A stretch of DNA of 64,000 nt from positions 1 through 64,000 of the forward strand of contig NZ_WOSX01000005.1 in assembly GCF_011516735.1 (NCBI RefSeq), read 5' to 3'. Each line of letters opens with the position of its first letter. Position 1 is the first letter of the stretch. The translations under genes were made by a program, and so were the position numbers. The notes beneath the pieces are model-generated. The model was given only the letters and a program-made list of their open reading frames with translations. It had not been told where the DNA came from and searched no databases. Below are positions 1 through 64,000 of this stretch, one piece after another. Source of the stretch: Acetobacter fallax (lineage in GTDB: Bacteria; Pseudomonadota; Alphaproteobacteria; Acetobacterales; Acetobacteraceae).

Positions 1-140
1 AATAAGGACGCGCCATCCATGCTGGCCTCCAATCCAGCCAGATGGTTGAATCAGATTTCAGCCAATCTGGGTACCCATATTCCGATTCAGCCCAAAATCA
101 TCAGGCTCTAACATCCGCCAATGCCCGAATCATGTCACTA

Positions 141-291
141 CGGCTCATCCCCGCGCAGGCGGGGAACACTTGGCATGACGAATGGCTGGCAGATTCCACG
201 CCGGCTCATCCCCGCGCAGGCGGGGAACACTCGTGCGTCCGGGCGAATGAACAGTGGGAAATCGGCTCATCCCCGCGCAGGCGGGGAACAC
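141..291 (-). CRISPR. Minimal type I-E-like CRISPR array (3 repeats, 2 spacers)
   Basis: Three identical 29-bp repeats lie at 141-169, 202-230 and 263-291. They are separated by two spacers of exactly 32 bp (170-201 and 231-262), the 61-bp period typical of type I-E. Each repeat contains the inverted pair CCCCGC/GCGGGG. By analogy with the E. coli I-E repeat, whose crRNA handle ends in ACCG, the transcribed strand is the minus strand, where the repeat ends in GATGAGCCG; the leader would then lie above 291. No repeat occurs one period to either side, so the array is complete at this size. No cas gene is present in the window. Confidence 0.92.
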
Positions 292-1300
292 CAAGCATGT
301 GGAAAGCAGCCGGATGTTCCATGCCCCCGGAAATTATCGGGCTTTTACCGGGCCAGTCAGCCCACTGCATTGCGTGACTCCGTCAGCAGGTAGAAGGGTT
401 TTTTATTATCAGGTCATTAACACAGAATATCCATCTGAGTGCAGGTACCAGGTTAACGAAACCGGGACATGCCGGACTTGTGGCGATTTTGTCGTTTTCA
501 AAAGACAGCGGCACAAAAAGTCAGAAGTCAAATGCATCTGTAGTTTGTAAGTTTTTCTGATGCTCATCTGACGTTAGAAACGAAATTTGGCTCGCTGTCG
601 CGTCAGGGCGGGGCAGTGGAAGGCCCGCTGTCGGATTGCGTGGCCAGAAAGGCGGTCACAGGGAAGCCAGACAGCGAGCGACTGGCATGGCGGATCATAA
701 GACCTGCCCATGGGCGCCGGGCGCTATTAATGATTGTCTGATGCTGGATATTGGGTGTTGGGGAGCGGGACGGTGGATAGGTCGATGAGCGGTTTCATCG
801 ACAACTACATGTCCCACACAAAGCCGCTGACCCCACGGACGGCATCGGCGCCGTCACTGGTCGATCACCTCACTGCGACTCCGGAAAACCTCGGTCCATC
901 TTCGATCGACGCGACACGCCCCTCTCCGTCGTCGCAGGAACTCGACGATGCTGCCAGGCTACCGCCGAATAGTTTGCAGGAGGCACTTACCCGCGGCGTG
1001 GCGCGGCTTCCCAAATCTGGCACCGATCCCATCCTGCATGTGAAGCGCGTCGGTTCAATAGCGTCGCCTTTGCCTGTTCCGGCAACTGCCGGAGAGGCGG
1101 GCACCGACGCTTGAGCCCACGTGAAAATCTTCCGGGGAGAATGACATAGCAGGTCCGAAACTCCTGCTGGAATATGTAAATTTTCTAATTAATGCGTCTG
1201 ATCAAGGTTGGCTCTGGCGGGGGAAGAGACTGTCCGGTTTCGGCGGCAGAGTTAAAAAAGTGGACTATGCATCAGAGCCGGACCCAACAGAGCAGGCCGT
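292..1300. other. About 1 kb without a confident gene
   Basis: The stretch from the CRISPR array to the ars operon holds no ORF that I recognise. An open frame at 734-1114 (+, 126 codons) is rich in Ser, Pro and Thr, lacks a good ribosome binding site and resembles no family I know. A 79-codon frame overlaps it on the other strand. Given the decayed mobile elements nearby, this is probably eroded mobile or island DNA. If the array is transcribed on the minus strand, its leader and promoter would fall at about 292-450. Confidence 0.4.
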
Positions 1301-1313
1301 CTTGACATGGCCT

Positions 1314-1339
1314 CATATATCCACAAACAAGGATATATG
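1314..1339. promoter_or_regulatory. Perfect 9-bp inverted repeat at the arsR start, candidate ArsR operator
   Basis: CATATATCC (1314-1322) and GGATATATG (1331-1339) are exact reverse complements separated by 8 bp. The right arm contains the proposed arsR start codon at 1337. A TTGACA hexamer lies just upstream at 1302-1307. ArsR-family repressors bind AT-rich dyads at their own promoters, so autorepression at this site is likely but inferred. Confidence 0.55.
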
Positions 1340-1690
1340 GATACAGAATCCGCGCTCTCGGCCCTCAACGCCCTGTCGCAGTCCACGCGGCTGGAGATCT
1401 TCCGCCTGCTGGTGCGCCACGAACCGGAAGGACTACCCGCCGGAGACGTCGCGCGGCACCTCGATGTCCCGCAGAACACCATATCGGCCCATCTCGCTAC
1501 CCTGACGCGGGCTGGCCTGCTGATCTCGCAGCGCCACAGCCGGCTGATCGTCTATCGTGCTTGTCTTCCGCGCCTGCGCGACCTGATGCTTTTCCTCGTC
1601 AGGGACTGCTGTGCGGGCAGCCCCGAACTCTGCGCGCCCCTGATCGCGAACCTGTCCTCCTGCTGCCCGAGCCCGGACTCCTGCCCATGA
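1337..1690 (+). CDS. arsR: ArsR-family arsenical-responsive repressor
   Basis: A small winged-helix repressor of about 117 residues. The helix-turn-helix covers roughly residues 12-75 (TRLEIFRLLV, then GDVARHLDVPQNTISAHL). The C-terminus is rich in cysteine: a CC pair, a third Cys seven residues later, then another CC and a final Cys. This resembles the C-terminal arsenite-binding site of Acidithiobacillus-type ArsR rather than the ELCVCDL site in the DNA-binding helix of E. coli ArsR. I chose the start at 1337 because ArsR homologues begin close to the MDTESAL segment; an in-frame ATG at 1307 would add ten residues. The gene overlaps arsC by 4 bp (ATGA) and heads an arsRCB operon. Confidence 0.88.
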   Translation: MDTESALSALNALSQSTRLEIFRLLVRHEPEGLPAGDVARHLDVPQNTISAHLATLTRAGLLISQRHSRLIVYRACLPRLRDLMLFLVRDCCAGSPELCAPLIANLSSCCPSPDSCP

Positions 1691-2108
1691 CCGTCACCAT
1701 CTACCACAACCCAGCCTGCGGCACGTCGCGCAACGTGCTGGCACTGATCCGCAACAGCGGCGAGGAGCCCCGGATCATCGAATATCTGAAAACCCCACCG
1801 AGCCGAGCCGAACTGGTTGATCTGATCGCCCGTATGGGGGTTCCGGTGCGCGCGGTCCTGCGGGAAAAGGGCACGCCCTTTCACGAACTCGGCCTCGATA
1901 ATCCGGCCCTGAGCGATGATACGCTGATCGACGCCATGATCGCACACCCGATCCTGATCAACCGGCCCATCGTTGTCACACCGCTTGGCGTGAAACTCTG
2001 CCGTCCCTCCGAGGTGGTTCTGGACATTCTACCCACGCCACAGAAGGGTGCTTTCGCCAGGGAGGACGGCGAGAAGATCGTGGATGAGGCCGGGAAACGG
2101 ATCGTCTG

Positions 2109-2109
<1 letters not shown>
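1687..2109 (+). CDS. arsC: Arsenate reductase, glutaredoxin-dependent type
   Basis: A 140-residue protein that reduces arsenate to arsenite so that it can be exported. The N-terminus has the family active site [10 protein letters not shown] with catalytic Cys at about residue 11, followed by the TPPSRAEL region. The arginines expected in the mid-protein loop of E. coli-type ArsC are replaced in part here ([17 protein letters not shown] keeps NRP and CRP). Length is normal for the glutaredoxin-coupled (thioredoxin-fold) class. It overlaps arsR by 4 bp, and its TGA shares one base with the arsB start, so the three genes are translationally coupled. Confidence 0.93.
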
Positions 2110-3404
<1,295 letters not shown>

Positions 3405-3429
3405 CACCACCGAAGGATCTGACGGAACC

Positions 3430-3530
3430 ATGTCCAGGCCGGAAATGCCTGCCCTGCACCCGGAGTATCTCGAACGGGTCGATCTCGCACAACTGGAACC
3501 GCAACCACGGGTTGACCAGACAAGCTGTTC
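3430..3530 (+). pseudogene. arsH: Probable arsH 5' remnant interrupted by an IS
   Basis: An ATG with a GAAGGA ribosome binding site 26 bp after arsB opens a frame whose first ~27 residues (MSRPEMPALHPEYLERVDLA, then QLEPQPR) resemble the N-terminus of ArsH, an NADPH-dependent flavin oxidoreductase that often follows arsB in alphaproteobacteria. Similarity stops near 3520 and the frame runs into IS sequence, ending at 3624. The flavodoxin core of ArsH is missing. Identification rests on the short N-terminus and the operon context, so it is tentative. Confidence 0.45.
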
Positions 3531-3539
3531 AAGTCAGAT

Positions 3540-3994
3540 GAACAGAATGAGGACCTGTTGGGAACTGGCTTTTTTTAAAGTCTCTGGATGTGCTTCAAAA
3601 CCGGTATGGATCGCTTTGTACTGACGGGTGCCCGGTGGGCGAAGATAGAACCGCTGTGCCCTGGAAAGAAGACGGATCGCGGGGGCAACGGGAAGGATAA
3701 CCGACTCTTCATTGAGGCTGTCTTGTGGATAGCCCTTACAGGCAGTCCATGGCGGGACTACCGACGTATTCCGGGCACTGGAACTCGGTTTACCCGCGCT
3801 ACAGCGACTGAACAAAATCCGGGGGTTTTCCAGAAGATTTTCGAGGCTGTCTCTGATGATGCTGACATGGAATATGCCATGATCGACGACACGGTGATCC
3901 GGGTTCACCGCCATGGCCAGGGAGGGGGAAACTTCTCTCCCGGTTCGGAACGACGGCCTCTGCCACGCCCCTTCCCTGAACGTCTCTGCTCGCC
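3540..3994 (+). mobile_element. Decayed IS5-family element, 5' part of transposase only
   Basis: An ATG at 3606 begins an IS5-family transposase N-terminus (MDRFVLTGARWAKIEPLCPG, then DNRLFIEAVLWIALTGSPWRD, then DADMEYAMIDDTVIRVHRHG). Between about 3765 and 3830 the frame is shifted and later restored: the expected segment of the FGNWNSVYRRYSDW type is scrambled. The similarity ends near 3930, so the DDE catalytic C-terminal half is absent. The remnant abuts the 3' end of the convergent cytochrome b561 gene. It appears to have inserted in arsH and then lost its right half by deletion. Confidence 0.75.
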
Positions 3995-4561
3995 TCACGA
4001 ACGGGACGAAGAAGCCCACGGCAGCATGCGTCCGAGGACTTTGTCTTTCAGGACGAACTGGTGAAAAAGGGCCGCCGCGCCATGGCCTGTCGCAAGGCCG
4101 ACAATCAGCCATGCGTTCCAGTGATGCAGCCCCTGAATCCACCCGAGCACCGCTGTTGGAAAATGGCCGAACGGAGAGGAGAACAGGAGGCCGAAAAAAC
4201 TCATCGTCTGTCCGGCGCCCCATCGCCAGAGATAGCCCAGCACGATTTCCGCCACGAGCAGCACGTAGAGTGTGTATTCCACACCAAGGGCGAACATCCG
4301 GTCTCCAGGCCGCAGGAGGTCCGACAGGTGTCGCCCTTTTGTCACGCGCCAGACAATACGAAACGCCATGGTTGCTGTCAGCAGGATACCGGCGGTCAGA
4401 TGCGCCACGACCATCAGATGATGGACGGGTTTTGACGGCCAGCCCCAGGTTTCGCCAAGAGCGAACTGAAACAGCACCAGAAAGGCTGTCGTCCAGTGAA
4501 GGATGATTGTCGGCCTGTCGTAGCGCAGGGTATCGGTGATGTCCGGCACTGGATAGGGCAT
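3995..4561 (-). CDS. cybB: Cytochrome b561
   Basis: A 188-residue integral membrane protein of the prokaryotic b561 family. Four hydrophobic segments are visible, with heme-ligand-type histidines in the first (TIILHWTTAFLVLF), in the second (VHHLMVVAHLTAGILL) and in the last (GLHHWNAWLIVGLATGHGAAALFHQF). These proteins carry two b hemes and move electrons between quinol and other carriers. The length is normal, so the adjoining IS remnant has not removed essential sequence, although the last few residues (WASSSRS) could be altered by the junction. Confidence 0.88.
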   Translation of the reverse strand: MPYPVPDITDTLRYDRPTIILHWTTAFLVLFQFALGETWGWPSKPVHHLMVVAHLTAGILLTATMAFRIVWRVTKGRHLSDLLRPGDRMFALGVEYTLYVLLVAEIVLGYLWRWGAGQTMSFFGLLFSSPFGHFPTAVLGWIQGLHHWNAWLIVGLATGHGAAALFHQFVLKDKVLGRMLPWASSSRS

Positions 4562-4757
4562 GCGTGTCCTGACAAAAATGAAGTCTGAATACTGCCTGGT
4601 ATCATGCTTTCCTGACAGGACGCTGAACAGAACAGATTTTTTAAAATATAAATAACATTGAAAATAACTCGCAATATCAGAATAAAAATACCTGTTGTGG
4701 CGGGATGCTGCAGCTTCTAATCCTGAGCTTTACTGATCCGGAGCCACAGGTCGTCTT

Positions 4758-5453
4758 ATGTCGCGTCTTCACCCCCAAACCGAACGCCATGCCGTCGAGA
4801 AACTGGGATGGCTGCGCGCGGCCGTCCTCGGAGCCAATGATGGAACCCTTTCGACCGGCAGCCTCATTGTCGGGGTCGCCAGTTCCCACGCGGCACACAG
4901 CAGCATTCTCATCGCGGGGCTGTCCGCACTTGTCGCCGGAGCCCTCTCGATGGCGGCCGGCGAATATGTTTCGGTCAGTTCCCAGGCGGATTCAGAGCGG
5001 GCGGATATCGCCCGCGAAAAACAGGAACTTGCCACGGACTGGGACGGGGAAGTTACCGAACTGGCCGGGATCTACCAGGAAAGAGGTCTGGATAAAGATC
5101 TTTCACACAAGGTTGCTGTCGCCCTCATGAAGCATGATGCACTGGGCGCGCATGCACGAGATGAACTGGGCCTTTCCGAGGCCACCGCAGCACGCCCTGT
5201 ACAGGCGGCGTTCGCCTCGGCAACGGCCTTTTCGTCTGGCGCTATATTACCCGTCATGGCGGCTGTTCTGACGCCTGTGACCTGGGTTTCGTGGAGCGTT
5301 TCCCTCATCTCGGTCATCACTCTCGCCATTCTGGGCGTTGTCGGCGCCGTGGCTGGCGGAGCACAGCCCCTGCGTCCCGCATTGCGGGTGACGTTCTGGG
5401 GCGTCATCGCCATGATCGTCACGAGCGGGATCGGTCATCTGTTCGGCGTGTGA
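4758..5453 (+). CDS. VIT1/CCC1-family iron/manganese transporter
   Basis: A 231-residue membrane protein of the VIT family. The N-terminus is typical (WLRAAVLGANDGTLSTGSLI), followed by ALSMAAGEYVSVSSQADSE, which belongs to the family's metal-pathway region, a soluble helical stretch (about residues 75-150), and three C-terminal hydrophobic segments. Family members move Fe2+ or Mn2+ out of the cytosol; the substrate here cannot be read from sequence. It stands alone between cytochrome b561 and the RND operon and adds to the metal-related character of the region. Confidence 0.88.
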   Translation: MSRLHPQTERHAVEKLGWLRAAVLGANDGTLSTGSLIVGVASSHAAHSSILIAGLSALVAGALSMAAGEYVSVSSQADSERADIAREKQELATDWDGEVTELAGIYQERGLDKDLSHKVAVALMKHDALGAHARDELGLSEATAARPVQAAFASATAFSSGAILPVMAAVLTPVTWVSWSVSLISVITLAILGVVGAVAGGAQPLRPALRVTFWGVIAMIVTSGIGHLFGV

Positions 5454-5680
5454 CACTTGCTCAGATGCCCTGCTCGCTGGCCCGTATTGTATAAAATCCT
5501 GTGGAGACCAAATGTTTTCAGGGGATCTTTCTGCCGAAAGTCATAGCAGATCACATACGCTGAGCGCATGACGCTCCTCTGCACGCAGCATCCCGTGCGT
5601 CGGTAGAAAAGACAGCTTAACCCACTCCGTCTGGCTTTCAGCCAGCAAAAACAGATCACTTACAGCCCCCCTGTGAGCCT

Positions 5681-7159
5681 GTGAATCACCGATCGCCGCT
5701 TAGTTCAATGAATGAACACGTTCTGAGCCTGGTGACCCCGACGTCTGTTCTGGGCGGCGTTCAGGAAGCTGTCAGGTTCACCTTGTATGCTGAAGATCCT
5801 GCCGCGGCTCATTCACGCGACGATACAGAAAGCCGACTGAATTTCATGTGTGCTCGTCATGTCGATTATCTGGTCGTCAACCGCGCCCCGGAATGGGCAG
5901 GGATCCATTTCCCTGAAAACCGTACGCTCTATATCGCTCTCACCCTGGTCACCATTTGCTTTTTTTCGAGCCTTATTTCAAAGGCCAGAAGTCAGAGCCT
6001 CACATTCTCTCAGGGGGTGGAAGCGGCCTGGTCCATCGATCCGGCCCGGGCCGAACTGAATACGAACTATCGTTCGGCATCGGCTCGGGCCGAGGCTGCC
6101 GGCTCCTGGTTTGCGGGCGGCCCGATTGTATCGGGTCAGTATTTCGACGATCACGCCATAGGCAGCAATGAGGGTTACACAACCTACGAAGGCAGCGTCT
6201 CCGTTCCGCTCTGGTTGCCCGGACAGGGAAGTGCCACCGTCAAAGCCGCGAAGGCCGAAGCATTGACGGTGCAGCAACGGCTGCATGTGCAACGGATGGT
6301 CGTCGCCATGAAGGTCCTGGACACTTCCGCCGGCGTGCTGATGGCCCGGCGACGCCTTGGTATTGCTCATGCGCTGAGAGAGGCACTTGAGAAAATCATA
6401 TCGTCTGTCCACCATGGCACCCTGTCTGGCGAGACGACCCTGGCTGACGAGCAGGCTGTCTCCGCCGAACTGGCGAATGCATCCAGTGAATATTCACTGG
6501 CGGCCGAGCAGGTTGAAACGGCGACATCGGCGCTTCGCATCGTGCTGGGCCGTCCTGGGGTCCCGGAAATCCTCTCCTGCGATGAGCCGGCTGTAGCGCG
6601 TGCAACGCTGATTTCCGGCAGGATTCTCGAAGACAACGATCCGCGTGTGAGGGCCGCACAGCAGGCCGTCCGCGCTGCGGAAGAGGGCATGCGTCTGGCG
6701 CGGGCTTCATTCATGCCCAATCCGGAAGTCGGTGTCGCTGCGATTCATGAGAAACAATATGGGAGTCCATGGGATGATCGGGTGGGCGTTACAGTGTCCG
6801 TTCCGCTGCCCAGCGATGTCCGCGATGTCCCGATGGAGGCCGAGGCCAGAAACAGACTGGCGGCGGCTACGAGCCAGGAGCAGCAGGCACGCCGCAGCGT
6901 GCGCCAGGAACTGTCACAGGTTTTTGCCCGCCTGACAGCCGCAAAGGACACATTCAGAAATTCAGTGTCGTCTGCTGACGACATGAACAATCGCGCAAAT
7001 GAGATGGCCCGGTCGTGGCAGGCCGGTGAGACATCCCTGATCGAGCTTCTGCGTGCCAGAGCTGCCGCATACAGCGCGCTGCAGAGGCGCAATCAGGTGG
7101 AGATCGCCTGGCATGTCGCAATCATCCGGACATTAATCGCAGCGGGAGAATTCCAGTGA
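5681..7159 (+). CDS. TolC-family outer-membrane factor of a heavy-metal RND pump
   Basis: A CzcC/TolC-type outer-membrane channel protein. The region from about residue 110 onward has the family's long amphipathic helices and a typical end (WQAGETSLIELLRARAAAYSALQRRNQVEIAWH). The secretion signal is probably the hydrophobic stretch near residues 83-103 (LYIALTLVTICFFSSLISKA), which means that the first ~55-80 codons may not be translated; an in-frame ATG is at 5846. The 5681 GTG is the longest possible start and has a weak ribosome binding site. The gene overlaps the adaptor gene by 4 bp (GTGA) and is first in a five-gene operon. Confidence 0.82.
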   Translation: MNHRSPLSSMNEHVLSLVTPTSVLGGVQEAVRFTLYAEDPAAAHSRDDTESRLNFMCARHVDYLVVNRAPEWAGIHFPENRTLYIALTLVTICFFSSLISKARSQSLTFSQGVEAAWSIDPARAELNTNYRSASARAEAAGSWFAGGPIVSGQYFDDHAIGSNEGYTTYEGSVSVPLWLPGQGSATVKAAKAEALTVQQRLHVQRMVVAMKVLDTSAGVLMARRRLGIAHALREALEKIISSVHHGTLSGETTLADEQAVSAELANASSEYSLAAEQVETATSALRIVLGRPGVPEILSCDEPAVARATLISGRILEDNDPRVRAAQQAVRAAEEGMRLARASFMPNPEVGVAAIHEKQYGSPWDDRVGVTVSVPLPSDVRDVPMEAEARNRLAAATSQEQQARRSVRQELSQVFARLTAAKDTFRNSVSSADDMNNRANEMARSWQAGETSLIELLRARAAAYSALQRRNQVEIAWHVAIIRTLIAAGEFQ

Positions 7160-8352
7160 GTTTCAGAATAGTCGTCATCGGACGCCAGAGGTGGCTTCTG
7201 GCGCTGTTCTGCCTCTCCGGAGCGCTCATACAGCCCGCATTCGCGGCAGACAACGAACAGATCATCACGATGGGAGCGGCGGCGCAGGCTAATGCCAGAC
7301 TGGTGATCTCGGTGGTGCGGCATGGCATGCTCGGGGAAAATCTCGACGCAATGGGCACCGTCATGTCTGAGGAGAGCCGTATCGTTCGCATTCATCCTGC
7401 GGGATCAGGAAAAGTTCTGAATATAGCGGTTGTTCCTGGACAGCATGTCCGCAAGGGCGAGGTTCTTCTCACGTATCAGGATCACTCCCTGCATCTGGTC
7501 CGCCTTGAGATGACAAAGGCGCAGTCTGCGCTGTCGACGGCACAGGCGACATATCAGAATGCTGCCGCAGCCTATAGCCGGGGCCGTGAACTGGAAGGGA
7601 CAACGGTTGCAGCCGGAGAAACCAGACGCCGTCTGGCTGTATTCAAAGCGGCAAGGGACGATATTATGGCCCGGCAGGCTGATGTCGATACGCTGAAACA
7701 TCAGCTTGAAGAAGAGTACAACTCCGTGACGGAATCAGACAAGGGGCAGATCAGCCCCGCAGATGAGACATCCGCCATCATCTCGCCGACCACGGGTGAG
7801 GTGCAGAGCGTGCTTGTCGGTGTCGCGGACGATATCTCGCCCGCGACGGAGCTGGTGGCTCTGGCCGACATGTCATCGGTCTGGATCGTCTCAGATATTC
7901 TGCCCCAGGATGCCACCCAGGTTGTCGAAGGTGGCGAGCAGACAACGGAACTTCCGGCAGATGGCGCAATGACGTTGCTGACATCGAAGATAACGTCAGT
8001 CGGCGATCTGGCGGACCCCGCGACCGGCCTTATTCGTGTCATCAGCCGCGCATCCAACCCGGGTGGCCATCTTCACCCGGGCATGTTTCTCAATACGCAT
8101 CTGCCAACCCGTAAACAGACAGAGGGCATCATCGTGCCGGGAGGCGCGGTCACGGATATTGACGGCGTCAGCACCATCTTTCTGCCCGTCGGCCCGGATC
8201 GTTTCCGCCCGCAGGAGGTTCGTGTCGGTGCCGAAAGCGCGGGACAGAAGGTCATCGTCTCCGGTCTCGCGGTGGGCGACAGGGTTGTGACGCATGGTGC
8301 GTTCGCCCTGAAGGCCATCATGCAAATCTCCGATCTGCCCGACGGAGACTGA
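7156..8352 (+). CDS. RND efflux periplasmic adaptor (CzcB-like membrane fusion protein)
   Basis: A 398-residue HlyD-family adaptor linking the inner-membrane pump to the outer-membrane channel. It has an N-terminal signal peptide ending near AFAADN (residue ~31), a lipoyl-type segment (IAVVPGQHVRKGEVLLTYQD), an alpha-helical hairpin with AQSALSTAQATYQNAAAAYS, the second lipoyl half (IISPTTGEVQSVLVGVADDI) and beta-barrel segments (GLIRVISRASNPGGHLHPGM). It starts at a GTG overlapping the TolC-like gene and is followed after 7 bp by the pump gene. Confidence 0.9.
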   Translation: MSFRIVVIGRQRWLLALFCLSGALIQPAFAADNEQIITMGAAAQANARLVISVVRHGMLGENLDAMGTVMSEESRIVRIHPAGSGKVLNIAVVPGQHVRKGEVLLTYQDHSLHLVRLEMTKAQSALSTAQATYQNAAAAYSRGRELEGTTVAAGETRRRLAVFKAARDDIMARQADVDTLKHQLEEEYNSVTESDKGQISPADETSAIISPTTGEVQSVLVGVADDISPATELVALADMSSVWIVSDILPQDATQVVEGGEQTTELPADGAMTLLTSKITSVGDLADPATGLIRVISRASNPGGHLHPGMFLNTHLPTRKQTEGIIVPGGAVTDIDGVSTIFLPVGPDRFRPQEVRVGAESAGQKVIVSGLAVGDRVVTHGAFALKAIMQISDLPDGD

Positions 8353-8359
8353 CGCCGCG

Positions 8360-11300
8360 ATGCGTGCCTTTCTTTCTGCCCTTCAGCTTCGACGCTGGCT
8401 CGTCATCGGCGTGCTCTGCCTGATCTTCGTCGCCGGGTGCCTGCTGGTGCGCGGCCTGCCCGTCGAGGCGGTGCCCGACATCTCGCCGCAGCAGGTGCTC
8501 GTCTCCGTGGTGGCGCCGGGGCTTGCCACAGAGGAGGTCGAGCGGCTGATCACCTTTCCGATCGAGACCAGCATGGCGGGCCTCCCCGACATGACCGATC
8601 TGCGGTCGGTGTCGCGGTCCGGGGTTTCGGTCGTGTATGTCCAGTTCGCCGACGACACGGACATCAATCTCGATCGTACCCGCGTCGAGGAGCGGATCCG
8701 GCAGGCCAGAGCCCTGATCTCCGTGCCGGGCGTGAGCGTGAATATCGGGCCGCTGACAACGGGTCTGGGCGAGATCATGCAGCTGCAGATCAAGGGGGAC
8801 GGCTATTCCCTCATGGATCTGAACCGCCTGATGACGTGGACGGTCGCACCGCAACTGAAACTGGTGCCCGGGGTGGTGGACGTCAACGTGAACGGGGGCG
8901 CGGAGGAGACGTTCCAGGTCGCCCTCGACCAGGGCCGCCTTCTGGCGCTGGGCGTTTCGGTCGACGATGTCTTCCGGGCCGTGGACGGCAACAATTCCGC
9001 GTCGGGCGGCGGCTGGATCGAGCATGACGAGGAGCAGCAGATCGTCGTCGGACGCGGGCTGATCGGCTCGCTCGACGATTTCGGTTCCATTCCCGTACGG
9101 ACGAACGTCAACGGGTCCGCCATTTTCCTGCGGGATGTGGGTCGGATCTCGATGGGGCCGAGAACACGCCTGGGCGCCGTGACGCGGGACGGTCAGGGAG
9201 AGATCGTCATTGGTGTGGTCATGATGCGCATGGGCGCGAGTTCCGATGCGACGCTGGCAGCCATCAATGCGGCGTTGCCCGGTATCCGCCAGTCCCTGCC
9301 CAAAGGCGTGACGCTCGACCCCTATTACGTGCGCTCGACGCTGACGGACAGCACCATCGCAACGGTGAAGGAAAATCTCGTCCTCGGCGCGGTCCTTGTG
9401 CTCGGCGTGCTGATCGTGGTGATCGGCGACTGGCGGGCCTCGCTGGTCATCGCCTCCGTCATTCCTTTCGCCCTTGTCTGCGCCATGACGGGAATGCGCG
9501 CATTCGGGATTTCCGCCAACCTGCTGAGCCTGGGCGCCATTGATTTCGGCATGATCGTCGACAGCTCGCTCGTCGTGGTGGAAAATCTCATGACCCATCG
9601 CGCGCGCGATCGCGCCAGTGGCCAGAACACGACGCTGACCACGCTCGCGGTGTCCTCGGCAGCGGAAGTGCTCAGGCCCGTGAGCTTCGGCATTCTCGTC
9701 ATCGTCATGGTCTATCTGCCGATCCTGACCCTGCAGGCCATCGAAGGCAAAATGTTTCGCCCCATGGCGCAGACGGTCATCATGGCTCTCCTCGCCTCGC
9801 TCTTTTACTGCGTCGTCGGCGTGCCTGTCATCGCGGCGCTGGTGATGAAATCGAACGGTCGCCATAATGATACGCGGCTGGTCGCCGCCCTTCGTCGCGT
9901 CTATGGCCCGATGCTGGCCTGGTGTGAAGCCCGACCGCGCACCCTCTTCGGCACGACGATTGCGATCTTCGGCCTTTCCATCTGGATGGGTCTGCATCTG
10001 GGCGGCGAGTTCATCCCCTCTCTCGGCGAGGGCGCTCTGACGGTGACGACGACGCGCCTGCCGGGGATCTCGCTCTCGGAGGCCGTGAAGGAGGTCTCCC
10101 TGCAGGAACGCATCCTGCGCCGGTTTCCGGAAGTGACCAGTGTCGTGAGCAACACGGGCACGTCGGCAATCCCGACCGATCCGATGGGCGTCAACGAGAC
10201 CGACAGCTTCATTTTCCTCAAGCCGCCGTCGCAATGGATCACCGCGCGCACGCAGGAAGGTCTTGTCACGGCGATGAGCCGGGTAATAAGCGATGAGTTG
10301 CCGGGCGTGCAACAATCATGGAGCCAGCCCGTGCAGATGCGGATGGATGATCTGCTGTCCGGCGTGCGCACACAGATCGCTGTTTCGATCTATGGCGATG
10401 ACCTCGCCACGCTGACACGCCTTGGGGACAGGGTGGCCGGTATCATGAAAGCCATTCCCGGCGCGGCGGATGTGGCGCCGCAGGGTGCCGGGAGCATCTC
10501 TTTCATCCACATCGACATCGACCGCAGGCAGGCCGCTCGTCTTGGGGTCTCGCAGCAGGAACTTCTGAATGTGGTGGAGGCTGTCGGCGGCCATATCGGG
10601 CGGCCCGTTACGGTCAACAATGCGCTGATCAGCACGCAGATCCGCTATGATCCCGCGCAGGCCGGGACACGGGATCAGATCGCCCGCCTGAGGATCCGCC
10701 GCGCCGACGGTCGGGGGGCTGTCCTTCTTTCGGAGGTAGCGAAGGTTACGGTTCAGAACGGTCCGCCCCGCATCAGTCGGGACGCTATCCGTCGCCGTCT
10801 GATTGTCCAGGCGAACGTGCGCGGGCGCGATCTCAGCTCTTTCGTGACGGAAGCGCAAAGAGCGGTCAGTAAAAAGGTCAGCCTGCCCGCGGGCTATCGC
10901 ATGGTCTGGGCGGGTCAGTTCCAGAATCTGCGTTCAGCCATGGCTCGTCTGGAACTTGTTGTGCCGGTCGCCCTGATGCTGATTTTTGCCCTGCTGATTC
11001 TTGCGCTGAACTCCGTCTGGCTGGCGGGGCTTGTTTTCATCAATCTGCCTGTCGCCGCAACAGGCGGTATTCTTGCTCTGTTTCTTCGTGGCCTGCCGTT
11101 CAGCGTCTCCGCCGGGATTGGCTTTATCGCCCTGTTCGGCGTGGCCGTTCTGAACGGTGTGGTGCTTGTCACTGCGATCCGGTCTCTGCGTCTGGCAGGG
11201 CGGAGCGCTGCCCGGGCGGCCTTTGAGGCGGCGGAAGAGCGTTTCCGGCCTGTCATGGCCACTGCTCTGGTGGCCAGTCTGGGCTTCATCCCCATGGCCG

Positions 11301-11437
11301 TTTCGACAAGCGCCGGCGCCGAGGTCGAGCGGCCGCTGGCCACTGTTGTGATCGGCGGGCTGATCTCCTCGACACTTCTGACTCTGCTTGTGTTGCCGTC
11401 ACTGTATGCTCGCATCATGAAAAATCGTGAATCATGA
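8360..11437 (+). CDS. CzcA-type heavy-metal RND efflux pump
   Basis: A 1025-residue inner-membrane RND transporter of the heavy-metal (HME) group. In the fourth membrane segment it carries DFGMIVDSSLVVVEN (about residues 395-409), matching the D-x5-D-x6-E charge pattern of HME pumps for divalent cations such as Zn, Co, Cd or Ni. The duplicated architecture of six membrane segments and a large periplasmic loop in each half is evident. It works with the adaptor and the TolC-like protein encoded just upstream. The precise metal cannot be deduced. Its stop overlaps the response-regulator start by 4 bp (ATGA). Confidence 0.92.
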   Translation: MRAFLSALQLRRWLVIGVLCLIFVAGCLLVRGLPVEAVPDISPQQVLVSVVAPGLATEEVERLITFPIETSMAGLPDMTDLRSVSRSGVSVVYVQFADDTDINLDRTRVEERIRQARALISVPGVSVNIGPLTTGLGEIMQLQIKGDGYSLMDLNRLMTWTVAPQLKLVPGVVDVNVNGGAEETFQVALDQGRLLALGVSVDDVFRAVDGNNSASGGGWIEHDEEQQIVVGRGLIGSLDDFGSIPVRTNVNGSAIFLRDVGRISMGPRTRLGAVTRDGQGEIVIGVVMMRMGASSDATLAAINAALPGIRQSLPKGVTLDPYYVRSTLTDSTIATVKENLVLGAVLVLGVLIVVIGDWRASLVIASVIPFALVCAMTGMRAFGISANLLSLGAIDFGMIVDSSLVVVENLMTHRARDRASGQNTTLTTLAVSSAAEVLRPVSFGILVIVMVYLPILTLQAIEGKMFRPMAQTVIMALLASLFYCVVGVPVIAALVMKSNGRHNDTRLVAALRRVYGPMLAWCEARPRTLFGTTIAIFGLSIWMGLHLGGEFIPSLGEGALTVTTTRLPGISLSEAVKEVSLQERILRRFPEVTSVVSNTGTSAIPTDPMGVNETDSFIFLKPPSQWITARTQEGLVTAMSRVISDELPGVQQSWSQPVQMRMDDLLSGVRTQIAVSIYGDDLATLTRLGDRVAGIMKAIPGAADVAPQGAGSISFIHIDIDRRQAARLGVSQQELLNVVEAVGGHIGRPVTVNNALISTQIRYDPAQAGTRDQIARLRIRRADGRGAVLLSEVAKVTVQNGPPRISRDAIRRRLIVQANVRGRDLSSFVTEAQRAVSKKVSLPAGYRMVWAGQFQNLRSAMARLELVVPVALMLIFALLILALNSVWLAGLVFINLPVAATGGILALFLRGLPFSVSAGIGFIALFGVAVLNGVVLVTAIRSLRLAGRSAARAAFEAAEERFRPVMATALVASLGFIPMAVSTSAGAEVERPLATVVIGGLISSTLLTLLVLPSLYARIMKNRES

Positions 11438-12102
11438 AAATCCTGATCATCGAAGATGAACCAGCTCTTGGTTCAGCCGTCAGGGATCGTGTCCGTCAGG
11501 CTGGTCATGTTGCCGACTGGTTCAGAACTCTGACTGACGGGCGGGCCGCCCTGAAAGCATCCGCTTACGATTTTCTTCTGCTCGATCTCGGGCTTCCGGA
11601 CGGTAATGGCCGGGATCTTCTGCGCGAGATCCGGCGGAATCGTTCGTCTCTGGCGGTCCTGATCACAACCGCTCAGGACCAGATCAGCGACAGGATTGCG
11701 GGTCTGTCAGAGGGAGCGGACGATTATATCGTCAAGCCTTATGATCTCGATGAGCTTGTGGCCCGTATCGAAGCCGTTTCCAGACGATACACCGCATTGC
11801 CGGATAATATTGTGGTCATTGATGATGTGGAGATTGATCTTTCTCGGCGACAGCTCGGACGTGACGGGCAGACCATCGATCTTTCCGCGCGCGAATGGGC
11901 CATCGTCGAACTTCTCGCCCGCCGTCCGGGAGCATTGTGCAGCCGTGAGCAGATCGAAGACGCCCTTTATGGCCTCAGCGACGATGTGGAGAGCAATGCC
12001 ATTGAAGTCTTTATCAGCAGGATACGGAAGAAAACCGGACCTGGCCTGATCGTGACGGTCCGGGGCAGAGGTTACAGCCTTGCAGGAAGTTCATCCCGAT
12101 GA
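11434..12102 (+). CDS. OmpR/PhoB-family response regulator
   Basis: A 222-residue two-component regulator. The receiver domain (residues 1-115) contains the acidic pair near E7-D8, the phosphoacceptor Asp at residue 51 (LLLDLGLPDGNG) and the KPYDLDEL segment. A C-terminal winged helix follows (SAREWAIVELLARRPGALCS, and SNAIEVFISRIRKK). It overlaps the pump gene upstream and the kinase gene downstream by 4 bp each, so it most likely controls this efflux operon, as CzcR or CopR do in related systems. Confidence 0.93.
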   Translation: MKILIIEDEPALGSAVRDRVRQAGHVADWFRTLTDGRAALKASAYDFLLLDLGLPDGNGRDLLREIRRNRSSLAVLITTAQDQISDRIAGLSEGADDYIVKPYDLDELVARIEAVSRRYTALPDNIVVIDDVEIDLSRRQLGRDGQTIDLSAREWAIVELLARRPGALCSREQIEDALYGLSDDVESNAIEVFISRIRKKTGPGLIVTVRGRGYSLAGSSSR

Positions 12103-13484
12103 AGCGCTGGAGCCTGGCGTCCCGCATCGTGTCCGGGACACTGATCATCGTGCTCGGCGCGCTGGTGCTCCTCAGTATCCTCGTCGCGGCCTTTACCCGC
12201 TATGAAGTCACGGAGCGTCTCGACAACTCGCTGCAGGAAGTGGCCGAGCGCCTGGAGTTCGTCATCAGTGAACTGGGGAGAACCGGTCAGGGGAGCGCCA
12301 CGCCAGGTGGTCAGGTCGCACGCCTGCCCGGTGTGAACCGGCGCACGCTGGCCTATCAGATTGCTTCAACGGACGGTCGGCTTGAGGTCCGGTCGCAGAA
12401 TGCACCAGAGACGCTGTTTGTTCCCCGGCTGAAAATGGGATTTTACAATGTGCCGTCGTTCCGGGTGTATATTGTCCCTTCCGTATCCGGTCGCCATTAC
12501 ATTCTGGTGGGTGAGCCGGCCTTTCACAGAAATGAAGCGGTCAGACGAGCCATCCTGATTTCAGTTCTGCCAATGGTGATATTTTTCCCGGCAATCTGGG
12601 TTCTGGTACGCTGGCGTGTCCGTCGCGCGATGCGCCCGCTCACAAGCCTTCAGCATGAAATCAGAAGCAGAGGCGGCGCCAATCTGGCCCCAATCCCGCC
12701 GCTGGACCTGCCCGAAGAGCTTGTGTCGATCCACTCAGCCGTCAACCTTCTGCTGGAACGCCTGAAAATGGCGCTTTCGACCGAACGTGCCTTTGCCGCG
12801 AATGCCGCGCATGAGCTGCGAAATCCCGTAGGCGCACTTCTGGCACAGGTGCAGGTTCTCAGAAATCTGCTTCAGCGTTCAGAATATGAAGAGCGCGCGA
12901 CGACCATCATGCACCAGGCCCGCAGGATTGGCCGGATGATGGAAAAACTTCTTCAGCTATCACGAGTAACGTCGGGAATCGCTCTTACGGGGAATATGTT
13001 TGATCTGGTGCCTGTTGTCCGGTTTCTGGCACGGGAGCTTGAGCGGGAAAAAGACCAGACCATTGACCTTTCAGGAGTCCCTCATCTCATGATTCGGGGT
13101 GACATGGATGTCGCAGGGATCCTGTTTCGTAATCTTCTGGAAAATGCCGTTCTTCATGGTTCTTCCCTGCAGCCGGTACGCGTGGTTATCACAGAAGAAG
13201 CTGAAATTCTGATCTTCAATGACTGTGATCCACTCACATCGGAGATTTTGCAGGATATGGAAAAGCCTTTCGTGAGAGGCAAAACAGACGCTGAAGGAAG
13301 CGGCCTGGGGCTTGCGATAGTGCGGCAGGTCTCTCTTCAACTTCAGGCTGACATCACGATAACCTCCCCTGTTCCTGGAAAAACAAGGGGTATTGTCGTT
13401 ATCGTTCATTTCCCGTCCGGCGATACCGAAGCCGACGCAAGTTTTAAAGGAATCAAATCAACATGGTTCATCACCTCCTCATGA
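12099..13484 (+). CDS. Sensor histidine kinase of the RND operon
   Basis: A 461-residue membrane kinase. Two membrane segments (about residues 14-36 and 147-170) flank a periplasmic sensor loop, followed by a HAMP-like linker. The H-box AANAAHELRNPVGAL lies near residue 236, with an N-box (NLLENAVLHG) and a G-box (GSGLGLAIV). It presumably senses periplasmic metal and phosphorylates the upstream response regulator. The C-terminus after the kinase core is short and ends with a Ser/Thr-rich tail. It is the last gene of the operon; decayed IS sequence follows. Confidence 0.92.
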   Translation: MKRWSLASRIVSGTLIIVLGALVLLSILVAAFTRYEVTERLDNSLQEVAERLEFVISELGRTGQGSATPGGQVARLPGVNRRTLAYQIASTDGRLEVRSQNAPETLFVPRLKMGFYNVPSFRVYIVPSVSGRHYILVGEPAFHRNEAVRRAILISVLPMVIFFPAIWVLVRWRVRRAMRPLTSLQHEIRSRGGANLAPIPPLDLPEELVSIHSAVNLLLERLKMALSTERAFAANAAHELRNPVGALLAQVQVLRNLLQRSEYEERATTIMHQARRIGRMMEKLLQLSRVTSGIALTGNMFDLVPVVRFLARELEREKDQTIDLSGVPHLMIRGDMDVAGILFRNLLENAVLHGSSLQPVRVVITEEAEILIFNDCDPLTSEILQDMEKPFVRGKTDAEGSGLGLAIVRQVSLQLQADITITSPVPGKTRGIVVIVHFPSGDTEADASFKGIKSTWFITSS

Positions 13485-13624
13485 ATCTGTATTGACGGGA
13501 CAGCAGGCCCTCAGCGAATAGCAGCATCAGGTTATTGAGTTATGATTCCGGGATCGGAGAGCGGTGGTTGATGGTTTTCACTGACATTTCTCCGCTCCGT
13601 CCCTGAATCAGAGCAGCGCTTCCT

Positions 13625-14273
13625 GTGCTCTGATTGACTATGAGGTTGTGCTGATCCTCTCGAGGAAGAGAAAGCGGCGCATGTTGCAGATGATATTGGC
13701 CAGGCCGATCCTCATGGTGGACCGTCTGATCCCGACGGTACGAATGAACAGCCTCGTCTGTGCCTTCTGATCGGCAAAGACATGTTCGACGCGGGAGCGG
13801 ATTACCGATTTCCCTGCATTTTTGACCGATACGCCGTGTCAGCCCGGACATCAGACGCGGTATTGCTTCGATCCGGCAATCCTTTACGCAGTCTGGCCCC
13901 ATCGCTGGCCGCAGCATCCGTGGTCTTCCATTTGCGGATCAGCCTGAATTTCCGATCGATGGAAATATGCGACTTATAACCAAAGAACGGGATAGCGAGG
14001 TCGGTAGGGGGTAGTCCCGTCATCCGGCCGTTTCGCTTTCGTGAATTTCAGCATCCAGCGGACATGTCGGTCCTTGTGCGACAGCTTTGCCGGTTTGTCT
14101 TTCCATTCCTTCGGGATCCGGCCAGCCCGAAGGTCCGCTTTCTCTCCGTTGGTATTGCGCTGCTTTGGGGCCGCCACCAAGGGTGCATCCAGGATCTGGC
14201 CTGACATCGGGAGGCAGCCAGAACTGCGCAGGGTGGCGTCAAAGCGACTGAACAAGCCGTGCATCAACGTCAA
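13625..14273 (-). pseudogene. Broken IS5-family transposase (3' part)
   Basis: Read on the minus strand, transposase segments appear in the right order but in three frames: SGQILDAPLVAAPKQRNTNG to KWMLKFTKAKRPDDGT-like sequence (14230-14020), then GLPPTDLAIPFFGYKSHISI to DTAYRSK (14020-13812), then SVIRSRVEHVFADQKAQTRL and TMRIGLANIICNMRRFLFLE (13805-13640). A frameshift lies near 14015. A second break near 13810 removes roughly 35 residues expected between AYRSK and AGKSVIRSRVEH. The N-terminal third is also missing. This copy belongs to a different IS5 subgroup from the remnant at 3.6 kb. Confidence 0.8.
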
Positions 14274-14352
14274 AGAAACCGGGCTGTCTCATTCCATCGT
14301 CCCCCAATCCAGGCACGAGAAATGGAATCACAGAGAAACACTCATAACCAGT

Positions 14353-14370
14353 GGGTTTTTCGAACCCTCC
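14353..14370. repeat. Short palindrome-like repeat, copy 1
   Basis: GGGTTTTTCGAACCCTCC occurs here and again at 14551-14568. The ends GGGTT and AACCC can pair across the centre. A related hairpin lies between the two copies at 14468. The function is not evident. Confidence 0.6.
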
Positions 14371-14467
14371 AGGTCTGCGGGAACGCGAAACCTGAGATAC
14401 CAGGTGTGATGTCTTCGGAGCATGTAGGGAGCAGGCAAATCCGGCGTCCCGTATGTAACACAGAGAT

Positions 14468-14493
14468 GGAGGGTTCTAAAAACCCTCCTTTTT
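14468..14493 (+). terminator. Terminator-like hairpin followed by a T run
   Basis: GGAGGGTT and AACCCTCC form an 8-bp GC-rich stem with a 5-nt loop (14468-14488), followed by TTTTT. This is a classical intrinsic-terminator layout on the plus strand. It lies beyond the IS remnant, about 1 kb after the histidine kinase gene. Confidence 0.5.
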
Positions 14494-14550
14494 CGATCAC
14501 AGCAGAGTCATAACTCATTGATATTGCGCATTACACAAAAGCTTGGATAG

Positions 14551-14568
14551 GGGTTTTTCGAACCCTCC
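14551..14568. repeat. Short palindrome-like repeat, copy 2
   Basis: This is an exact second copy of the 18-bp sequence at 14353-14370, with the same GGGTT/AACCC inverted ends. Confidence 0.6.
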
Positions 14569-14630
14569 AGATGTGACACACAGTGGGAACTCAGGATTTT
14601 ATGGCAATAATATCAGTCACTTAGAGCGAC

Positions 14631-14661
14631 TGGCGTCCCATAGGGGATTCGAACCCCTGTT
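14631..14661 (-). pseudogene. tRNA 3'-end fragment (T arm, acceptor strand and CCA)
   Basis: On the minus strand the sequence AGGGG-TTCGAAT-CCCCT forms a perfect T arm. It is followed by ATGGGAC, a discriminator G and CCA. The complementary 5' acceptor strand GTCCCAT is absent from the next 100 bp, and no D or anticodon arm can be folded, so the 5' half is missing. The acceptor sequence resembles alphaproteobacterial tRNA-Glu, but assignment without the anticodon is tentative. Such fragments often mark old integration sites. Confidence 0.65.
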
Positions 14662-14692
14662 GCTGACCTGGCAGAGCTGCAGCACAGAGCCA

Positions 14693-15493
14693 TCAGACCA
14701 TTGTGCCGACTGAGCCGCCATCGACACGGAGCACGGTGCCGGTTGTGAAGGTAGCGGTTTCTGAAACGAGCCAGGCGATGGCGTCCGCGACTTCTTCGGG
14801 GCGGCCACGGCGTTTTACGGTCATCATCGGGCGCTCTTTTTCGATGAAGGTTCTGACGGCTGTGTCGATATCGACGCCGTCGCGTTTCGCGCGTTTTTCC
14901 ATCATGGCGTCGGTCATCGGGGTTTCGATGAAGGCCGGGGAGACGCAGTTTACGGTGATTCCGTCGGGGCCGTAGGTGCTGGACAGGCCTTTTGAGAGGC
15001 TGAGCAGCGCGGCTTTCGAGGCGCAGTAAGGCAGTTCATCGATATAGGGCTGGACGGCGTCTTCGGAGGCGATGAAGACCACCCTGCCCCACTTTTTACG
15101 GCGCATGGCGGGAATGAAGGCCTGCGCCACGCGAAGGGCGGTCAGAAAATTGACGTCGAGCACTTTGCGCCAGTCTTCTTCGTTCAGGTCATGAAAGAAG
15201 CCGGTCGGGCCTGTGATCCCGGCGGCTGAGACGACGATATCCGGGTCTCCCATTTCGGTGCTGACTGTCTGTTGCAGGGCGTCGACCTGTGTGGAATCGG
15301 TGAGATCGGCGGGGAAGCCTCTGACATCGCCGGATTTACGCAGTGTTTCGACGGCGGCATCAAGGGCGTCCGGCTCCATGTCGCTGAGCGCTACACGCGC
15401 ACCTTCCTGCAGGAGGCGTTGCGCTGTCCTGAAGCCGATTCCTGAATCTCCGCCAGTGACGAGGGCAAGGCGGCCTTTGAGTCCGAGGTCCAT
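14693..15493 (-). CDS. SDR-family oxidoreductase
   Basis: A 266-residue classical short-chain dehydrogenase. It has the nucleotide-binding TGGDSGIG motif near residue 14, a catalytic Ser in FIASEDAV, YCASK as the Tyr-x3-Lys pair, and the C-terminal VDGGSV segment typical of the family. The Asp at the end of beta-2 (ALSDMEP) suggests NAD(H) preference. The substrate is unknown. It is a single gene, convergent with the IS region, and its 3' end lies 32 bp from the tRNA fragment. Confidence 0.88.
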   Translation of the reverse strand: MDLGLKGRLALVTGGDSGIGFRTAQRLLQEGARVALSDMEPDALDAAVETLRKSGDVRGFPADLTDSTQVDALQQTVSTEMGDPDIVVSAAGITGPTGFFHDLNEEDWRKVLDVNFLTALRVAQAFIPAMRRKKWGRVVFIASEDAVQPYIDELPYCASKAALLSLSKGLSSTYGPDGITVNCVSPAFIETPMTDAMMEKRAKRDGVDIDTAVRTFIEKERPMMTVKRRGRPEEVADAIAWLVSETATFTTGTVLRVDGGSVGTMV

Positions 15494-15601
15494 GAGGCTC
15501 TCCTGTCTTGTATTGCGTACCTTCGCACTTCAACAGGCTAACCCGGTGATGGTTCAGTCGACACGGGCAGACCAGTTATGACGTGGGCTGATCTGCCGGG
15601 T

Positions 15602-16444
15602 TCAGGTCCGGTTCTGGTCTGGCGGGGCTGAATTTTTCAGGCTGGCGGACACGCCGAGGATGCCGGAGAGGCTGGCTGCGACATCGCTTGGTACGATGAT
15701 TGTGCTGTTGTTTCGGGCGATGTCTCCGAGGAGGTTCATCTGCCGGATCTGCATGGCGCCGGAGGTGTTTGTGTAGAGAGCGGCGGCTTTTACGATCTGT
15801 TCGGCGATCTGGACTTCGGCTCCCGCCAGAGTGACGCGGGCCTGACGTTCGCGCACGGCCTGTTCCTGGGCGCTCATGGCATTCTGAAGCGTTGCGGGGA
15901 TGAGGATATCTTTGATTTCGACCCGTTCGATTTCGACGCCCCATTCATTTGTCTTGTCCGCGAGGCTGTCTTTCAGGGCGCGGTCGCAGGCTTCGCGGTC
16001 GTTGAGCAGTTCGGTCATGTCACGGGAGCCGGCGAGTTCGCGCAGGGTGGTCTGGGCGATTCCGTAGACGGCGTTCTGATAGTTTCCGACTTCCAGCACG
16101 GCGTTGCGGGCGTTGGTGACGCGGAGGAAGACGATGGCGTCGATGTCGAGCGGGACCATGTTGCGGGAGAGGATTTTCTCGGCGGTGATGGTCTGGGTTT
16201 GCAGGCGGGTATCGACCTTTGCGTAGGCTGAACGGAGGAACGGAAAGGTAAAATAGAAACCACTTCCGATGGTGCGGTGATATTTTCCGAGGCTGAGCAG
16301 GACAGTCTGCTCAAATTCGTTGTTGAATCCGATCAGTTTTACGATTCCAACAACAAGGAAAGCGATCAGACCGATGAAAACCGACGTGAAAACGGCCATC
16401 ACAGAAAATTCCCGGACAAGGAGGTGAGAGACAGGGCGTGACAC
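15602..16444 (-). CDS. SPFH/stomatin-family (slipin) membrane protein
   Basis: A 280-residue SPFH-domain protein with one N-terminal membrane anchor (FTSVFIGLIAFLVVGIVKLI) followed by the band-7 domain (LGKYHRTIGSGFYFTFPFLR, then ITAEKILSRNMVPLDIDAIV, then NEWGVEIERVEIKDILIP) and an Ala/Gln-rich helix (SAQEQAVRERQARVTLAGAE). Such proteins form membrane microdomain scaffolds. Translation may begin at the internal Met (16399) just before the anchor. It follows the GntR regulator gene by 21 bp and is probably in an operon with it. Confidence 0.86.
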   Translation of the reverse strand: MSRPVSHLLVREFSVMAVFTSVFIGLIAFLVVGIVKLIGFNNEFEQTVLLSLGKYHRTIGSGFYFTFPFLRSAYAKVDTRLQTQTITAEKILSRNMVPLDIDAIVFLRVTNARNAVLEVGNYQNAVYGIAQTTLRELAGSRDMTELLNDREACDRALKDSLADKTNEWGVEIERVEIKDILIPATLQNAMSAQEQAVRERQARVTLAGAEVQIAEQIVKAAALYTNTSGAMQIRQMNLLGDIARNNSTIIVPSDVAASLSGILGVSASLKNSAPPDQNRT

Positions 16445-16465
16445 TGGCGGCGGGCGGAGGGAAAG

Positions 16466-16867
16466 TTAGTGTTCATCGGAAGTGCTGCCGGTGATGATGG
16501 ACTGGATTTCCAGAACGACGTCTTCCGGCGCGACGCCACGGGTCCGTGCTTTGCTGACGGTTTCTTCAGCGATTTCACGGGATATAAGTTCCCGTTTTCT
16601 GAGATTGCCGGACTGATCGGGCAGCGGGTCGATTACGAACGTTCCGCGTCCGCGCTGGATGTCGAGCAGGCCTTCCCGGGCAAGCAGGTGGATTGCTTTG
16701 ATGACCGGATCGCTGTTGACGGCGAGGAAGAGGCTGAGTTTGCGGATGGTGGGTAGCTGGCTGCCGGGGGCGAGCGTGCCGGTTGCGACCAGGCTGCGGA
16801 GCTGGTTCGCGATCTGGATGTAGAGTGGCTCGCCGGTGCTGGCGAGGGTGATGGTCGGGAAGTCCAT
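16466..16867 (-). CDS. GntR-family regulator, YtrA type
   Basis: A 133-residue regulator with an N-terminal GntR winged helix (GEPLYIQIANQLRSLVATGT, PGSQLPTIRKLSLFLAVNSD and REGLLDIQRGRGTFV) and only a short helical tail of about 50 residues, which is the YtrA subgroup layout without a ligand-binding effector domain. YtrA proteins usually control neighbouring membrane-protein operons, so the SPFH gene immediately downstream is the likely target. Confidence 0.87.
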   Translation of the reverse strand: MDFPTITLASTGEPLYIQIANQLRSLVATGTLAPGSQLPTIRKLSLFLAVNSDPVIKAIHLLAREGLLDIQRGRGTFVIDPLPDQSGNLRKRELISREIAEETVSKARTRGVAPEDVVLEIQSIITGSTSDEH

Positions 16868-17079
16868 CGGGGCGGATCCGCCTGTGTAATGGTGTTACGG
16901 CACACCAGAACAGAGTTGAAAGAGCGGCGTCAATGAAAAATGGTTCCGGCGAAACGTGATCCGGGCGGGGCTGACGGACCGGCGTGCGGGGAATGCTGAC
17001 CGGGCAGGAGTTCGGGCTATTGACGGCGTGGCGGGCGGGGGTGGAACTGATGCCCTGTTGTTTGAAAGGTCCTGGGCGG

Positions 17080-18063
17080 ATGAACATGCTTCGAAGCGGT
17101 TTTTTGTGTCTTTTGGCGGGTGCTGCATGGCCGGCGATGGCGGCTGAGCCTGTTCTGGTCATTCATGGCGGCGCCGGGGTGGTGAAAAGCGATCTGACGC
17201 CGGAGCGGGAAAAAGCGGTGCGGTCAGGTCTCGAACGGGCGCTTCGGGCGGGGTATGCGCGGCTGAAGGCGGGGAAGCCTGCGGTGGATGCGGTTGAGGC
17301 GGCGGTCAGGGTTCTGGAGGACGATCCGGATTTCAATGCGGCGCGTGGGGCGGTGTTCACGCATGACGGGCAGAATGAGCTGGATGCGGCGATCATGGAC
17401 GGAGCGACGCTGAAGGCGGGTGCTGTTGCGGGGGTGCGACATGTGCGCAATCCGGTGGAGCTGGCGCGGGCGGTGATGGATCATTCGCCGCATGTGTTTC
17501 TGATTGGCGACGGGGCGGAGGCGTTTGCGAAGGAACAGGGAATTACGCTGGTGGAAGCGTCATATTTCCGGACAGACCGGCGGTGGCGACAGCTTCAGGA
17601 GGCGCTGGAGAAGGACCGGCTGAAGCAGGCGAAGGAAGCGGACACGCATCACGGCACGGTGGGGGCTGTGGCGCTGGACCGGGACGGGCATCTGGCGGCG
17701 GCGACCTCGACGGGCGGGCTGACGGACAAGCTGTGGGGTCGTGTTGGCGATTCACCGTTGATTGGCGCGGGGACGTACGCGAACGGGGGCTGTGCGATGT
17801 CGGGGACCGGTTGGGGTGAGTATTACATTCGCACTGTGGCGGCGCATGAAATCTGCATGCGGGTGACGATGATGCATCAGCCGCTGGCGGAGGCGGCTGA
17901 TGAGGTGATCAATCACGAGATTCCGAAACTTGGCGGGGATGGCGGCGCTATTCTGGTGGATGGTGCCGGGAATATTGCGATGCCGTTTAATACGGACGGG
18001 ATGTATCGGGGGTGGGTTGGTCGCGACGGGGTGGCGCATGTGGCGATTCTGAAAGGGGAGTGA
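17080..18063 (+). CDS. Periplasmic isoaspartyl peptidase/L-asparaginase (plant type)
   Basis: An Ntn-hydrolase that is cleaved autocatalytically before a Thr nucleophile. The predicted nucleophile is T193 in HHGTVGAVALDRDG, followed by AAATSTGGLTDK and GAGTYA. The N-terminus has a signal peptide (MNMLRSGFLCLLAGAAWPAM, cleavage near AMA|AEP), so the enzyme should be exported. I chose the ATG at 17080, which precedes the signal peptide directly; upstream in-frame codons from 16984 lack this fit. Family members hydrolyse isoaspartyl dipeptides and asparagine. It converges on the NamZ-like gene. Confidence 0.88.
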   Translation: MNMLRSGFLCLLAGAAWPAMAAEPVLVIHGGAGVVKSDLTPEREKAVRSGLERALRAGYARLKAGKPAVDAVEAAVRVLEDDPDFNAARGAVFTHDGQNELDAAIMDGATLKAGAVAGVRHVRNPVELARAVMDHSPHVFLIGDGAEAFAKEQGITLVEASYFRTDRRWRQLQEALEKDRLKQAKEADTHHGTVGAVALDRDGHLAAATSTGGLTDKLWGRVGDSPLIGAGTYANGGCAMSGTGWGEYYIRTVAAHEICMRVTMMHQPLAEAADEVINHEIPKLGGDGGAILVDGAGNIAMPFNTDGMYRGWVGRDGVAHVAILKGE

Positions 18064-18079
18064 GCCGGTTTCGGGCTCA
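18061..18079. terminator. Hairpin overlapping both stop codons of convergent genes
   Basis: TGAGCC (18061-18066) and GGCTCA (18074-18079) form a stem whose arms contain the stop codons of the peptidase gene (plus strand) and of the NamZ-like gene (minus strand). The T run after it is weak on either strand, so it may act as a shared, inefficient terminator. Confidence 0.4.
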
Positions 18080-19333
18080 CGAATAAAGCAGGACTTTTTC
18101 GCGACGTTTCACGAAGGCATCGAGATCGTTTTTCCAGGAGGCTATGATTTTTTCCGGGGTGAGCGCGGCATCGAGTTGCTGGCGGACGGTGTCCGTGCCG
18201 GATAGCTGATCGAAGGGCACGCCGTTGTTACGCCAGAATGGCGCCGTCGACAGCGCGCGCGCTGTGCTCAGCATCACGATCCCTGTCAGAACCGGATCGA
18301 AAACCGACCGGTCTGTGACAACCATGTTGATGCCATGTATTTTCATGCCGCGATCGACCGAGGCTGTCGGCGAGAACCATGTTTCACGGAACAGCACGCC
18401 GGGCAGGTTTACTGCACGCAGATCCTGAACCCAGCGTGTGGCATCGACCTCGGGGCCGCCGAGTGAGAGGAAGGGCTGGGCTGTGCCGCGTCCGACAGAC
18501 AGGACCGTGCCCTCGAACAGGCAGGTTCCGGGATAGGTTATGGCGGTTTCGAGCGTTGGCATGTTTGGGCTTGGCGCCACCCATGGGAGTGCGGTTTCGT
18601 CGAAGAACAGGGGCCTGGTCCAGCCCTGCATGTGGATGACGGTGAGGTCCGCTTTGTGCGGGTGGATGAAATGAGCGTTAAAATATAAGGCGAGTTCTCC
18701 GATTGTCATACCATGTCGGAGTGCGATCGGCGCTCTTCCCACGAAAGAGGAGAACGCCGGACTGAGGACCGGGCCGGAAGGATGCAGGCCGGTGATCGGG
18801 TTGGGTCGATCCAGGACCAGCACCGGGATTTTCAGACGCGCGCAGGACTGCATGATGTCGTGAAGCGTCCAGATATAGGTGTAGAATCGCGCGCCGATGT
18901 CCTGGATATCGAACAGGAGCAGATCGATTCCGGCGGATGACAGGACGGTATCGAGTCTGCTTCCTGAAAGCGCGTAGATGTCGAAGACTGTGACGCCTGT
19001 TCGTGAATCTGTTGTGCGGGCTTCGGACGATCCGGCTTCGGCTGAGCCGCGAAAGCCATGTTCCGGACCGAAAATTGCTGTCAGGCGGACATCCGGTGCC
19101 TCATGCAGGAGATCGGCGATGTGAATGAGGGATGTATCGACGCTGCTCGGATTGGCAACGAGGCCGACTTTTTTTCCTGCCAGTCTGCTCCAGTTTTCTG
19201 AACGCAGAATGTCGAGCCCGGTTTTCACATGGGCGGATGACGGGCAGGCGGGAGTATCGGCCCGTGCCGGAAGGGCGCTGCCGAGGAGGCCGGCGCCTGC
19301 GCATAGAAATGCTGCGCGACGGGAAATGGTCAT
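18077..19333 (-). CDS. namZ: NamZ-like exo-beta-N-acetylmuramidase (DUF1343)
   Basis: A DUF1343 protein of about 418 residues. DUF1343 is now assigned to exo-lytic N-acetylmuramidases (NamZ) that release MurNAc from the ends of glycan chains. Family landmarks are GKKVGLVANPSSVD, FGPEHGFRGSAEAG, LLFDIQDIGARFYTYIWTL, LDRPNPITGLHPSGPVL, RHGMTIGELALYFN and PSPNMPTLETAITYPGTCLF. The N-terminus looks like a Tat or Sec signal (ISRRAAFLCAGAGLLGSALP), implying a periplasmic site. The start at 19333 precedes that signal; an in-frame ATG at 19372 would add 13 residues. A role in peptidoglycan recycling or scavenging is inferred from the family. Confidence 0.87.
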   Translation of the reverse strand: MTISRRAAFLCAGAGLLGSALPARADTPACPSSAHVKTGLDILRSENWSRLAGKKVGLVANPSSVDTSLIHIADLLHEAPDVRLTAIFGPEHGFRGSAEAGSSEARTTDSRTGVTVFDIYALSGSRLDTVLSSAGIDLLLFDIQDIGARFYTYIWTLHDIMQSCARLKIPVLVLDRPNPITGLHPSGPVLSPAFSSFVGRAPIALRHGMTIGELALYFNAHFIHPHKADLTVIHMQGWTRPLFFDETALPWVAPSPNMPTLETAITYPGTCLFEGTVLSVGRGTAQPFLSLGGPEVDATRWVQDLRAVNLPGVLFRETWFSPTASVDRGMKIHGINMVVTDRSVFDPVLTGIVMLSTARALSTAPFWRNNGVPFDQLSGTDTVRQQLDAALTPEKIIASWKNDLDAFVKRREKVLLYS

Positions 19334-19372
19334 TTCTGATCCTTCTGACATTCCGAACATGACTGAAGCCAT

Positions 19373-19686
19373 ACCGCACTCTCTACGTCAGGGGCGAGCC
19401 TGCATCGAAGACTCGCAACGACGCTCCGATCTCACCACAATACCTTATAAATACCAATATAAGATTATATCGTCTGATCTTTATCATTCTTAGAAAATTC
19501 AATATAATACCTTGATATATAACATTATATTTTACTATCACGTTTTGATGATCTTTTTTGCTGAAATATGACAAAGACATTTGGATCTATTTTGGTATTT
19601 TTTCCTTTCGAAATAAAAACAATTACGGTATGGGGCATATCAGCACGGAGAGTCTCCTGCCACCCAACAACAAGGGAGCCAGAAAA
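19373..19686. other. AT-rich divergent intergenic region
   Basis: About 300 bp between the NamZ-like gene (minus) and the TonB receptor (plus), strikingly AT-rich compared with its surroundings. It presumably holds both promoters. I saw TATAAT-like hexamers (near 19525) and GAT/ATC-rich stretches, but no convincing Fur box. No gene is supported here. Confidence 0.4.
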
Positions 19687-22053
19687 ATGACTTCCAGAAT
19701 TCAAAATGTCTTTATTTTTAGCATAGCTTTCTGCGCAACAGGCTCAGCGATAGCAGCCGTGCCGGAAAAGCATCCACACAAAGTCACGCCACAAAAAACG
19801 GCACCGTTACGTGATGCCAGCCATCAGGCGGCGGAAAATGTCGTCGTTATTGCGGGCATGGCCACAGCCAATGGCGTAACCAATACAACACCAGGCGGCG
19901 GTCTTATGCCGCCTCAGACGGATGCCCGGGCGCAGAGCGGGATCACCCGCGATTATATTGCCAAACAGGCTCCGACCAGCAATGTTCAGTCTCTTATAGC
20001 GGCATTACCGGGCGTTGTTGCGGCCCGTTCCGACCCGCTTGGCATCACGGGAGACAGTCTCTCGATCCGTGGGTTCAATGAGCGGGAAACGGGTTATCTC
20101 TTTGAAGGAATCCCGGTCGCCGATCCGCTTGCGTATTCACCTTACACAAACATCATTGTTGATTCCGAGAACATGGGGGGCGTCACGCTCACCCAGGGGG
20201 CTGCTGACATCAGCGCGCCGCTGTATAATGCCATTGGTGCGCAGATCGCGATCCGGGCCATTGATCCCGCCAGACATTTTGGCGGTTATGTGGAGGCCTC
20301 GGGCGGCACACGGGGGGCGAACAAGGATTTCATCAGGCTGAACACCGGTGAGATCGGCCATACCGGCGTTTCAGGCTTTGCCTCGTTCTCTTATACGCGG
20401 GATGACAGCTGGCACGGACCGGGTGGGCTGCGCCGGTATCACACCGATGCTGAACTTGTAAAATCCTGGGGCACGGGCAGCAATGCGAAGATCTGGTTCA
20501 GTTATAATAACTCGATGTGGAATCCGTTCCGCGTTCCGACCATGGCCCAGTGGCAGACCTATGGGCGCGGGCTCAACCTGTCCTCGACATACACGCCGGG
20601 GAATACGCTGTATTACAAGCTGAACTATTCAGCGACAAACGCACTCATCCTCGGTGCGCCGATCAATTTTCATCTTGCGAAAGGTCTTGATCTCCACCTG
20701 ACTCCTTACTTCACGGACTTCTTCGGACCGAGCCGGAGCGGGCAGAATATCAGCAACGACAACAGCAATTACGGCACGACATCGGCGGGCCCGCTCAATC
20801 TGCCTTATGCGACCAATGGTATTGTCACGACTCAGGCGGTCGATCCGTGGATCCAGCTGACCGGGGGGCTCTCCACCTGGCTCGGGTGGAAATATAAGAC
20901 CAACACGTTCAAAATCGGCTACTGGTATGCCTATACAAATCACACGGAGCGGCAGAGTTTCACTCCCGTCGATTATGAAGGAAACTCCGCCAATAATGCC
21001 GGCCGGTATGCGATTGTCATGCAGAACGGGCGCGTCCTGTCTGGGTATGACGACACCATCAGACAGCAGACGAATTCGATCTTCATTTCGGATAATCTGA
21101 AGCTTCTCAATGACAAACTGAATCTGAGCGCTGGTCTGAAGACAACAATGGTCTCACGCTGGGCGACCGATCTTGTGACGGGTGCGACGCCTTATCGGAG
21201 CGCACGAAATTATTTCGCGCCGATGCCGCAATTTTCAGCGAGCTATCAGATCGACAAGAAAAATCAGATCTACATTGATGGAACAACGGCTTTTCGTGCT
21301 CCGGCCGGATCATTCGTGCAGATTTTCAGTCCCTCGAGCAAGGTTCCGATCACCCAGCCGGGGACGCTGAAGGCGCAGTATTCCATTGGTGAGGAAATCG
21401 GTTATCGCCATACCGGTCTGTGGAATGTTTCCCTCGCGCTGTTTAATTACAACATGACGCATCGCCAGGTGACATCATCGGCTTATATTCCGGGCACGAC
21501 AAATCTGGTGTCTTCGTCTCTGGATGCCGGCGGCCAGACGTCACGCGGGGTTCAGGTTGAAGTTGGTCTGCGTCCCTGGCATCACTTCAGTCCTTATCTG
21601 TCGGGTCAGTATCTCCATGCGACGATCGACAACAATTATCAGGTTGGGTCCGACTATCTTCCGACAAAAGGGAAAACGGCGGTTCTGAGTCCAAAATTCA
21701 CCGGCACAATCGGTTTGCAATATGATGACGGGTTTCTGTTCGGAAATGTTAATATTCATTATGTAGACAGTCAGTATTCCACATTCATGAATGATCAGGC
21801 GATCCATTCTTATGTGACGTCCGACATGACTCTTGGCATGCGCTTCCGCAATGTCGGCTTTGCCAAACATCCTCAGATTCAGCTAAATCTGATCAATATT
21901 GGCGACAACAACTATCTTTCCGGGATTTCCGGATTTGGCGGGGCTGCCAAAGCAACGAAAGGTATATACGGCACGACGATTGCCGCATCGACACCGACTT
22001 ATGTGATCGGGGGTGGTTTCGCGGCGCTCGTTTCCATCGGCGCAGGGTTCTGA
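19687..22053 (+). CDS. TonB-dependent outer-membrane receptor
   Basis: A receptor of about 788 residues. The signal peptide (MTSRIQNVFIFSIAFCATGS, cleavage near AIA|AVP) follows an AAGGGAG ribosome binding site, which is why I start at 19687; the frame is open back to 19558. A TonB-box-like VVVIAG lies early, followed by the plug domain (QSLIAALPGVVAARSDPLGI, SLSIRGFNERETGYLFEGIP and GGVTLTQGAADISAPLYNAI) and a long beta-barrel with many aromatic strands. The final residues (FAALVSIGAGF) end in Phe, as expected for a BAM substrate. The ligand is unknown. Confidence 0.92.
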   Translation: MTSRIQNVFIFSIAFCATGSAIAAVPEKHPHKVTPQKTAPLRDASHQAAENVVVIAGMATANGVTNTTPGGGLMPPQTDARAQSGITRDYIAKQAPTSNVQSLIAALPGVVAARSDPLGITGDSLSIRGFNERETGYLFEGIPVADPLAYSPYTNIIVDSENMGGVTLTQGAADISAPLYNAIGAQIAIRAIDPARHFGGYVEASGGTRGANKDFIRLNTGEIGHTGVSGFASFSYTRDDSWHGPGGLRRYHTDAELVKSWGTGSNAKIWFSYNNSMWNPFRVPTMAQWQTYGRGLNLSSTYTPGNTLYYKLNYSATNALILGAPINFHLAKGLDLHLTPYFTDFFGPSRSGQNISNDNSNYGTTSAGPLNLPYATNGIVTTQAVDPWIQLTGGLSTWLGWKYKTNTFKIGYWYAYTNHTERQSFTPVDYEGNSANNAGRYAIVMQNGRVLSGYDDTIRQQTNSIFISDNLKLLNDKLNLSAGLKTTMVSRWATDLVTGATPYRSARNYFAPMPQFSASYQIDKKNQIYIDGTTAFRAPAGSFVQIFSPSSKVPITQPGTLKAQYSIGEEIGYRHTGLWNVSLALFNYNMTHRQVTSSAYIPGTTNLVSSSLDAGGQTSRGVQVEVGLRPWHHFSPYLSGQYLHATIDNNYQVGSDYLPTKGKTAVLSPKFTGTIGLQYDDGFLFGNVNIHYVDSQYSTFMNDQAIHSYVTSDMTLGMRFRNVGFAKHPQIQLNLINIGDNNYLSGISGFGGAAKATKGIYGTTIAASTPTYVIGGGFAALVSIGAGF

Positions 22054-22099
22054 AAGCGGGCCGGACTTAATTCTCTTTGCCTTTTCCGGAGTGGACCGA

Positions 22100-22129
22100 C
22101 CTTTCATGGTTTCCCTGAATCATGAAAGG
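22100..22129. terminator. Inverted repeat after the TonB receptor gene
   Basis: CCTTTCATG (22100-22108) and CATGAAAGG (22121-22129) form a perfect 9-bp stem with a 12-nt loop, about 47 bp after the receptor stop. There is no T run, so terminator function is only likely. Confidence 0.4.
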
Positions 22130-22177
22130 CCGCTCTGATACCAGAGGTTGTGAAGACTGATCTGTGGATGAGAGTAT

Positions 22178-22300
22178 CCGGGCTCAGCCCGGACCCGGCA
22201 GGGGCCGCAGGCCCCTGCACCCCGGTCTGCTGATCATAAAACGGTTTGTAAAGGCGAACCTTTGCCGGGTTCCAGGGCAGAGCTCTGCCAGTCCTGCGCC
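22178..22300. repeat. GC-rich palindromic intergenic repeat (family copy)
   Basis: Contains CCGGGCTCAGCCCGG, then GGGGCCGCAGGCCCC and CACCCCGGTCTGCTGATC, followed by a partial AACCTTTGCCGGGTTCCAGG module. The same modules recur at 24050, 29115, 34236, 35428, 40680 and 60386. This copy has the same orientation as the one at 60.4 kb. Confidence 0.75.
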
Positions 22301-22481
22301 TGCCAGTCTTACACAGGTCAAAGGCCAGACTCTCCAGTATAATACCAGATATTGTGATGATTGACCTTTGACAGATCTGCCCCGGCGAAGGTCGCAGAGC
22401 TTTGCAAACCATTTAATCGGGGTGAAGGGGCCTGAAAAATCTTCGGACAGATCAAAGGCAGGCTCCTTTGGTCTGAGAGGC

Positions 22482-23990
22482 TCATTCTTCGCTCAGGAGC
22501 GACGCGAAATCGCCTGCCTGCTGACGTATTTCCGGAATGGCTGTCGTTTCAAACAGGCTGCCGGCACGTAGCGGGCCGATCGCATAGAGAAGATTGGAGA
22601 CATTGCCACTGGCATTGATGAGTGCGCCTTTTGCGTCTGTTGCCAAAGCGACGCCGGATTCGTCCGGTTTTGCGAGGCCTGTTTTGAAGAGGCTGTTCAG
22701 GACGGGGCTTTGAACGCGCTTATAATTCGTGTCCGGTCCGGAACAGTTCATGACCAGAGCGGCCTGGATTGAATCGGTTCCTTCCCGGACACGAACTTTT
22801 ACGGACAGACTGTTTTCGCTGTCTTCGATCGCATAGACGTTACCCTTGCGCACGATGAGCCGGCCTCTGGCGAGGTCCTCCGTTACGGAATGGGCGACCT
22901 GCGGTGCCATCCGATGGCGGGACGTATTCCAGAGATGCAGAAGATGGCGACGGAAGCGCTGCTTTTCCTGAGACGGGAGGCGTGCCCAGAGGTGGTTGCT
23001 CACGCCGCGGAGACTGTCGACGCCTGCGCGCCAGGACTGACCACTGGCGAGGGCCTGGCGAAATGCTTTCAGATACGCGAGAGCTGACGGGGGTGTTTCG
23101 GGTGGGATGACGCTTTCCCGGACGGATTCGGCCGGCCCGTGACTGCTGCTGAGCAGACCGTGGCGGGAGATCATGATGACGGTGCCCTGATATCCGTCGG
23201 ATCGCAGGCGCAGCAGCGCGTCGACGGCTGTCAGGCCAGTGCCGATGAGAACCACGGGGGCGTGCGTTTCAGGAAGACCAGGCCATTGGTCCCAGATGTT
23301 CCTGATATACCGGCCATCACGACGCACTGTCTCGCTGATCTGCGGGACGTCCACAGGCAGGAAATGTCCGGTTGCGAGGATGACCTTGCCGGTGATCAGA
23401 GTCTGGTCGTCGGATACAGGGTGTTTTTCAAAGTCTCCAGGATTATCCTGCTCCGGGGCATTGCCCTGAGCCCCATAAAAGGGCGTGGCGTCTTTGGTCC
23501 CCTTTAATTCAACAGGGTGCCGGAGGCTCTGCCTTCTTCCGGGAAACGGCAAGGCACCCCGCGAATCATGCGCATCCTGTAAAGCCTCTGATTTTGAAAG
23601 ATACTTTAAGGTCAGGCAGACAGTTTTATCGTCAACTGTGATCTGTCTGACGGAAGCGTGGCAGTGCCGGATGCCGGTTTCTTCAAATCGTTCTGTCAGA
23701 TATTCGCCCCAGAGCCTTCGCGGCGCGAATGCGGACGGATCAGCCGGGAAGTCTGTTTTTTCCTGAAGCCAGGACACGAAATCATCAGGCTTGTCTGGAA
23801 AAACGCTGATGTTGCCGGCGCGCACATTCAGGAGGTGAGCAGGGTTCTGTGTGGAATATGCGATCCCGCGACCGATCTGAGCGCGTGGCTCGACGACGAG
23901 GATTTCTGTCGGCGCGATCCATTGCGCCAGTTGCAGTGCGGCCAGGGCGCCGCTTGCCCCGCCACCGACAATCACGATTTTCACTTTCAA
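22482..23990 (-). CDS. FAD/NAD(P)-binding oxidoreductase-like protein
   Basis: A 502-residue protein with an N-terminal FAD-binding motif (VIVGGGASGALAALQLAQW) followed by IGRGIAYSTQNPAHLLNVRA, a hallmark of the NAD_binding_9 family of FAD/NAD(P)-binding proteins. Other conserved parts are the second dinucleotide motif PVVLIGTGLTAVDALLRL and the C-terminal NLLYAIGPLRAGSLFETTAI. The substrate is unknown. The gene is convergent with the TonB receptor; members of this family are sometimes found with iron or siderophore genes, but nothing here proves that. Confidence 0.84.
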   Translation of the reverse strand: MKVKIVIVGGGASGALAALQLAQWIAPTEILVVEPRAQIGRGIAYSTQNPAHLLNVRAGNISVFPDKPDDFVSWLQEKTDFPADPSAFAPRRLWGEYLTERFEETGIRHCHASVRQITVDDKTVCLTLKYLSKSEALQDAHDSRGALPFPGRRQSLRHPVELKGTKDATPFYGAQGNAPEQDNPGDFEKHPVSDDQTLITGKVILATGHFLPVDVPQISETVRRDGRYIRNIWDQWPGLPETHAPVVLIGTGLTAVDALLRLRSDGYQGTVIMISRHGLLSSSHGPAESVRESVIPPETPPSALAYLKAFRQALASGQSWRAGVDSLRGVSNHLWARLPSQEKQRFRRHLLHLWNTSRHRMAPQVAHSVTEDLARGRLIVRKGNVYAIEDSENSLSVKVRVREGTDSIQAALVMNCSGPDTNYKRVQSPVLNSLFKTGLAKPDESGVALATDAKGALINASGNVSNLLYAIGPLRAGSLFETTAIPEIRQQAGDFASLLSEE

Positions 23991-24579
23991 ACTCAGGTTA
24001 CTCCTCGGGGTCTGGCCTTTGACCTGTGTGAAACTGGCTGGGGTGTGAGATTGACGGGGCTCTGCCCTGGAACCCGGAAGGAAGCATCGGGCGAAGGCGT
24101 GCTGCGCACGATGGCCCTTTCATCCTGATCTGTTAAGCAAAAACCGGATTCCACAGGGCTGCGACCTTTGGCGGGATGCGGGGCGGAGTCCCGGGGCTCT
24201 CTTTCCGTGTATCCGCCTCAATGCTGGTTGCCATGCCTCATCAGGAGAGCGGCCCTGGCAATGCTGACAAGGCTACGCTGGAAATCGGTTCCATCTTTCT
24301 GTAGTCAGATTTTATCCTGATACAACGCAGGAAAAATCCGGATCAGGGATGTTATCCGGTTTTTTGTATCGGAGGCCGGCGCTTCGGTTTTGTCACGGAG
24401 AGGCAGTCTGCCGTGTTTCTGTCCGGCCAGCGTATGGCGAGTGAGTGATGAGCGCCTGTTTCACGTAAATTCAGTGATGCAGGCAGTAGTTTTATTCACA
24501 ATATAGCACAGACGGAAACATTTTTGCCTGGTGGTTTCATGACCGAACGGATCGGCTCCGAAACCTCCGGAAGACTGGT
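23991..24579. other. 590-bp intergenic region with a degraded GC-rich repeat
   Basis: The stretch includes eroded copies of the intergenic repeat at about 24050-24200 (GGGGCTCTGCCCTGGAACCC and CTGCGACCTTTGGCGGG). From 24200 to 24579 no gene, RNA or clear regulatory motif is visible. Confidence 0.45.
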
Positions 24580-26355
24580 TCAGAATGTGATTCCGGCGCG
24601 GACGCCCATGATATTTCCGCCGGTGGCGCCGGGATAAGCTCCGGTTTTGTTGTTCACATGGGCATGGGTGTAATTCAGCATGAGGCGCATGTAGTTCACG
24701 ATGTACCAGTTGATGCCGGCGGTGGCGGACCAGGCTTTTGTGCCACCGGGAATGTCCCAGGCGTTGAGCCAGTCACCTCGCACGGCGATTTCCCAGGCGC
24801 CGATGCCGCCATCGGAGACGGGGTCGAGGACGCGGGGGGTGGACCACTGGCCGGTATGGGCGAAGTAGTTCGGGGTTTCGCCTGTGAGGAACAGGCCGGC
24901 CTGGAGGCTGGCGGCCTGGATGGTGCCGGCATGGCCGCCGTAAGACTGGCTGCCATATGTGTCGCGAAACTGCATGTGGCGGGCGCCGTATTCACCCAGA
25001 GCCCAGGCGGACTTCCAGATTCCGAACAGTTCGAGGCCACCGGCGAGGGAGTTTGCGAGCGGGCCGGAGTTGATACGGGCGGCGAAGGCGTCGTCCGTAC
25101 GGGCGAGGAGGCGGACGGACTGCGCGAAGGTCGCGGCGGGTTTGACGTCTTCGTAGAAGCCCCAGGCGCCAAGATGGATCAGGCCGGTTTTTGAGCGCCA
25201 GGGAATCCAGTGGGTGCGGAGTTCGTAAGTGAGGTCGTCGCGGACGTTGTTCGTGACGTTTGCTGAATTGATATCGTCGCCGGAGATCTGGGTGGCGACG
25301 TGCCAGCTTTTGCCGAAAATTTTGAAAGCACCTCCGAGGCCGTACCAGCCTTTGACGGGCAGAAGGGCGTTGGCGACGAGATCGCGGTCGAGAAACACGG
25401 TGGCGTCGGAGCCGGTTGAACCGTCGAAGCTGCGTTCGTTGAATTTGTTTCCGACCGTATATTCGACGAGATGGCCGGCCATTTTGTCGCTCCACGTTGC
25501 GTAGGCGCTGACGACGCTAAGCTGGTTTTGGGAGTAATCGCCTTCGAAAACCCAGGAAAGTTGTCTGGCGCGCCCTTCGACGCCGAGGCGGACAGCGCGG
25601 AGGGTTGTGCGCGAGACATTCTGGGCCGGGAAGCGCGAGCCGAAGGCACCGCCGTAATCGGCGAGGATGCGGCCACGCATACGGAAGGAATAGTCGCCGT
25701 CGGGCGTGGTGATTTCGGGGAGGCCTTTGCCCCAGTTCAGCACCAGGCCACCCACGGTTGTCGTGCGGGCGGAGGCCGGGATTCTGGATGCGACGCCCAT
25801 GACCGGGGACGAGCCGGAGGGCATGGCTGACACGGCGCCGGAGGTTCCGGGTGCGGCCGGGATCAGCGGGTAGACCATATGTTGTGTGGACATCAGTTCG
25901 TCGTTGCTGGCGGGGCCGGTGCTGAAATGCGGCGTGATGTCTTCTCCCGGCCGGGCCATTCTCAGGACCGTTACCGGGGGCGACCGGCCATCCGTCTGCA
26001 GGGTATGCTGCGGCAGATGGATGCCCTGTGAGTACTGCGTCGCGGTATGGATATGCGTGGTAGGGGGCCTTGTCTGTTTTTCGACGTTTGCCAGTCTGGC
26101 CTGCAGGTCACGGATCTGCTGTGCCTGGGCTTTGACGAGGTCGGCAAGGGCTTTGACATCAACGCCGCCGGTTGACGCGGGCGCTGTGGCGGAGATCTGC
26201 GAGGCGGCGGCTTCACCGGACCAGAAGAGAATGGTGGTGCCTGCGATGAAAGCCTGACGCAAACGGATTTTTCCGGGCTGTGCGGGTGGCGGATCGTCGG
26301 CAGGGGGACTTTTGAAACAGTCCCTGAGTCTCGCGCATGAACGGGTTCTGCTCAT
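24580..26355 (-). CDS. Porin of the OprO/OprP (phosphate-selective-like) family
   Basis: A 591-residue outer-membrane protein. A signal segment (about residues 32-52, AFIAGTTILFWSGEAAAS) is followed by a short coiled coil (VKALADLVKAQAQQIRDLQA) and a low-complexity linker, then a beta-barrel with family strands (SFRMRGRILADYGGAFGSRF, RRxRLGVEGRARQLSWVFEG-like sequence, and GGNIMGVRAGITF at the end). The N-terminus before the signal is unusually long (about 30 residues), so the true start may be further inside. It overlaps the MFS gene by 4 bp and is its downstream partner. Confidence 0.83.
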   Translation of the reverse strand: MSRTRSCARLRDCFKSPPADDPPPAQPGKIRLRQAFIAGTTILFWSGEAAASQISATAPASTGGVDVKALADLVKAQAQQIRDLQARLANVEKQTRPPTTHIHTATQYSQGIHLPQHTLQTDGRSPPVTVLRMARPGEDITPHFSTGPASNDELMSTQHMVYPLIPAAPGTSGAVSAMPSGSSPVMGVASRIPASARTTTVGGLVLNWGKGLPEITTPDGDYSFRMRGRILADYGGAFGSRFPAQNVSRTTLRAVRLGVEGRARQLSWVFEGDYSQNQLSVVSAYATWSDKMAGHLVEYTVGNKFNERSFDGSTGSDATVFLDRDLVANALLPVKGWYGLGGAFKIFGKSWHVATQISGDDINSANVTNNVRDDLTYELRTHWIPWRSKTGLIHLGAWGFYEDVKPAATFAQSVRLLARTDDAFAARINSGPLANSLAGGLELFGIWKSAWALGEYGARHMQFRDTYGSQSYGGHAGTIQAASLQAGLFLTGETPNYFAHTGQWSTPRVLDPVSDGGIGAWEIAVRGDWLNAWDIPGGTKAWSATAGINWYIVNYMRLMLNYTHAHVNNKTGAYPGATGGNIMGVRAGITF

Positions 26356-27713
26356 GTGCGGACAGTCCTGTCCTGCGCTTTATAAGGGCGTGCGATGAGG
26401 GCTGAGGCGAGGCCGCAGAGGGCGGCAACGGAGAGCCAGGCGCCTGGCATGGCGCGGTCGTGGGTCATGTGGATGAGCCAGGTGCAGAGTGTCGGGGTGA
26501 AGCCACCGATGCAGGTGGCGACGCTGTAGGCCAGGGAGAATCCGGTAGTGCGGATACGGGGCGGGACGATTTCGGTGAGGTAGGCCACGGCGGCGCCGTT
26601 ATAGGCGCTGTAGATGATGGCGAGCCAGAGTTCGACACTGAGCAGGCGGGCGAAGGACGGGGCCGAGACGAGCCAGGACATGGCGGGCCAGGCGGTGAGG
26701 ATGGCGATGAGGGTGGAGGCGATCAGCAGCGGGCGACGGCCGATGCGATCGGACAGAGCGCCGAAGACGGGCAGGAGCACGAAGTTCGAAAGGCCGACGC
26801 AGAGTGTGACGACGAGGCTGTCACGGGACGCGAGATGGAGAACGCTGGTGCCGAAGGACGGCGTGTAGGCGGTGATGACGTAGAACGAGGTTGTGGTCAT
26901 CAGGACCATGAGCACGCCGGTGAGGATGATTTTCCATTCGGTGACGATGGTTTTCAGCACCTCGCCGATTTTCGGCGGGGCGTGGGTGGCGGCGAAGGCT
27001 TCGGTTTCCTGGAGGTTGCGGCGCAGGAAGAACAGGACCGGGACGATGAGGCAGCCGATCAGCAGCGGGATGCGCCAGCCCCAGGCGGACATGGTGGGTT
27101 GTGGCAGGATGGTGGTGAGCGCGACGCCGATGGCGGCTGCCGCGACGACGGCGACCTGCTGTGAGGCGGACTGGAAGGCGACGACGAAGCCACGTGTTTT
27201 CGGGGTGGCGATTTCGGCGAGGTAAACCGAGGTGGAGCCGAGTTCGACGCCGGCGGAGAAGCCCTGGAGGAGGCGTCCGCTGAGCACGAGGAGCGGTGCG
27301 AGCAGGCCGATCTGTGCGTAGCCGGGCGTGAGGGTGAGTGAGAGCGTACCGATGGACATCAGTGTCAGGGTAAGGATGAGGCCTTTGCGGCGGCCGATGC
27401 GGTCCACATAGGCGCCGAGGATGATGGCGCCGAGGGGGCGCATGAGGAAGCCGGCGCCGAAGGTGGCGAAGGACATCATCAGTTCGGCGTAGGGGTCATC
27501 CGACGGGAAGAAGGCGCGGCCGATGGCGGCGGCGTAGTAGCCGAACACCATGAAGTCGTACATTTCGAGCATATTGCCGCTGGCGACCTGCATGGCGGCG
27601 CGGACACGCTGTGTGGTTGTCATGGGGGGCGCGTGGTCGTGGGGGGCGGCGTGTCCGGCGGGGAGATGTGAATATGCGGAGGGCGACAGGGACGGGGCGG
27701 TCGGATCGGTCAT
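26352..27713 (-). CDS. MFS transporter, metabolite:H+ symporter (MHS) family
   Basis: A 453-residue transporter with twelve membrane segments. It shows the MHS hallmarks NMLEMYDFMVFGYYAAAIG, the loop motif GAYVDRIGRRKGL after segment 2, and ALSDRIGRRPLL in the second half. MHS members carry organic acids such as citrate, alpha-ketoglutarate or shikimate with protons; the substrate here is not evident. The coupling to a downstream porin gene through an ATGA overlap suggests one uptake route across both membranes. Confidence 0.88.
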   Translation of the reverse strand: MTDPTAPSLSPSAYSHLPAGHAAPHDHAPPMTTTQRVRAAMQVASGNMLEMYDFMVFGYYAAAIGRAFFPSDDPYAELMMSFATFGAGFLMRPLGAIILGAYVDRIGRRKGLILTLTLMSIGTLSLTLTPGYAQIGLLAPLLVLSGRLLQGFSAGVELGSTSVYLAEIATPKTRGFVVAFQSASQQVAVVAAAAIGVALTTILPQPTMSAWGWRIPLLIGCLIVPVLFFLRRNLQETEAFAATHAPPKIGEVLKTIVTEWKIILTGVLMVLMTTTSFYVITAYTPSFGTSVLHLASRDSLVVTLCVGLSNFVLLPVFGALSDRIGRRPLLIASTLIAILTAWPAMSWLVSAPSFARLLSVELWLAIIYSAYNGAAVAYLTEIVPPRIRTTGFSLAYSVATCIGGFTPTLCTWLIHMTHDRAMPGAWLSVAALCGLASALIARPYKAQDRTVRT

Positions 27714-27918
27714 ATACTCTGGTCTTGTTGTTGTTTTTTGACGCTCCGGTTACCTCTGCACGGGGATTGTCATTCCGTCCAACGGCAAAACCGTGAGTGC
27801 CGGCGATTATAGTCTGACCGTTACGGAAACGCATCACTCTGTGTCTTGCTTCCGCGGGGATGCGGTCCTATCGGGGCATGATGGGTATTTCATATTATTC
27901 TGACTGTGGATTCTGACT

Positions 27919-29070
27919 GTGACTGATGGTCCGCTGATCTGGCTTCTGGCGGGAGAGGCCAGCGGCGATGTGCTTGGAGCGCGGCTGATGGCGGCGTTGC
28001 GACGGCGGCGGCCTGATCTTCGCTTTGCGGGGATTGGCGGGCTGCGGATGCAGGAGGGCGGGTTTGAGAGCCTGTTTCCGATGCAGGAGCTGGCAGTGAT
28101 GGGGCTGGTGGAGATTTTGCCCCGCATCCGCAGTCTGTCTCGTCGTCTGGATGATGCGGTCCGGCATATTGAGGCCCTGCGCCCTGATCTTGTGGTGACG
28201 ATTGACAGTCCGGGGTTTGCCTTGCGGCTGCTGCGGCGGATTTCGTCGTTCGGGATTCCCCGGGTGCATTATGTGGCGCCGCAGGTCTGGGCCTGGCGCG
28301 AGCACAGGGTGAAGAAATTTCCGGGTTTGTGGGAGCGGCTTCTGGTTCTGCTGCCCTTTGAGGAGACGTTTTTCCGGCGGCATGGGCTGGATGCGCGGTT
28401 TGTCGGGCATCCGGTGTTGCAGTCGGGGGCTGACACGGGGGACGCGGCGCGATTTCGTCTGCGTCATGGGCTGGCGGAGGATGCGCGGGTTTTGATTCTG
28501 ATGCCGGGGAGCCGGCGGTCTGAGGCGCCCCGTCTGCTGCCGGTTTTTGGGAAGATGCTGTCGTTGCTGCGGCGGCAGTTGCCGGATGTGGTTCCGGTGA
28601 TTCCGGTTTCGCCTGTGGTGGCGGAGACGGTTCTGAAGGCGACGGCGGGCTGGGCGGTGCAGCCGGTGATCGTGACGGAGACCGGGGACAAGCACGATGC
28701 GTTTGCGGCGGCGCGTGCGGCGCTGACCAAATCGGGCACGTCGACGCTGGAGCTGGCGCTGGCGGGTGTTCCGATGGCTGTGACCTATCGGGTGAATCCG
28801 CTGACGGCGGCGATTGCGCGGCGGCTGATCCGGGTTCCGTATGTTGCGATGGTCAATCTGCTGGCGGGGCGGATGCTGGTTCCGGAATTGTTGCAGGAGC
28901 AGTGTCGGCCGGATCTGCTGGCGGCGACGGTGGTGCGGCTGATGACGGCCCCTGTGGCGGCGGCGGCGCAGAAGGAGGGATTCAGGGAGTTGCTGGCTGG
29001 GTTGCGGGCGGCTGGCGCGATGGACCCGGCGGATGCGGCGGCGGATGAGATTCTGGCGATGCTGGGCTGA
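27919..29070 (+). CDS. lpxB: Lipid-A-disaccharide synthase
   Basis: A 383-residue glycosyltransferase family 19 enzyme that joins UDP-2,3-diacylglucosamine and lipid X in lipid A synthesis at the inner membrane. Diagnostic stretches are LLAGEASGDVLGARLMAALR, FAGIGGLRMQEGGFESLFPM, IDSPGFALRL, YVAPQVWAWREHR, LPFEETFF, FVGHPVLQ, LMPGSRRSE and ALTKSGTSTLELALAGVPMA. The start is GTG at 27919. No other lpx gene adjoins it, and the flanks are intergenic repeats. Confidence 0.95.
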   Translation: MTDGPLIWLLAGEASGDVLGARLMAALRRRRPDLRFAGIGGLRMQEGGFESLFPMQELAVMGLVEILPRIRSLSRRLDDAVRHIEALRPDLVVTIDSPGFALRLLRRISSFGIPRVHYVAPQVWAWREHRVKKFPGLWERLLVLLPFEETFFRRHGLDARFVGHPVLQSGADTGDAARFRLRHGLAEDARVLILMPGSRRSEAPRLLPVFGKMLSLLRRQLPDVVPVIPVSPVVAETVLKATAGWAVQPVIVTETGDKHDAFAAARAALTKSGTSTLELALAGVPMAVTYRVNPLTAAIARRLIRVPYVAMVNLLAGRMLVPELLQEQCRPDLLAATVVRLMTAPVAAAAQKEGFRELLAGLRAAGAMDPADAAADEILAMLG

Positions 29071-29114
29071 CAGGGTTTTGCCTGACGGGCGCCCGGTTGT
29101 GATGCGGGGGAAAG

Positions 29115-29411
29115 CGGGGCACGGCCCCGACCCCGGCAAAGGCTCTGTTATCATTGAGTGCTGGCTTCTTCACAGGGCTTTGCCCTGGAACCCACCAAAG
29201 GTCACAGACCTTTGGAAACCATTTTATGATTAATCAATCGGGGTGCAGGGGCCTGCGGTCCCTGCCGGGTTCGGGCAGAGCCCGGATTCTGCTAACCCTT
29301 TGAAAAATCACAGATCAACACGTAACGACAACAGAACCTTTGCAAACCTTTTATTTTAATGAATTGGGGTGAAGGGGTCCGCGACCCCTTCCGGGTGCGG
29401 GCAGAGCCCGT
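29115..29411. repeat. Tandem copies of the GC-rich palindromic intergenic repeat
   Basis: Contains GGGCTTTGCCCTGGAACCC, AAAGGTCACAGACCTTTGG, and two successive modules of the form TCGGGGTG-AGGGG-NNCCGCGA-CCCCT-CCGGGTTCGGGCAGAGCCCG (at 29238-29285 and 29364-29411). A linker rich in AACGNNAACAGAACCTTT lies between them. This is the fullest copy of the family in the window. Confidence 0.8.
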
Positions 29412-29476
29412 TTCCCTGGCCGGCGTCAACGAAAGTCTATGGGGCGCTCCAGGCAGAGGAGCTTCTGAAACAGTCT

Positions 29477-30100
29477 TTAATGCTCGTGGTAAGGTTTCGC
29501 TTCACGGACCTGGAACGGGACTGTTTTCCGGGAGCCGCCGAGGAAATGGAATTCGACGTTGACGGTCGTCCCCTGGCTGACGGTCACCCCTGGCGCGACA
29601 TGACAAACGAGATGATAGCCGCCCGGGGGAAAGACCAGGGTCTGTTTGGGCGGGATTGTCAGGTGAGTGAAGAGATCGCGGGTGAGCGTGGAGACTTCAA
29701 GATCGGAGTGATAGCCGAACATTGAGGTGCAGGAAGGAGAACTGATGCTGTCGATCAGATGGGGGCCATCCGAGGTGTTTTCCGCGGCGAAATAGGCCGC
29801 GACCAGGTCTGTTCCGGCGCTGACATGCTGCATCCAGGCATCGTGGATGACGATGTCGCGGGCAGCATTTTCCTGTCCGGGTATGTTGGCCCCAGTACCG
29901 TTCGGGTGCATTTCGGCTTCCTGACCGAGAGAGCTTCTCATCGGCTGATTCTGGCTGTCTCCCGAAGCGGCCGCCGGATTGTGCGGCGCGGCGCAGAGCA
30001 GGCCGATGGCGATGACGCTGCGGAGCGTGACGTGCCGTGTCCTGCCGGGTTCAGCGTCTTCTGTCTGATGGACGTTCCGGAATACGCAAAGATTTTTCAA
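29477..30100 (-). CDS. PCuAC-like periplasmic copper-chaperone family protein, altered metal site
   Basis: About 207 residues. The C-terminal ~120 residues have the PCuAC fold pattern: [60 protein letters not shown]. In classical PCuAC proteins copper(I) is held by H-x10-M-x21-H-x-M. Here the first His may be the one in FGYHSD and the second is in GYHLV, but both methionines are replaced (the last triad reads HLV). An N-terminal signal segment ([20 protein letters not shown]) indicates export, and a poorly conserved ~50-residue linker follows. The exact start is uncertain. Copper delivery is therefore doubtful. Confidence 0.72.
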
Positions 30101-30381
30101 GCCAGTTTCCCCTCCCCCGCACGCATAGCATTATGAGCATGCGGGCGACCATGTGGCCCGATCCGCATGGCTGCCGCAAACGTTACACGCCACGTCTCTC
30201 ACCGCGGGCTCTCGCGCGGAACAGCCTGTGTGAGACTTTTGTGTCAGCCCGGTCTATAATACCGTCGATTATTAAACGTTTTATGGTCCGGGGCGCATGG
30301 CAGGGTCCGGCTTATCGCGCCGCAGGACTTTATTCCGACTTTCACTCCGCCTTCGCGGCCCTGACCTGGATACGACTTACG
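30101..30381. other. Region upstream of nrdR
   Basis: The nrdR reading frame stays open back to 30037, but the upstream codons overlap the PCuAC-like gene on the other strand and show no domain. The region should hold the nrdR promoter. I saw no convincing NrdR box or other motif. Confidence 0.35.
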
Positions 30382-30849
30382 ATGCGATGCCCGTTCTGCA
30401 GCGATGCTGAAACACAGGTAAAGGACAGTCGTCCCACAGAGGATGGAACGGCGATCCGTCGCCGGCGGGCGTGTTCCACCTGCGGACAGCGCTTCACGAC
30501 GGTGGAGCGGGTGCAGCTTCGGGATCTGATCGTGGTCAAGGCGGATGGGCGGCGGGCGCCGTTTGACCGGGAGAAACTGGCCCGTTCGATCCGTATCGCG
30601 CTTCGGAAGCGGCCGGTTTCCGAGGAGCAGATCGAGCAGATGATCAGCGGGATCGCCCGGCGTCTGGAGGCCTCCGGCGAGGGGGAAATCCCGACGGCTC
30701 TTGTGGGCGAGCTGGCGATGGAGGCGCTGCACACGGTTGATGCGGTCGGGTATGTTCGCTTTGCCAGTGTGTATCGTGACTTTCGCGAGACAAAGGATTT
30801 TTCGGAGATCCTGACCCGGATTGATGACAGTAAGCGCGAGACGCAATAA
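30382..30849 (+). CDS. nrdR: Transcriptional repressor NrdR
   Basis: A 155-residue repressor of ribonucleotide reductase genes. It has the N-terminal zinc ribbon ([20 protein letters not shown], then [13 protein letters not shown], giving two Cys pairs) and an ATP-cone domain ([20 protein letters not shown] to [12 protein letters not shown]). The start at 30382 is set by the MRCP N-terminus shared by all NrdR proteins. It precedes nusB by about 107 bp. Confidence 0.96.
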
Positions 30850-30956
30850 ATGTGCATGACGACCGGGAGGGCTGGACCTGACCCGGCAAAGGGGCCATGA
30901 AGCGCCCCCCCGGACATCGGTCCGGAGAATACAGATCCTGTGCAGGAGGGACGCCG

Positions 30957-31571
30957 ATGACCCATTCAGACGAACGGCTGAGCCCGGCTCTGCGGCCGCG
31001 CACGGCGGCGCGTGTTGCGGCGGTGCAGGCGTTGTTTCAGATCGAGCAGGGCAATGACCGGCCTGAGCTGGTCATTGTTCAGTTTGTGCAGCACCGTTTC
31101 GGGGTCACGCTGGCGGGCGAGTCCTTTGAGGATGGCCATATTCCCGAAGCTGATGTGACGCTGTTTACCGGTCTTGTGCGGCGGGCGGCGGCGGCCACTG
31201 ACCGGGTTACGACGCTTCTGACGGAGACGTTGCCGGCCACATGGCCTGTGGCGCGGCTTGATCCGGTGCTGCGGGCGTTGTTCACGGTTGCCATTGCGGA
31301 GATGGAATCGCCGGATGCGCCGCCGGTGAAGATCATCATCAACGAGTATCTCGATGTGGCGCATGGCTTTTTTTCGGGTGACGAGCCGAAGCTGGTGAAT
31401 GGCGTGCTGGACACCATTGCGAAGCGGCTGAAGAACCCGGCGCCAGCGCCGGCCAGGGAAGAACCGGCCCGCGAAGAACCGGAGAGCGAAGAGCCGGCTG
31501 CTGAAGAAAAGACTGTGGTTCTGACAGAAAAGCAGCCAGATGCGGGCGCCGCTGATGACGGACGGGGCTGA
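30957..31571 (+). CDS. nusB: Transcription antitermination protein NusB
   Basis: A 204-residue protein. The NusB fold is seen in TAARVAAVQALFQIEQGN, LARLDPVLRALFTVAIAEME-like sequence and VKIIINEYLDVAHGFFSGDE to FVNGVLDTIAKRL-like sequence. It binds boxA RNA together with S10 during rRNA transcription. The C-terminal ~45 residues are an unusual low-complexity tail of repeated Glu-Glu-Pro units. AGGAGGG lies 7 bp before the ATG, which fixes the start. It overlaps thiL by 17 bp. Confidence 0.94.
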   Translation: MTHSDERLSPALRPRTAARVAAVQALFQIEQGNDRPELVIVQFVQHRFGVTLAGESFEDGHIPEADVTLFTGLVRRAAAATDRVTTLLTETLPATWPVARLDPVLRALFTVAIAEMESPDAPPVKIIINEYLDVAHGFFSGDEPKLVNGVLDTIAKRLKNPAPAPAREEPAREEPESEEPAAEEKTVVLTEKQPDAGAADDGRG

Positions 31572-32577
31572 GCCATCCGTTATTCCGGACGCGGAAGAGG
31601 ACATTGCGCCTCTTCCGGATGAGTTTGCCTTTATCCGACAGCATTTTCTGGCTCTGGCCGGACCGGAAGCGCTGGGGCTGACGGATGATGCAGCGATTTT
31701 TACACCTGAGCCCGGTCGGGATCTGGTGATTGCGGCGGATGCGATGGTGGAGGGCGTTCACTTCCTGTCGGATGATCCGCCTGACACGATCGGGCGCAAG
31801 CTGTTGCGGGCCAATCTTTCTGACATTGCGGCGATGGGTGCCCGGCCTTCCGGCTGGCTGCTGACTCTTGCCTGTCCGGGGCGGGCGGCTGAGCCCCGGT
31901 TTGATGAGGCATGGTTTCAGGCCTTTGCCGGGGGGCTGGCGGAGGATCAGCGTCTGTTCGGGGTGTCTCTTCTCGGCGGCGACACGACATCGACGCGTGG
32001 TCCGCTGGTTCTGTCGCTGACCATTCTTGGTGATGTCGCGCCGGGTCAGGCGTTACGACGCAACGGAGCGCGGGATGGCGACGGGTTGTGGGTGACGGGC
32101 ACGATTGGCGACGGGGCACTGGGACTCAGGGTGCTGCTGGGGGAGTTGCCTGATCGGGACGGGTGGCTCGCGGGCCGTTATCGCGTCCCCTGCCCCCGGC
32201 TGGGTCTTGAGCTTGCGGGGATCGCGCATGCGGCGATGGATGTCTCGGACGGGCTGGTTCAGGATGCGGGGCATCTGGCACGCGAGAGCGGGCTGGGTGT
32301 GGTGATTGAGGCGGATGCGGTTCCGCTCTCGGCGGCGGCGCGGGCTGTGGGGGGTGGTGAGGCGTTGTTGTCGGTTTGTCTGACTGGCGGGGACGATTAT
32401 GAGCTGCTGCTGGCGGTGCCTGACGATCGGGCCGCGGCGTTGCAGGCGTGTTGTGCGGCGCGGGACGTGCCGGTGACGCGGATCGGGCGGTTTGGTCCGG
32501 GACGGGTCGGAGCGAGGGTGCGCCGGTCGGACGGGACGGCGTTTCCGCTGGCGCGGCAGGGGTGGAGTCATCTGTGA
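31555..32577 (+). CDS. thiL: Thiamine-monophosphate kinase
   Basis: An enzyme of about 340 residues that makes thiamine diphosphate from thiamine monophosphate. Family motifs include LTDDAAIFTPEPGRDLVIAA, DAMVEGVHF, LRANLSDIAAMGARP, GGDTTSTRGPLVLSLTILGD, MDVSDGLVQDAGHLARES and CLTGGDDYELLLAVP. The start at 31555 lies inside the nusB end, giving translational coupling; an ATG at 31540 would add five residues. nusB-thiL pairing is common in alphaproteobacteria. Confidence 0.94.
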   Translation: MTDGAEPSVIPDAEEDIAPLPDEFAFIRQHFLALAGPEALGLTDDAAIFTPEPGRDLVIAADAMVEGVHFLSDDPPDTIGRKLLRANLSDIAAMGARPSGWLLTLACPGRAAEPRFDEAWFQAFAGGLAEDQRLFGVSLLGGDTTSTRGPLVLSLTILGDVAPGQALRRNGARDGDGLWVTGTIGDGALGLRVLLGELPDRDGWLAGRYRVPCPRLGLELAGIAHAAMDVSDGLVQDAGHLARESGLGVVIEADAVPLSAAARAVGGGEALLSVCLTGGDDYELLLAVPDDRAAALQACCAARDVPVTRIGRFGPGRVGARVRRSDGTAFPLARQGWSHL

Positions 32578-32940
32578 GGCGGGAGAGTGTTTCTCCAGGG
32601 GAAGATTATATCCGCCTCAGGCACAGAGACCCGTTTCATGATCGTGGCTTTTTCTGAAAAAACAGAATCAGGACATTAAAAAAGACATACCTTTCATATC
32701 CGGAATTAAAGGATCGTGGCGGCACAGACGGGATCTTTACGGAAACGGGGTTTCCGGTTGCATGAATCCTGCTTATCGTTCGTGCTTTCGTCGCTTTGAT
32801 GTCACCTGACGATTTATTTTCACCCTGGCGAACGTGATTGTACAAAGAATGGATTTTTGCGGCGCATCAGATGGTCCTGTTTTCCCTGGTACCGGAGATA
32901 TGCGTTCTGAATGGCAGTCCCATAATGTGAGAAGACAATC
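32578..32940. other. 360-bp intergenic region
   Basis: Lower in GC than the surrounding genes. Apart from an A/T run near 32660 (TTTTTCTGAAAAAACAG) I see no gene, RNA or repeat. It should contain the promoter of the following membrane-protein gene. Confidence 0.4.
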
Positions 32941-34197
32941 GTGAGCGCGTCTGCGGCAATTCCTTCTTCGTATTCGTATCGGGGGCGCGCCTCCGCGACG
33001 TGGCGGTTTCAGACCGGCACATGTCTTGTCGTTTTATCCAGTATTTTTAATGTTCTTCTTTGCTATATTAGTACGCGCGGATGGTTATACGTTAGCAGCG
33101 GCGTTGTTGCTGCTGTTGAGATGGCTATTCTCGTCGCTGGTTTTATTGTCATTCGGAAAATGATCAGCCGGCAGATTGTTATCGTGACGGGGCTTTCTGT
33201 TGCGTACATGATCGGTGCAAAACTGATCAATCCGGATCTTAGCTTAAAAATTCTCCATGATTTCGCAATAGCTTATATTTTTTACCAGATGGGGCGGATG
33301 TATGGCATTTCGCAGGCTCGCTCTGCTGTCCTGATCACGATGGTTCTGACGCTTGCGCTGGGTGCTTTCGAGATTGCCAGCCCGGTGGCGTTTGGTGAAT
33401 TTTTCAATATCTGGCGTTATTATGTTCAGAAGGGCGGCATATCCGCCACGACGATCAACTATAGCAATACGACCTTTTTTGCATCGGGCGACCGGATCGG
33501 GGTCAAGCGGACTTTTTTCCCTTTTCTGCTCGGTCCTCATCGCGTCTCGTCGATATTTCTCGAACCGGTTTCTCTTGGGAATTACGCAACGATTATTTTT
33601 GCGTGGTGTCTGGCCACCTGCCGCAATCGTCCGGGGCAGCGGCGGATTCTTCTGTTTGCATTGTGTTTTGCCTGTATTGTTCTGTGTGATTCACGGTTTG
33701 GCTCGATATGCTGCGCTCTTATGGTTTTTTTCCGGATTTCGCCGCTCCGCAGTTCCTCACTGGTTGCCTTCATCATGCCTGTCTGCTTTGCAACGATGCT
33801 CACGGTGGCAGGCTCGCTTCACGAAATACCGGGCTGGGTTCCGACCATCAGGAGTGATGATTTTTCGGGACGACTGCTGTTTTCGGGGGAACTTCTGAAT
33901 TACTGGAATCTGTCCGAGTGGTTCGCGTTTTCGCCATCGGCAATTTATACGGCCGATACCGGCTATGCTTACATCTTCAACAGTCTTGGCGTGCCTTTTG
34001 CGCTTGTTTACACGGCTTTGTTTGCGTTTTCGAAGTGTCGTAACCAGACCGCATCCATGATGAGAACCGGGATTTCGGTCTATTTTTCCGCGTCTCTGTG
34101 CATTGGTGCGTCGGTCTTCAGCATCAAGACGGCGGCTCTTTTATGGATGTTGTATGGGGCCACGCAGACTCCTGATCAGTCACCCCGGCGGGCCTGA
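32941..34197 (+). CDS. Polytopic membrane protein, polysaccharide polymerase-like
   Basis: A 418-residue integral membrane protein with about ten to eleven hydrophobic segments and a large loop around residues 145-200, which contains RVSSIFLEPVSLGNYATIIF. This arrangement (SxFxEP after a loop) resembles Wzy/GumE-type exopolysaccharide or O-antigen polymerases. It has no glycosyltransferase neighbours, and its base composition is more AT-rich than its flanks, suggesting transfer or loss of a cluster. The start is GTG at 32941. The function is an inference from topology and one motif. Confidence 0.6.
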   Translation: MSASAAIPSSYSYRGRASATWRFQTGTCLVVLSSIFNVLLCYISTRGWLYVSSGVVAAVEMAILVAGFIVIRKMISRQIVIVTGLSVAYMIGAKLINPDLSLKILHDFAIAYIFYQMGRMYGISQARSAVLITMVLTLALGAFEIASPVAFGEFFNIWRYYVQKGGISATTINYSNTTFFASGDRIGVKRTFFPFLLGPHRVSSIFLEPVSLGNYATIIFAWCLATCRNRPGQRRILLFALCFACIVLCDSRFGSICCALMVFFRISPLRSSSLVAFIMPVCFATMLTVAGSLHEIPGWVPTIRSDDFSGRLLFSGELLNYWNLSEWFAFSPSAIYTADTGYAYIFNSLGVPFALVYTALFAFSKCRNQTASMMRTGISVYFSASLCIGASVFSIKTAALLWMLYGATQTPDQSPRRA

Positions 34198-34235
34198 CAC
34201 CAGCGGTGTGTGACGATTGATTTGTGGGAGGGAAG

Positions 34236-34345
34236 CCGCGGGTGTTGCCCGGGTCCGGCGGGAACCCCGGGCTTCAATAAACACGCAACGCGAACAGAGT
34301 CTGTGCCGGGTTGCGGAGCGGAGCCCTGTCTGTCCCGCCTGTCAG
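34236..34345. repeat. Partial GC-rich palindromic intergenic repeat
   Basis: Contains CCGGGTCCGGCGGGAACCCCGG, the AACGCGAACAGAGTCTGTG linker and GCGGAGCGGAGCCCTG, which are diverged versions of the modules at 29.1 and 60.4 kb. Confidence 0.6.
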
Positions 34346-34480
34346 TGTCACGCAGGTCAGAGGGCCGCCTCTCTGCTATGACATGCTGTAGTCGGCTGTT
34401 GACGGACCTGAATCCGGCGACAGAGTGGGCTGATGACCGTATCCGGCACGGATTATGCCGGACAGAAAAGGACGAGCACC

Positions 34481-35179
34481 ATGCAAACACGTCTCACGGC
34501 CAGTGATGGCCACACGTTTTCCGCCTGGCAGGCGGGGGATCCCGACGCGCCTCATGCACTTGTTGTGGTTCAGGAAATCTTTGGTGTGAACCGGCATATG
34601 CGTCAGATGGCTGAGACGTTTGCGGCTCAGGGATTTTCGGTGCTGGTGCCGGCTTTATTCGACCGGGCTGAGGGTGATGTCGAGCTTGGTTACACGCAGG
34701 ATGACGTGAAGAAGGGGCTCGCGCTTCGGGCTGAAATTCCGCTGAAGGACACGCTGGCTGATCTGCGCGCCTGTGCACAGCATTTTCGTCAGCATGCGCC
34801 GCATCGGAAAGTGGGCATTATCGGATTCTGCTGGGGCGGGGCACTGGCGTGGGATGCGGCGACTGAGACGCATGATTTTTCAGCGGCTGTCGCGTGGTAT
34901 GGCGGCGGGATTGCTGCTCATAAAGATGCGGTGCCGCATTGTCCGGTTCAGCTTCATTTCGGGGGGCAGGACAGTTCGATTCCGCATACGGATGTTGCGG
35001 CGATCCGGGCGGCGCATCCTGAGATCGAAGTGTACGTTTATGATGATGCCGGACATGGGTTTGGTAACAGCGACCGGTCGAGTTTCAATGCCGCGGCCAG
35101 TCGTCTGGCGTGGGATCGCAGCATCACGTTTCTTGAAGCCGGGTTGCACACGAAGGGCAATATTCCGGACAGGTCATAA
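34481..35179 (+). CDS. Dienelactone hydrolase-family protein
   Basis: A 232-residue alpha/beta hydrolase of the dienelactone hydrolase family. The catalytic triad is visible as Cys in IIGFCWGGALAW, Asp in FGGQDSSIPHTD and His in DDAGHGFGNSDR. The conserved oxyanion-region sequence VVVQEIFGVNRHMRQM is also present. The start at 34481 follows AAGGACGAG at good spacing; 16 further in-frame codons upstream are unlikely to be translated. The substrate is unknown. A short membrane-protein gene follows after 21 bp. Confidence 0.9.
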   Translation: MQTRLTASDGHTFSAWQAGDPDAPHALVVVQEIFGVNRHMRQMAETFAAQGFSVLVPALFDRAEGDVELGYTQDDVKKGLALRAEIPLKDTLADLRACAQHFRQHAPHRKVGIIGFCWGGALAWDAATETHDFSAAVAWYGGGIAAHKDAVPHCPVQLHFGGQDSSIPHTDVAAIRAAHPEIEVYVYDDAGHGFGNSDRSSFNAAASRLAWDRSITFLEAGLHTKGNIPDRS

Positions 35180-35200
35180 CCCGGAGCGGAGAGAGTCGAT

Positions 35201-35398
35201 ATGGTGAAGATGACACCTGAGTTTCAGGCGCGGCAGAGGCCGGCGGCGGCGCTGATCGTGGCTGTGAGTATTGCGGCGGCTGGCGGACTGGTGACGCTTG
35301 TCCGCAAGGTGATGGGCGCGCGGCGGTCGAAGGCGGTGGTGGTGCCTGAGGTCGGGGCGCCTGGGGTGGCGCCGCGTACGGGAGCAGCGTCTCGCTGA
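35201..35398 (+). CDS. Small single-pass membrane protein, unknown
   Basis: A 65-residue ORF with one hydrophobic segment (AAALIVAVSIAAAGGLVTLV) between basic flanks and an Ala/Val/Pro-rich tail. A GGAGAG box 7 bp upstream of the ATG, and its location 21 bp after the hydrolase gene, support translation as part of that operon. I do not recognise a family. Confidence 0.5.
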   Translation: MVKMTPEFQARQRPAAALIVAVSIAAAGGLVTLVRKVMGARRSKAVVVPEVGAPGVAPRTGAASR

Positions 35399-35427
35399 CC
35401 CTCAGAAATCTGCTTATTTATCAACAA

Positions 35428-35535
35428 ATCGGGGTGAAGGGGTCCGCGACCCCTTCCGGGTTCGGGCAGAGCCCGGTCTTTTGCTAACCCTTTGAAAAAC
35501 CACAGAGCAACGCGCAACGCTAACAGAGCCTTTCC
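35428..35535. repeat. GC-rich palindromic intergenic repeat
   Basis: ATCGGGGTGAAGGGGTCCGC followed by GACCCCTTCCGGGTTCGGGC and AGAGCCCG, then the linker CTTTTGCTAACCCTTTGAAA and GCAACGCTAACAGAGCCTTT. It is nearly identical to the second module at 29.36 kb. Confidence 0.8.
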
Positions 35536-35584
35536 AGAAATCTGCGATTTTTGATGGTCATTACGGACAAAGTCCTGAGAGCGT

Positions 35585-37123
35585 TCACGCAACGGGCGCG
35601 TTGCGTGAAGCCAGATGCACGGCGTCTTCTGCTGCGCGGAAGAGTGCGCGGGCTTTGTGTTTTGTTTCGGCGCACTCCAGGGCGGGGACGCTGTCGGCGA
35701 CGACGCCGCAGCCGGCCTGGACGTGCATTGTGCCGTCCTTGATGACGGCCATGCGGAGGCCGATGCAGGTGTCCATATCGCCGCCGGCGCCGAAATATCC
35801 GATGCAGCCGGCATAGGTGGCGCGGCGGGTTCGTTCGACTTCGTCGATGATTTCCATGGCCCGGATTTTTGGAGCGCCGGTGAGGGTTCCGGCCGGGAAA
35901 GCGGCGATGAGGGCGTCGAGGGCTTCAAGGTCGGGTTTCAGCACGCCTTCGACGTTGGAGGAGATGTGCATGACGTGGCTGAAGCGCTCGATGACGAACT
36001 TTTCGGTCACCTTCACTGAGCCTGTGGTGCAGACACGGCCGACATCGTTGCGGCCCAGGTCGATGAGCATCAGATGTTCGGCGAGTTCTTTTTCGTCCGC
36101 GAGGAGTTCTTCTTCCAGGCGCTTGTCTTCCGCCGCGTCGGCGCCGCGGGGACGGGTGCCGGCGAGGGGGCGGACGGTCATTTTACCGTCACGGAGGCGC
36201 ACCAGGATTTCGGGCGAGGAGCCGACGAGGCAAAACTCACCGAAATTGAGATGGAACAGGAACGGGGCCGGATTGATGCGGCGCAGGGAACGGTAGAGCG
36301 AGAGCGTGGACAGGCCGAACGGGGTGGAGAAGCGCTGGCTCGGCACGACCTGGAAGGCGTCACCGGCGGTGATGTAGTCCTGGATGTGGGTGACGACGGC
36401 CTCGAATTCCGCTTCAGTGTAGGTTGAGCGGGGCGCTTCGAGGGCCGGGACATGTGGTTCGGCGGGCACGGTGAGAGGGGCGGCGAGGCAGGCGCGGGCC
36501 TCGCGGATGAGGGCTTCGGCGCGGTCGAAGGCGGCGTCCGGCGTGTCATCGGCGCGGGGGCGGATGGGGGCGGCGAGGATCAGTTCGTCTGTCACGGTGT
36601 CGAAGACCACGAACAGGCCGGGACGCATCATCACACCTTCCGGCAGCCCTAGATCGTCGACGGGTGCGTTGGGCAGGCGCTCCATCTGGCGCACCATGTC
36701 GTAGCCGAGATAGCCGAACAGGCCGGCGATCATGGGTGGCAGGCCCTCGGCGAGATCGAGGCGGTTCTGCCGGATCAGGGTGCGCAGACTTTCCAGCGGG
36801 GTGTCCGTGATGGGCGTGAACGCATCCGGATCGGCCTCCGGGCTGTGGTTTACCGCTGCTTTTCCGTCATGGCAGCGCCAGACGAGATCGGGACGCAGGG
36901 CGATGATGGAGTAGCGCCCGCGGGAGACGCCGCCTTCGACGGATTCGAGCAGGAGAGTGTTGCGACCGCTCGTATCGCCCAGGCTGGCCAGACGCATATA
37001 GGCGGCGACCGGTGTGAGCAGATCGGCGGCATCGACCGCGAAGACCACGCGGCTTTCGCCACGGCTCCAGGCTTCGGCGCAGTCGGCGCGGGTCGGGGAA
37101 TCGAGGGAGGCGAGACGCATCAT
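35585..37123 (-). CDS. trpE: Anthranilate synthase component I
   Basis: A 512-residue enzyme that converts chorismate and ammonia (or glutamine, with TrpG) to anthranilate in tryptophan synthesis. The N-terminal domain holds the feedback-binding LLES motif followed by a Ser (TLLLESVEGGVSRGRYSII). The catalytic domain includes FQVVPSQRFS, FCLVGSSPEILVR, PLAGTRPRG, LIDLGRNDVGRV, FPAGTLTGAPKIRAMEIID and RRATYAGCIGYFGAGG. It overlaps the end of ppiD by 4 bp. No trpG or trpDC gene is in the window. Confidence 0.95.
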   Translation of the reverse strand: MMRLASLDSPTRADCAEAWSRGESRVVFAVDAADLLTPVAAYMRLASLGDTSGRNTLLLESVEGGVSRGRYSIIALRPDLVWRCHDGKAAVNHSPEADPDAFTPITDTPLESLRTLIRQNRLDLAEGLPPMIAGLFGYLGYDMVRQMERLPNAPVDDLGLPEGVMMRPGLFVVFDTVTDELILAAPIRPRADDTPDAAFDRAEALIREARACLAAPLTVPAEPHVPALEAPRSTYTEAEFEAVVTHIQDYITAGDAFQVVPSQRFSTPFGLSTLSLYRSLRRINPAPFLFHLNFGEFCLVGSSPEILVRLRDGKMTVRPLAGTRPRGADAAEDKRLEEELLADEKELAEHLMLIDLGRNDVGRVCTTGSVKVTEKFVIERFSHVMHISSNVEGVLKPDLEALDALIAAFPAGTLTGAPKIRAMEIIDEVERTRRATYAGCIGYFGAGGDMDTCIGLRMAVIKDGTMHVQAGCGVVADSVPALECAETKHKARALFRAAEDAVHLASRNAPVA

Positions 37124-39069
37124 GTCCCGTCCCCGTATCCGGCCTGGCTGAGGGCGGCTTTCACGCCGGCGGGCATGATCTTTGCCTTAAACCGGCCATC
37201 GAGACTGTGGATGAAGGCCGAGGTGAGGTCTGACGACAGGGATTCCGTCATGCCGTCACGCACGCGGCTGTAGCCGAGCGTATCGGTTTTCGGGTCCGGA
37301 TGCCGGATACCGGTTACGGTCAGGACGATGAAGCTGTCTGCGTCTTCGCCCATGAAGCTCTGGCCGGCGGGCATGTGCATGACCGCTTCCATAAGCTGCT
37401 GTGACAGTCCTGCGGGCGGGCGTACACGGGAGAGCATGACGTCTTTCTGCACGGGGCTTCCGGCGGGGGCGCTGGCTGCGAGACCGCCGTGATCGCGTGA
37501 GGCGAGATAGAGGGCCGTGGCCTGCTGGTCGGCGGCGTGTTTTCTGGCGTCTGCCTGCCAGGCGGTCATGACCCGGTCGCGCACTGCCTCGAAAGGCTCC
37601 TGCTGGCCGGGGACGATATCGTCCACTGACACGGCGTACCAGCCAAGGGACGGGCCGGGCTGCTGACCGGGTTTTTCCGGCGGGGTTGTGGCTTCGACGA
37701 GTTGTGGCGGAGCGCCTTTTACCTGCGCGAAGATTTTCGCGACGACGGCGTCACGCAGCGGGCCGGAGGCGGGCAGTGGCGCCGGCTCGCCGTCTCTGGT
37801 CATGCCGTGGGCATCAAGCGAGCCGGAGGCGGCGGCGGCACCGAGATCGGCGGGGATTGAGTCGAGGCCGCCGCCGGCGATGGCGTCCTGGAGTTTGGGG
37901 ACCCGGCTGCTGATGGCGTCGGGCGCGCGGGCTTTGACGATTTCGTCGTGAAGCGTGGCCTTTGCGTCCCCGAAGCTGGTGTCATGGGGGGGCGTTACTT
38001 TTGTGACGCGGAAGATGACCCAGCCGGTTTCTGTCTTTTGTGGTCCCTCCACGGCATCGACCGGGGCGGAGAAGACGATCTTCTGAAGCGTGTCGGATGG
38101 CAGGGCGCTGGCGCGTGTATCGGTGAACTCGACGGCGGCGCTGCCCTTTGCGGCGGCCTGCACCTGTGCCCAGTCGGCGCCTCCTTTCCAGATGGTTGTG
38201 ATGGCCTGGGCGGTGGTTTCATCCGGGGCGGTTATGAGCTGGATGGTGCGGAGTTCAGGGGCGTGGAAACGCTGTGCCTGGGCATCGTAGAGGCGGTGCA
38301 TTTCCTCGTCGGTGGCCGGGATCTGCGGGGCGACGGTATCGGGCGAGAGCACGATGATGCGGGCGTGCCGGTATTCCGGGCTGCGGAACATCCAGGGGTG
38401 GTTGGTGTAGTAACGGCGCAGGACGGCGTCGTCGGGGTTCGCGGGCGCGGTCTGGCTGGCGAACGGGATATGGAGGATGTCCAGATCGCGGGTTTCGGTT
38501 TCGAAGCCATAGATCCGCGAGACGACCAGGTCGGAGATATGTGCGCCGGCGGCGACGGGGTCCATGATGGCGCGGCCGGCGAGATCATCATGCACGAGGC
38601 TGATGAGGCGCTTTTCGGTCATACCTGCCTGGGCGAGCTTGCTGTTGAACAGGTTGCGGTCGAAGGAGCCGTTGATGCCTTTGAAGTAAGGCATGGCGAA
38701 GATTTCGTCCCGGACGGCCTGGTCCGGCACGACCAGACCGTACTGGCTTCCGGATTCCAGCACCTGGGCCTGACCGATCAGGCGTTGCAGGACTTCCTGC
38801 GCCATCTGCAGGCGGAACTGGGGCGGCATCTGTGACGGGTCAGGTGCGCCCATCCGCTGCGCCATGCGGGGCATTTCGGCCTGGAGGGCAGCGGCGAGAT
38901 CACGGGTCGTGATTTTGCGCGAGCCCACGGTGGCGACGGTGGCGGGGTCATCGGCCATACCGCTGATGACATCGCCGATGCCCCAGCCGACGAAGGCGAG
39001 GAAAATGACCAGGGCGAGCACGCGGCCAATCCAGGAATCGACGACGAAGTGACGCAGGAACGAAATCAT
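37120..39069 (-). CDS. ppiD: PpiD-like membrane-anchored peptidyl-prolyl isomerase/chaperone
   Basis: About 649 residues. One N-terminal membrane anchor (RVLALVIFLAFVGWGIGDVI) is followed by a SurA_N chaperone domain (KITTRDLAAALQAEMPRMAQ to the LVHDDLAGRAIMDPVAAG region), a parvulin-like region around residues 250-370 that is weakly conserved, and a long periplasmic C-terminus with Pro-rich linkers. Such proteins help outer-membrane and secreted proteins fold near the Sec exit. The ATG at 39069 directly precedes the anchor. It is coupled to trpE by a 4-bp overlap, a pairing seen in other alphaproteobacteria. Confidence 0.88.
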   Translation of the reverse strand: MISFLRHFVVDSWIGRVLALVIFLAFVGWGIGDVISGMADDPATVATVGSRKITTRDLAAALQAEMPRMAQRMGAPDPSQMPPQFRLQMAQEVLQRLIGQAQVLESGSQYGLVVPDQAVRDEIFAMPYFKGINGSFDRNLFNSKLAQAGMTEKRLISLVHDDLAGRAIMDPVAAGAHISDLVVSRIYGFETETRDLDILHIPFASQTAPANPDDAVLRRYYTNHPWMFRSPEYRHARIIVLSPDTVAPQIPATDEEMHRLYDAQAQRFHAPELRTIQLITAPDETTAQAITTIWKGGADWAQVQAAAKGSAAVEFTDTRASALPSDTLQKIVFSAPVDAVEGPQKTETGWVIFRVTKVTPPHDTSFGDAKATLHDEIVKARAPDAISSRVPKLQDAIAGGGLDSIPADLGAAAASGSLDAHGMTRDGEPAPLPASGPLRDAVVAKIFAQVKGAPPQLVEATTPPEKPGQQPGPSLGWYAVSVDDIVPGQQEPFEAVRDRVMTAWQADARKHAADQQATALYLASRDHGGLAASAPAGSPVQKDVMLSRVRPPAGLSQQLMEAVMHMPAGQSFMGEDADSFIVLTVTGIRHPDPKTDTLGYSRVRDGMTESLSSDLTSAFIHSLDGRFKAKIMPAGVKAALSQAGYGDGT

Positions 39070-39189
39070 GCAGGCGCAGTCCGCGAATAAAAAAGTCAGG
39101 AGAGATTGTGGCTTCTGGCCGCAATCCGGGCGGGGCACCATATTCATACGTGCCCGGATTGACCAGAAGGCGCGTGGCGGCGTGTGGCC

Positions 39190-39270
39190 GGTTTACGGGG
39201 TTCTGCCCCGTGTCCGGCAGGAGGCGCGATTTCCGCGCCTCGTTTTCTCTGCAGGGCTGTGCTCTTTTGC
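39190..39270. repeat. Diverged GC-rich intergenic palindrome between ppiD and tpiA
   Basis: GGGGTTCTGCCCCGTGTCCGG and GAGGCGCGATTTCCGCGCCTC form two strong hairpins that resemble single modules of the intergenic repeat family, in the 375-bp divergent gap between ppiD and tpiA. Both genes' promoters must also lie in this gap. Confidence 0.5.
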
Positions 39271-39444
39271 GGGGTTCAGGAACGTGTCCTGAGGAAGAGA
39301 AAACGCGGCCTTCTTGCCTGGATTTACCCGGATGGGGTAGCGGTGTGCCGGCAGAAGGGGGATATGTCCCTTTTCAAGAGACGTCTTCGGGCCGGACCTT
39401 CCACCGGGCTCCGCCGGGGACACGCTTTGCAGGAGGGATGTCCG

Positions 39445-40194
39445 ATGACCACACCCATCATCGTCGGCAACTGGAAAATGAACGGGCTGAGTGCCGACTC
39501 CGCCGACCGCGTGAAGAGCCTGCTTGCAGCACTTGCGGAGCGTCCGGCGACGGGCACCGAGATTGTGATCTGTCCGCCCTTCACGCAGCTTGGCCTGCTG
39601 GCGCCGCAGCTGAAGGGCACGCCGGTCGCGCTGGGTGCGCAGAACTGTCACATGGATGAGAAGGGCGCACACACCGGCGATATCGCTCCGGGGATGCTGA
39701 CCGATCTTGGCGTGTCGCATGTGATTCTGGGTCATTCCGAGCGCCGGCGCGATCATGGCGAGGTTGATGAGACCGTGCGCGAGAAGGCTGTTGCCGCCGC
39801 GAAGGCTGGCCTGACGCCGATCGTGTGCATTGGTGAGACGGAAGATCAGCGACAGAGCGGCGAGGCTCAGGACACCATTGGCTGGCAGATCAAGGGCTCT
39901 TTGCCTGACGGATTTACCGGCGTTGTGGCGTATGAGCCGGTCTGGGCGATTGGCACCGGTCTGGCGGCGACGCCTGATGACATTAAGAGCACGGTGGCGT
40001 TTATCCGGGCTGAGCTGGTTCGTCAGTTTGGCGAGAGTGGCAAAACGCTGCGGATTCTGTATGGTGGCTCGGTCGATGCGGGGAATGCTGCCTCGATCCT
40101 TGCCATCCCTGACGTGGCAGGTGCCCTGGTCGGAGGCGCCAGCCTGAAGCCGGATGCGTTCCTGTCCATCGTTTATGCCGTGCCCGCGCGCTGA
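39445..40194 (+). CDS. tpiA: Triosephosphate isomerase
   Basis: A 249-residue TIM-barrel enzyme interconverting dihydroxyacetone phosphate and glyceraldehyde 3-phosphate. The active-site residues are in GNWKMNG (Asn, Lys), ILGHSERR (His) and YEPVWAIGTG (Glu); the phosphate-binding loops are ILYGGSVDAGN and GALVGGASL. An AGGAGGG ribosome binding site at 39431 sets the start at 39445, although the frame is open back to 39184. secG follows after 43 bp. Confidence 0.97.
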   Translation: MTTPIIVGNWKMNGLSADSADRVKSLLAALAERPATGTEIVICPPFTQLGLLAPQLKGTPVALGAQNCHMDEKGAHTGDIAPGMLTDLGVSHVILGHSERRRDHGEVDETVREKAVAAAKAGLTPIVCIGETEDQRQSGEAQDTIGWQIKGSLPDGFTGVVAYEPVWAIGTGLAATPDDIKSTVAFIRAELVRQFGESGKTLRILYGGSVDAGNAASILAIPDVAGALVGGASLKPDAFLSIVYAVPAR

Positions 40195-40237
40195 GCCTCA
40201 CGCGTCGGGTTTTTCTGTTCTTTCAGCTGAGTAGTCC

Positions 40238-40564
40238 ATGATTTCCGTCCTGATGGTCCTTCATCTCCTTGTCACCATTGCCCTGATCGGGACTGTGCTG
40301 ATTCAGCGCAGCGAGGGTGGTGGCCTTGGCATCGGCAACTCGCAGGGCATGGGCGCTTTCATGTCCGGTCGTGGCACGGCGAATCTGCTGACCCGTTCGA
40401 CGGCGGTGCTGGCGACGGCGTTTATGCTGCTGTCTCTGACGCTGGCGGTTCTGAACCGTGGCGCGGTGACGGGGGGTGGTCATGACATTCTGGCCAATCC
40501 TCCGCCGCCTGTGGCTTCCGGTGCGGCTGCTGGCATGCCGCCGGCTCCTGTGACGCAGCACTAA
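40238..40564 (+). CDS. secG: Preprotein translocase subunit SecG
   Basis: A 108-residue small membrane protein. Two membrane segments (VLMVLHLLVTIALIGTVLIQ and LTRSTAVLATAFMLLSLTLA) flank the conserved cytoplasmic loop RSEGGGLGIGNSQGMGAFMS, a SecG signature. It assists SecYE-mediated protein export. The C-terminus is an Ala/Pro-rich tail, usual in this group. The order tpiA-secG-pyrG-kdsA is a typical alphaproteobacterial arrangement. Confidence 0.93.
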   Translation: MISVLMVLHLLVTIALIGTVLIQRSEGGGLGIGNSQGMGAFMSGRGTANLLTRSTAVLATAFMLLSLTLAVLNRGAVTGGGHDILANPPPPVASGAAAGMPPAPVTQH

Positions 40565-40584
40565 GGCTGGTTGCGGTTAGCGGG

Positions 40585-43329
<2,745 letters not shown>

Positions 43330-43358
43330 GCCGGGGTTTGGGGCAGAGCCTCGAGGCG

Positions 43359-43832
43359 TTAAAACCCCAGATCACTCAGAGACGGGTGGCCATCGGGTCG
43401 GCGTCCGGATGGCCAGTGAAATTGTCTCTCGCTTTCGCGGATCGGGGCATCGTCGATGCTGGCGACGCGGCGACGCATCAGGCCGTGTTCGTCGAATTCC
43501 CAGAGTTCGTTGCCGTAGGAGCGGAACCAGTTGTCGCTGTCATCGTGCCATTCAGAGGCGAAGCGGACAGCCATGCGGTTTTCGCGGAATCCCCATAATT
43601 CCCTGATCAGGCGATAATCGCGCTCCCGGTTCCACTTTCGTTTCAGAAAATCGATGATGGCATCACGGCCCTGAAGAAATTCTGTACGATTTCGCCAGTG
43701 ACAGCCGGCGGTGTAAGCCAGTGCGACATGTTCGGGGTCGCGGGTGTTCCAGGCATCTTCGGCGAGACGGACTTTCTGAGTGGCCGCTTTGATGGTTGTG
43801 AAGGGTGGCAGCGGAGCACGGTCGGCTTCCAT
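43359..43832 (-). CDS. NTF2-like protein, DUF1348 family
   Basis: A protein of about 157 residues with a DUF1348/SnoaL-like fold: [72 protein letters not shown] and [20 protein letters not shown]. The function is unknown for the family. I chose the Met at 43832, where family similarity begins; upstream in-frame codons overlap a small gene. It is convergent with kdsA. Confidence 0.87.
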
Positions 43833-43869
43833 GGTCAGATGGCCTTTCCGGATTTGGGCAGGGTGTGGG

Positions 43870-44043
43870 TTAATCCGACTTTTCCGCGTTTCGCGCAACG
43901 ACGGCGTTGGCTTCCCTGATGGCCCGGCCTTCATCGCCGGTGCGGTCGAGGCAGTCGTTTGCGACTTTGACCCAGAGGTCTTTCAGGGCTTTCGTGTCTG
44001 CTTTGTGCGTGTGCTTTTCGGCATCTTCAGATTTCCAGGGCAT
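43870..44043 (-). CDS. Small conserved acidic/basic protein (57 aa), function unknown
   Basis: A 57-residue protein starting [20 protein letters not shown] and ending [11 protein letters not shown]. The pattern, with a Trp near the start, a [14 protein letters not shown] helix and [14 protein letters not shown], recurs in short conserved alphaproteobacterial proteins of unknown role. A GGAGGT ribosome binding site lies 6 bp before the ATG. It sits 37 bp upstream of the DUF1348 gene on the same strand and is likely in an operon with it. Confidence 0.72.
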
Positions 44044-44551
44044 GTAACGGACCTCCGATGAATAGCGCGTTGCGGGGATCGTCAGGATGGGCGATTTCGC
44101 ACGCGCCTGTGTTGTTAATGACTGTCTGAGCGGCCCGGAGTTCCGTGAGGCTGTTTGCGGAACGCGGGATTCTCAATGATTGAGGGTTTACCGGAGGTGT
44201 CGCAACCCGTCTCAAGGGCCGATGCCGGCGATAATGAGGGGGCGTCCGGGCGGCCCCGGAGGAAGCTGACATCTCATACGAAAGCGTATTCCGGCGCAAA
44301 AATGCGACAGTTTTGCGAATGAGCATCACACTCCTGTGACGATGTGCCGACTGCCGTTGATCTGGGGATATGCGGCGTGACTGAAATCGCGCTGACCGAG
44401 CGGCCTGGTATGAAAACAAAGAAAAATCGCGCCATGGCCGGGTGTTTTTCAGGATGGAACTATCCTCTGCATGAGGGACCTTCCGGTCGTGAGAAATGCT
44501 TTCGTTCGGTCTGGCTTATGTCGGGATATCAATAACAGGTAAGGTGGCAGC
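44044..44551. other. 500-bp intergenic region
   Basis: Separates the small minus-strand gene from the plus-strand SDR gene and should contain both promoters. I recognise no gene or RNA. There are short palindromes (for example GGGCGTCCGGGCGGCCCCGG near 44250), but nothing diagnostic. Confidence 0.35.
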
Positions 44552-45331
44552 ATGTCGGTTCAGGGAAAAGTGGCACTGGTGACTGGCGGGGGTCAGGGCA
44601 TTGGTCGTGGAATCGCGTTGCGCCTTGCGAAAGATGGCGCTGACATCGCGCTTGTCGATATAAGCCGTGATGCACTGACGACTGTTGCCGGTGAGATCGA
44701 AGCGACCGGGCGCAGGGTCACGACCTTTGTGGCGGATGTTGGCGACCGGGACCAGATGCGTGCGGCGATCGATCACGCGGAGCAGGAACTGGGCGGGTTC
44801 GACATTATCGTGAATAATGCGGGGATTGCACAGGTGCAGCCGATTTCGGCTGTGACGCCTGCGGAGGTTGAACGGATTTTCCGGGTTAATATTCAGGGCG
44901 TGTTGTGGGGGATTCAGGCTGCCGCTGACAAATTCATTGCCCTTTCCCGAAAAGGCAAGATCATCAATGCATGTTCCATTGCCGGCCATGAGGGATATGC
45001 GCTACTTGGTGTATATTCGGCGACGAAGTTTGCCGTGCGCGCACTGACCCAGGCGGCTGCGAAAGAATATGCGAGCCGGGGCATTACGGTGAATGCTTAT
45101 TGTCCGGGTGTTGTGGGCACGGATATGTGGGTTGAGATCGACCGGCGTTTTGCGGAAATCACGGGTGCGTCGAAGGGTGAGACATATCGTAAATTTGTTG
45201 ATGGAATCGCGCTGGGTCGCGCGGAGACACCTGACGATGTTGCGTCGCTGGTGTCTTATCTGGCGGGGCCGGATTCCGATTACATGACGGGTCAGGCGAT
45301 TCTGATCGACGGGGGGATGGTTTATCGCTGA
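44552..45331 (+). CDS. budC: SDR dehydrogenase, acetoin (diacetyl) reductase/2,3-butanediol dehydrogenase type
   Basis: A 259-residue short-chain dehydrogenase. Motifs: [20 protein letters not shown], the Asp after beta-2 ([11 protein letters not shown] preference), [16 protein letters not shown], the catalytic Ser in [15 protein letters not shown], and [20 protein letters not shown] followed by [20 protein letters not shown]. The segment TDMWVEID and the overall pattern match the BudC type that interconverts diacetyl, acetoin and butanediol, relevant to acetic acid bacteria. The precise stereospecificity is not determinable. Confidence 0.82.
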
Positions 45332-45473
45332 GTGAGTCGGTGCGTGGTTTTATCCGGCTTTTCTGCCGGGGCCTGGCAGGATACTCGAAGCCTGATTGGT
45401 GGACTTTCCTTTTTCTGTCTTATCGGCAGATTATTGTCGTCAGTTTTTCTGAGCGATACGGAGTCTGAAATCC

Positions 45474-45872
45474 ATGCGCCCTGTCTTCTCTGCCCTCCTG
45501 GCCCTGTGTCTTGCAACACCGGCCCTGGCTGACGGCGCTTATACGGCTGAGATTGCGCATCAGCCGAAATTTGCCCCGGCCTGGCGGAGCATGGTGACGC
45601 TGCCGGCCTGGGTGACGGGGCCGGCCGCGACGTCTGTTCCGACGACATCGGTGACGATTGGCGGAACACCCTATTTATCCGGGCATCTTTGTCAGCCGCA
45701 TAATTGCGCGGACGCGCAGATGGAGGTGATTTTTTCGGCGGACGGAGCAAAGAGCTGGGGGCTTTTGTCGCGGCGGCGTGGCGGGAGGCTTTATCAGATG
45801 CCTCTGGGGGAGCCGGATGAGGCGGTGCTGGGGGCGATGGAGGCGTCGTGGCAGAGGAATAATCCGGGGTGA
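45474..45872 (+). CDS. ivy: Ivy-type C-type lysozyme inhibitor, periplasmic
   Basis: A 132-residue exported protein. A signal peptide (MRPVFSALLALCLATPALAD) precedes an Ivy-like domain: FAPAWRSMVTLPAWVTG, then the inhibitory-loop equivalent CQPHNCAD (CKPHDC in E. coli Ivy), followed by MEVIFSADGAKSWGLL. Ivy proteins protect peptidoglycan from lysozyme in the periplasm. The two Cys that close the loop are conserved. Confidence 0.82.
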   Translation: MRPVFSALLALCLATPALADGAYTAEIAHQPKFAPAWRSMVTLPAWVTGPAATSVPTTSVTIGGTPYLSGHLCQPHNCADAQMEVIFSADGAKSWGLLSRRRGGRLYQMPLGEPDEAVLGAMEASWQRNNPG

Positions 45873-46051
45873 CGGGGTTGTTTTCCGGAAAGAGGGTGGT
45901 GGATGGGTGTGGTTTGTGGTCACCGGTGACATGTCGTGTTTGTGATAATTGCCGGCACTCCGAAACCGGATAGTACTGTCAGGTATTCTGACGTGGATGT
46001 CGGGGAATGGCCCTGCCCTGTCAGAGGCCGCCGGACGTTCCGGACAGTATG

Positions 46052-46138
46052 GATCATCTCCTGATGGCGCGGGCACAGAGCGAACGTGCAATGTTCCTTC
46101 CTGAGGACAGTCAGCTGGGTCACTATCCTGTTAAATAA
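46052..46138 (+). pseudogene. C-terminal remnant of a PIN-domain toxin
   Basis: Twenty-eight codons ending in TAA read DHLLMARAQSERAMFLPEDS followed by QLGHYPVK. They align without gaps with the end of the PIN toxin at 47299-47682 (DHLLMAQAQAEHAAFLSEDG and QMDHYPIK). No start or upstream PIN sequence is in frame. The toxin was thus present here in an additional or earlier copy, and its 5' part was lost next to the integrase gene. Confidence 0.75.
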
Positions 46139-46317
46139 AAGAATATGGTGTTCGTAGAGGCAATAAGCGGACGGAGTGAAAGCGCCGTCATGTCGGTCAT
46201 AATCGGAATCTTGCGGATTTCCGGAAAACGGACAGTCGGCAATAGTTCTCGTTATCCGTCGATATCCTCGTCCAAACTTCTGATTGCTGCATCTGCAGCT
46301 GATCAGGAGAAGGTATC

Positions 46318-46956
46318 ATGGAGAAGAAAACGCGTTTTCCATCACCTACGCTGAAGGCGTCCGTGCCTTGGAATGCAGGAAAAATGGTTGGCGCCAAGCG
46401 GGCACTCAAAGAAAAGCACGTCTGGGCTATTCGGTTCTGGCTTGGGAGCGAACAGCGTATTAGAGACAAGGCTCTGTTTGATCTTGCTCTCGATAGCAAG
46501 CTCAGGGGCTGCGATCTTGTCAGCCTTCGTATCGGCGACATCGTTACCAGCGGTCAGGTGCGCCACCGAGCCATGGTCGTCCAGCAGAAAACCCGGCGAC
46601 CTGTACAGTTCGAAATTACAGAAACAACGCGGGAAAGCGTGCGGGCGTGGCTGGAACATCGCGGTGGTGGCCTGAATGAGTATGTTTTTCCAAGTCGCCT
46701 AAGCGCCAAAGCTCACCTGAGCACACGGCAATACGCCCGGCTTCTGGATCAATGGGTTCAGGCGGTGGGACTTATCCCCGGGGAATATGGAACTCATTCG
46801 CTCCGCCGGACTAAGGTTGCCATGATTTACAAACGAACCGGTAATATCCGAGCCGTGCAGATCCTGCTGGGTCATTCAAAACTGGATAGTACGGTTCGAT
46901 ACCTTGGGGTGGATGTCGAGGACGCTCTGGCTCTGTCGGAAGCCACTGATCTCTGA
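46318..46956 (+). CDS. Tyrosine-type recombinase/integrase
   Basis: A 212-residue phage-type integrase. The catalytic domain has the first Arg in KLRGCDLVSLRIGDI, HSLRRT (His-x2-Arg), LLGHSKLDSTVRYLG with the second His and the nucleophilic Tyr. Only about 50 residues precede the catalytic domain, so the usual N-terminal arm-binding and SAM-like domains are short or missing. AGGAGAAGG precedes the ATG. It is the likely mobilising enzyme of the 46-58.7 kb island, or a relic of it. Confidence 0.9.
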   Translation: MEKKTRFPSPTLKASVPWNAGKMVGAKRALKEKHVWAIRFWLGSEQRIRDKALFDLALDSKLRGCDLVSLRIGDIVTSGQVRHRAMVVQQKTRRPVQFEITETTRESVRAWLEHRGGGLNEYVFPSRLSAKAHLSTRQYARLLDQWVQAVGLIPGEYGTHSLRRTKVAMIYKRTGNIRAVQILLGHSKLDSTVRYLGVDVEDALALSEATDL

Positions 46957-46982
46957 AATCGAATATGTCTCAGAATTCTCTA

Positions 46983-47027
46983 TCTCCTCCCTGTGTGTAC
47001 ATGCTATGATGACACATAGGGAGGAGA
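46983..47027. promoter_or_regulatory. Operator/promoter of the Phd-PIN toxin-antitoxin operon
   Basis: TCTCCTCCCT (46983-46992) and AGGGAGGAGA (47018-47027) are perfect inverted repeats. With one mismatch the arms extend to 16 bp. A TATGAT -10 hexamer (47005-47010) lies between the arms, and the right arm includes the antitoxin ribosome binding site. Antitoxin binding here would block both promoter and ribosome access, the usual conditional autoregulation. Confidence 0.7.
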
Positions 47028-47029
47028 CC

Positions 47030-47302
47030 ATGAGTCAGCATCTTTCAGATAACGTATCGCCCCCACAGAAAATCGGTGTTCGGGAGTTCCGGGGAAACCT
47101 GACAGCGTATCTGCGTCAGGTCAGGCAGGGCAGTACGATCCTCGTGACGTCTCATGATGAGGTTGTCGCTGAACTGCGGCCGCCAACTCCGTCTTATCGC
47201 CCCCGTCGTCAGCCGGGAGCACTTCGTGGGCGGATCAGAATGAGCGACGATTTTGATCAGACACCGTCGGACATTCTTGAAAGCATGGAACGCGACCTGT
47301 GA
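47030..47302 (+). CDS. Phd/YefM-family antitoxin
   Basis: A 90-residue antitoxin. The N-terminal half has the Phd/YefM DNA-binding pattern (KIGVREFRGNLTAYLRQVRQ, GSTILVTSHDEVVAELRPP). The C-terminal half is charged and presumably wraps the toxin. GGGAGGAG precedes the ATG at 47030. It overlaps the PIN toxin gene by 4 bp (GTGA). Confidence 0.85.
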   Translation: MSQHLSDNVSPPQKIGVREFRGNLTAYLRQVRQGSTILVTSHDEVVAELRPPTPSYRPRRQPGALRGRIRMSDDFDQTPSDILESMERDL

Positions 47303-47682
47303 AGGTTCTGCTCGATACGCATGTGTTGCTCTGGTGGCTTTCGGACTCCGACCGGCTGGGTGAGAATGCACGAGAGATCATTGCAGATCCGGCTCATGAT
47401 ATTCTGGTGAGTATTGTGTCATTATGGGAGATTGCGATCAAAATCCGTATCGGAAAACTGGATGCGGATATGAACGACATTCTGGCAGCCATTCCTGCGG
47501 AAGGTTTCTCGCTACTACAAATACAGCCCGAACACCTGCGGATCCTGATGTCTTTGCCTCTGCACCATCGTGATCCGTTTGACCATCTCCTGATGGCGCA
47601 GGCGCAAGCTGAACACGCCGCATTTCTTTCGGAAGATGGACAAATGGATCATTACCCCATCAAGCGAATACGCTGCTCGTGA
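47299..47682 (+). CDS. PIN-domain (VapC-like) toxin
   Basis: A 127-residue putative ribonuclease toxin. PIN acidic residues are seen in LLDTHVLLWWL (Asp), SLWEIAIK (Glu), HRDPFDHLLMAQA (two Asp) and LSEDGQM. The start is GTG at 47299, overlapping the antitoxin stop. The pair is complete and probably functional. Confidence 0.88.
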   Translation: MKVLLDTHVLLWWLSDSDRLGENAREIIADPAHDILVSIVSLWEIAIKIRIGKLDADMNDILAAIPAEGFSLLQIQPEHLRILMSLPLHHRDPFDHLLMAQAQAEHAAFLSEDGQMDHYPIKRIRCS

Positions 47683-47868
47683 GCAGAAACTGCCGTCAGA
47701 ATATGCTTCATTCAAGACATTCCGTCCGTCAGCGACGTTACCGTAAGCCGACATCGACGGACAGATTTCTGCGCGGCGACATTTCGGGAACTGAACTCAC
47801 AACAGGGCAGATGGAGAGTCCAGACGCTACCTGCTGACGCTAAACGTCACATCGTTATGATGCGATCA

Positions 47869-48705
47869 TCATCCAGTAATGAACGCCAGGATATCTGCAT
47901 TGATGACGTCTGCATGTGTCGTGTGCATGCCGTGCGGATAACCGGGATAGATTTTCAGCGTGCTGTCCTGAAGCAGCCTGTCCTGAAGGACCGCCGCGTT
48001 CTGGTAAGGCACGACTTGATCATCATCGCCTTGTAGCACGAGCACCGGTACTGTGATGACCTTCAGATCCTCGGTCTGATCCGTTTCGGAGAATGCTTTG
48101 ATGCCCTCGTAATGGGCCTTGGCGCTGCCCATCATGCCCTGACGCCACCAGTTGCGGATCGTGCCTTCCGAAACTACAGCTCCCGGGCGGTTGAAGCCGT
48201 AGAACGGCCCGCTGGCCACATCGAGAAAGAACTGCGCGCGATTGGCCGCAAGCCCTGCACGCAGTCCGTTCAGGACAGCGATCGGTGCGCCTTCAGGGCT
48301 GCGGTCCGTCTGAACCATCAGGGGCGGCACGGAGCTGATGAGAACGGCCTTGGCAACACGTCCCTGAGGCTGACCATATTTCGCGATATAGCGGGCAACC
48401 TGCCCCCCGCCTGTCGAATGTCCGACATGGATGGCGTTTTTCAGATCAAGGTACTCCACAACAGCCGATGTATCCGCCGCATAATGATCCATGTCGTGCC
48501 CGTCGCTCACCTGCGCCGAGCGCCCATGACCACGGCGGTCATGGGCGATAACGCGAAAACCCTTGCTCAAGAAAAACAGCATCTGCGTGTCCCAGTCATC
48601 GGCACTAAGCGGCCATCCATGATGGAAGACGATCGGTTGGGCATTCTTCGGCCCCCAGTCTTTGTAAAAAATTTCCGCGCCGTCGGACGTTGTTACGAAT
48701 GACAT
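47869..48705 (-). CDS. Alpha/beta hydrolase (non-heme chloroperoxidase/arylesterase-like)
   Basis: A 278-residue hydrolase. The oxyanion segment is HHGWPLSADDW, the nucleophile elbow is HVGHSTGGGQVARY (Ser), the acid is in LQGDDDQVVPYQ, and the catalytic His is in YPHGMHTTH. This pattern fits the cofactor-free haloperoxidase/arylesterase group. The start at 48705 follows AGGAGA. It is transcribed away from the MerR gene from a promoter that carries a MerR-type operator (48746-48776). Confidence 0.9.
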   Translation of the reverse strand: MSFVTTSDGAEIFYKDWGPKNAQPIVFHHGWPLSADDWDTQMLFFLSKGFRVIAHDRRGHGRSAQVSDGHDMDHYAADTSAVVEYLDLKNAIHVGHSTGGGQVARYIAKYGQPQGRVAKAVLISSVPPLMVQTDRSPEGAPIAVLNGLRAGLAANRAQFFLDVASGPFYGFNRPGAVVSEGTIRNWWRQGMMGSAKAHYEGIKAFSETDQTEDLKVITVPVLVLQGDDDQVVPYQNAAVLQDRLLQDSTLKIYPGYPHGMHTTHADVINADILAFITG

Positions 48706-48745
48706 GATACGTCTCCTGAACAATTGAGGGCTTGATATTGCCCAG

Positions 48746-48776
48746 ACGCTAACGTTGAACATAAGTTCAATGTCAA
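48746..48776 (-). promoter_or_regulatory. MerR-type operator/promoter 1 (hydrolase)
   Basis: On the minus strand: TTGACA (48771-48776), a 19-bp spacer and TAGCGT (48746-48751). The spacer contains the perfect dyad TTGAAC-TTAT-GTTCAA (48755-48770). Overlong 19-bp spacers with a central dyad are the hallmark of promoters activated by MerR proteins. The MerR gene starts 27 bp away on the other strand. Confidence 0.8.
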
Positions 48777-48802
48777 GATGAATCTGAAATAGGAAACCGG
48801 AT

Positions 48803-49312
48803 ATGAGGATTGGAGAACTGGCACGGCTAAGTGGCCTGACACCGTCAAGAATCCGGTTCTATGAGCGCATCGGACTGCTGAAAACGGTTGACCGTCAGTC
48901 CAACGGATACCGGACCTATCCGCAGCAGGCCGTAATGATCCTGGGTCTTGTCACAACAGCGCAGCGGGCCGGATTTACACTGGATGAAGTCCGCACCCTG
49001 CTGCCCTCTGATTTGACGCATTGGGACCATGCTACATTGATGGATGCCCTGACACGCAAGATTGCGGATATCGAAGCGCTGCAGGCACGCCTGGCCCAAA
49101 GCAGGGTGCATCTGCTCCGTCTAATCGAGGATATTCAGGCGCGCCCCAACGACATGGACTGTGCGGCCAATGCGCATCGTGTCCTGACAAATATGCTTGC
49201 TGAACACCCCAAAGCCCTCGACGTCACGTCGGACGATATCCGCCTTCTGGATGCAACGGACCGCCGTCAGTCGGTAAGCCCTGCCCGCCGTAAAAAGACG
49301 GTATCCCGTTAA
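48803..49312 (+). CDS. MerR-family transcriptional regulator
   Basis: A 169-residue activator. The winged-helix N-terminus is typical (MRIGELARLSGLTPSRIRFY, ERIGLL, NGYRTYPQQAV), followed by the long dimerisation helix (LTRKIADIEALQARLAQSRV) and a C-terminal part with only one Cys (NDMDCAAN), so it is not an obvious thiol-pair metal sensor. It lies amid three promoters with matching operators (48746, 50041, 50080), suggesting that it controls the hydrolase, the DJ-1-like protein and the NAD-binding protein. The effector molecule is unknown. Confidence 0.9.
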   Translation: MRIGELARLSGLTPSRIRFYERIGLLKTVDRQSNGYRTYPQQAVMILGLVTTAQRAGFTLDEVRTLLPSDLTHWDHATLMDALTRKIADIEALQARLAQSRVHLLRLIEDIQARPNDMDCAANAHRVLTNMLAEHPKALDVTSDDIRLLDATDRRQSVSPARRKKTVSR

Positions 49313-50001
49313 GTCCCATCCAGAAGTGCCACCACCTTCTTTGCGGTCGCTCTGGCGGAAAAGGGGTTCTGTCCTGTCACCAGTTGTCCATCCGTCACGA
49401 CATGAGGCATGAACGGAAGCAGCGCCTTTTCATAGATCGCGCCCCGTGCCTTCATCTGCGCTTCCGCGTTGTAGGGGATTTCGCGTGCGACACCCGCCAG
49501 TCTCTCCTCGGTCCACGAAAACCCGGTGATTTTCCGACCGCGGACCAGAAAGGAACCGTCTGCAAGCCGGGTGTTCAACAGCCCGCAATATCCATGACAG
49601 ACAGCGGAGATCACACCACCCTTTTCCCATAGTGCGCGGGTGATAGTCTGAAGGCCTTCATTGTCTGGAAAATCCCACATTACGCCATGACCGCCGGTGA
49701 AATAGATCGCATCGTAATCGCTCGGGTTGATGTCTGTGGGGCGCAGTGTTGACGACAGCAGGGCCATTTTTACCGGATCGACCAACCAAGCCTTGGCGGA
49801 GGCATCGCGCATCGGCCATTTCAATGCACGCGGATCAAGCGGAACCCTGCCACCTTTTGGGCTGACAATGCGTTGTTCATAACCGCTGGCGGCAAATACG
49901 TCCCACGCATGCGTCAGTTCCGACAGCCATAATCCGGTCAGATGCGCGGAATTGCCGAAATGAGCAGTGTTGGTGACAACGTGAAGGATACGACGGTTCA
50001 T
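49309..50001 (-). CDS. DJ-1/PfpI-superfamily (Hsp31-like, class I amidotransferase-like) protein
   Basis: A 230-residue protein of the DJ-1/PfpI superfamily. The Glu/Asp and nucleophile regions are visible: DAIYFTGGHGVMWDFPDNEG and ISAVCHGYCGLLN, where the Cys of the AVCHG elbow is followed by His. This matches the Hsp31/glyoxalase III-like group (Cys-His-Glu/Asp). The C-terminus VTGQNPFSARATAKKVVALL is also typical. The start at 50001 follows GGGAGGGG. It is driven by MerR-type operator 3. Confidence 0.86.
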   Translation of the reverse strand: MNRRILHVVTNTAHFGNSAHLTGLWLSELTHAWDVFAASGYEQRIVSPKGGRVPLDPRALKWPMRDASAKAWLVDPVKMALLSSTLRPTDINPSDYDAIYFTGGHGVMWDFPDNEGLQTITRALWEKGGVISAVCHGYCGLLNTRLADGSFLVRGRKITGFSWTEERLAGVAREIPYNAEAQMKARGAIYEKALLPFMPHVVTDGQLVTGQNPFSARATAKKVVALLDGT

Positions 50002-50040
50002 GGCTGGCCCCTCCCATGCGGCTGCATTTCTGACTATCAT

Positions 50041-50071
50041 CCTGTAACGTTCATGCCCGGTTGAAGGTCAA
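50041..50071 (-). promoter_or_regulatory. MerR-type operator/promoter 3 (DJ-1-like gene)
   Basis: On the minus strand: TTGACC (50066-50071), a 19-bp spacer TTCAACCGGGCATGAACGT, and TACAGG (50041-50046). The spacer has TTCA/TGAA as dyad ends, and its last five bases (AACGT) match operator 1. It would give a leader of roughly 35 nt before the start at 50001. Confidence 0.6.
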
Positions 50072-50079
50072 TCTGAGGT

Positions 50080-50110
50080 TTGACATTAAATCTGGCTTCA
50101 AGGTTAATCG
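50080..50110 (+). promoter_or_regulatory. MerR-type operator/promoter 2 (NAD-binding protein gene)
   Basis: On the plus strand: TTGACA (50080-50085), a 19-bp spacer TTAAATCTGGCTTCAAGGT, and TAATCG (50105-50110). Twelve of 19 spacer positions match operator 1, including TTnAA, TTCAA and the final GT. It is back to back with operator 3, and the two -35 hexamers are 8 bp apart. Confidence 0.65.
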
Positions 50111-50151
50111 TGTAAGGGCAAACCTACCTGACGTCATGGAGGCAGCCTCAC

Positions 50152-51072
50152 ATGCAGATAATACTGGGCGCAAATGGTCAGATCGCCACGGAACTGGCGC
50201 GGACATTACATCGGCATCATACGGGGGAGTTGCGGCTGGTGAGCCGCAATCCTTGCAGGGTCAACGAAGACGATACTCTCGTGGCGGCAAACCTGCTGGA
50301 TGCAGGGCAGACGACACAGGCAGTGAAAGGCAGCCGGATCGTCTACTTTACGGCCGGCCTGCCCCCTGACAGCAAGCTCTGGGAAGAACAGTTTCCCGTT
50401 ATGCTGAAGAATGCCCTGCAGGCGTGCCGGATGGCGGGGGCCAGCTTTGCCTATTTCGACAATACCTACATGTATCCGCAGAACAGCGAGATCCAGACGG
50501 AAGAAACGCGCTTTGCGCCGGTTGGCCGGAAAGGACGTGTACGCGCGGCAATGGCCACCATGGTGCTGCAGGAAATGGCACGCGGAGACATTCCCGCGCT
50601 TATCGCCCGCGCACCGGAATTCTATGGCCCGGGAAAAACCCAGAGTTTCACCAACGCCCTGATCATTGACAGGCTAAAAGTAGGTAAAAGACCCTTGGTT
50701 CCTGTCCGTGACGACACCCACCGAACCCTCATCTGGACGCCGGATGCGAGCCGTGCGCTGGCAACGCTGGGCAATACACCGGATGCTTTTGGACAGACCT
50801 GGCATCTGCCGTGCTGTGACGAGCGGCCGACCTACAAGACATTTGTTATCATGGCGAGTAAGATTTTTGGACGCTCCCCTTCCTATTCGGTCATTGGAAA
50901 ATGGCCATTGATCATTGCGGGCCTTTTTTCAAAAAAGGTGCGGGAGATCAGGGAGTTGCTGCCCCGTTATGAGCACGACAATCTCTTCGACTCAAGCAAA
51001 TTCAAACGTCATTTCCCCGAGTTTCCTGTGACGACATATAAGGAGGGTCTGGAACTGATCAGGAAAGAATAG
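50152..51072 (+). CDS. NAD-dependent epimerase/dehydratase-like protein (atypical SDR)
   Basis: A 306-residue Rossmann-fold protein. The nucleotide-binding start is IILGANGQIATELARTL (GxxGxxA type). Later segments include FAYFDNTYMYPQNSEIQTEE and ARAPEFYGPGKTQSFTNALI, typical of extended SDRs of the NAD-epimerase family. The catalytic Tyr-x3-Lys is not clear, so the role may be non-classical. The gene is divergent from the DJ-1-like gene and sits behind MerR-type operator 2. Confidence 0.85.
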   Translation: MQIILGANGQIATELARTLHRHHTGELRLVSRNPCRVNEDDTLVAANLLDAGQTTQAVKGSRIVYFTAGLPPDSKLWEEQFPVMLKNALQACRMAGASFAYFDNTYMYPQNSEIQTEETRFAPVGRKGRVRAAMATMVLQEMARGDIPALIARAPEFYGPGKTQSFTNALIIDRLKVGKRPLVPVRDDTHRTLIWTPDASRALATLGNTPDAFGQTWHLPCCDERPTYKTFVIMASKIFGRSPSYSVIGKWPLIIAGLFSKKVREIRELLPRYEHDNLFDSSKFKRHFPEFPVTTYKEGLELIRKE

Positions 51073-51152
51073 AGGGGCGGATACCGCCTTCATGTCAGAT
51101 AGCAGGAAATCAGAAAGGGATTTCTCTAACGGGTCATGCAACTGCATAGTCT

Positions 51153-51923
51153 TCAGGCTGTGATGCGCTTTATGAAATTCTGTAAAAAGGGGAAAACACG
51201 TTCAGGCATGTCTTCAAGTAACGTGTGTTTGGCGAAGGGCAGGTTCAGCAATCTGGCTCCTTTGACTTGCTCAGTCAGCTCAAACGCCTGTTGCCGCGAC
51301 ACCAATATGTCATCGTCACCATGCACGACGAGCAGAGGGCACTGGATGTTTTTTACGGATGCGCCGGGATAGGCATCTTCATCGCAGCCGAGCCACATAT
51401 GCGTCGCACCCGTGAATAACTTTCCGAAATCCGGTTCGGGATTTTCCGCGTTATAGACCGATATTTGGTCCCCGAACATCTCACGCCATTTTTCAAGCGT
51501 GATCGTCTGATAAATCTGCCGGGCCGGATCATTTTCCGGCAATATCCAATGCGCGCCGACTGCTATGACGAACTCCGGTTGTACGGCACGCGATGCAGCC
51601 AGCCGTAAGGCGACAATGCCACCGTCACTATGTCCGATGATACCGGATTTTTGCAGCCCCATCGTGGTAAGAACCACGGTAAAATCATCCTGAAGCTGTC
51701 GATATGTCAGGGGAGCCGTCCCGATGCCAGATCGACCATGCCCGCGCGTATCAATAGCAATAAGTCTGTAATCTTCTGCAAGAAGCTTTGCGAGCGGAAT
51801 GAAATCGAGCCGGCTCTGCAGACCGCCATGGAGCAATACAATTACTCTTCCTGCTGGGTTCCCGGCTTCAGAGACGAACAAACTTGTATCGCCAACTGAT
51901 ACAAACTTCCCTGAAGCAAACAT
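51153..51923 (-). CDS. Alpha/beta hydrolase
   Basis: A 256-residue hydrolase with an oxyanion segment (LLHGGLQSRLDFIPLAKLLA), the nucleophile elbow GIIGHSDGGIVALRLA (Ser), the acid LVVHGDDDILVS and the catalytic His in LPFAKHTLLED. The substrate is unknown. It converges on the NAD-binding protein gene. I see no MerR-type promoter in front of it, so it may not belong to that regulon. Confidence 0.88.
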   Translation of the reverse strand: MFASGKFVSVGDTSLFVSEAGNPAGRVIVLLHGGLQSRLDFIPLAKLLAEDYRLIAIDTRGHGRSGIGTAPLTYRQLQDDFTVVLTTMGLQKSGIIGHSDGGIVALRLAASRAVQPEFVIAVGAHWILPENDPARQIYQTITLEKWREMFGDQISVYNAENPEPDFGKLFTGATHMWLGCDEDAYPGASVKNIQCPLLVVHGDDDILVSRQQAFELTEQVKGARLLNLPFAKHTLLEDMPERVFPFLQNFIKRITA

Positions 51924-52089
51924 TCAATGGCTTTCATAAAGTTGAGCGCTCTGGATCGTGCAGTGAGATTATCACCGGTAAAGCTATATCCTCAAGATTT
52001 CATACCGCTCACCCCAGAGGAAGGTTTTAACCTCGCTCGACATACAGTTTATGTAAATAAAACGTCTGTTATTTTAGGTTCGGACGCAG

Positions 52090-52440
52090 ATAGCAGACGC
52101 TCTGCTCTCCCCCCGCCTGCGCCATTGAGCGCAGCGACCAATGCGTGGCATCGCGCGGTGTTTCTTCCGGGGTCATGCCGATCGTCTGTGCGATCTCCTC
52201 GTCGCCGATCGAACGCGGCGTCCCTGGCCGGGGTTCATCGTAAAGCCCGTCCAGACGGTCCGCCGCAAAACGCCGGCGCCACTTGCCAACCGTGTTGATG
52301 TCCGCGCCCGTCAGGTCACGGATCGCTTTGTTCTCATGCCCATTGGCGGCGGCAAGGACAATACGGGCTCCCCGCGCAAGCGCCGTGCGTCCCATTCGAT
52401 TGCCCCTGCCATCAGGATAATCATATAAACTTCTCGATCA
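52090..52440 (-). pseudogene. IS630-family transposase remnant (N-terminal part)
   Basis: The minus-strand frame reads ARIVLAAANGHENKAIRDLT, then NTVGKWRRRFAADRLDGLYD, then EPRPGTPRS and DATHWSLRSMAQA, a standard IS630 N-terminal helix-turn-helix segment. It stops at about 52090 and continues into unrelated codons. The DDE catalytic half is missing. It marks the left edge of the putative defence operon. Confidence 0.85.
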
Positions 52441-52486
52441 GGACACTAGTTAGCTGATCGGATTGGTGCGGAGACTGTCGCTTTCG

Positions 52487-52525
52487 CTCCGCCCCAAATT
52501 AGCTAGTCTTCCCACTAGGGCGGAG
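52487..52525. promoter_or_regulatory. Nested inverted repeats upstream of the defence operon
   Basis: CTCCGCCC (52487-52494) pairs with GGGCGGAG (52518-52525), and within the loop CTAGT (52503-52507) pairs with ACTAG (52514-52518). The structure ends about 50 bp before the first gene. It could be an operator, a structured leader or an end of the neighbouring IS; the sequence alone does not decide. Confidence 0.4.
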
Positions 52526-52575
52526 GGGCGGTACGGTGCTTTCTTGCTTAATTCGCGGGTGAGCAGGAGGGGGAA

Positions 52576-52866
52576 TTGGTGGACGAGGACGAGACAGCAG
52601 CACCAGAGGAGGCGGTGGCGTTCGAAATGATCGCGGCGCTTGCCGGGCCGGACATGGATGTGTTGGAAACGCCAGACGCGTTTCTGACCGGGGTCGCTGC
52701 TGCGCTCAACGCCTCCGATGATGTGGATGCCGATTTGGCCGCGATCCTGACGGATCATCTGTTGACCGTGATGCCGCACGAAAATGTCATTGCGAATGCC
52801 AAGGCGGCGATCCTGACGCTGGCCGCTGAGCGCGCGGCCACGGCCGAGGAAGCGGCCGATGGCTGA
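52576..52866 (+). CDS. Small acidic protein, first gene of putative defence operon
   Basis: A 96-residue acidic, Ala-rich, helical protein with no family that I recognise. It starts at a GTG preceded by AGGAGGGGG and overlaps the ABC ATPase gene by 8 bp. Its size, helical nature and tight coupling upstream of an SMC-like ATPase resemble the middle components of ABC three-component (ABC-3C) conflict systems, but this rests on context only. Confidence 0.7.
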   Translation: MVDEDETAAPEEAVAFEMIAALAGPDMDVLETPDAFLTGVAAALNASDDVDADLAAILTDHLLTVMPHENVIANAKAAILTLAAERAATAEEAADG

Positions 52867-55333
52867 TCCGACGCTGTTTCACTCGCTGACGCTCGAAGGC
52901 TTTCGCGCCTATCTTCAGCCTAAGACCTTCGATTTCAGCAAGAAGCCGAGCCTCGCGATTTTCGCGCCCAATGGTCTCGGCAAGTCGAGTGTCATCGACG
53001 CGCTCGAATTCCTCTTCTCCGAACATGGCACGCTCGATCGGCTCGGGCAGCGTGCGCTCAATAACCAGGCCGGCCCGTCCGCGCTGGTCCATAATGGCGC
53101 GCAGGCGGCAGGGATCGCGCCGGTGGTCAAGTTCACGACCATCACCGGCAAGGCCACCACTGCGGGAAGCCGCACGGCGCAGGGCAATCCACGCCCGATC
53201 CATGCAGCAGCCACCGCAATGAAAGCCGGGTTCGTCGTCGCGCCGATCATCCGCGGTTATACGCTGCGCACTTTCGTCGAAGAGCAGAAGGCGGAGACCC
53301 GCTACAGCGACGTGGTGAGCTGGCTGCAGCTCTCGCCACTGGTCGAGGTCCAGAAGAATCTCCGGCTGCTGCGCCGCGAGGTCAAGGCCGCTGCCGAGAG
53401 CACGACTGAGCAGGTTCGTCTCGCCGGGCAGCTACGCACCGAGACCGCCCAGGCCGTCCAGGCGTGGGACGACGCGGCTGTGCTCGACTTCGTCAACACA
53501 AACGTCATTGCGCCACTCGATCCCGCATTGACGATGGCGGCGCTCGATGCCGCAGACGCCGGCTATGTCGATATCGGCAAACGCGTCGCGGCCGAGGAGA
53601 AGAGCGTCGGCCTCGCCGGTCTGCGACAGGTCCGCAACTCGGTTATCGCGCTGTGGCAGAAGATTGTGCCCGAGGACGGCGGCGACCCCGAATATTCGGG
53701 TGCCATTGCCGCCTTCGACGAAGCGCTGGCGGTGTTGGCCGATGCCATGGTCACCGAAGCCGACGAGCGCGACAAAGCGGCGGACACGGTCTTCCGGTCG
53801 GTGTGGAAGGAAGCCGAGAAACTGTTTGCCGACGATGCTGCGGCTCCGGACAAATGTCCGGTCTGCGCGACGGCGATCGGCGATACCGCTGCCGGAAGCG
53901 TCCCCGCGATCCGCGATCTTCTGAAGACCCACCTCGACGATCTGCAAAGCTACAACGACGCCAAGACCGCGCTGGACGACGCCGACAAAGCCACTATCAA
54001 GGCGCATAACCAGTTGATCGCGCGGCTTCCAGCGATGATCGATCATCTGTCCGAAGATGATCCCGACGACTTCAGGGCAGCACTCATCGAGTATCAGGCC
54101 GGGGTTGCCGCATGGCCGGCCGCCGCCGCCCCTGCGTCCGCCGCGATCACCGCCGAGCTGGAGGCGCGCCTCGCCGGTCTCGACCAGGATATCGCCGACA
54201 TCGAGGACAAGCAGGGCGAACATACCTGGGTGAAGGCAAAGGCGAGCATCGACCGACTGGTGAAGCTCCAGACTGATGTAGCGATGGCGACACGGACGAC
54301 CGAGGAACTCACCGCGCTGCACGAGTCTCTCGGCACCCAGGCCACACTCGTCTCGGGCAAGATTCGCGAGAAGATTCAGTCGCTGCTCGACACCCTCCAG
54401 GCGCCGATGAACGACATCTACAAGGAAATCCAGGGCGACAAGGCCAAGCCGATCCGGCTCGAGCTGCCCAGGGAGGACGATACCAATCAGCAGCGCATGC
54501 AGCTGGTCATCGACTTCGCCGACAATCGTCAGGGCGTTGCGCCCGGCGGCTATCTGAGCGACTCCCAGATTCACTCGGTGGCGCTGGCGCTGCGCCTCGC
54601 GGCGATCAAGAAGTTCAACAGAGCCGCCCCTGTGATCGCGCTCGACGATGTCGTTACCTCCTATGACGCCGACCATCGCCGCGCGATCGGCGCGCTACTC
54701 GCCAAGATGTTCACCGACTGCCAGATCATCCTCGTCACCCATGACGAGCGGTTCTTCAATCACTTGAAGGATCAGCTCGCCGCGAAGGACTGGCAGTTCA
54801 CGCGCATCATCGGACTAGACCCGGCATACGGCCCGCGCTTCGCCGACCATAAGGTGACAGACGAGATGATCGCCGATCGCTGGGACAAGGGCGAATCCGC
54901 TGCCAACGAGATGCGTCAGGCCGAGGAGGAATGGCTGCTCGGCATCGCTCGCGGCTTCGGCGTCAACGTCCGCATCCGTCAGCTCGAGAAGGCCTATTCC
55001 TACGAGCGATCCGAATTGGCCTCGGCGATCGGCGGCTTCCTCAGCGATATCAAATTGACGCCGGCCGACGTGCCCGGGGTCAACAACCGATTCATCACCA
55101 GCTTGGTGAAGGGCGACATCGAGAATTTCGGCAGCCACTTCCAGGACGCGCCCTATGGCGATGGCTCGATCGGCGACGAGAAGACACGCTGGGGCGAATT
55201 CAAAGCATTCTGCGGTCAATTCGAATGCGTTTGTGGCCGAACGAAGTATCAGAGGCCTTTCGGCCTTAGCAAGCCGGTCTGCGCTCACAATAAATGCGAG
55301 ACACAATTCGAGTTCAAACCGCTTGTCGTGTGA
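52859..55333 (+). CDS. SMC/Rad50-like ABC ATPase with zinc hook, putative defence component
   Basis: An 824-residue ATPase. The N-terminus has a P-loop, FAPNGLGKSSVIDALEF (about residues 35-51), with Ala in place of the usual first Gly. Two long helical arms follow, interrupted by CPVC at residues 333-336, a Rad50-type hook. The C-terminal head has the signature LSDSQIHSVALALRLA (566-581), Walker B APVIALDDVV (590-599) and the H-loop VTHDE (His 628). After the head comes an extra ~190-residue region ending in a Cys-x-Cys ... Cys-x4-Cys cluster (VCGRTKY to AHNKCET), a probable zinc ribbon. It is the second gene of the operon, coupled to the small protein gene by an 8-bp overlap. Confidence 0.85.
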   Translation: MADPTLFHSLTLEGFRAYLQPKTFDFSKKPSLAIFAPNGLGKSSVIDALEFLFSEHGTLDRLGQRALNNQAGPSALVHNGAQAAGIAPVVKFTTITGKATTAGSRTAQGNPRPIHAAATAMKAGFVVAPIIRGYTLRTFVEEQKAETRYSDVVSWLQLSPLVEVQKNLRLLRREVKAAAESTTEQVRLAGQLRTETAQAVQAWDDAAVLDFVNTNVIAPLDPALTMAALDAADAGYVDIGKRVAAEEKSVGLAGLRQVRNSVIALWQKIVPEDGGDPEYSGAIAAFDEALAVLADAMVTEADERDKAADTVFRSVWKEAEKLFADDAAAPDKCPVCATAIGDTAAGSVPAIRDLLKTHLDDLQSYNDAKTALDDADKATIKAHNQLIARLPAMIDHLSEDDPDDFRAALIEYQAGVAAWPAAAAPASAAITAELEARLAGLDQDIADIEDKQGEHTWVKAKASIDRLVKLQTDVAMATRTTEELTALHESLGTQATLVSGKIREKIQSLLDTLQAPMNDIYKEIQGDKAKPIRLELPREDDTNQQRMQLVIDFADNRQGVAPGGYLSDSQIHSVALALRLAAIKKFNRAAPVIALDDVVTSYDADHRRAIGALLAKMFTDCQIILVTHDERFFNHLKDQLAAKDWQFTRIIGLDPAYGPRFADHKVTDEMIADRWDKGESAANEMRQAEEEWLLGIARGFGVNVRIRQLEKAYSYERSELASAIGGFLSDIKLTPADVPGVNNRFITSLVKGDIENFGSHFQDAPYGDGSIGDEKTRWGEFKAFCGQFECVCGRTKYQRPFGLSKPVCAHNKCETQFEFKPLVV

Positions 55334-57744
55334 GGAAAGCAAGGTTGAAGCGCTCTCCTATTGATGAGGAAAAACCGAGGAATGCCGACCTATTTCTTCA
55401 TCGGCGGCAAGGTGAGGGTGTGAGAACTGTGCACAGTCAAATTGAAACTACGGAACGCGATCCACGTAGCGCGCAGGGCCCCTGGAGCGATCTCGCGCTT
55501 CACACGATCGGTTGGCGCGCCTTTCAGGACCTTTGCTCGCAAGTCTGCGAAGTGGTCCTAAGGCGCCCCGTCGAAATATTCCGAGAAGCGCAGGACGGCG
55601 GTCAGGATGCGGTCTTTCTCATACCCTCGCCAAATGGCGAGCAGCTCATCGGCACGATCCAGTGCAAGCACACTTCGGACGCCGGCAAAGCGTTGAAGCT
55701 CAGCGACCTCTCCGCTGAAATCGGTAATGTCGAGGAACTCGTTAAAGGCGGCCAGGCAGACACATACATCTTCATGACCAACATGAGCGTGGATGCGCCG
55801 GTTGCGGCCGCCATGCGCGCCAAACTGCGCGAGTTCGGCGTTCGCAAGCCGCATATCCTGGGCCGCCAATACATCGTTCGGGTCATCAAGAGCAGCGCAC
55901 GCCTGCGCGCCCTCGTCCCGCAGGTTTACGGTCTAGGGGATTTGACAGCGATCGTCGATGAACGGCTTAGCGAGCAGAGCCGCGCGCTGCTCGATAGCTG
56001 GATTCCGAAACTTCGTACCTATGTTCCAACTCAGGCGCATCGCGACGCCGTCAACGCCATCTCGGACCACGGCGTGGTGCTTCTGCTCGGCAATCCTGCG
56101 AGCGGCAAATCGGCGATCGGTGCGATCGTTTCAACGATCGCTTCGGAAAATCCCGACAACACCGTGTTGGCGCTGACCAGTCCACGCGATTTCGAGGCTG
56201 GCTGGAATCCCAACGATCCCGGGCGATTCTTTTGGATTGATGACGCTTTTGGCTCGAACGTGCTGCGCGACGATTACGTACAGGATTGGGCGTCGGCGTT
56301 TTCGAAGCTGCGCGCAGCAATCAAGCACGGCAACCGCTTCCTGCTGACATCGCGCAAGCATATTTACGAAGCAGCTCGGCGCCGACTGGGGCAGCGTAAT
56401 CTAGCGCAATTCGCTGATGGCAGCGCCGTGGTCGACGTCGGTGAACTTACCTTCGAAGAGAAGGCACAAATCCTTTACAACCACATCAATTTCGGCGAGC
56501 AGAGCCAAAGCTGGCGTTCGAACGTCAAGCCGCATCTAGCCGCCGTTGCCGCCGTCGAAGAGTTCTTGCCCGGAATCGCTGAGCGGCTTGGCGACCCGAA
56601 CTTTACCAAGGGACTGACGCCGCGCGAAAGTTCGCTCGTCCGCTTCATGGAGGAGCCGACCGAGCACCTTATCGACACGGTCAGCGCACTGGACGAGCAA
56701 CTCCGGGCCGCGCTCTATCTCATCTACGTCCATCAAGCCGGCTTCGATCCCAGCGATCATGATGCGGCGGCAGCGCAGGCGGTTTCGGACTTGACCGGTT
56801 TCACCCTAGCCAAGATCCAAGATTGCTTCGCCGAATTGAAGGGATCCTTTCTCAAGCTATCCGGCGCCAAATGGACCTTCGCGCATCCGACCATCTCGGA
56901 TGCTCTGACAGAGGTTTTGCGGCAAAAACCTCATATGATGGCCGCACTGATCCGCGGCGCACCAATTGATACGATCCTCGGCAGCTTCACCTGCGAGGGA
57001 TCGCCGCTTATTCGGGATGCCTTGGTCATTCCGTCCGGGCTGAACGAAGCGCTGGTAGCGCGTCTCAGCCACACGCCGGACGAAAACCATCGAAATTGGA
57101 TGCTGTTTCACTTCCTGTCCTACAGGGCGAACGACGCGGTTTTCGCCAAACTAATCGGACAGTTTCCGGAGATACTCAGGCGCCACTGCTGGCAGTCCGA
57201 TCCCCTCGCCAATGACCCTCGGTTTCATACCTACGGCCGCGCCCATCAATTCGGTCTACTCCCGGAAGATTTGCGGTGCGAGGCCGCAAGGAGCCTCGAA
57301 TCCGCAGCGCTCTCAGACCTCGATATGTCCTTCTTTGCCGAGAGGGGGATGCTCGCACTCATATCGCCGCTTCGTCTCGTCCGATTAGGCTTGGCACTGC
57401 GAACCAATCTTCTGCCCGCTCTTGAGGAGAGGATCGACGAGATCGCCGCAGATGCCGATCTGGATGAAGAGCCCGACAGCCACTTCAAGAAATTGCTCGG
57501 TGCGCTCGAGCGCATCGAGGAGATGGGCGTCGAGCTGGATGACGATGCGGTTGGCTTGGTCGGCGACGCGCGGGATCAGGTGAATCGGGCGGTCGACGGA
57601 CTTGAAGAACGCAAGCGGGAGCGCGACGAAGAGAACGAAGACGACACGGACTGGACCTATATCGTCACGCAGAAGAAAGAAGAACCGTCACCGCCGGAAC
57701 TTGCGGCTACGAAGCGCTCGGTCTTCGACGATGTCGATAAGTGA
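55294..57744 (+). CDS. Mrr-type nuclease fused to STAND-like NTPase, putative defence effector
   Basis: An 816-residue protein. Residues ~65-190 form a Mrr-like restriction nuclease: WRAFQDLCSQVCEVVL, then DGGQDAVFLI (catalytic Asp 105), then IGTIQCKHT (Gln 123 and Lys 125, a D-QxK site). Residues ~240-450 are a P-loop NTPase with Walker A LLLGNPASGKSAIG (Gly 266-Ser 273), Walker B RFFWIDDAFG and sensor LLTSRKH, fitting the nSTAND3 group of STAND NTPases. A helical region follows, ending in a highly charged coil (EERKRERDEENEDDTD). The ATG at 55294 overlaps the ATPase gene by 40 bp; an in-frame GTG at 55429 with an upstream AAGGTGAGGG is the alternative start. Confidence 0.85.
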   Translation: MRDTIRVQTACRVRKARLKRSPIDEEKPRNADLFLHRRQGEGVRTVHSQIETTERDPRSAQGPWSDLALHTIGWRAFQDLCSQVCEVVLRRPVEIFREAQDGGQDAVFLIPSPNGEQLIGTIQCKHTSDAGKALKLSDLSAEIGNVEELVKGGQADTYIFMTNMSVDAPVAAAMRAKLREFGVRKPHILGRQYIVRVIKSSARLRALVPQVYGLGDLTAIVDERLSEQSRALLDSWIPKLRTYVPTQAHRDAVNAISDHGVVLLLGNPASGKSAIGAIVSTIASENPDNTVLALTSPRDFEAGWNPNDPGRFFWIDDAFGSNVLRDDYVQDWASAFSKLRAAIKHGNRFLLTSRKHIYEAARRRLGQRNLAQFADGSAVVDVGELTFEEKAQILYNHINFGEQSQSWRSNVKPHLAAVAAVEEFLPGIAERLGDPNFTKGLTPRESSLVRFMEEPTEHLIDTVSALDEQLRAALYLIYVHQAGFDPSDHDAAAAQAVSDLTGFTLAKIQDCFAELKGSFLKLSGAKWTFAHPTISDALTEVLRQKPHMMAALIRGAPIDTILGSFTCEGSPLIRDALVIPSGLNEALVARLSHTPDENHRNWMLFHFLSYRANDAVFAKLIGQFPEILRRHCWQSDPLANDPRFHTYGRAHQFGLLPEDLRCEAARSLESAALSDLDMSFFAERGMLALISPLRLVRLGLALRTNLLPALEERIDEIAADADLDEEPDSHFKKLLGALERIEEMGVELDDDAVGLVGDARDQVNRAVDGLEERKRERDEENEDDTDWTYIVTQKKEEPSPPELAATKRSVFDDVDK

Positions 57745-57968
57745 CGATCACCAGATGGGACGATCGGATACAGGCGTATAACTCCGCAACTTCGGCAACT
57801 CCTGTCCAGCGGCCGGAAGCAGCCCGAATGACTGCTCTTGTGAGACTACAACGTTCGTGCAGCCAGTAACGAACGTCTCAATCTGGTCGTTAATCGTCAT
57901 AAGCGTGAGCACTGCGAATGGCAGCTTTCGATCACTCCTCCCCGATAACCGACTTACTGCTTGCCCCC
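57745..57968. other. Gap between effector gene and VapC gene
   Basis: About 220 bp with no supported gene. A 78-codon minus-strand frame is present but has no recognisable domain and a poor start. This is probably a recombination junction of foreign DNA. Confidence 0.35.
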
Positions 57969-58373
57969 CTAATCTGCCGTCCAATCCTCAGAACGCAACC
58001 CGTTTACCCGGGTAAATTCTCGCAGGTTTCCGGTTACAACGACAAGTCCTCTGCTCCGGGCGTGTCCGACAATCATCAAATCGTAAGGCCCGATGATACA
58101 ACCACGAGCTTCCAGGTCCGCCCTGATTTCTGCTGTATGCGCAGCGGCATCATCATCAAACGGTAAAACAGACAGACGCGCGGCAAAATGCTCAACCTCA
58201 CGTCGGATCTTTGCCGGATTTTGAGATTTTTCGGCCCCATAAAGAAGTTCGTAAAGCACGACACCTGAGATACAGAGCGCCTCGGCGTTATCGTTGAAAC
58301 GTTCGCGCAGGCCTTGTGGACGATCGCGTAAAACGCGAATGCAAAAATTTGTATCGAGAAGATAACGAAGCAT
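57969..58373 (-). CDS. vapC: VapC-type PIN toxin
   Basis: A 134-residue PIN ribonuclease, FitB/VapC group. The acidic site residues are in YLLDTNFCIRVL (Asp), VVLYELLYGAEK (Glu), IIGPYDLMIVGHARSRGL (Asp) and VTGNLREF. It starts one base inside the vapB stop (TGATG) and forms the second, complete toxin-antitoxin pair of this island, unrelated in sequence to the pair at 47.0 kb apart from the PIN fold. Confidence 0.9.
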   Translation of the reverse strand: MLRYLLDTNFCIRVLRDRPQGLRERFNDNAEALCISGVVLYELLYGAEKSQNPAKIRREVEHFAARLSVLPFDDDAAAHTAEIRADLEARGCIIGPYDLMIVGHARSRGLVVVTGNLREFTRVNGLRSEDWTAD

Positions 58374-58600
58374 CAGAAGCTTTCGCGCTCCTGCATCCCG
58401 GGCTGATCGCGCTCAGGCAATTGAGTGCCCGGGGAGGCAAAGAAGTCGTCCCATGCGGCGTTTGCCGGCGCAATTATTCGACGCGCACCGTCAGGAATGA
58501 TCACGACTTCTTTTAGGTTGACGTCAAACGCAACAGCTTTGGGAAGGCGTACTGCCTGGGAGCGATTGGACAGGAAGAGCGTCGTGCGGGTGAGCATCAT
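58373..58600 (-). CDS. vapB: VapB-type antitoxin (AbrB-fold)
   Basis: A 75-residue antitoxin with an AbrB/SpoVT-like N-terminus (TTLFLSNRSQAVRLPKAVAF) and a C-terminal acidic/aromatic tail (WDDFFASPG) that contacts the toxin. Two adjacent ATGs (58600 and 58597) follow GAGGAGG; the second has the better spacing. It precedes vapC and is flanked upstream by a perfect operator dyad. Confidence 0.88.
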   Translation of the reverse strand: MMLTRTTLFLSNRSQAVRLPKAVAFDVNLKEVVIIPDGARRIIAPANAAWDDFFASPGTQLPERDQPGMQERESF

Positions 58601-58612
58601 AGCCTCCTCAAA

Positions 58613-58633
58613 GGATATACTGATAGTATATCC
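58613..58633. promoter_or_regulatory. VapB operator dyad
   Basis: GGATATACT (58613-58621) and AGTATATCC (58625-58633) form a perfect 9-bp inverted repeat with a 3-bp centre, 13 bp upstream of the vapB start codon. TATACT, or its complement within the dyad, could serve as -10. Typical binding site for VapB-type autoregulation. Confidence 0.7.
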
Positions 58634-58849
58634 AAAATCTCATCTGATACCAATAGAATTCGTTCCATGGAGATGCGCCACGTTCGTGATCTCGCTTTAG
58701 GTGAGATGGATATAGCGCACCCAATACCAAAATCCGGAAACATGGCGGCTTTCCAGCTTTTTCAATCGATACCGGATCTTCCGCTTCCCCACATACCTGA
58801 CGCAGAATATCTTTTTCCTGAAAGAGGGGCGCCGGACTATTCACGAAAA

Positions 58850-60178
58850 TTACTTTCGCCGTCCGGCGGCGTACCAGATCGCGGCGGCGAAGAAGCCCAC
58901 GTAGTAGCCGATGTCTGCGCCGCCGAGATAGCGGGCGACGGGGCCGGTGTAGAGGGAACTGGTGGAGAAGAGGGCGACGGTGAGGACTGAGGTGACGACG
59001 AAGATTGTGGCGTCCCTTGTCCAGCCCTGCGGGGGGATGAGGGGCTGGCCGTAGGGGCCGGATTTTGCGGCGGAGTGGCCTCCGGTGAGGTACCAGTCGG
59101 CGAGGACGATGCCGCACCAGGGGGCGATCCAGTACATCGTGACGAGCAGGTAGTCTGTGTAGAGGCTGGCGTATTGTCCGGCGCCTGCGACGGCGAGGAT
59201 GTATCCGAGTGTGGCGGTGATGATGGCGGCTGCGACGCGGGGGATGTGGATTCCGGCGGAGATCAGGCTGTAGCTGGCGGTGTTGTCGTTGAAAGAGTTG
59301 CCGGTGATCGAGGAGAGCGCGATGGCGGCTAGGGCCAGGGGTCCGAGGGGGCCCATGGCATGTTGCAGGCTGGCGATGACGGCGGTTGGTGACGGTTCGG
59401 CGATGCTGGTGGCGGTGAGCAGGCCGAGGATCTGGAAGGGGACGGCGGAGGTGAGGAGTCCGGCGAGGGCGAGGGCGATGACGGTTTTCGGGGCGCTGTT
59501 TGCGGGCAGGTAGCGGGTGTAATCCGAGGAATATGTCGCCCAGGAGAGATTGAAGCTGACGAGGATTCCGACGGCGAGCAGGAAGGTTGCGAGGCTGACG
59601 GGGTGGGTGGCGTGAACGATGGCGCCGCCCCGGGCGGCGAAGGTTACGCCGATGAGGGCGAAGACGAGGAGGAGCATGGCGCCGAGGTATTTTTGCAGTG
59701 CCTGGACGACGTGGTGGCCGTAGATGGAGGCGACCATCTGGGTGGAAGCGAGGATGCCCAGGGCGAGCCAGAAGGGGAGCGGCAGGCCGCTGAGGGCGAG
59801 CAGGGCCATGAGTGCGGCGGCGGCGGGTACGTTGTTCACGGCGTCCCATCCGACGCAGTAGAGCCAGTTGAGGAAGGACGGGGGGCGGACACCGATGCGG
59901 CCCAGCGCCATGCGGGAGGCCTCCATCTGGGTGAGGCCGGTGGCCGGGCCGACGGCTGCGGCGAGGGCGACGGGGATGGCGCCGATGATGTTGCCGATCA
60001 GGATGGCAAGGATGCCGGTTCGGAGGTCGAGGCCGAGGCTGACGAGGAGGGCGCCGGTGACCCATCCGCCCGGGCCGAGATTGGGGGAGAAGTGGCTCCA
60101 GAAGACCCGGTCGAGGGGCATTGTCTTGCGTGAGGCGGGGACCGGCTCGCAGACGGCGGCGGCGGAGAGGTCTTCCAT
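58850..60178 (-). CDS. NCS1-family purine/cytosine permease (CodB-like)
   Basis: A 442-residue membrane transporter with twelve hydrophobic segments. NCS1 landmarks include WSHFSPNLGPGGWVTGALLV, DLRTGILAILIGNIIGAIPV, CVGWDAVNNVPAAAALMALL, FNLSWATYSSDYTRYLP, ISSITGNSFNDNTASYSLIS-like sequence, and YWIAPWCGIVLADWYL. It imports cytosine or other nucleobases or related compounds. The start at 60178 precedes the family N-terminus; the frame is open to 60511. It marks the return to backbone after the island. Confidence 0.87.
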   Translation of the reverse strand: MEDLSAAAVCEPVPASRKTMPLDRVFWSHFSPNLGPGGWVTGALLVSLGLDLRTGILAILIGNIIGAIPVALAAAVGPATGLTQMEASRMALGRIGVRPPSFLNWLYCVGWDAVNNVPAAAALMALLALSGLPLPFWLALGILASTQMVASIYGHHVVQALQKYLGAMLLLVFALIGVTFAARGGAIVHATHPVSLATFLLAVGILVSFNLSWATYSSDYTRYLPANSAPKTVIALALAGLLTSAVPFQILGLLTATSIAEPSPTAVIASLQHAMGPLGPLALAAIALSSITGNSFNDNTASYSLISAGIHIPRVAAAIITATLGYILAVAGAGQYASLYTDYLLVTMYWIAPWCGIVLADWYLTGGHSAAKSGPYGQPLIPPQGWTRDATIFVVTSVLTVALFSTSSLYTGPVARYLGGADIGYYVGFFAAAIWYAAGRRK

Positions 60179-60385
60179 GAGACTGTGTGCGTCACGCGAC
60201 AAGGGCGGAGATCCGTGTCTGGGGTTTGTGGAGGAATTTCCACTATAAAGGGAATGGTGCGGGTGTGTAATCAGGGCGCTGCCCGTGAAGGGCGCGACCG
60301 GCGTGTGGTTTTGGGCGGCGAAGCGCAGACAACGCGTGTCGAAGCGCCGGCAGGGGGACTTTTGAGCGGCCTCCGGGTGGAAGGC

Positions 60386-60560
60386 CGGGCTCTGCCCGGA
60401 CCCGGAAGGGGGCGCGGACCCCTTCACCCCGATCTGTTTAATTAAAATGGTTTCCAAAGGTCTGTGACCTTTGGTGGGTTTCAGGGCAAAGCCCTGAAAA
60501 GATACCGGCACTTAACGACAACAGAGTCTTTGGGCACTGGTTTGTCTGACTGACCGGGGT
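60386..60560. repeat. GC-rich palindromic intergenic repeat (inverted copy)
   Basis: CGGGCTCTGCCCGGACCCGG, GGGGGCGCGGACCCCTTCAC, CCCGAT, then CCAAAGGTCTGTGACCTTTGG and TTCAGGGCAAAGCCCTGAAA, and finally the AACGACAACAGAGTCTTTGG linker. It is the reverse-complement arrangement of the full copy at 29.1 kb. Confidence 0.8.
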
Positions 60561-60590
60561 GCGAAGGGCCGCACCCGGAATGACCTGCTG

Positions 60591-61427
60591 TCAGGCTGTT
60601 GCCGTTTCGGAATCGTTCTCTGTCACAGGCATGGTTCCGGCAGCGCCGATGGGCTGGGTGGTGTAGTATTTTTCGGCCAGGCGGATGGGCAGGAGGTCCA
60701 TGAACCGGGAGCCGGCGACGATCCATTTCGGGAAGGTGATTCGGCGCTGGTTGCGGGCGACACCTTTCATGATTTTGTCCACCGCATCGGAGGTCTGGGT
60801 GAGGCCAGGCATGGGGAACTCGTTGGAAGCGACCATCGGGGTGTTGATGAAAGCGCAGACAACGGAAGAGAGGATTACACCTTCGCGTTTCAGATTGCCG
60901 CCGGTTGCGACCATGAAGCGGTCGACGGCGGCTTTGGTCGCACAGTAGGTCGGGGTTCCGGGGAAGGAGACGACGCCGGCAACTGACGATATGGCGCAGA
61001 TGCGACCACGCGTGCCGTCGGCGGCGCGGGGCTGGGTGCGGATGAGGTCGATGGCGGGGAGAACGGTATTGAGCACGCCGTCGAGATTGGTGGCGACCAT
61101 GCGGCGGATCTGGGCTTCGGGCTCGGTGGGTGCCGTGTCATCGGCCGGGCCGGAGCGGGTGCCGCCGGTGATGCCGGCGCAGGCGAAGACGAGGTCGAGC
61201 TGTCCGGCGCTGGTGACGGCGTCTTTCATCGCGGGGGCGCTGGCGACGTCGAGTGTGTGAGTGACGACACGGGCGCCGAGGGCTTCCGAGCGGGCGGCGG
61301 TGTCTGCGAGGCCGGCGCCGTTGCAGTCTATGAGGTGGAGGGTGACGCCTTTACCGGCGCGGGTGAGGGCGAGGGCGCGTCCCAGTCCTGAGGCGGCTCC
61401 CGTAATGAGGAGAGAATCCTGTTTCAT
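60591..61427 (-). CDS. SDR-family oxidoreductase
   Basis: A 278-residue short-chain dehydrogenase. LLITGAASGLGRALALTRAG is the nucleotide-binding motif, FACAGITGG the structural NAG-like motif, CAISSVAGVVSFPGTPTYCA followed by TKAA the Ser/Tyr/Lys site. The C-terminal ~60 residues (WIVAGSRFMDLLPIRLAEKY) are longer than in classical members. The substrate is unknown. It is divergent from gmk, with the promoters in a 112-bp gap. Confidence 0.86.
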   Translation of the reverse strand: MKQDSLLITGAASGLGRALALTRAGKGVTLHLIDCNGAGLADTAARSEALGARVVTHTLDVASAPAMKDAVTSAGQLDLVFACAGITGGTRSGPADDTAPTEPEAQIRRMVATNLDGVLNTVLPAIDLIRTQPRAADGTRGRICAISSVAGVVSFPGTPTYCATKAAVDRFMVATGGNLKREGVILSSVVCAFINTPMVASNEFPMPGLTQTSDAVDKIMKGVARNQRRITFPKWIVAGSRFMDLLPIRLAEKYYTTQPIGAAGTMPVTENDSETATA

Positions 61428-61539
61428 GGTCGCTCTATTAACCTGGTGCTGGTAGAAGGGCGACACCGGAGGGTCGGGACGGCTCTCCGGCAGGATCTGA
61501 GTGCCGGAAAACTGAGACGCAGGAGCCACGAACGCCGCA

Positions 61540-62196
61540 ATGATACGCAACGTACAGTCTCCCTCGCCTGCCCCCCCTGTTTCCCGGCGCGGCCTCTGCT
61601 TCGTCATTTCCGCACCGTCCGGTGCCGGCAAATCCACCATCGCGAATGCGCTGCGGGCGGCAGAGCCGCGTCTGAAGCACTCAGTCTCCCTTACGACGCG
61701 GCAGCCGCGTCCGGGTGAGACGGAGGGGGTTCATTATCATTTCCGAACGATGGACGAGTTTCAGCGCATGGCCGGACGCGGTGAACTTCTGGAATGGGCC
61801 ACGGTGTTCGGGCGCGGGTATGGCACGCCGCGCGCGCCTGTTGAGGCGGCACTGGCGGCGGGTCAGGACATGGTGTTTGACATTGACTGGCAGGGGCACC
61901 GGCAAATCCGCGAGGCATTGCCGGATGATGTGGTGAGTCTGTTTGTGCTGCCCCCTTCCCTGTCCGAGCTTGAGCGACGGCTTAAAGGGCGCGGGTCGGA
62001 TGCTGACGAGGAGATTGCGCGTCGGATGGATGCGGCTCTTGCCGAGATTTCCCACTGGCGGGAATTCGATCATGTGATTGTCAATTCGGATCTTGACCGG
62101 GCGATTTTTGAGGCGCGTTCGATTTTGACGGCAGCACGGTTGCGAACGACGCGACAGACAGGGCTTGCTGAGTTCGTCACCGGTTTTCTCGGCTGA
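61540..62196 (+). CDS. gmk: Guanylate kinase
   Basis: A 218-residue kinase phosphorylating GMP to GDP. Motifs: P-loop ISAPSGAGKSTIANAL, GMP-binding SVSLTTRQPRPGETEGVHYH, GRGELLEWATVFGRGYGTPR, VFDIDWQGHRQI and LKGRGSDADEEIARRMDAAL. The first ~15 residues form a Pro/Ser-rich extension. It is followed after 15 bp by hldE. Confidence 0.95.
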   Translation: MIRNVQSPSPAPPVSRRGLCFVISAPSGAGKSTIANALRAAEPRLKHSVSLTTRQPRPGETEGVHYHFRTMDEFQRMAGRGELLEWATVFGRGYGTPRAPVEAALAAGQDMVFDIDWQGHRQIREALPDDVVSLFVLPPSLSELERRLKGRGSDADEEIARRMDAALAEISHWREFDHVIVNSDLDRAIFEARSILTAARLRTTRQTGLAEFVTGFLG

Positions 62197-62211
62197 TCCG
62201 GATTTATTACG

Positions 62212-63645
62212 ATGGATTTTTCCCGGATCACCGTTCTCTGTGTCGGCGATGTGATGCTGGATCGGTTTGTTTACGGCGATATGGAGCGCATTTCGCCGGA
62301 GGCACCGGTGCCGGTGCTGCTGCTGAACAGGCGGACGGAGATGCCTGGTGGCGCGGGCAACGTCGCCAGCAATGTGATCTCGCTGGGCGGCCGGGCCATT
62401 CTGATCGGTCTGGTGGGCGAGGACGAGGCGGCGGTGACGCTGCGGGACACGTTGCGTCTCCGGGCGAAGGTTTCGGAGATGCTGGTGCCGACGCCGTTTC
62501 GGCCGACGATTTGCAAGACACGGTTTATTGCGGCGCATCAGCAGGTGGTGCGAACGGATGAGGAGAGCCGGCTGCCGCTTCAGACGGAAGAAGCGGAGCT
62601 TCTGTGTCAGGCGATCGATGCGCGGCTGGACGAGGCAACTGTTGTGATTCTTTCCGATTATGGAAAGGGTGTTTGTGACGGCATGGTGGTACGTCATCTG
62701 ATTGGCGCAGCGCGGTTGCGGAATATTCCGGTATTTGTGGACCCGAAGACGCTGGATTTCCGACATTATCGCGGGGCGACCTGTATTACGCCGAACGCGA
62801 AGGAACTGGCGGCGGCCTCCGGGATGCCGGTTTCGGATAATGCCGGCGTGGAGGCCGCCGCACGCAAGGTGATGGCGCGGGCTGAGGCGGATGCAATTCT
62901 GGCGACGCGCTCCGAGAAAGGCATGATGCTGGTACCTGCCGCGGGTGAGGCGATTGCGGTGCCTGCCCGCGCGCGCGAAGTGTTTGACGTTTCCGGCGCG
63001 GGTGACACGGTGATTGCGACGATGGCGCTGGCTGTCGGTTCCGGCATGGCGTTCGACCAGGCGATGCGGGTTGCGAATGCGGCGGCGGGTGTTGTCGTGG
63101 CCAAGCTCGGGACGGCGACGGCGGATATTGGCGAGGTGATGCGTGAGTTGCAGGCGCAGGACGGGCCGGAGGAAGCGCCGCATCTGCTGACGCTGGCGCA
63201 GGCGAAGCGTCAGGTTCTGGACTGGAAAGAGCATGGTCTGACCGTTGGTTTTACGAACGGGTGTTTCGACATCATTCATCCGGGGCATGTCAGTCTGCTG
63301 GCGGCGGCGCGGGGGGCGTGTGACCGGCTGATTGTGGCGCTGAACGATGATGCCAGTGTGCGGCGGCTGAAGGGCGAGACGCGGCCGGTGAACGGGCTTG
63401 GCAGCCGGGCGGCGGTGATGGCGGCGATCCGGTCGGTGGATGCTGTGGTGGCGTTTTCAGAGGACACGCCTCTGGAGATCATCCGCGCGCTGATGCCGGA
63501 AGTTCTTGTGAAAGGCTCTGATTACAGGCCGGAGGATGTGGTCGGGGCTTCGGATGTGATTGCGGGCGGAGGGCGGCTGGTTCTGGCGGATCTGCGGGAC
63601 GGGCATTCGACAACGGCGACGATCGGGCGGATTCAGGGGGGGTGA
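62212..63645 (+). CDS. hldE: Bifunctional heptose-7-phosphate kinase/heptose-1-phosphate adenylyltransferase
   Basis: A 477-residue two-domain enzyme of ADP-heptose synthesis for the lipopolysaccharide core. The N-terminal ribokinase-type domain (1-~310) shows VGDVMLDRFVYGDMERISPE, GGAGNVASNVISLGG and DVSGAGDTVIATMALAVGSG. The C-terminal cytidylyltransferase-like domain shows FTNGCFDIIHPGHVSLLAAA, VALNDDASVRRLKGETRPVN and VLVKGSDYRPEDVVGASDVI. The full fused length is present. It follows gmk closely. Confidence 0.96.
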   Translation: MDFSRITVLCVGDVMLDRFVYGDMERISPEAPVPVLLLNRRTEMPGGAGNVASNVISLGGRAILIGLVGEDEAAVTLRDTLRLRAKVSEMLVPTPFRPTICKTRFIAAHQQVVRTDEESRLPLQTEEAELLCQAIDARLDEATVVILSDYGKGVCDGMVVRHLIGAARLRNIPVFVDPKTLDFRHYRGATCITPNAKELAAASGMPVSDNAGVEAAARKVMARAEADAILATRSEKGMMLVPAAGEAIAVPARAREVFDVSGAGDTVIATMALAVGSGMAFDQAMRVANAAAGVVVAKLGTATADIGEVMRELQAQDGPEEAPHLLTLAQAKRQVLDWKEHGLTVGFTNGCFDIIHPGHVSLLAAARGACDRLIVALNDDASVRRLKGETRPVNGLGSRAAVMAAIRSVDAVVAFSEDTPLEIIRALMPEVLVKGSDYRPEDVVGASDVIAGGGRLVLADLRDGHSTTATIGRIQGG

Positions 63646-63778
63646 GCCGGGGGCGGCTCTGTTTTTCATGGTTTTCGCAAACAGATACTGACCGGACGTG
63701 TTCCAATGATGACTTCAGGACTGTCGGCTTATGGAGTGTTACGGGACGTAAGCAGCCATGGTCATTAACGGAGAACTT

Positions 63779-64000
63779 ATGGACGCCGGCAGGCACGGAT
63801 GGCCAAAGCCATCGGCTGTTATGACCTTCGAAAATGGCGATCCTGACGAAAATCCCTGGGTAGCCGGGAAGCCAGTGCAGGAAGACATCAGGATAGAAAA
63901 TTACTCTCCGGAATGGCCTGCATGTTTTGAAACCAGCAGGCGAATCATTGCAGAGGTTCTTCCGGGAATCGCTTTGCATATTGAGCATGTGGGCTCAACG
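63779..64000 (+). CDS. GrpB/UPF0157-family protein (5' part, runs off the window)
   Basis: The frame is open to the window end. It contains ENYSPEWPACFETSRRIIAE and HIEHVGST, the family's YxxxWPxxF start and HxGST site, which places it among GrpB (UPF0157) nucleotidyltransferase-like proteins. GGAG upstream of 63779 favours that ATG; an in-frame ATG at 63758 would add seven residues. The C-terminal part lies beyond the window. Confidence 0.8.
   Translation, partial: MDAGRHGWPKPSAVMTFENGDPDENPWVAGKPVQEDIRIENYSPEWPACFETSRRIIAEVLPGIALHIEHVGST

Follow-up and report, generated by a model that had tools for sequence, protein, structure and literature searches.

A conserved pair of a small protein and a Rad50-like ATPase with a candidate Mrr-like nSTAND3 nuclease in Acetobacter fallax, a putative defence locus

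Three adjacent genes of Acetobacter fallax code for a small acidic protein, a Rad50-like ATPase and a nuclease-like STAND protein. The original prediction, made from the sequence of the window (the whole stretch of 64,000 nucleotides analysed here, contig NZ_WOSX01000005.1), regarded them as a candidate for an undescribed anti-phage system of three fixed components. This locus raises two questions: which of the three genes belong together, and whether their products could act in one pathway.

Gene content and gene starts

The ORF list of the window contains three plus-strand ORFs at 52576-52866, 52859-55333 and 55294-57744. The 8-bp overlap predicted between the small gene and the ATPase gene is present, and in the relatives, too, the end of the small ORF coincides with the ATPase start or lies near it. 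The 40-bp overlap predicted between the ATPase and nuclease genes is an artefact, which arose because the first in-frame ATG had been taken as the nuclease start. Namely, homologues of the nuclease have about 772 aa, their first residue corresponding to residue 43-49 of the 816-aa ORF, and the extra N-terminus sits in another frame in the Sphingobium copy (L014; 93.6% identity over residues 39-816). The likely start is GTG 55420 or 55429. The main features of the locus are as follows:

52069..52395, minus strand: remnant of an IS630-family transposase at the left edge of the three-gene block
52375..57970, no strand assigned: block of about 5.6 kb with no genes besides the three; loci L008, L009 and L035 carry it at 98-99% identity
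52576..52866, plus strand: gene of the small acidic partner, 95-96 aa (start TTG 52576 or GTG 52579), recognised by its ORF, pairing and codon bias
52859..55333, plus strand: Rad50/RecF/SMC-type ABC ATPase, 824 aa (SMC_N, 2e-17; AAA_23, 9e-10)
55334..55419, plus strand: gap of 86 nt between the ATPase stop and the nuclease if this starts at GTG 55420; promoter- or terminator-like sites are not listed for it
55420..57744, plus strand: putative Mrr-like nuclease fused to an nSTAND3 NTPase, 774 aa (nSTAND3, 1.6e-35; PDC-S73, 4.5e-27)

The small protein and the ATPase

The small protein of the window carries a net charge of -19, the median among 47 small proteins of the family being -6. Nucleotide differences between its ORF and those of four relatives fall mainly on codon position 3 (6/6/11, 12/4/21, 21/16/41 and 21/14/44 at positions 1/2/3, the third set being that of L012), as is characteristic of coding sequence. 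Matches were found neither in Pfam, NCBIfam and PADLOC at E<=1 nor among PDB sequences. The protein is recognisable at loci with an ATPase of 36% identity.

The ATPase is also matched, weakly, by RecF and SMC models, and its profile matched 24 PDB sequences, most of which are heads of SMC and Rad50 proteins. None of the listed family matches extends past aa 645, which leaves residues 646-824 uncovered. In the Walker B motif, Asp597 occupies the place of the catalytic Glu. Reading of motif invariance from a 39-row alignment of ATPases revealed the following elements:

52964..52987, plus strand: Walker A motif APNGLGKS (aa 36-43); N38, G41, K42, S43 and S44 invariant
53855..53866, plus strand: zinc-hook motif CPVC (aa 333-336); C333, P334 and C336 invariant
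54554..54568, plus strand: ABC signature LSDSQ (aa 566-570); L566, S567, D568 and Q570 invariant, S569 nearly so
54632..54649, plus strand: Walker B motif VIALDD (aa 592-597); L595, D596 and D597 invariant
54776..55330, plus strand: C-terminal domain (aa 640-824); Cys 790, 792, 808 and 813 invariant

The family matches and the constancy of the pairing described below bear out the prediction of an SMC/Rad50-type ABC ATPase with a small partner.

The third gene

In addition to nSTAND3, the third protein is matched by Mrr_cat (7e-4; 20.1 bits, just below the cut-off of 21). A profile search of PDB sequences with the nuclease gave no match. Invariance was read from an 18-sequence nuclease alignment reaching down to 31% identity (774-aa numbering):

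55597..55668, plus strand: nuclease motif GGQD (aa 60-63) ... QCK (aa 81-83); G61, D63, Q81 and K83 invariant
56089..56112, plus strand: STAND P-loop GNPASGKS (aa 224-231); G229 and K230 invariant

The prediction of a STAND protein with an Mrr-like nuclease motif is supported by the nSTAND3 match and the invariant D63, Q81 and K83, which make the protein a plausible effector.

This protein also matches the PADLOC candidate PDC-S73 over the nuclease and NTPase part. The match is partial (profile positions 12-342 of 752), and the window copy differs in its location behind an ATPase pair; the S series of PADLOC consists of single-gene candidates. With Avs (AVAST) proteins it shares the fusion of an N-terminal effector to a STAND NTPase, and Avs4 is itself an Mrr-STAND protein. 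An Avs profile was not found among the four PADLOC families matched at E<=1, although the library presumably includes Avs models. PMC12931631 predicts nSTAND3 also for Avs5, a defence protein of the SIR2-STAND type; the window protein differs from it in an effector that is Mrr-like instead of SIR2 and in its length of 774 aa.

Constancy of the pair and turnover of the third gene

A species-level genome scan with the ATPase alignment, covering relatives that carry the two ATPase motifs GYLSDSQI and DD[VI]VTSYD, yielded 59 loci. The window, L071 and two plasmid loci (L005 and L006) brought this number to 63, and seven loci without the ATPase N-terminus were left uncounted. Of the remaining 56 loci, 55 have a small ORF where the ATPase begins. 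The script detected 54 of these; L052 was added, its small ORF lying in the ATPase's own frame and having been excluded by a rule of the script. The sole exception to the pairing, L033, is a broken copy. The ATPases of the paired loci, many of them from MAGs, share 36-100% identity and, going by record titles, belong to Pseudomonadota, Chloroflexota, Planctomycetota, Actinomycetota, Acidobacteriota, and Myxococcota.

The slot directly behind the pair is variable. The fixed three-gene system of the original prediction did not hold in the search for the same gene order, since the nuclease follows the pair directly in only seven of the 56 loci (the window, L008, L009, L012, L014, L035, and L071 of genome G236). 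DUF3223 proteins occupy the slot in 11 loci (nine by script, L046 and L036 as judged from coordinates, the L036 candidate being a 155-aa ORF located 242 bp from the pair) and HD-CE/HATPase proteins in six, while the 32 loci with another gene or nothing include some that end near a contig edge. A recurrent third gene was not seen in the deep relatives from Chloroflexota. In an ATPase tree with 30 labelled rows, the nuclease label requires one change (support 100), DUF3223 five, and HD-CE four. Three loci inside the nuclease clade of this tree (L010, L011 and L013) retain the pair, but it is not followed by such a nuclease. At L027, a nuclease relative (36%) is located one gene further behind the pair, which represents a separate association.

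Link between the nuclease and the pair

Thirteen ATPase-nuclease pairs were available, seven of them read directly and six inferred from the equal length of the longest contigs of an ATPase match and a nuclease match. The nucleases of all 13 fall within one 27-row clade of the nuclease tree (support 99), and five sampled nucleases without the pair-nuclease gene order fall outside it. The other 14 rows of the clade are database proteins; when these are counted as unlinked, the label needs seven changes (shuffled mean 12.0), and a single recruitment is therefore consistent with the data, not more. Distances between the ATPases correlate with those between the nucleases (r 0.95, 13 pairs), also after removal of three near-copies (r 0.91, 10 pairs), and 0 of 5000 permutations gave as high a value in either case.

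The block of about 5.6 kb is common to four Acetobacteraceae genomes, including that of the window, in different surroundings and with IS630 sequence adjoining; the part at 52091-52384 borders it in L008, L009, and L035 as well. The carriers of the 98-99% identical copies are Acetobacter lambici, Acetobacter nitrogenifigens, and Gluconobacter sp. The Sphingobium copy shares 92.7% DNA identity over 52451-57889. In L010, the DNA match to the window ends at the 3' end of the ATPase gene (55323), which fits a replacement of the third gene at this junction. Two further hints of the link are the nuclease relative one gene behind the pair at L027 and, at L010, another PDC-S73 protein encoded about 2 kb upstream on the opposite strand. 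The trio is thus a real co-inherited unit and more than a chance adjacency, composed of a two-gene core and a recruited STAND nuclease. As judged from the trees, the nuclease was probably recruited once in its clade and has been co-inherited since.

Occurrence of the nuclease outside the pair

A search with the nuclease protein returned 1052 matches at E<=1e-3, and among the 120 listed are names from alpha-, beta-, and gammaproteobacteria with identities of about 80%. Plasmid nucleases of 65-84% identity are not adjoined by the ATPase. On a Methylocella plasmid, a gene for a MarR-like HTH protein and a 253-aa gene precede the nuclease, and on a Roseibium plasmid it is preceded by an OLD-like ATPase. 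In both cases, the start of the nuclease gene shares 4 bp with the gene before it, so that the nuclease appears to be often second in an operon. Relatives on plasmids of Mesorhizobium (65%) and Piscirickettsia (30%) have no evident partner. Whether homologues occur mainly as single genes is thus answered differently for the two parts of the trio: the pair stays together almost throughout, whereas the nuclease is also found without it.

The ATPase is patchily distributed. In a class sample of 385 genomes (E<=1e-30), the nuclease was present in four and the ATPase in two, the window genome and G236, both of which also hold the nuclease. A phylum sample of 398 genomes (E<=1e-60) contained the nuclease in three, none of them new. 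The family sample of 200 genomes had the ATPase in two, one of which, G749 (62%), was additional. Carriage by phages was not borne out. No relative was confirmed among viral contigs scanned with the ATPase and nuclease alignments. The ATPase was not found in the phage collection, where the nuclease had one match only (29% over 22% of the query), and a DNA search of E. coli genomes for the nuclease gene found nothing.

The locus could alternatively be regarded as two independent defence modules placed side by side, namely the small protein-ATPase pair and, autonomous from it, an Avs-like STAND nuclease of the PDC-S73 kind, which would sense a phage protein via its C-terminal half and cut DNA. 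This view is in line with the listing of the nuclease family as a candidate of its own in PADLOC, the plasmid relatives without evident partner, the other upstream genes in Methylocella and Roseibium, and the absence of the nuclease from most copies of the pair; the prediction of nSTAND3 in Avs5 (PMC12931631) agrees with it as well. However, the nuclease-bearing ATPases cluster and co-diverge with their nucleases, and the two genes are spaced by 86 nt on the same strand, all of which fits one unit equally well. The 4-bp overlaps also place the plasmid nucleases second in an operon. We consider the two-module explanation possible but somewhat doubtful.

Comparison with named systems

As the original prediction anticipated, PADLOC 2.0.0 contains no named system matching all three components. 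The two-gene core is without a name in Pfam, NCBIfam, and PADLOC as searched, and the pair of small gene and ATPase gene is not named in the open-licence literature searched, publication elsewhere being possible.

Lamassu, as described in PMC10586767, combines a zinc-hook Rad50-like ATPase with a small partner and exchangeable effectors including nucleases; LmuC is absent from some systems, and the E-to-Q change in Walker B is general, not universal. A zinc-hook ATPase, a small partner and a variable effector are also features of the window core, which in this respect resembles Lamassu/ABC-3C as far as that description goes. The best PADLOC family of the window ATPase is LmuB (83 bits, model PDLC03859), and LmuB models, two of which have the widest counts, match all 39 ATPases scanned. 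Membership in Lamassu looked likely from these matches but was not supported after a control, in which an SbcC beside an SbcD scored 88 bits on PDLC03859; the LmuB match is therefore not specific. A true LmuB in L025 scored 514 bits on its own model and only 67 on PDLC03859, so that scores alone leave room for a divergent LmuB branch. LmuC was not found among the PADLOC matches of the 47 small proteins at E<=0.1, in a library that presumably includes LmuC models, and the third protein matched LmuA only at E 0.008. The window locus also departs from the description of Lamassu in its gene order (small protein, ATPase, effector), in the 824-aa ATPase with an extra C-terminal four-Cys domain, and in the invariant Asp597 in place of an E-to-Q change (PMC10586767).

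A divergent branch of Lamassu/ABC-3C, with the ATPase as a far LmuB, the small protein as a far LmuC and the third gene as effector, would agree with the shared zinc hook, small partner and variable effector, with the 39 LmuB matches and with the mutual distance of the LmuB models. The SbcC score, the lack of LmuC matches and the differences in gene order, ATPase architecture and Walker B nevertheless make such a branch improbable.

The DndDE/CxC-ABC core of Dnd and Pbe is, according to PMC10853773, an obligate pair formed by a coiled-coil ABC ATPase with a small protein, and it recruits other genes, as does the family studied here. In contrast to the CxC clade, the hook of the window ATPase, CPVC, is a CxxC and not a CxC motif, and its small partner differs from that of DndDE in being acidic (net -19). 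PbeC matched weakly in PADLOC, and DndE, a protein with two ribbon-helix-helix domains, was not found among the Pfam, NCBIfam and PADLOC family matches, small proteins included. HamC is part of Hachiman type II according to PMC8565338. The one DUF3223 protein tested matched HamC with 170 bits in PADLOC; this likeness concerns the third slot of relatives and not that of the window. Matches to HamA or HamB were not found among the tested neighbours of relatives.

Proposed function

The trio looks like a virus or plasmid defence. Our preferred reading is a two-gene SMC-like core with an exchangeable third gene, here the Mrr-nSTAND3 nuclease, acting in defence; arguments for and against this reading appear to us evenly balanced. 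We infer a DNA signal, a contact between core and nuclease, DNA cutting and the defence itself, which may be linked as follows. The ATPase would dimerise via its zinc hook and, together with the small partner, clamp foreign or abnormal DNA, such as ends or replication intermediates, in an ATP-dependent manner. The clamped state would then be passed on to the nuclease, perhaps via the C-terminal four-Cys domain. The nuclease, in turn, may oligomerise through its STAND NTPase and cut DNA, so that the phage or plasmid would be stopped or the infected cell killed.

On present comparisons, a single pathway is modestly favoured over two co-travelling modules. Several observations count against it. 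Two independent cargoes travelling in one block would be expected to co-diverge as well, and six of the 13 pairs behind the correlation were inferred. Pairs without the nuclease exist in L010, L011, and L013, and the nuclease occurs elsewhere without the pair. Additionally, the ATPase and nuclease genes do not overlap, and the flanks tested hold no defence genes.

A broader proposal, which we put forward only tentatively, is that of a widespread SMC-like immune core, consisting of a partner of 65-96 aa and a zinc-hook ATPase with a four-Cys docking domain, that would license interchangeable effectors, i.e. STAND nucleases, HamC-type DUF3223 proteins, and HD/HATPase proteins; in the window, the STAND (NLR-like) nuclease would be under the control of a DNA sensor of Rad50 type. 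If true, this would add another small-protein/Rad50-like immune core to Lamassu and DndDE. It would also provide a natural case of a DNA-clamping ATPase controlling a STAND nuclease, with two immune sensing principles in one pathway. The turnover of third genes on a fixed core would make the plugging of effectors into an SMC-like sensor directly testable, because one core can be tried with different effectors.

A role of the pair as a RecF/SbcC-like module of DNA repair or maintenance without immune function, the third genes being passengers, is suggested by the RecF and SMC profile matches, by two loci with SbcD-SbcC adjoining the pair or its third gene and by the Chloroflexota relatives without a recurrent third gene, but is unlikely in view of the patchy presence of the ATPase (2 of 385 class and 2 of 200 family genomes), its carriage on plasmids, its spread as a block and the defence genes near several relatives.

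Genomic setting

Defence genes located near relatives of the pair include type IIG and type I RM genes (L011 and L013), a strong LmuB (L025), PDC-S37/Hhe (L038), PDC-M54A (L039), AbiEii and SIR2 (L046), HerA (L047) and, by annotation, MmeI and AbiE (L005). No enrichment of defence genes is claimed, because these neighbours were hand-chosen without a control set. For the window itself, the predicted defence-island setting was not supported: the seven flanking genes tested serve metabolism, regulation or transport rather than defence and code for two hydrolases, a MerR regulator, a DJ-1/PfpI protein, an epimerase, a purine/cytosine permease, and a dehydrogenase. An inverted repeat of at least 10 bases, as expected of transposon ends, was not found between 51951-52600 and 57701-58200, and Rfam gave no match to structured RNA in the segment at 50-60 kb of the window. 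The IS630 remnant and the VapBC genes said to border the operon are both confirmed by family profile matches. A stretch at about 46.2-47.7 kb of the window resembles plasmid genes annotated as tyrosine-type recombinase. Also, the VapBC genes on the right side resemble genes on 18 plasmid records, 16 of which are from Acetobacter.

Variable gene content behind the small-ATPase pair

The pair formed by the gene for a small acidic protein and that for the zinc-hook Rad50/SMC-type ATPase is followed by different genes in related loci, whose coordinates are given here in each locus's own numbering. In Bradyrhizobium sp. URHD0069 (L039:10436-15271), the ATPase gene is directly followed by one for a 1612-aa protein matching the PADLOC candidate family PDC-M54A (1250 bits), which is possibly another third-slot gene. 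The same may be true of a gene 83 bp after that of the ATPase in a Reyranella MAG (L040:10556-13531); its product is a Lon-type protease extended at the N-terminus. Sphingomonas pruni has the pair without the STAND nuclease behind it; a protein with a TIR-like N-terminus and a score of 463 bits to PDC-S73, the candidate family that the nuclease matches, is encoded approximately 2 kb upstream on the opposite strand (L010:3505-5847).

Genomic surroundings of the pair and the nuclease

The STAND nuclease of Methylocella has a different partner set: its gene is preceded by one for a MarR-like HTH protein and one for a 253-aa protein that matches no known Pfam family, with a 4-bp overlap at each junction (L002:10221-11977). 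On a Mesorhizobium plasmid carrying the nuclease alone, genes annotated as a TIR-domain protein and an ABC-three-component system occur within 12 kb (L004:19519-26340).

In Nitrobacter winogradskyi, the region upstream of the pair (L025:3338-6680) encodes a strong match to the Lamassu SMC-like protein LmuB (514 bits). Two ORFs of 172 and 334 aa in this region share its strand, and the three probably represent a full Lamassu system adjoining the core.

A set of two genes, encoding a protein of about 1160 aa (AAA_27 in Roseibium) and one of 423 aa (annotated there as DNA repair exonuclease), was seen repeatedly (L016:13277-18030, L038:11492-16288, and L003:4797-9550, the last being Roseibium). 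It is located close to the pair in two loci and close to the nuclease in Roseibium.

The window itself looks like plasmid or island DNA. Its positions 1332-13443 resemble plasmids of acetic-acid bacteria that carry arsenic and heavy-metal RND efflux genes.
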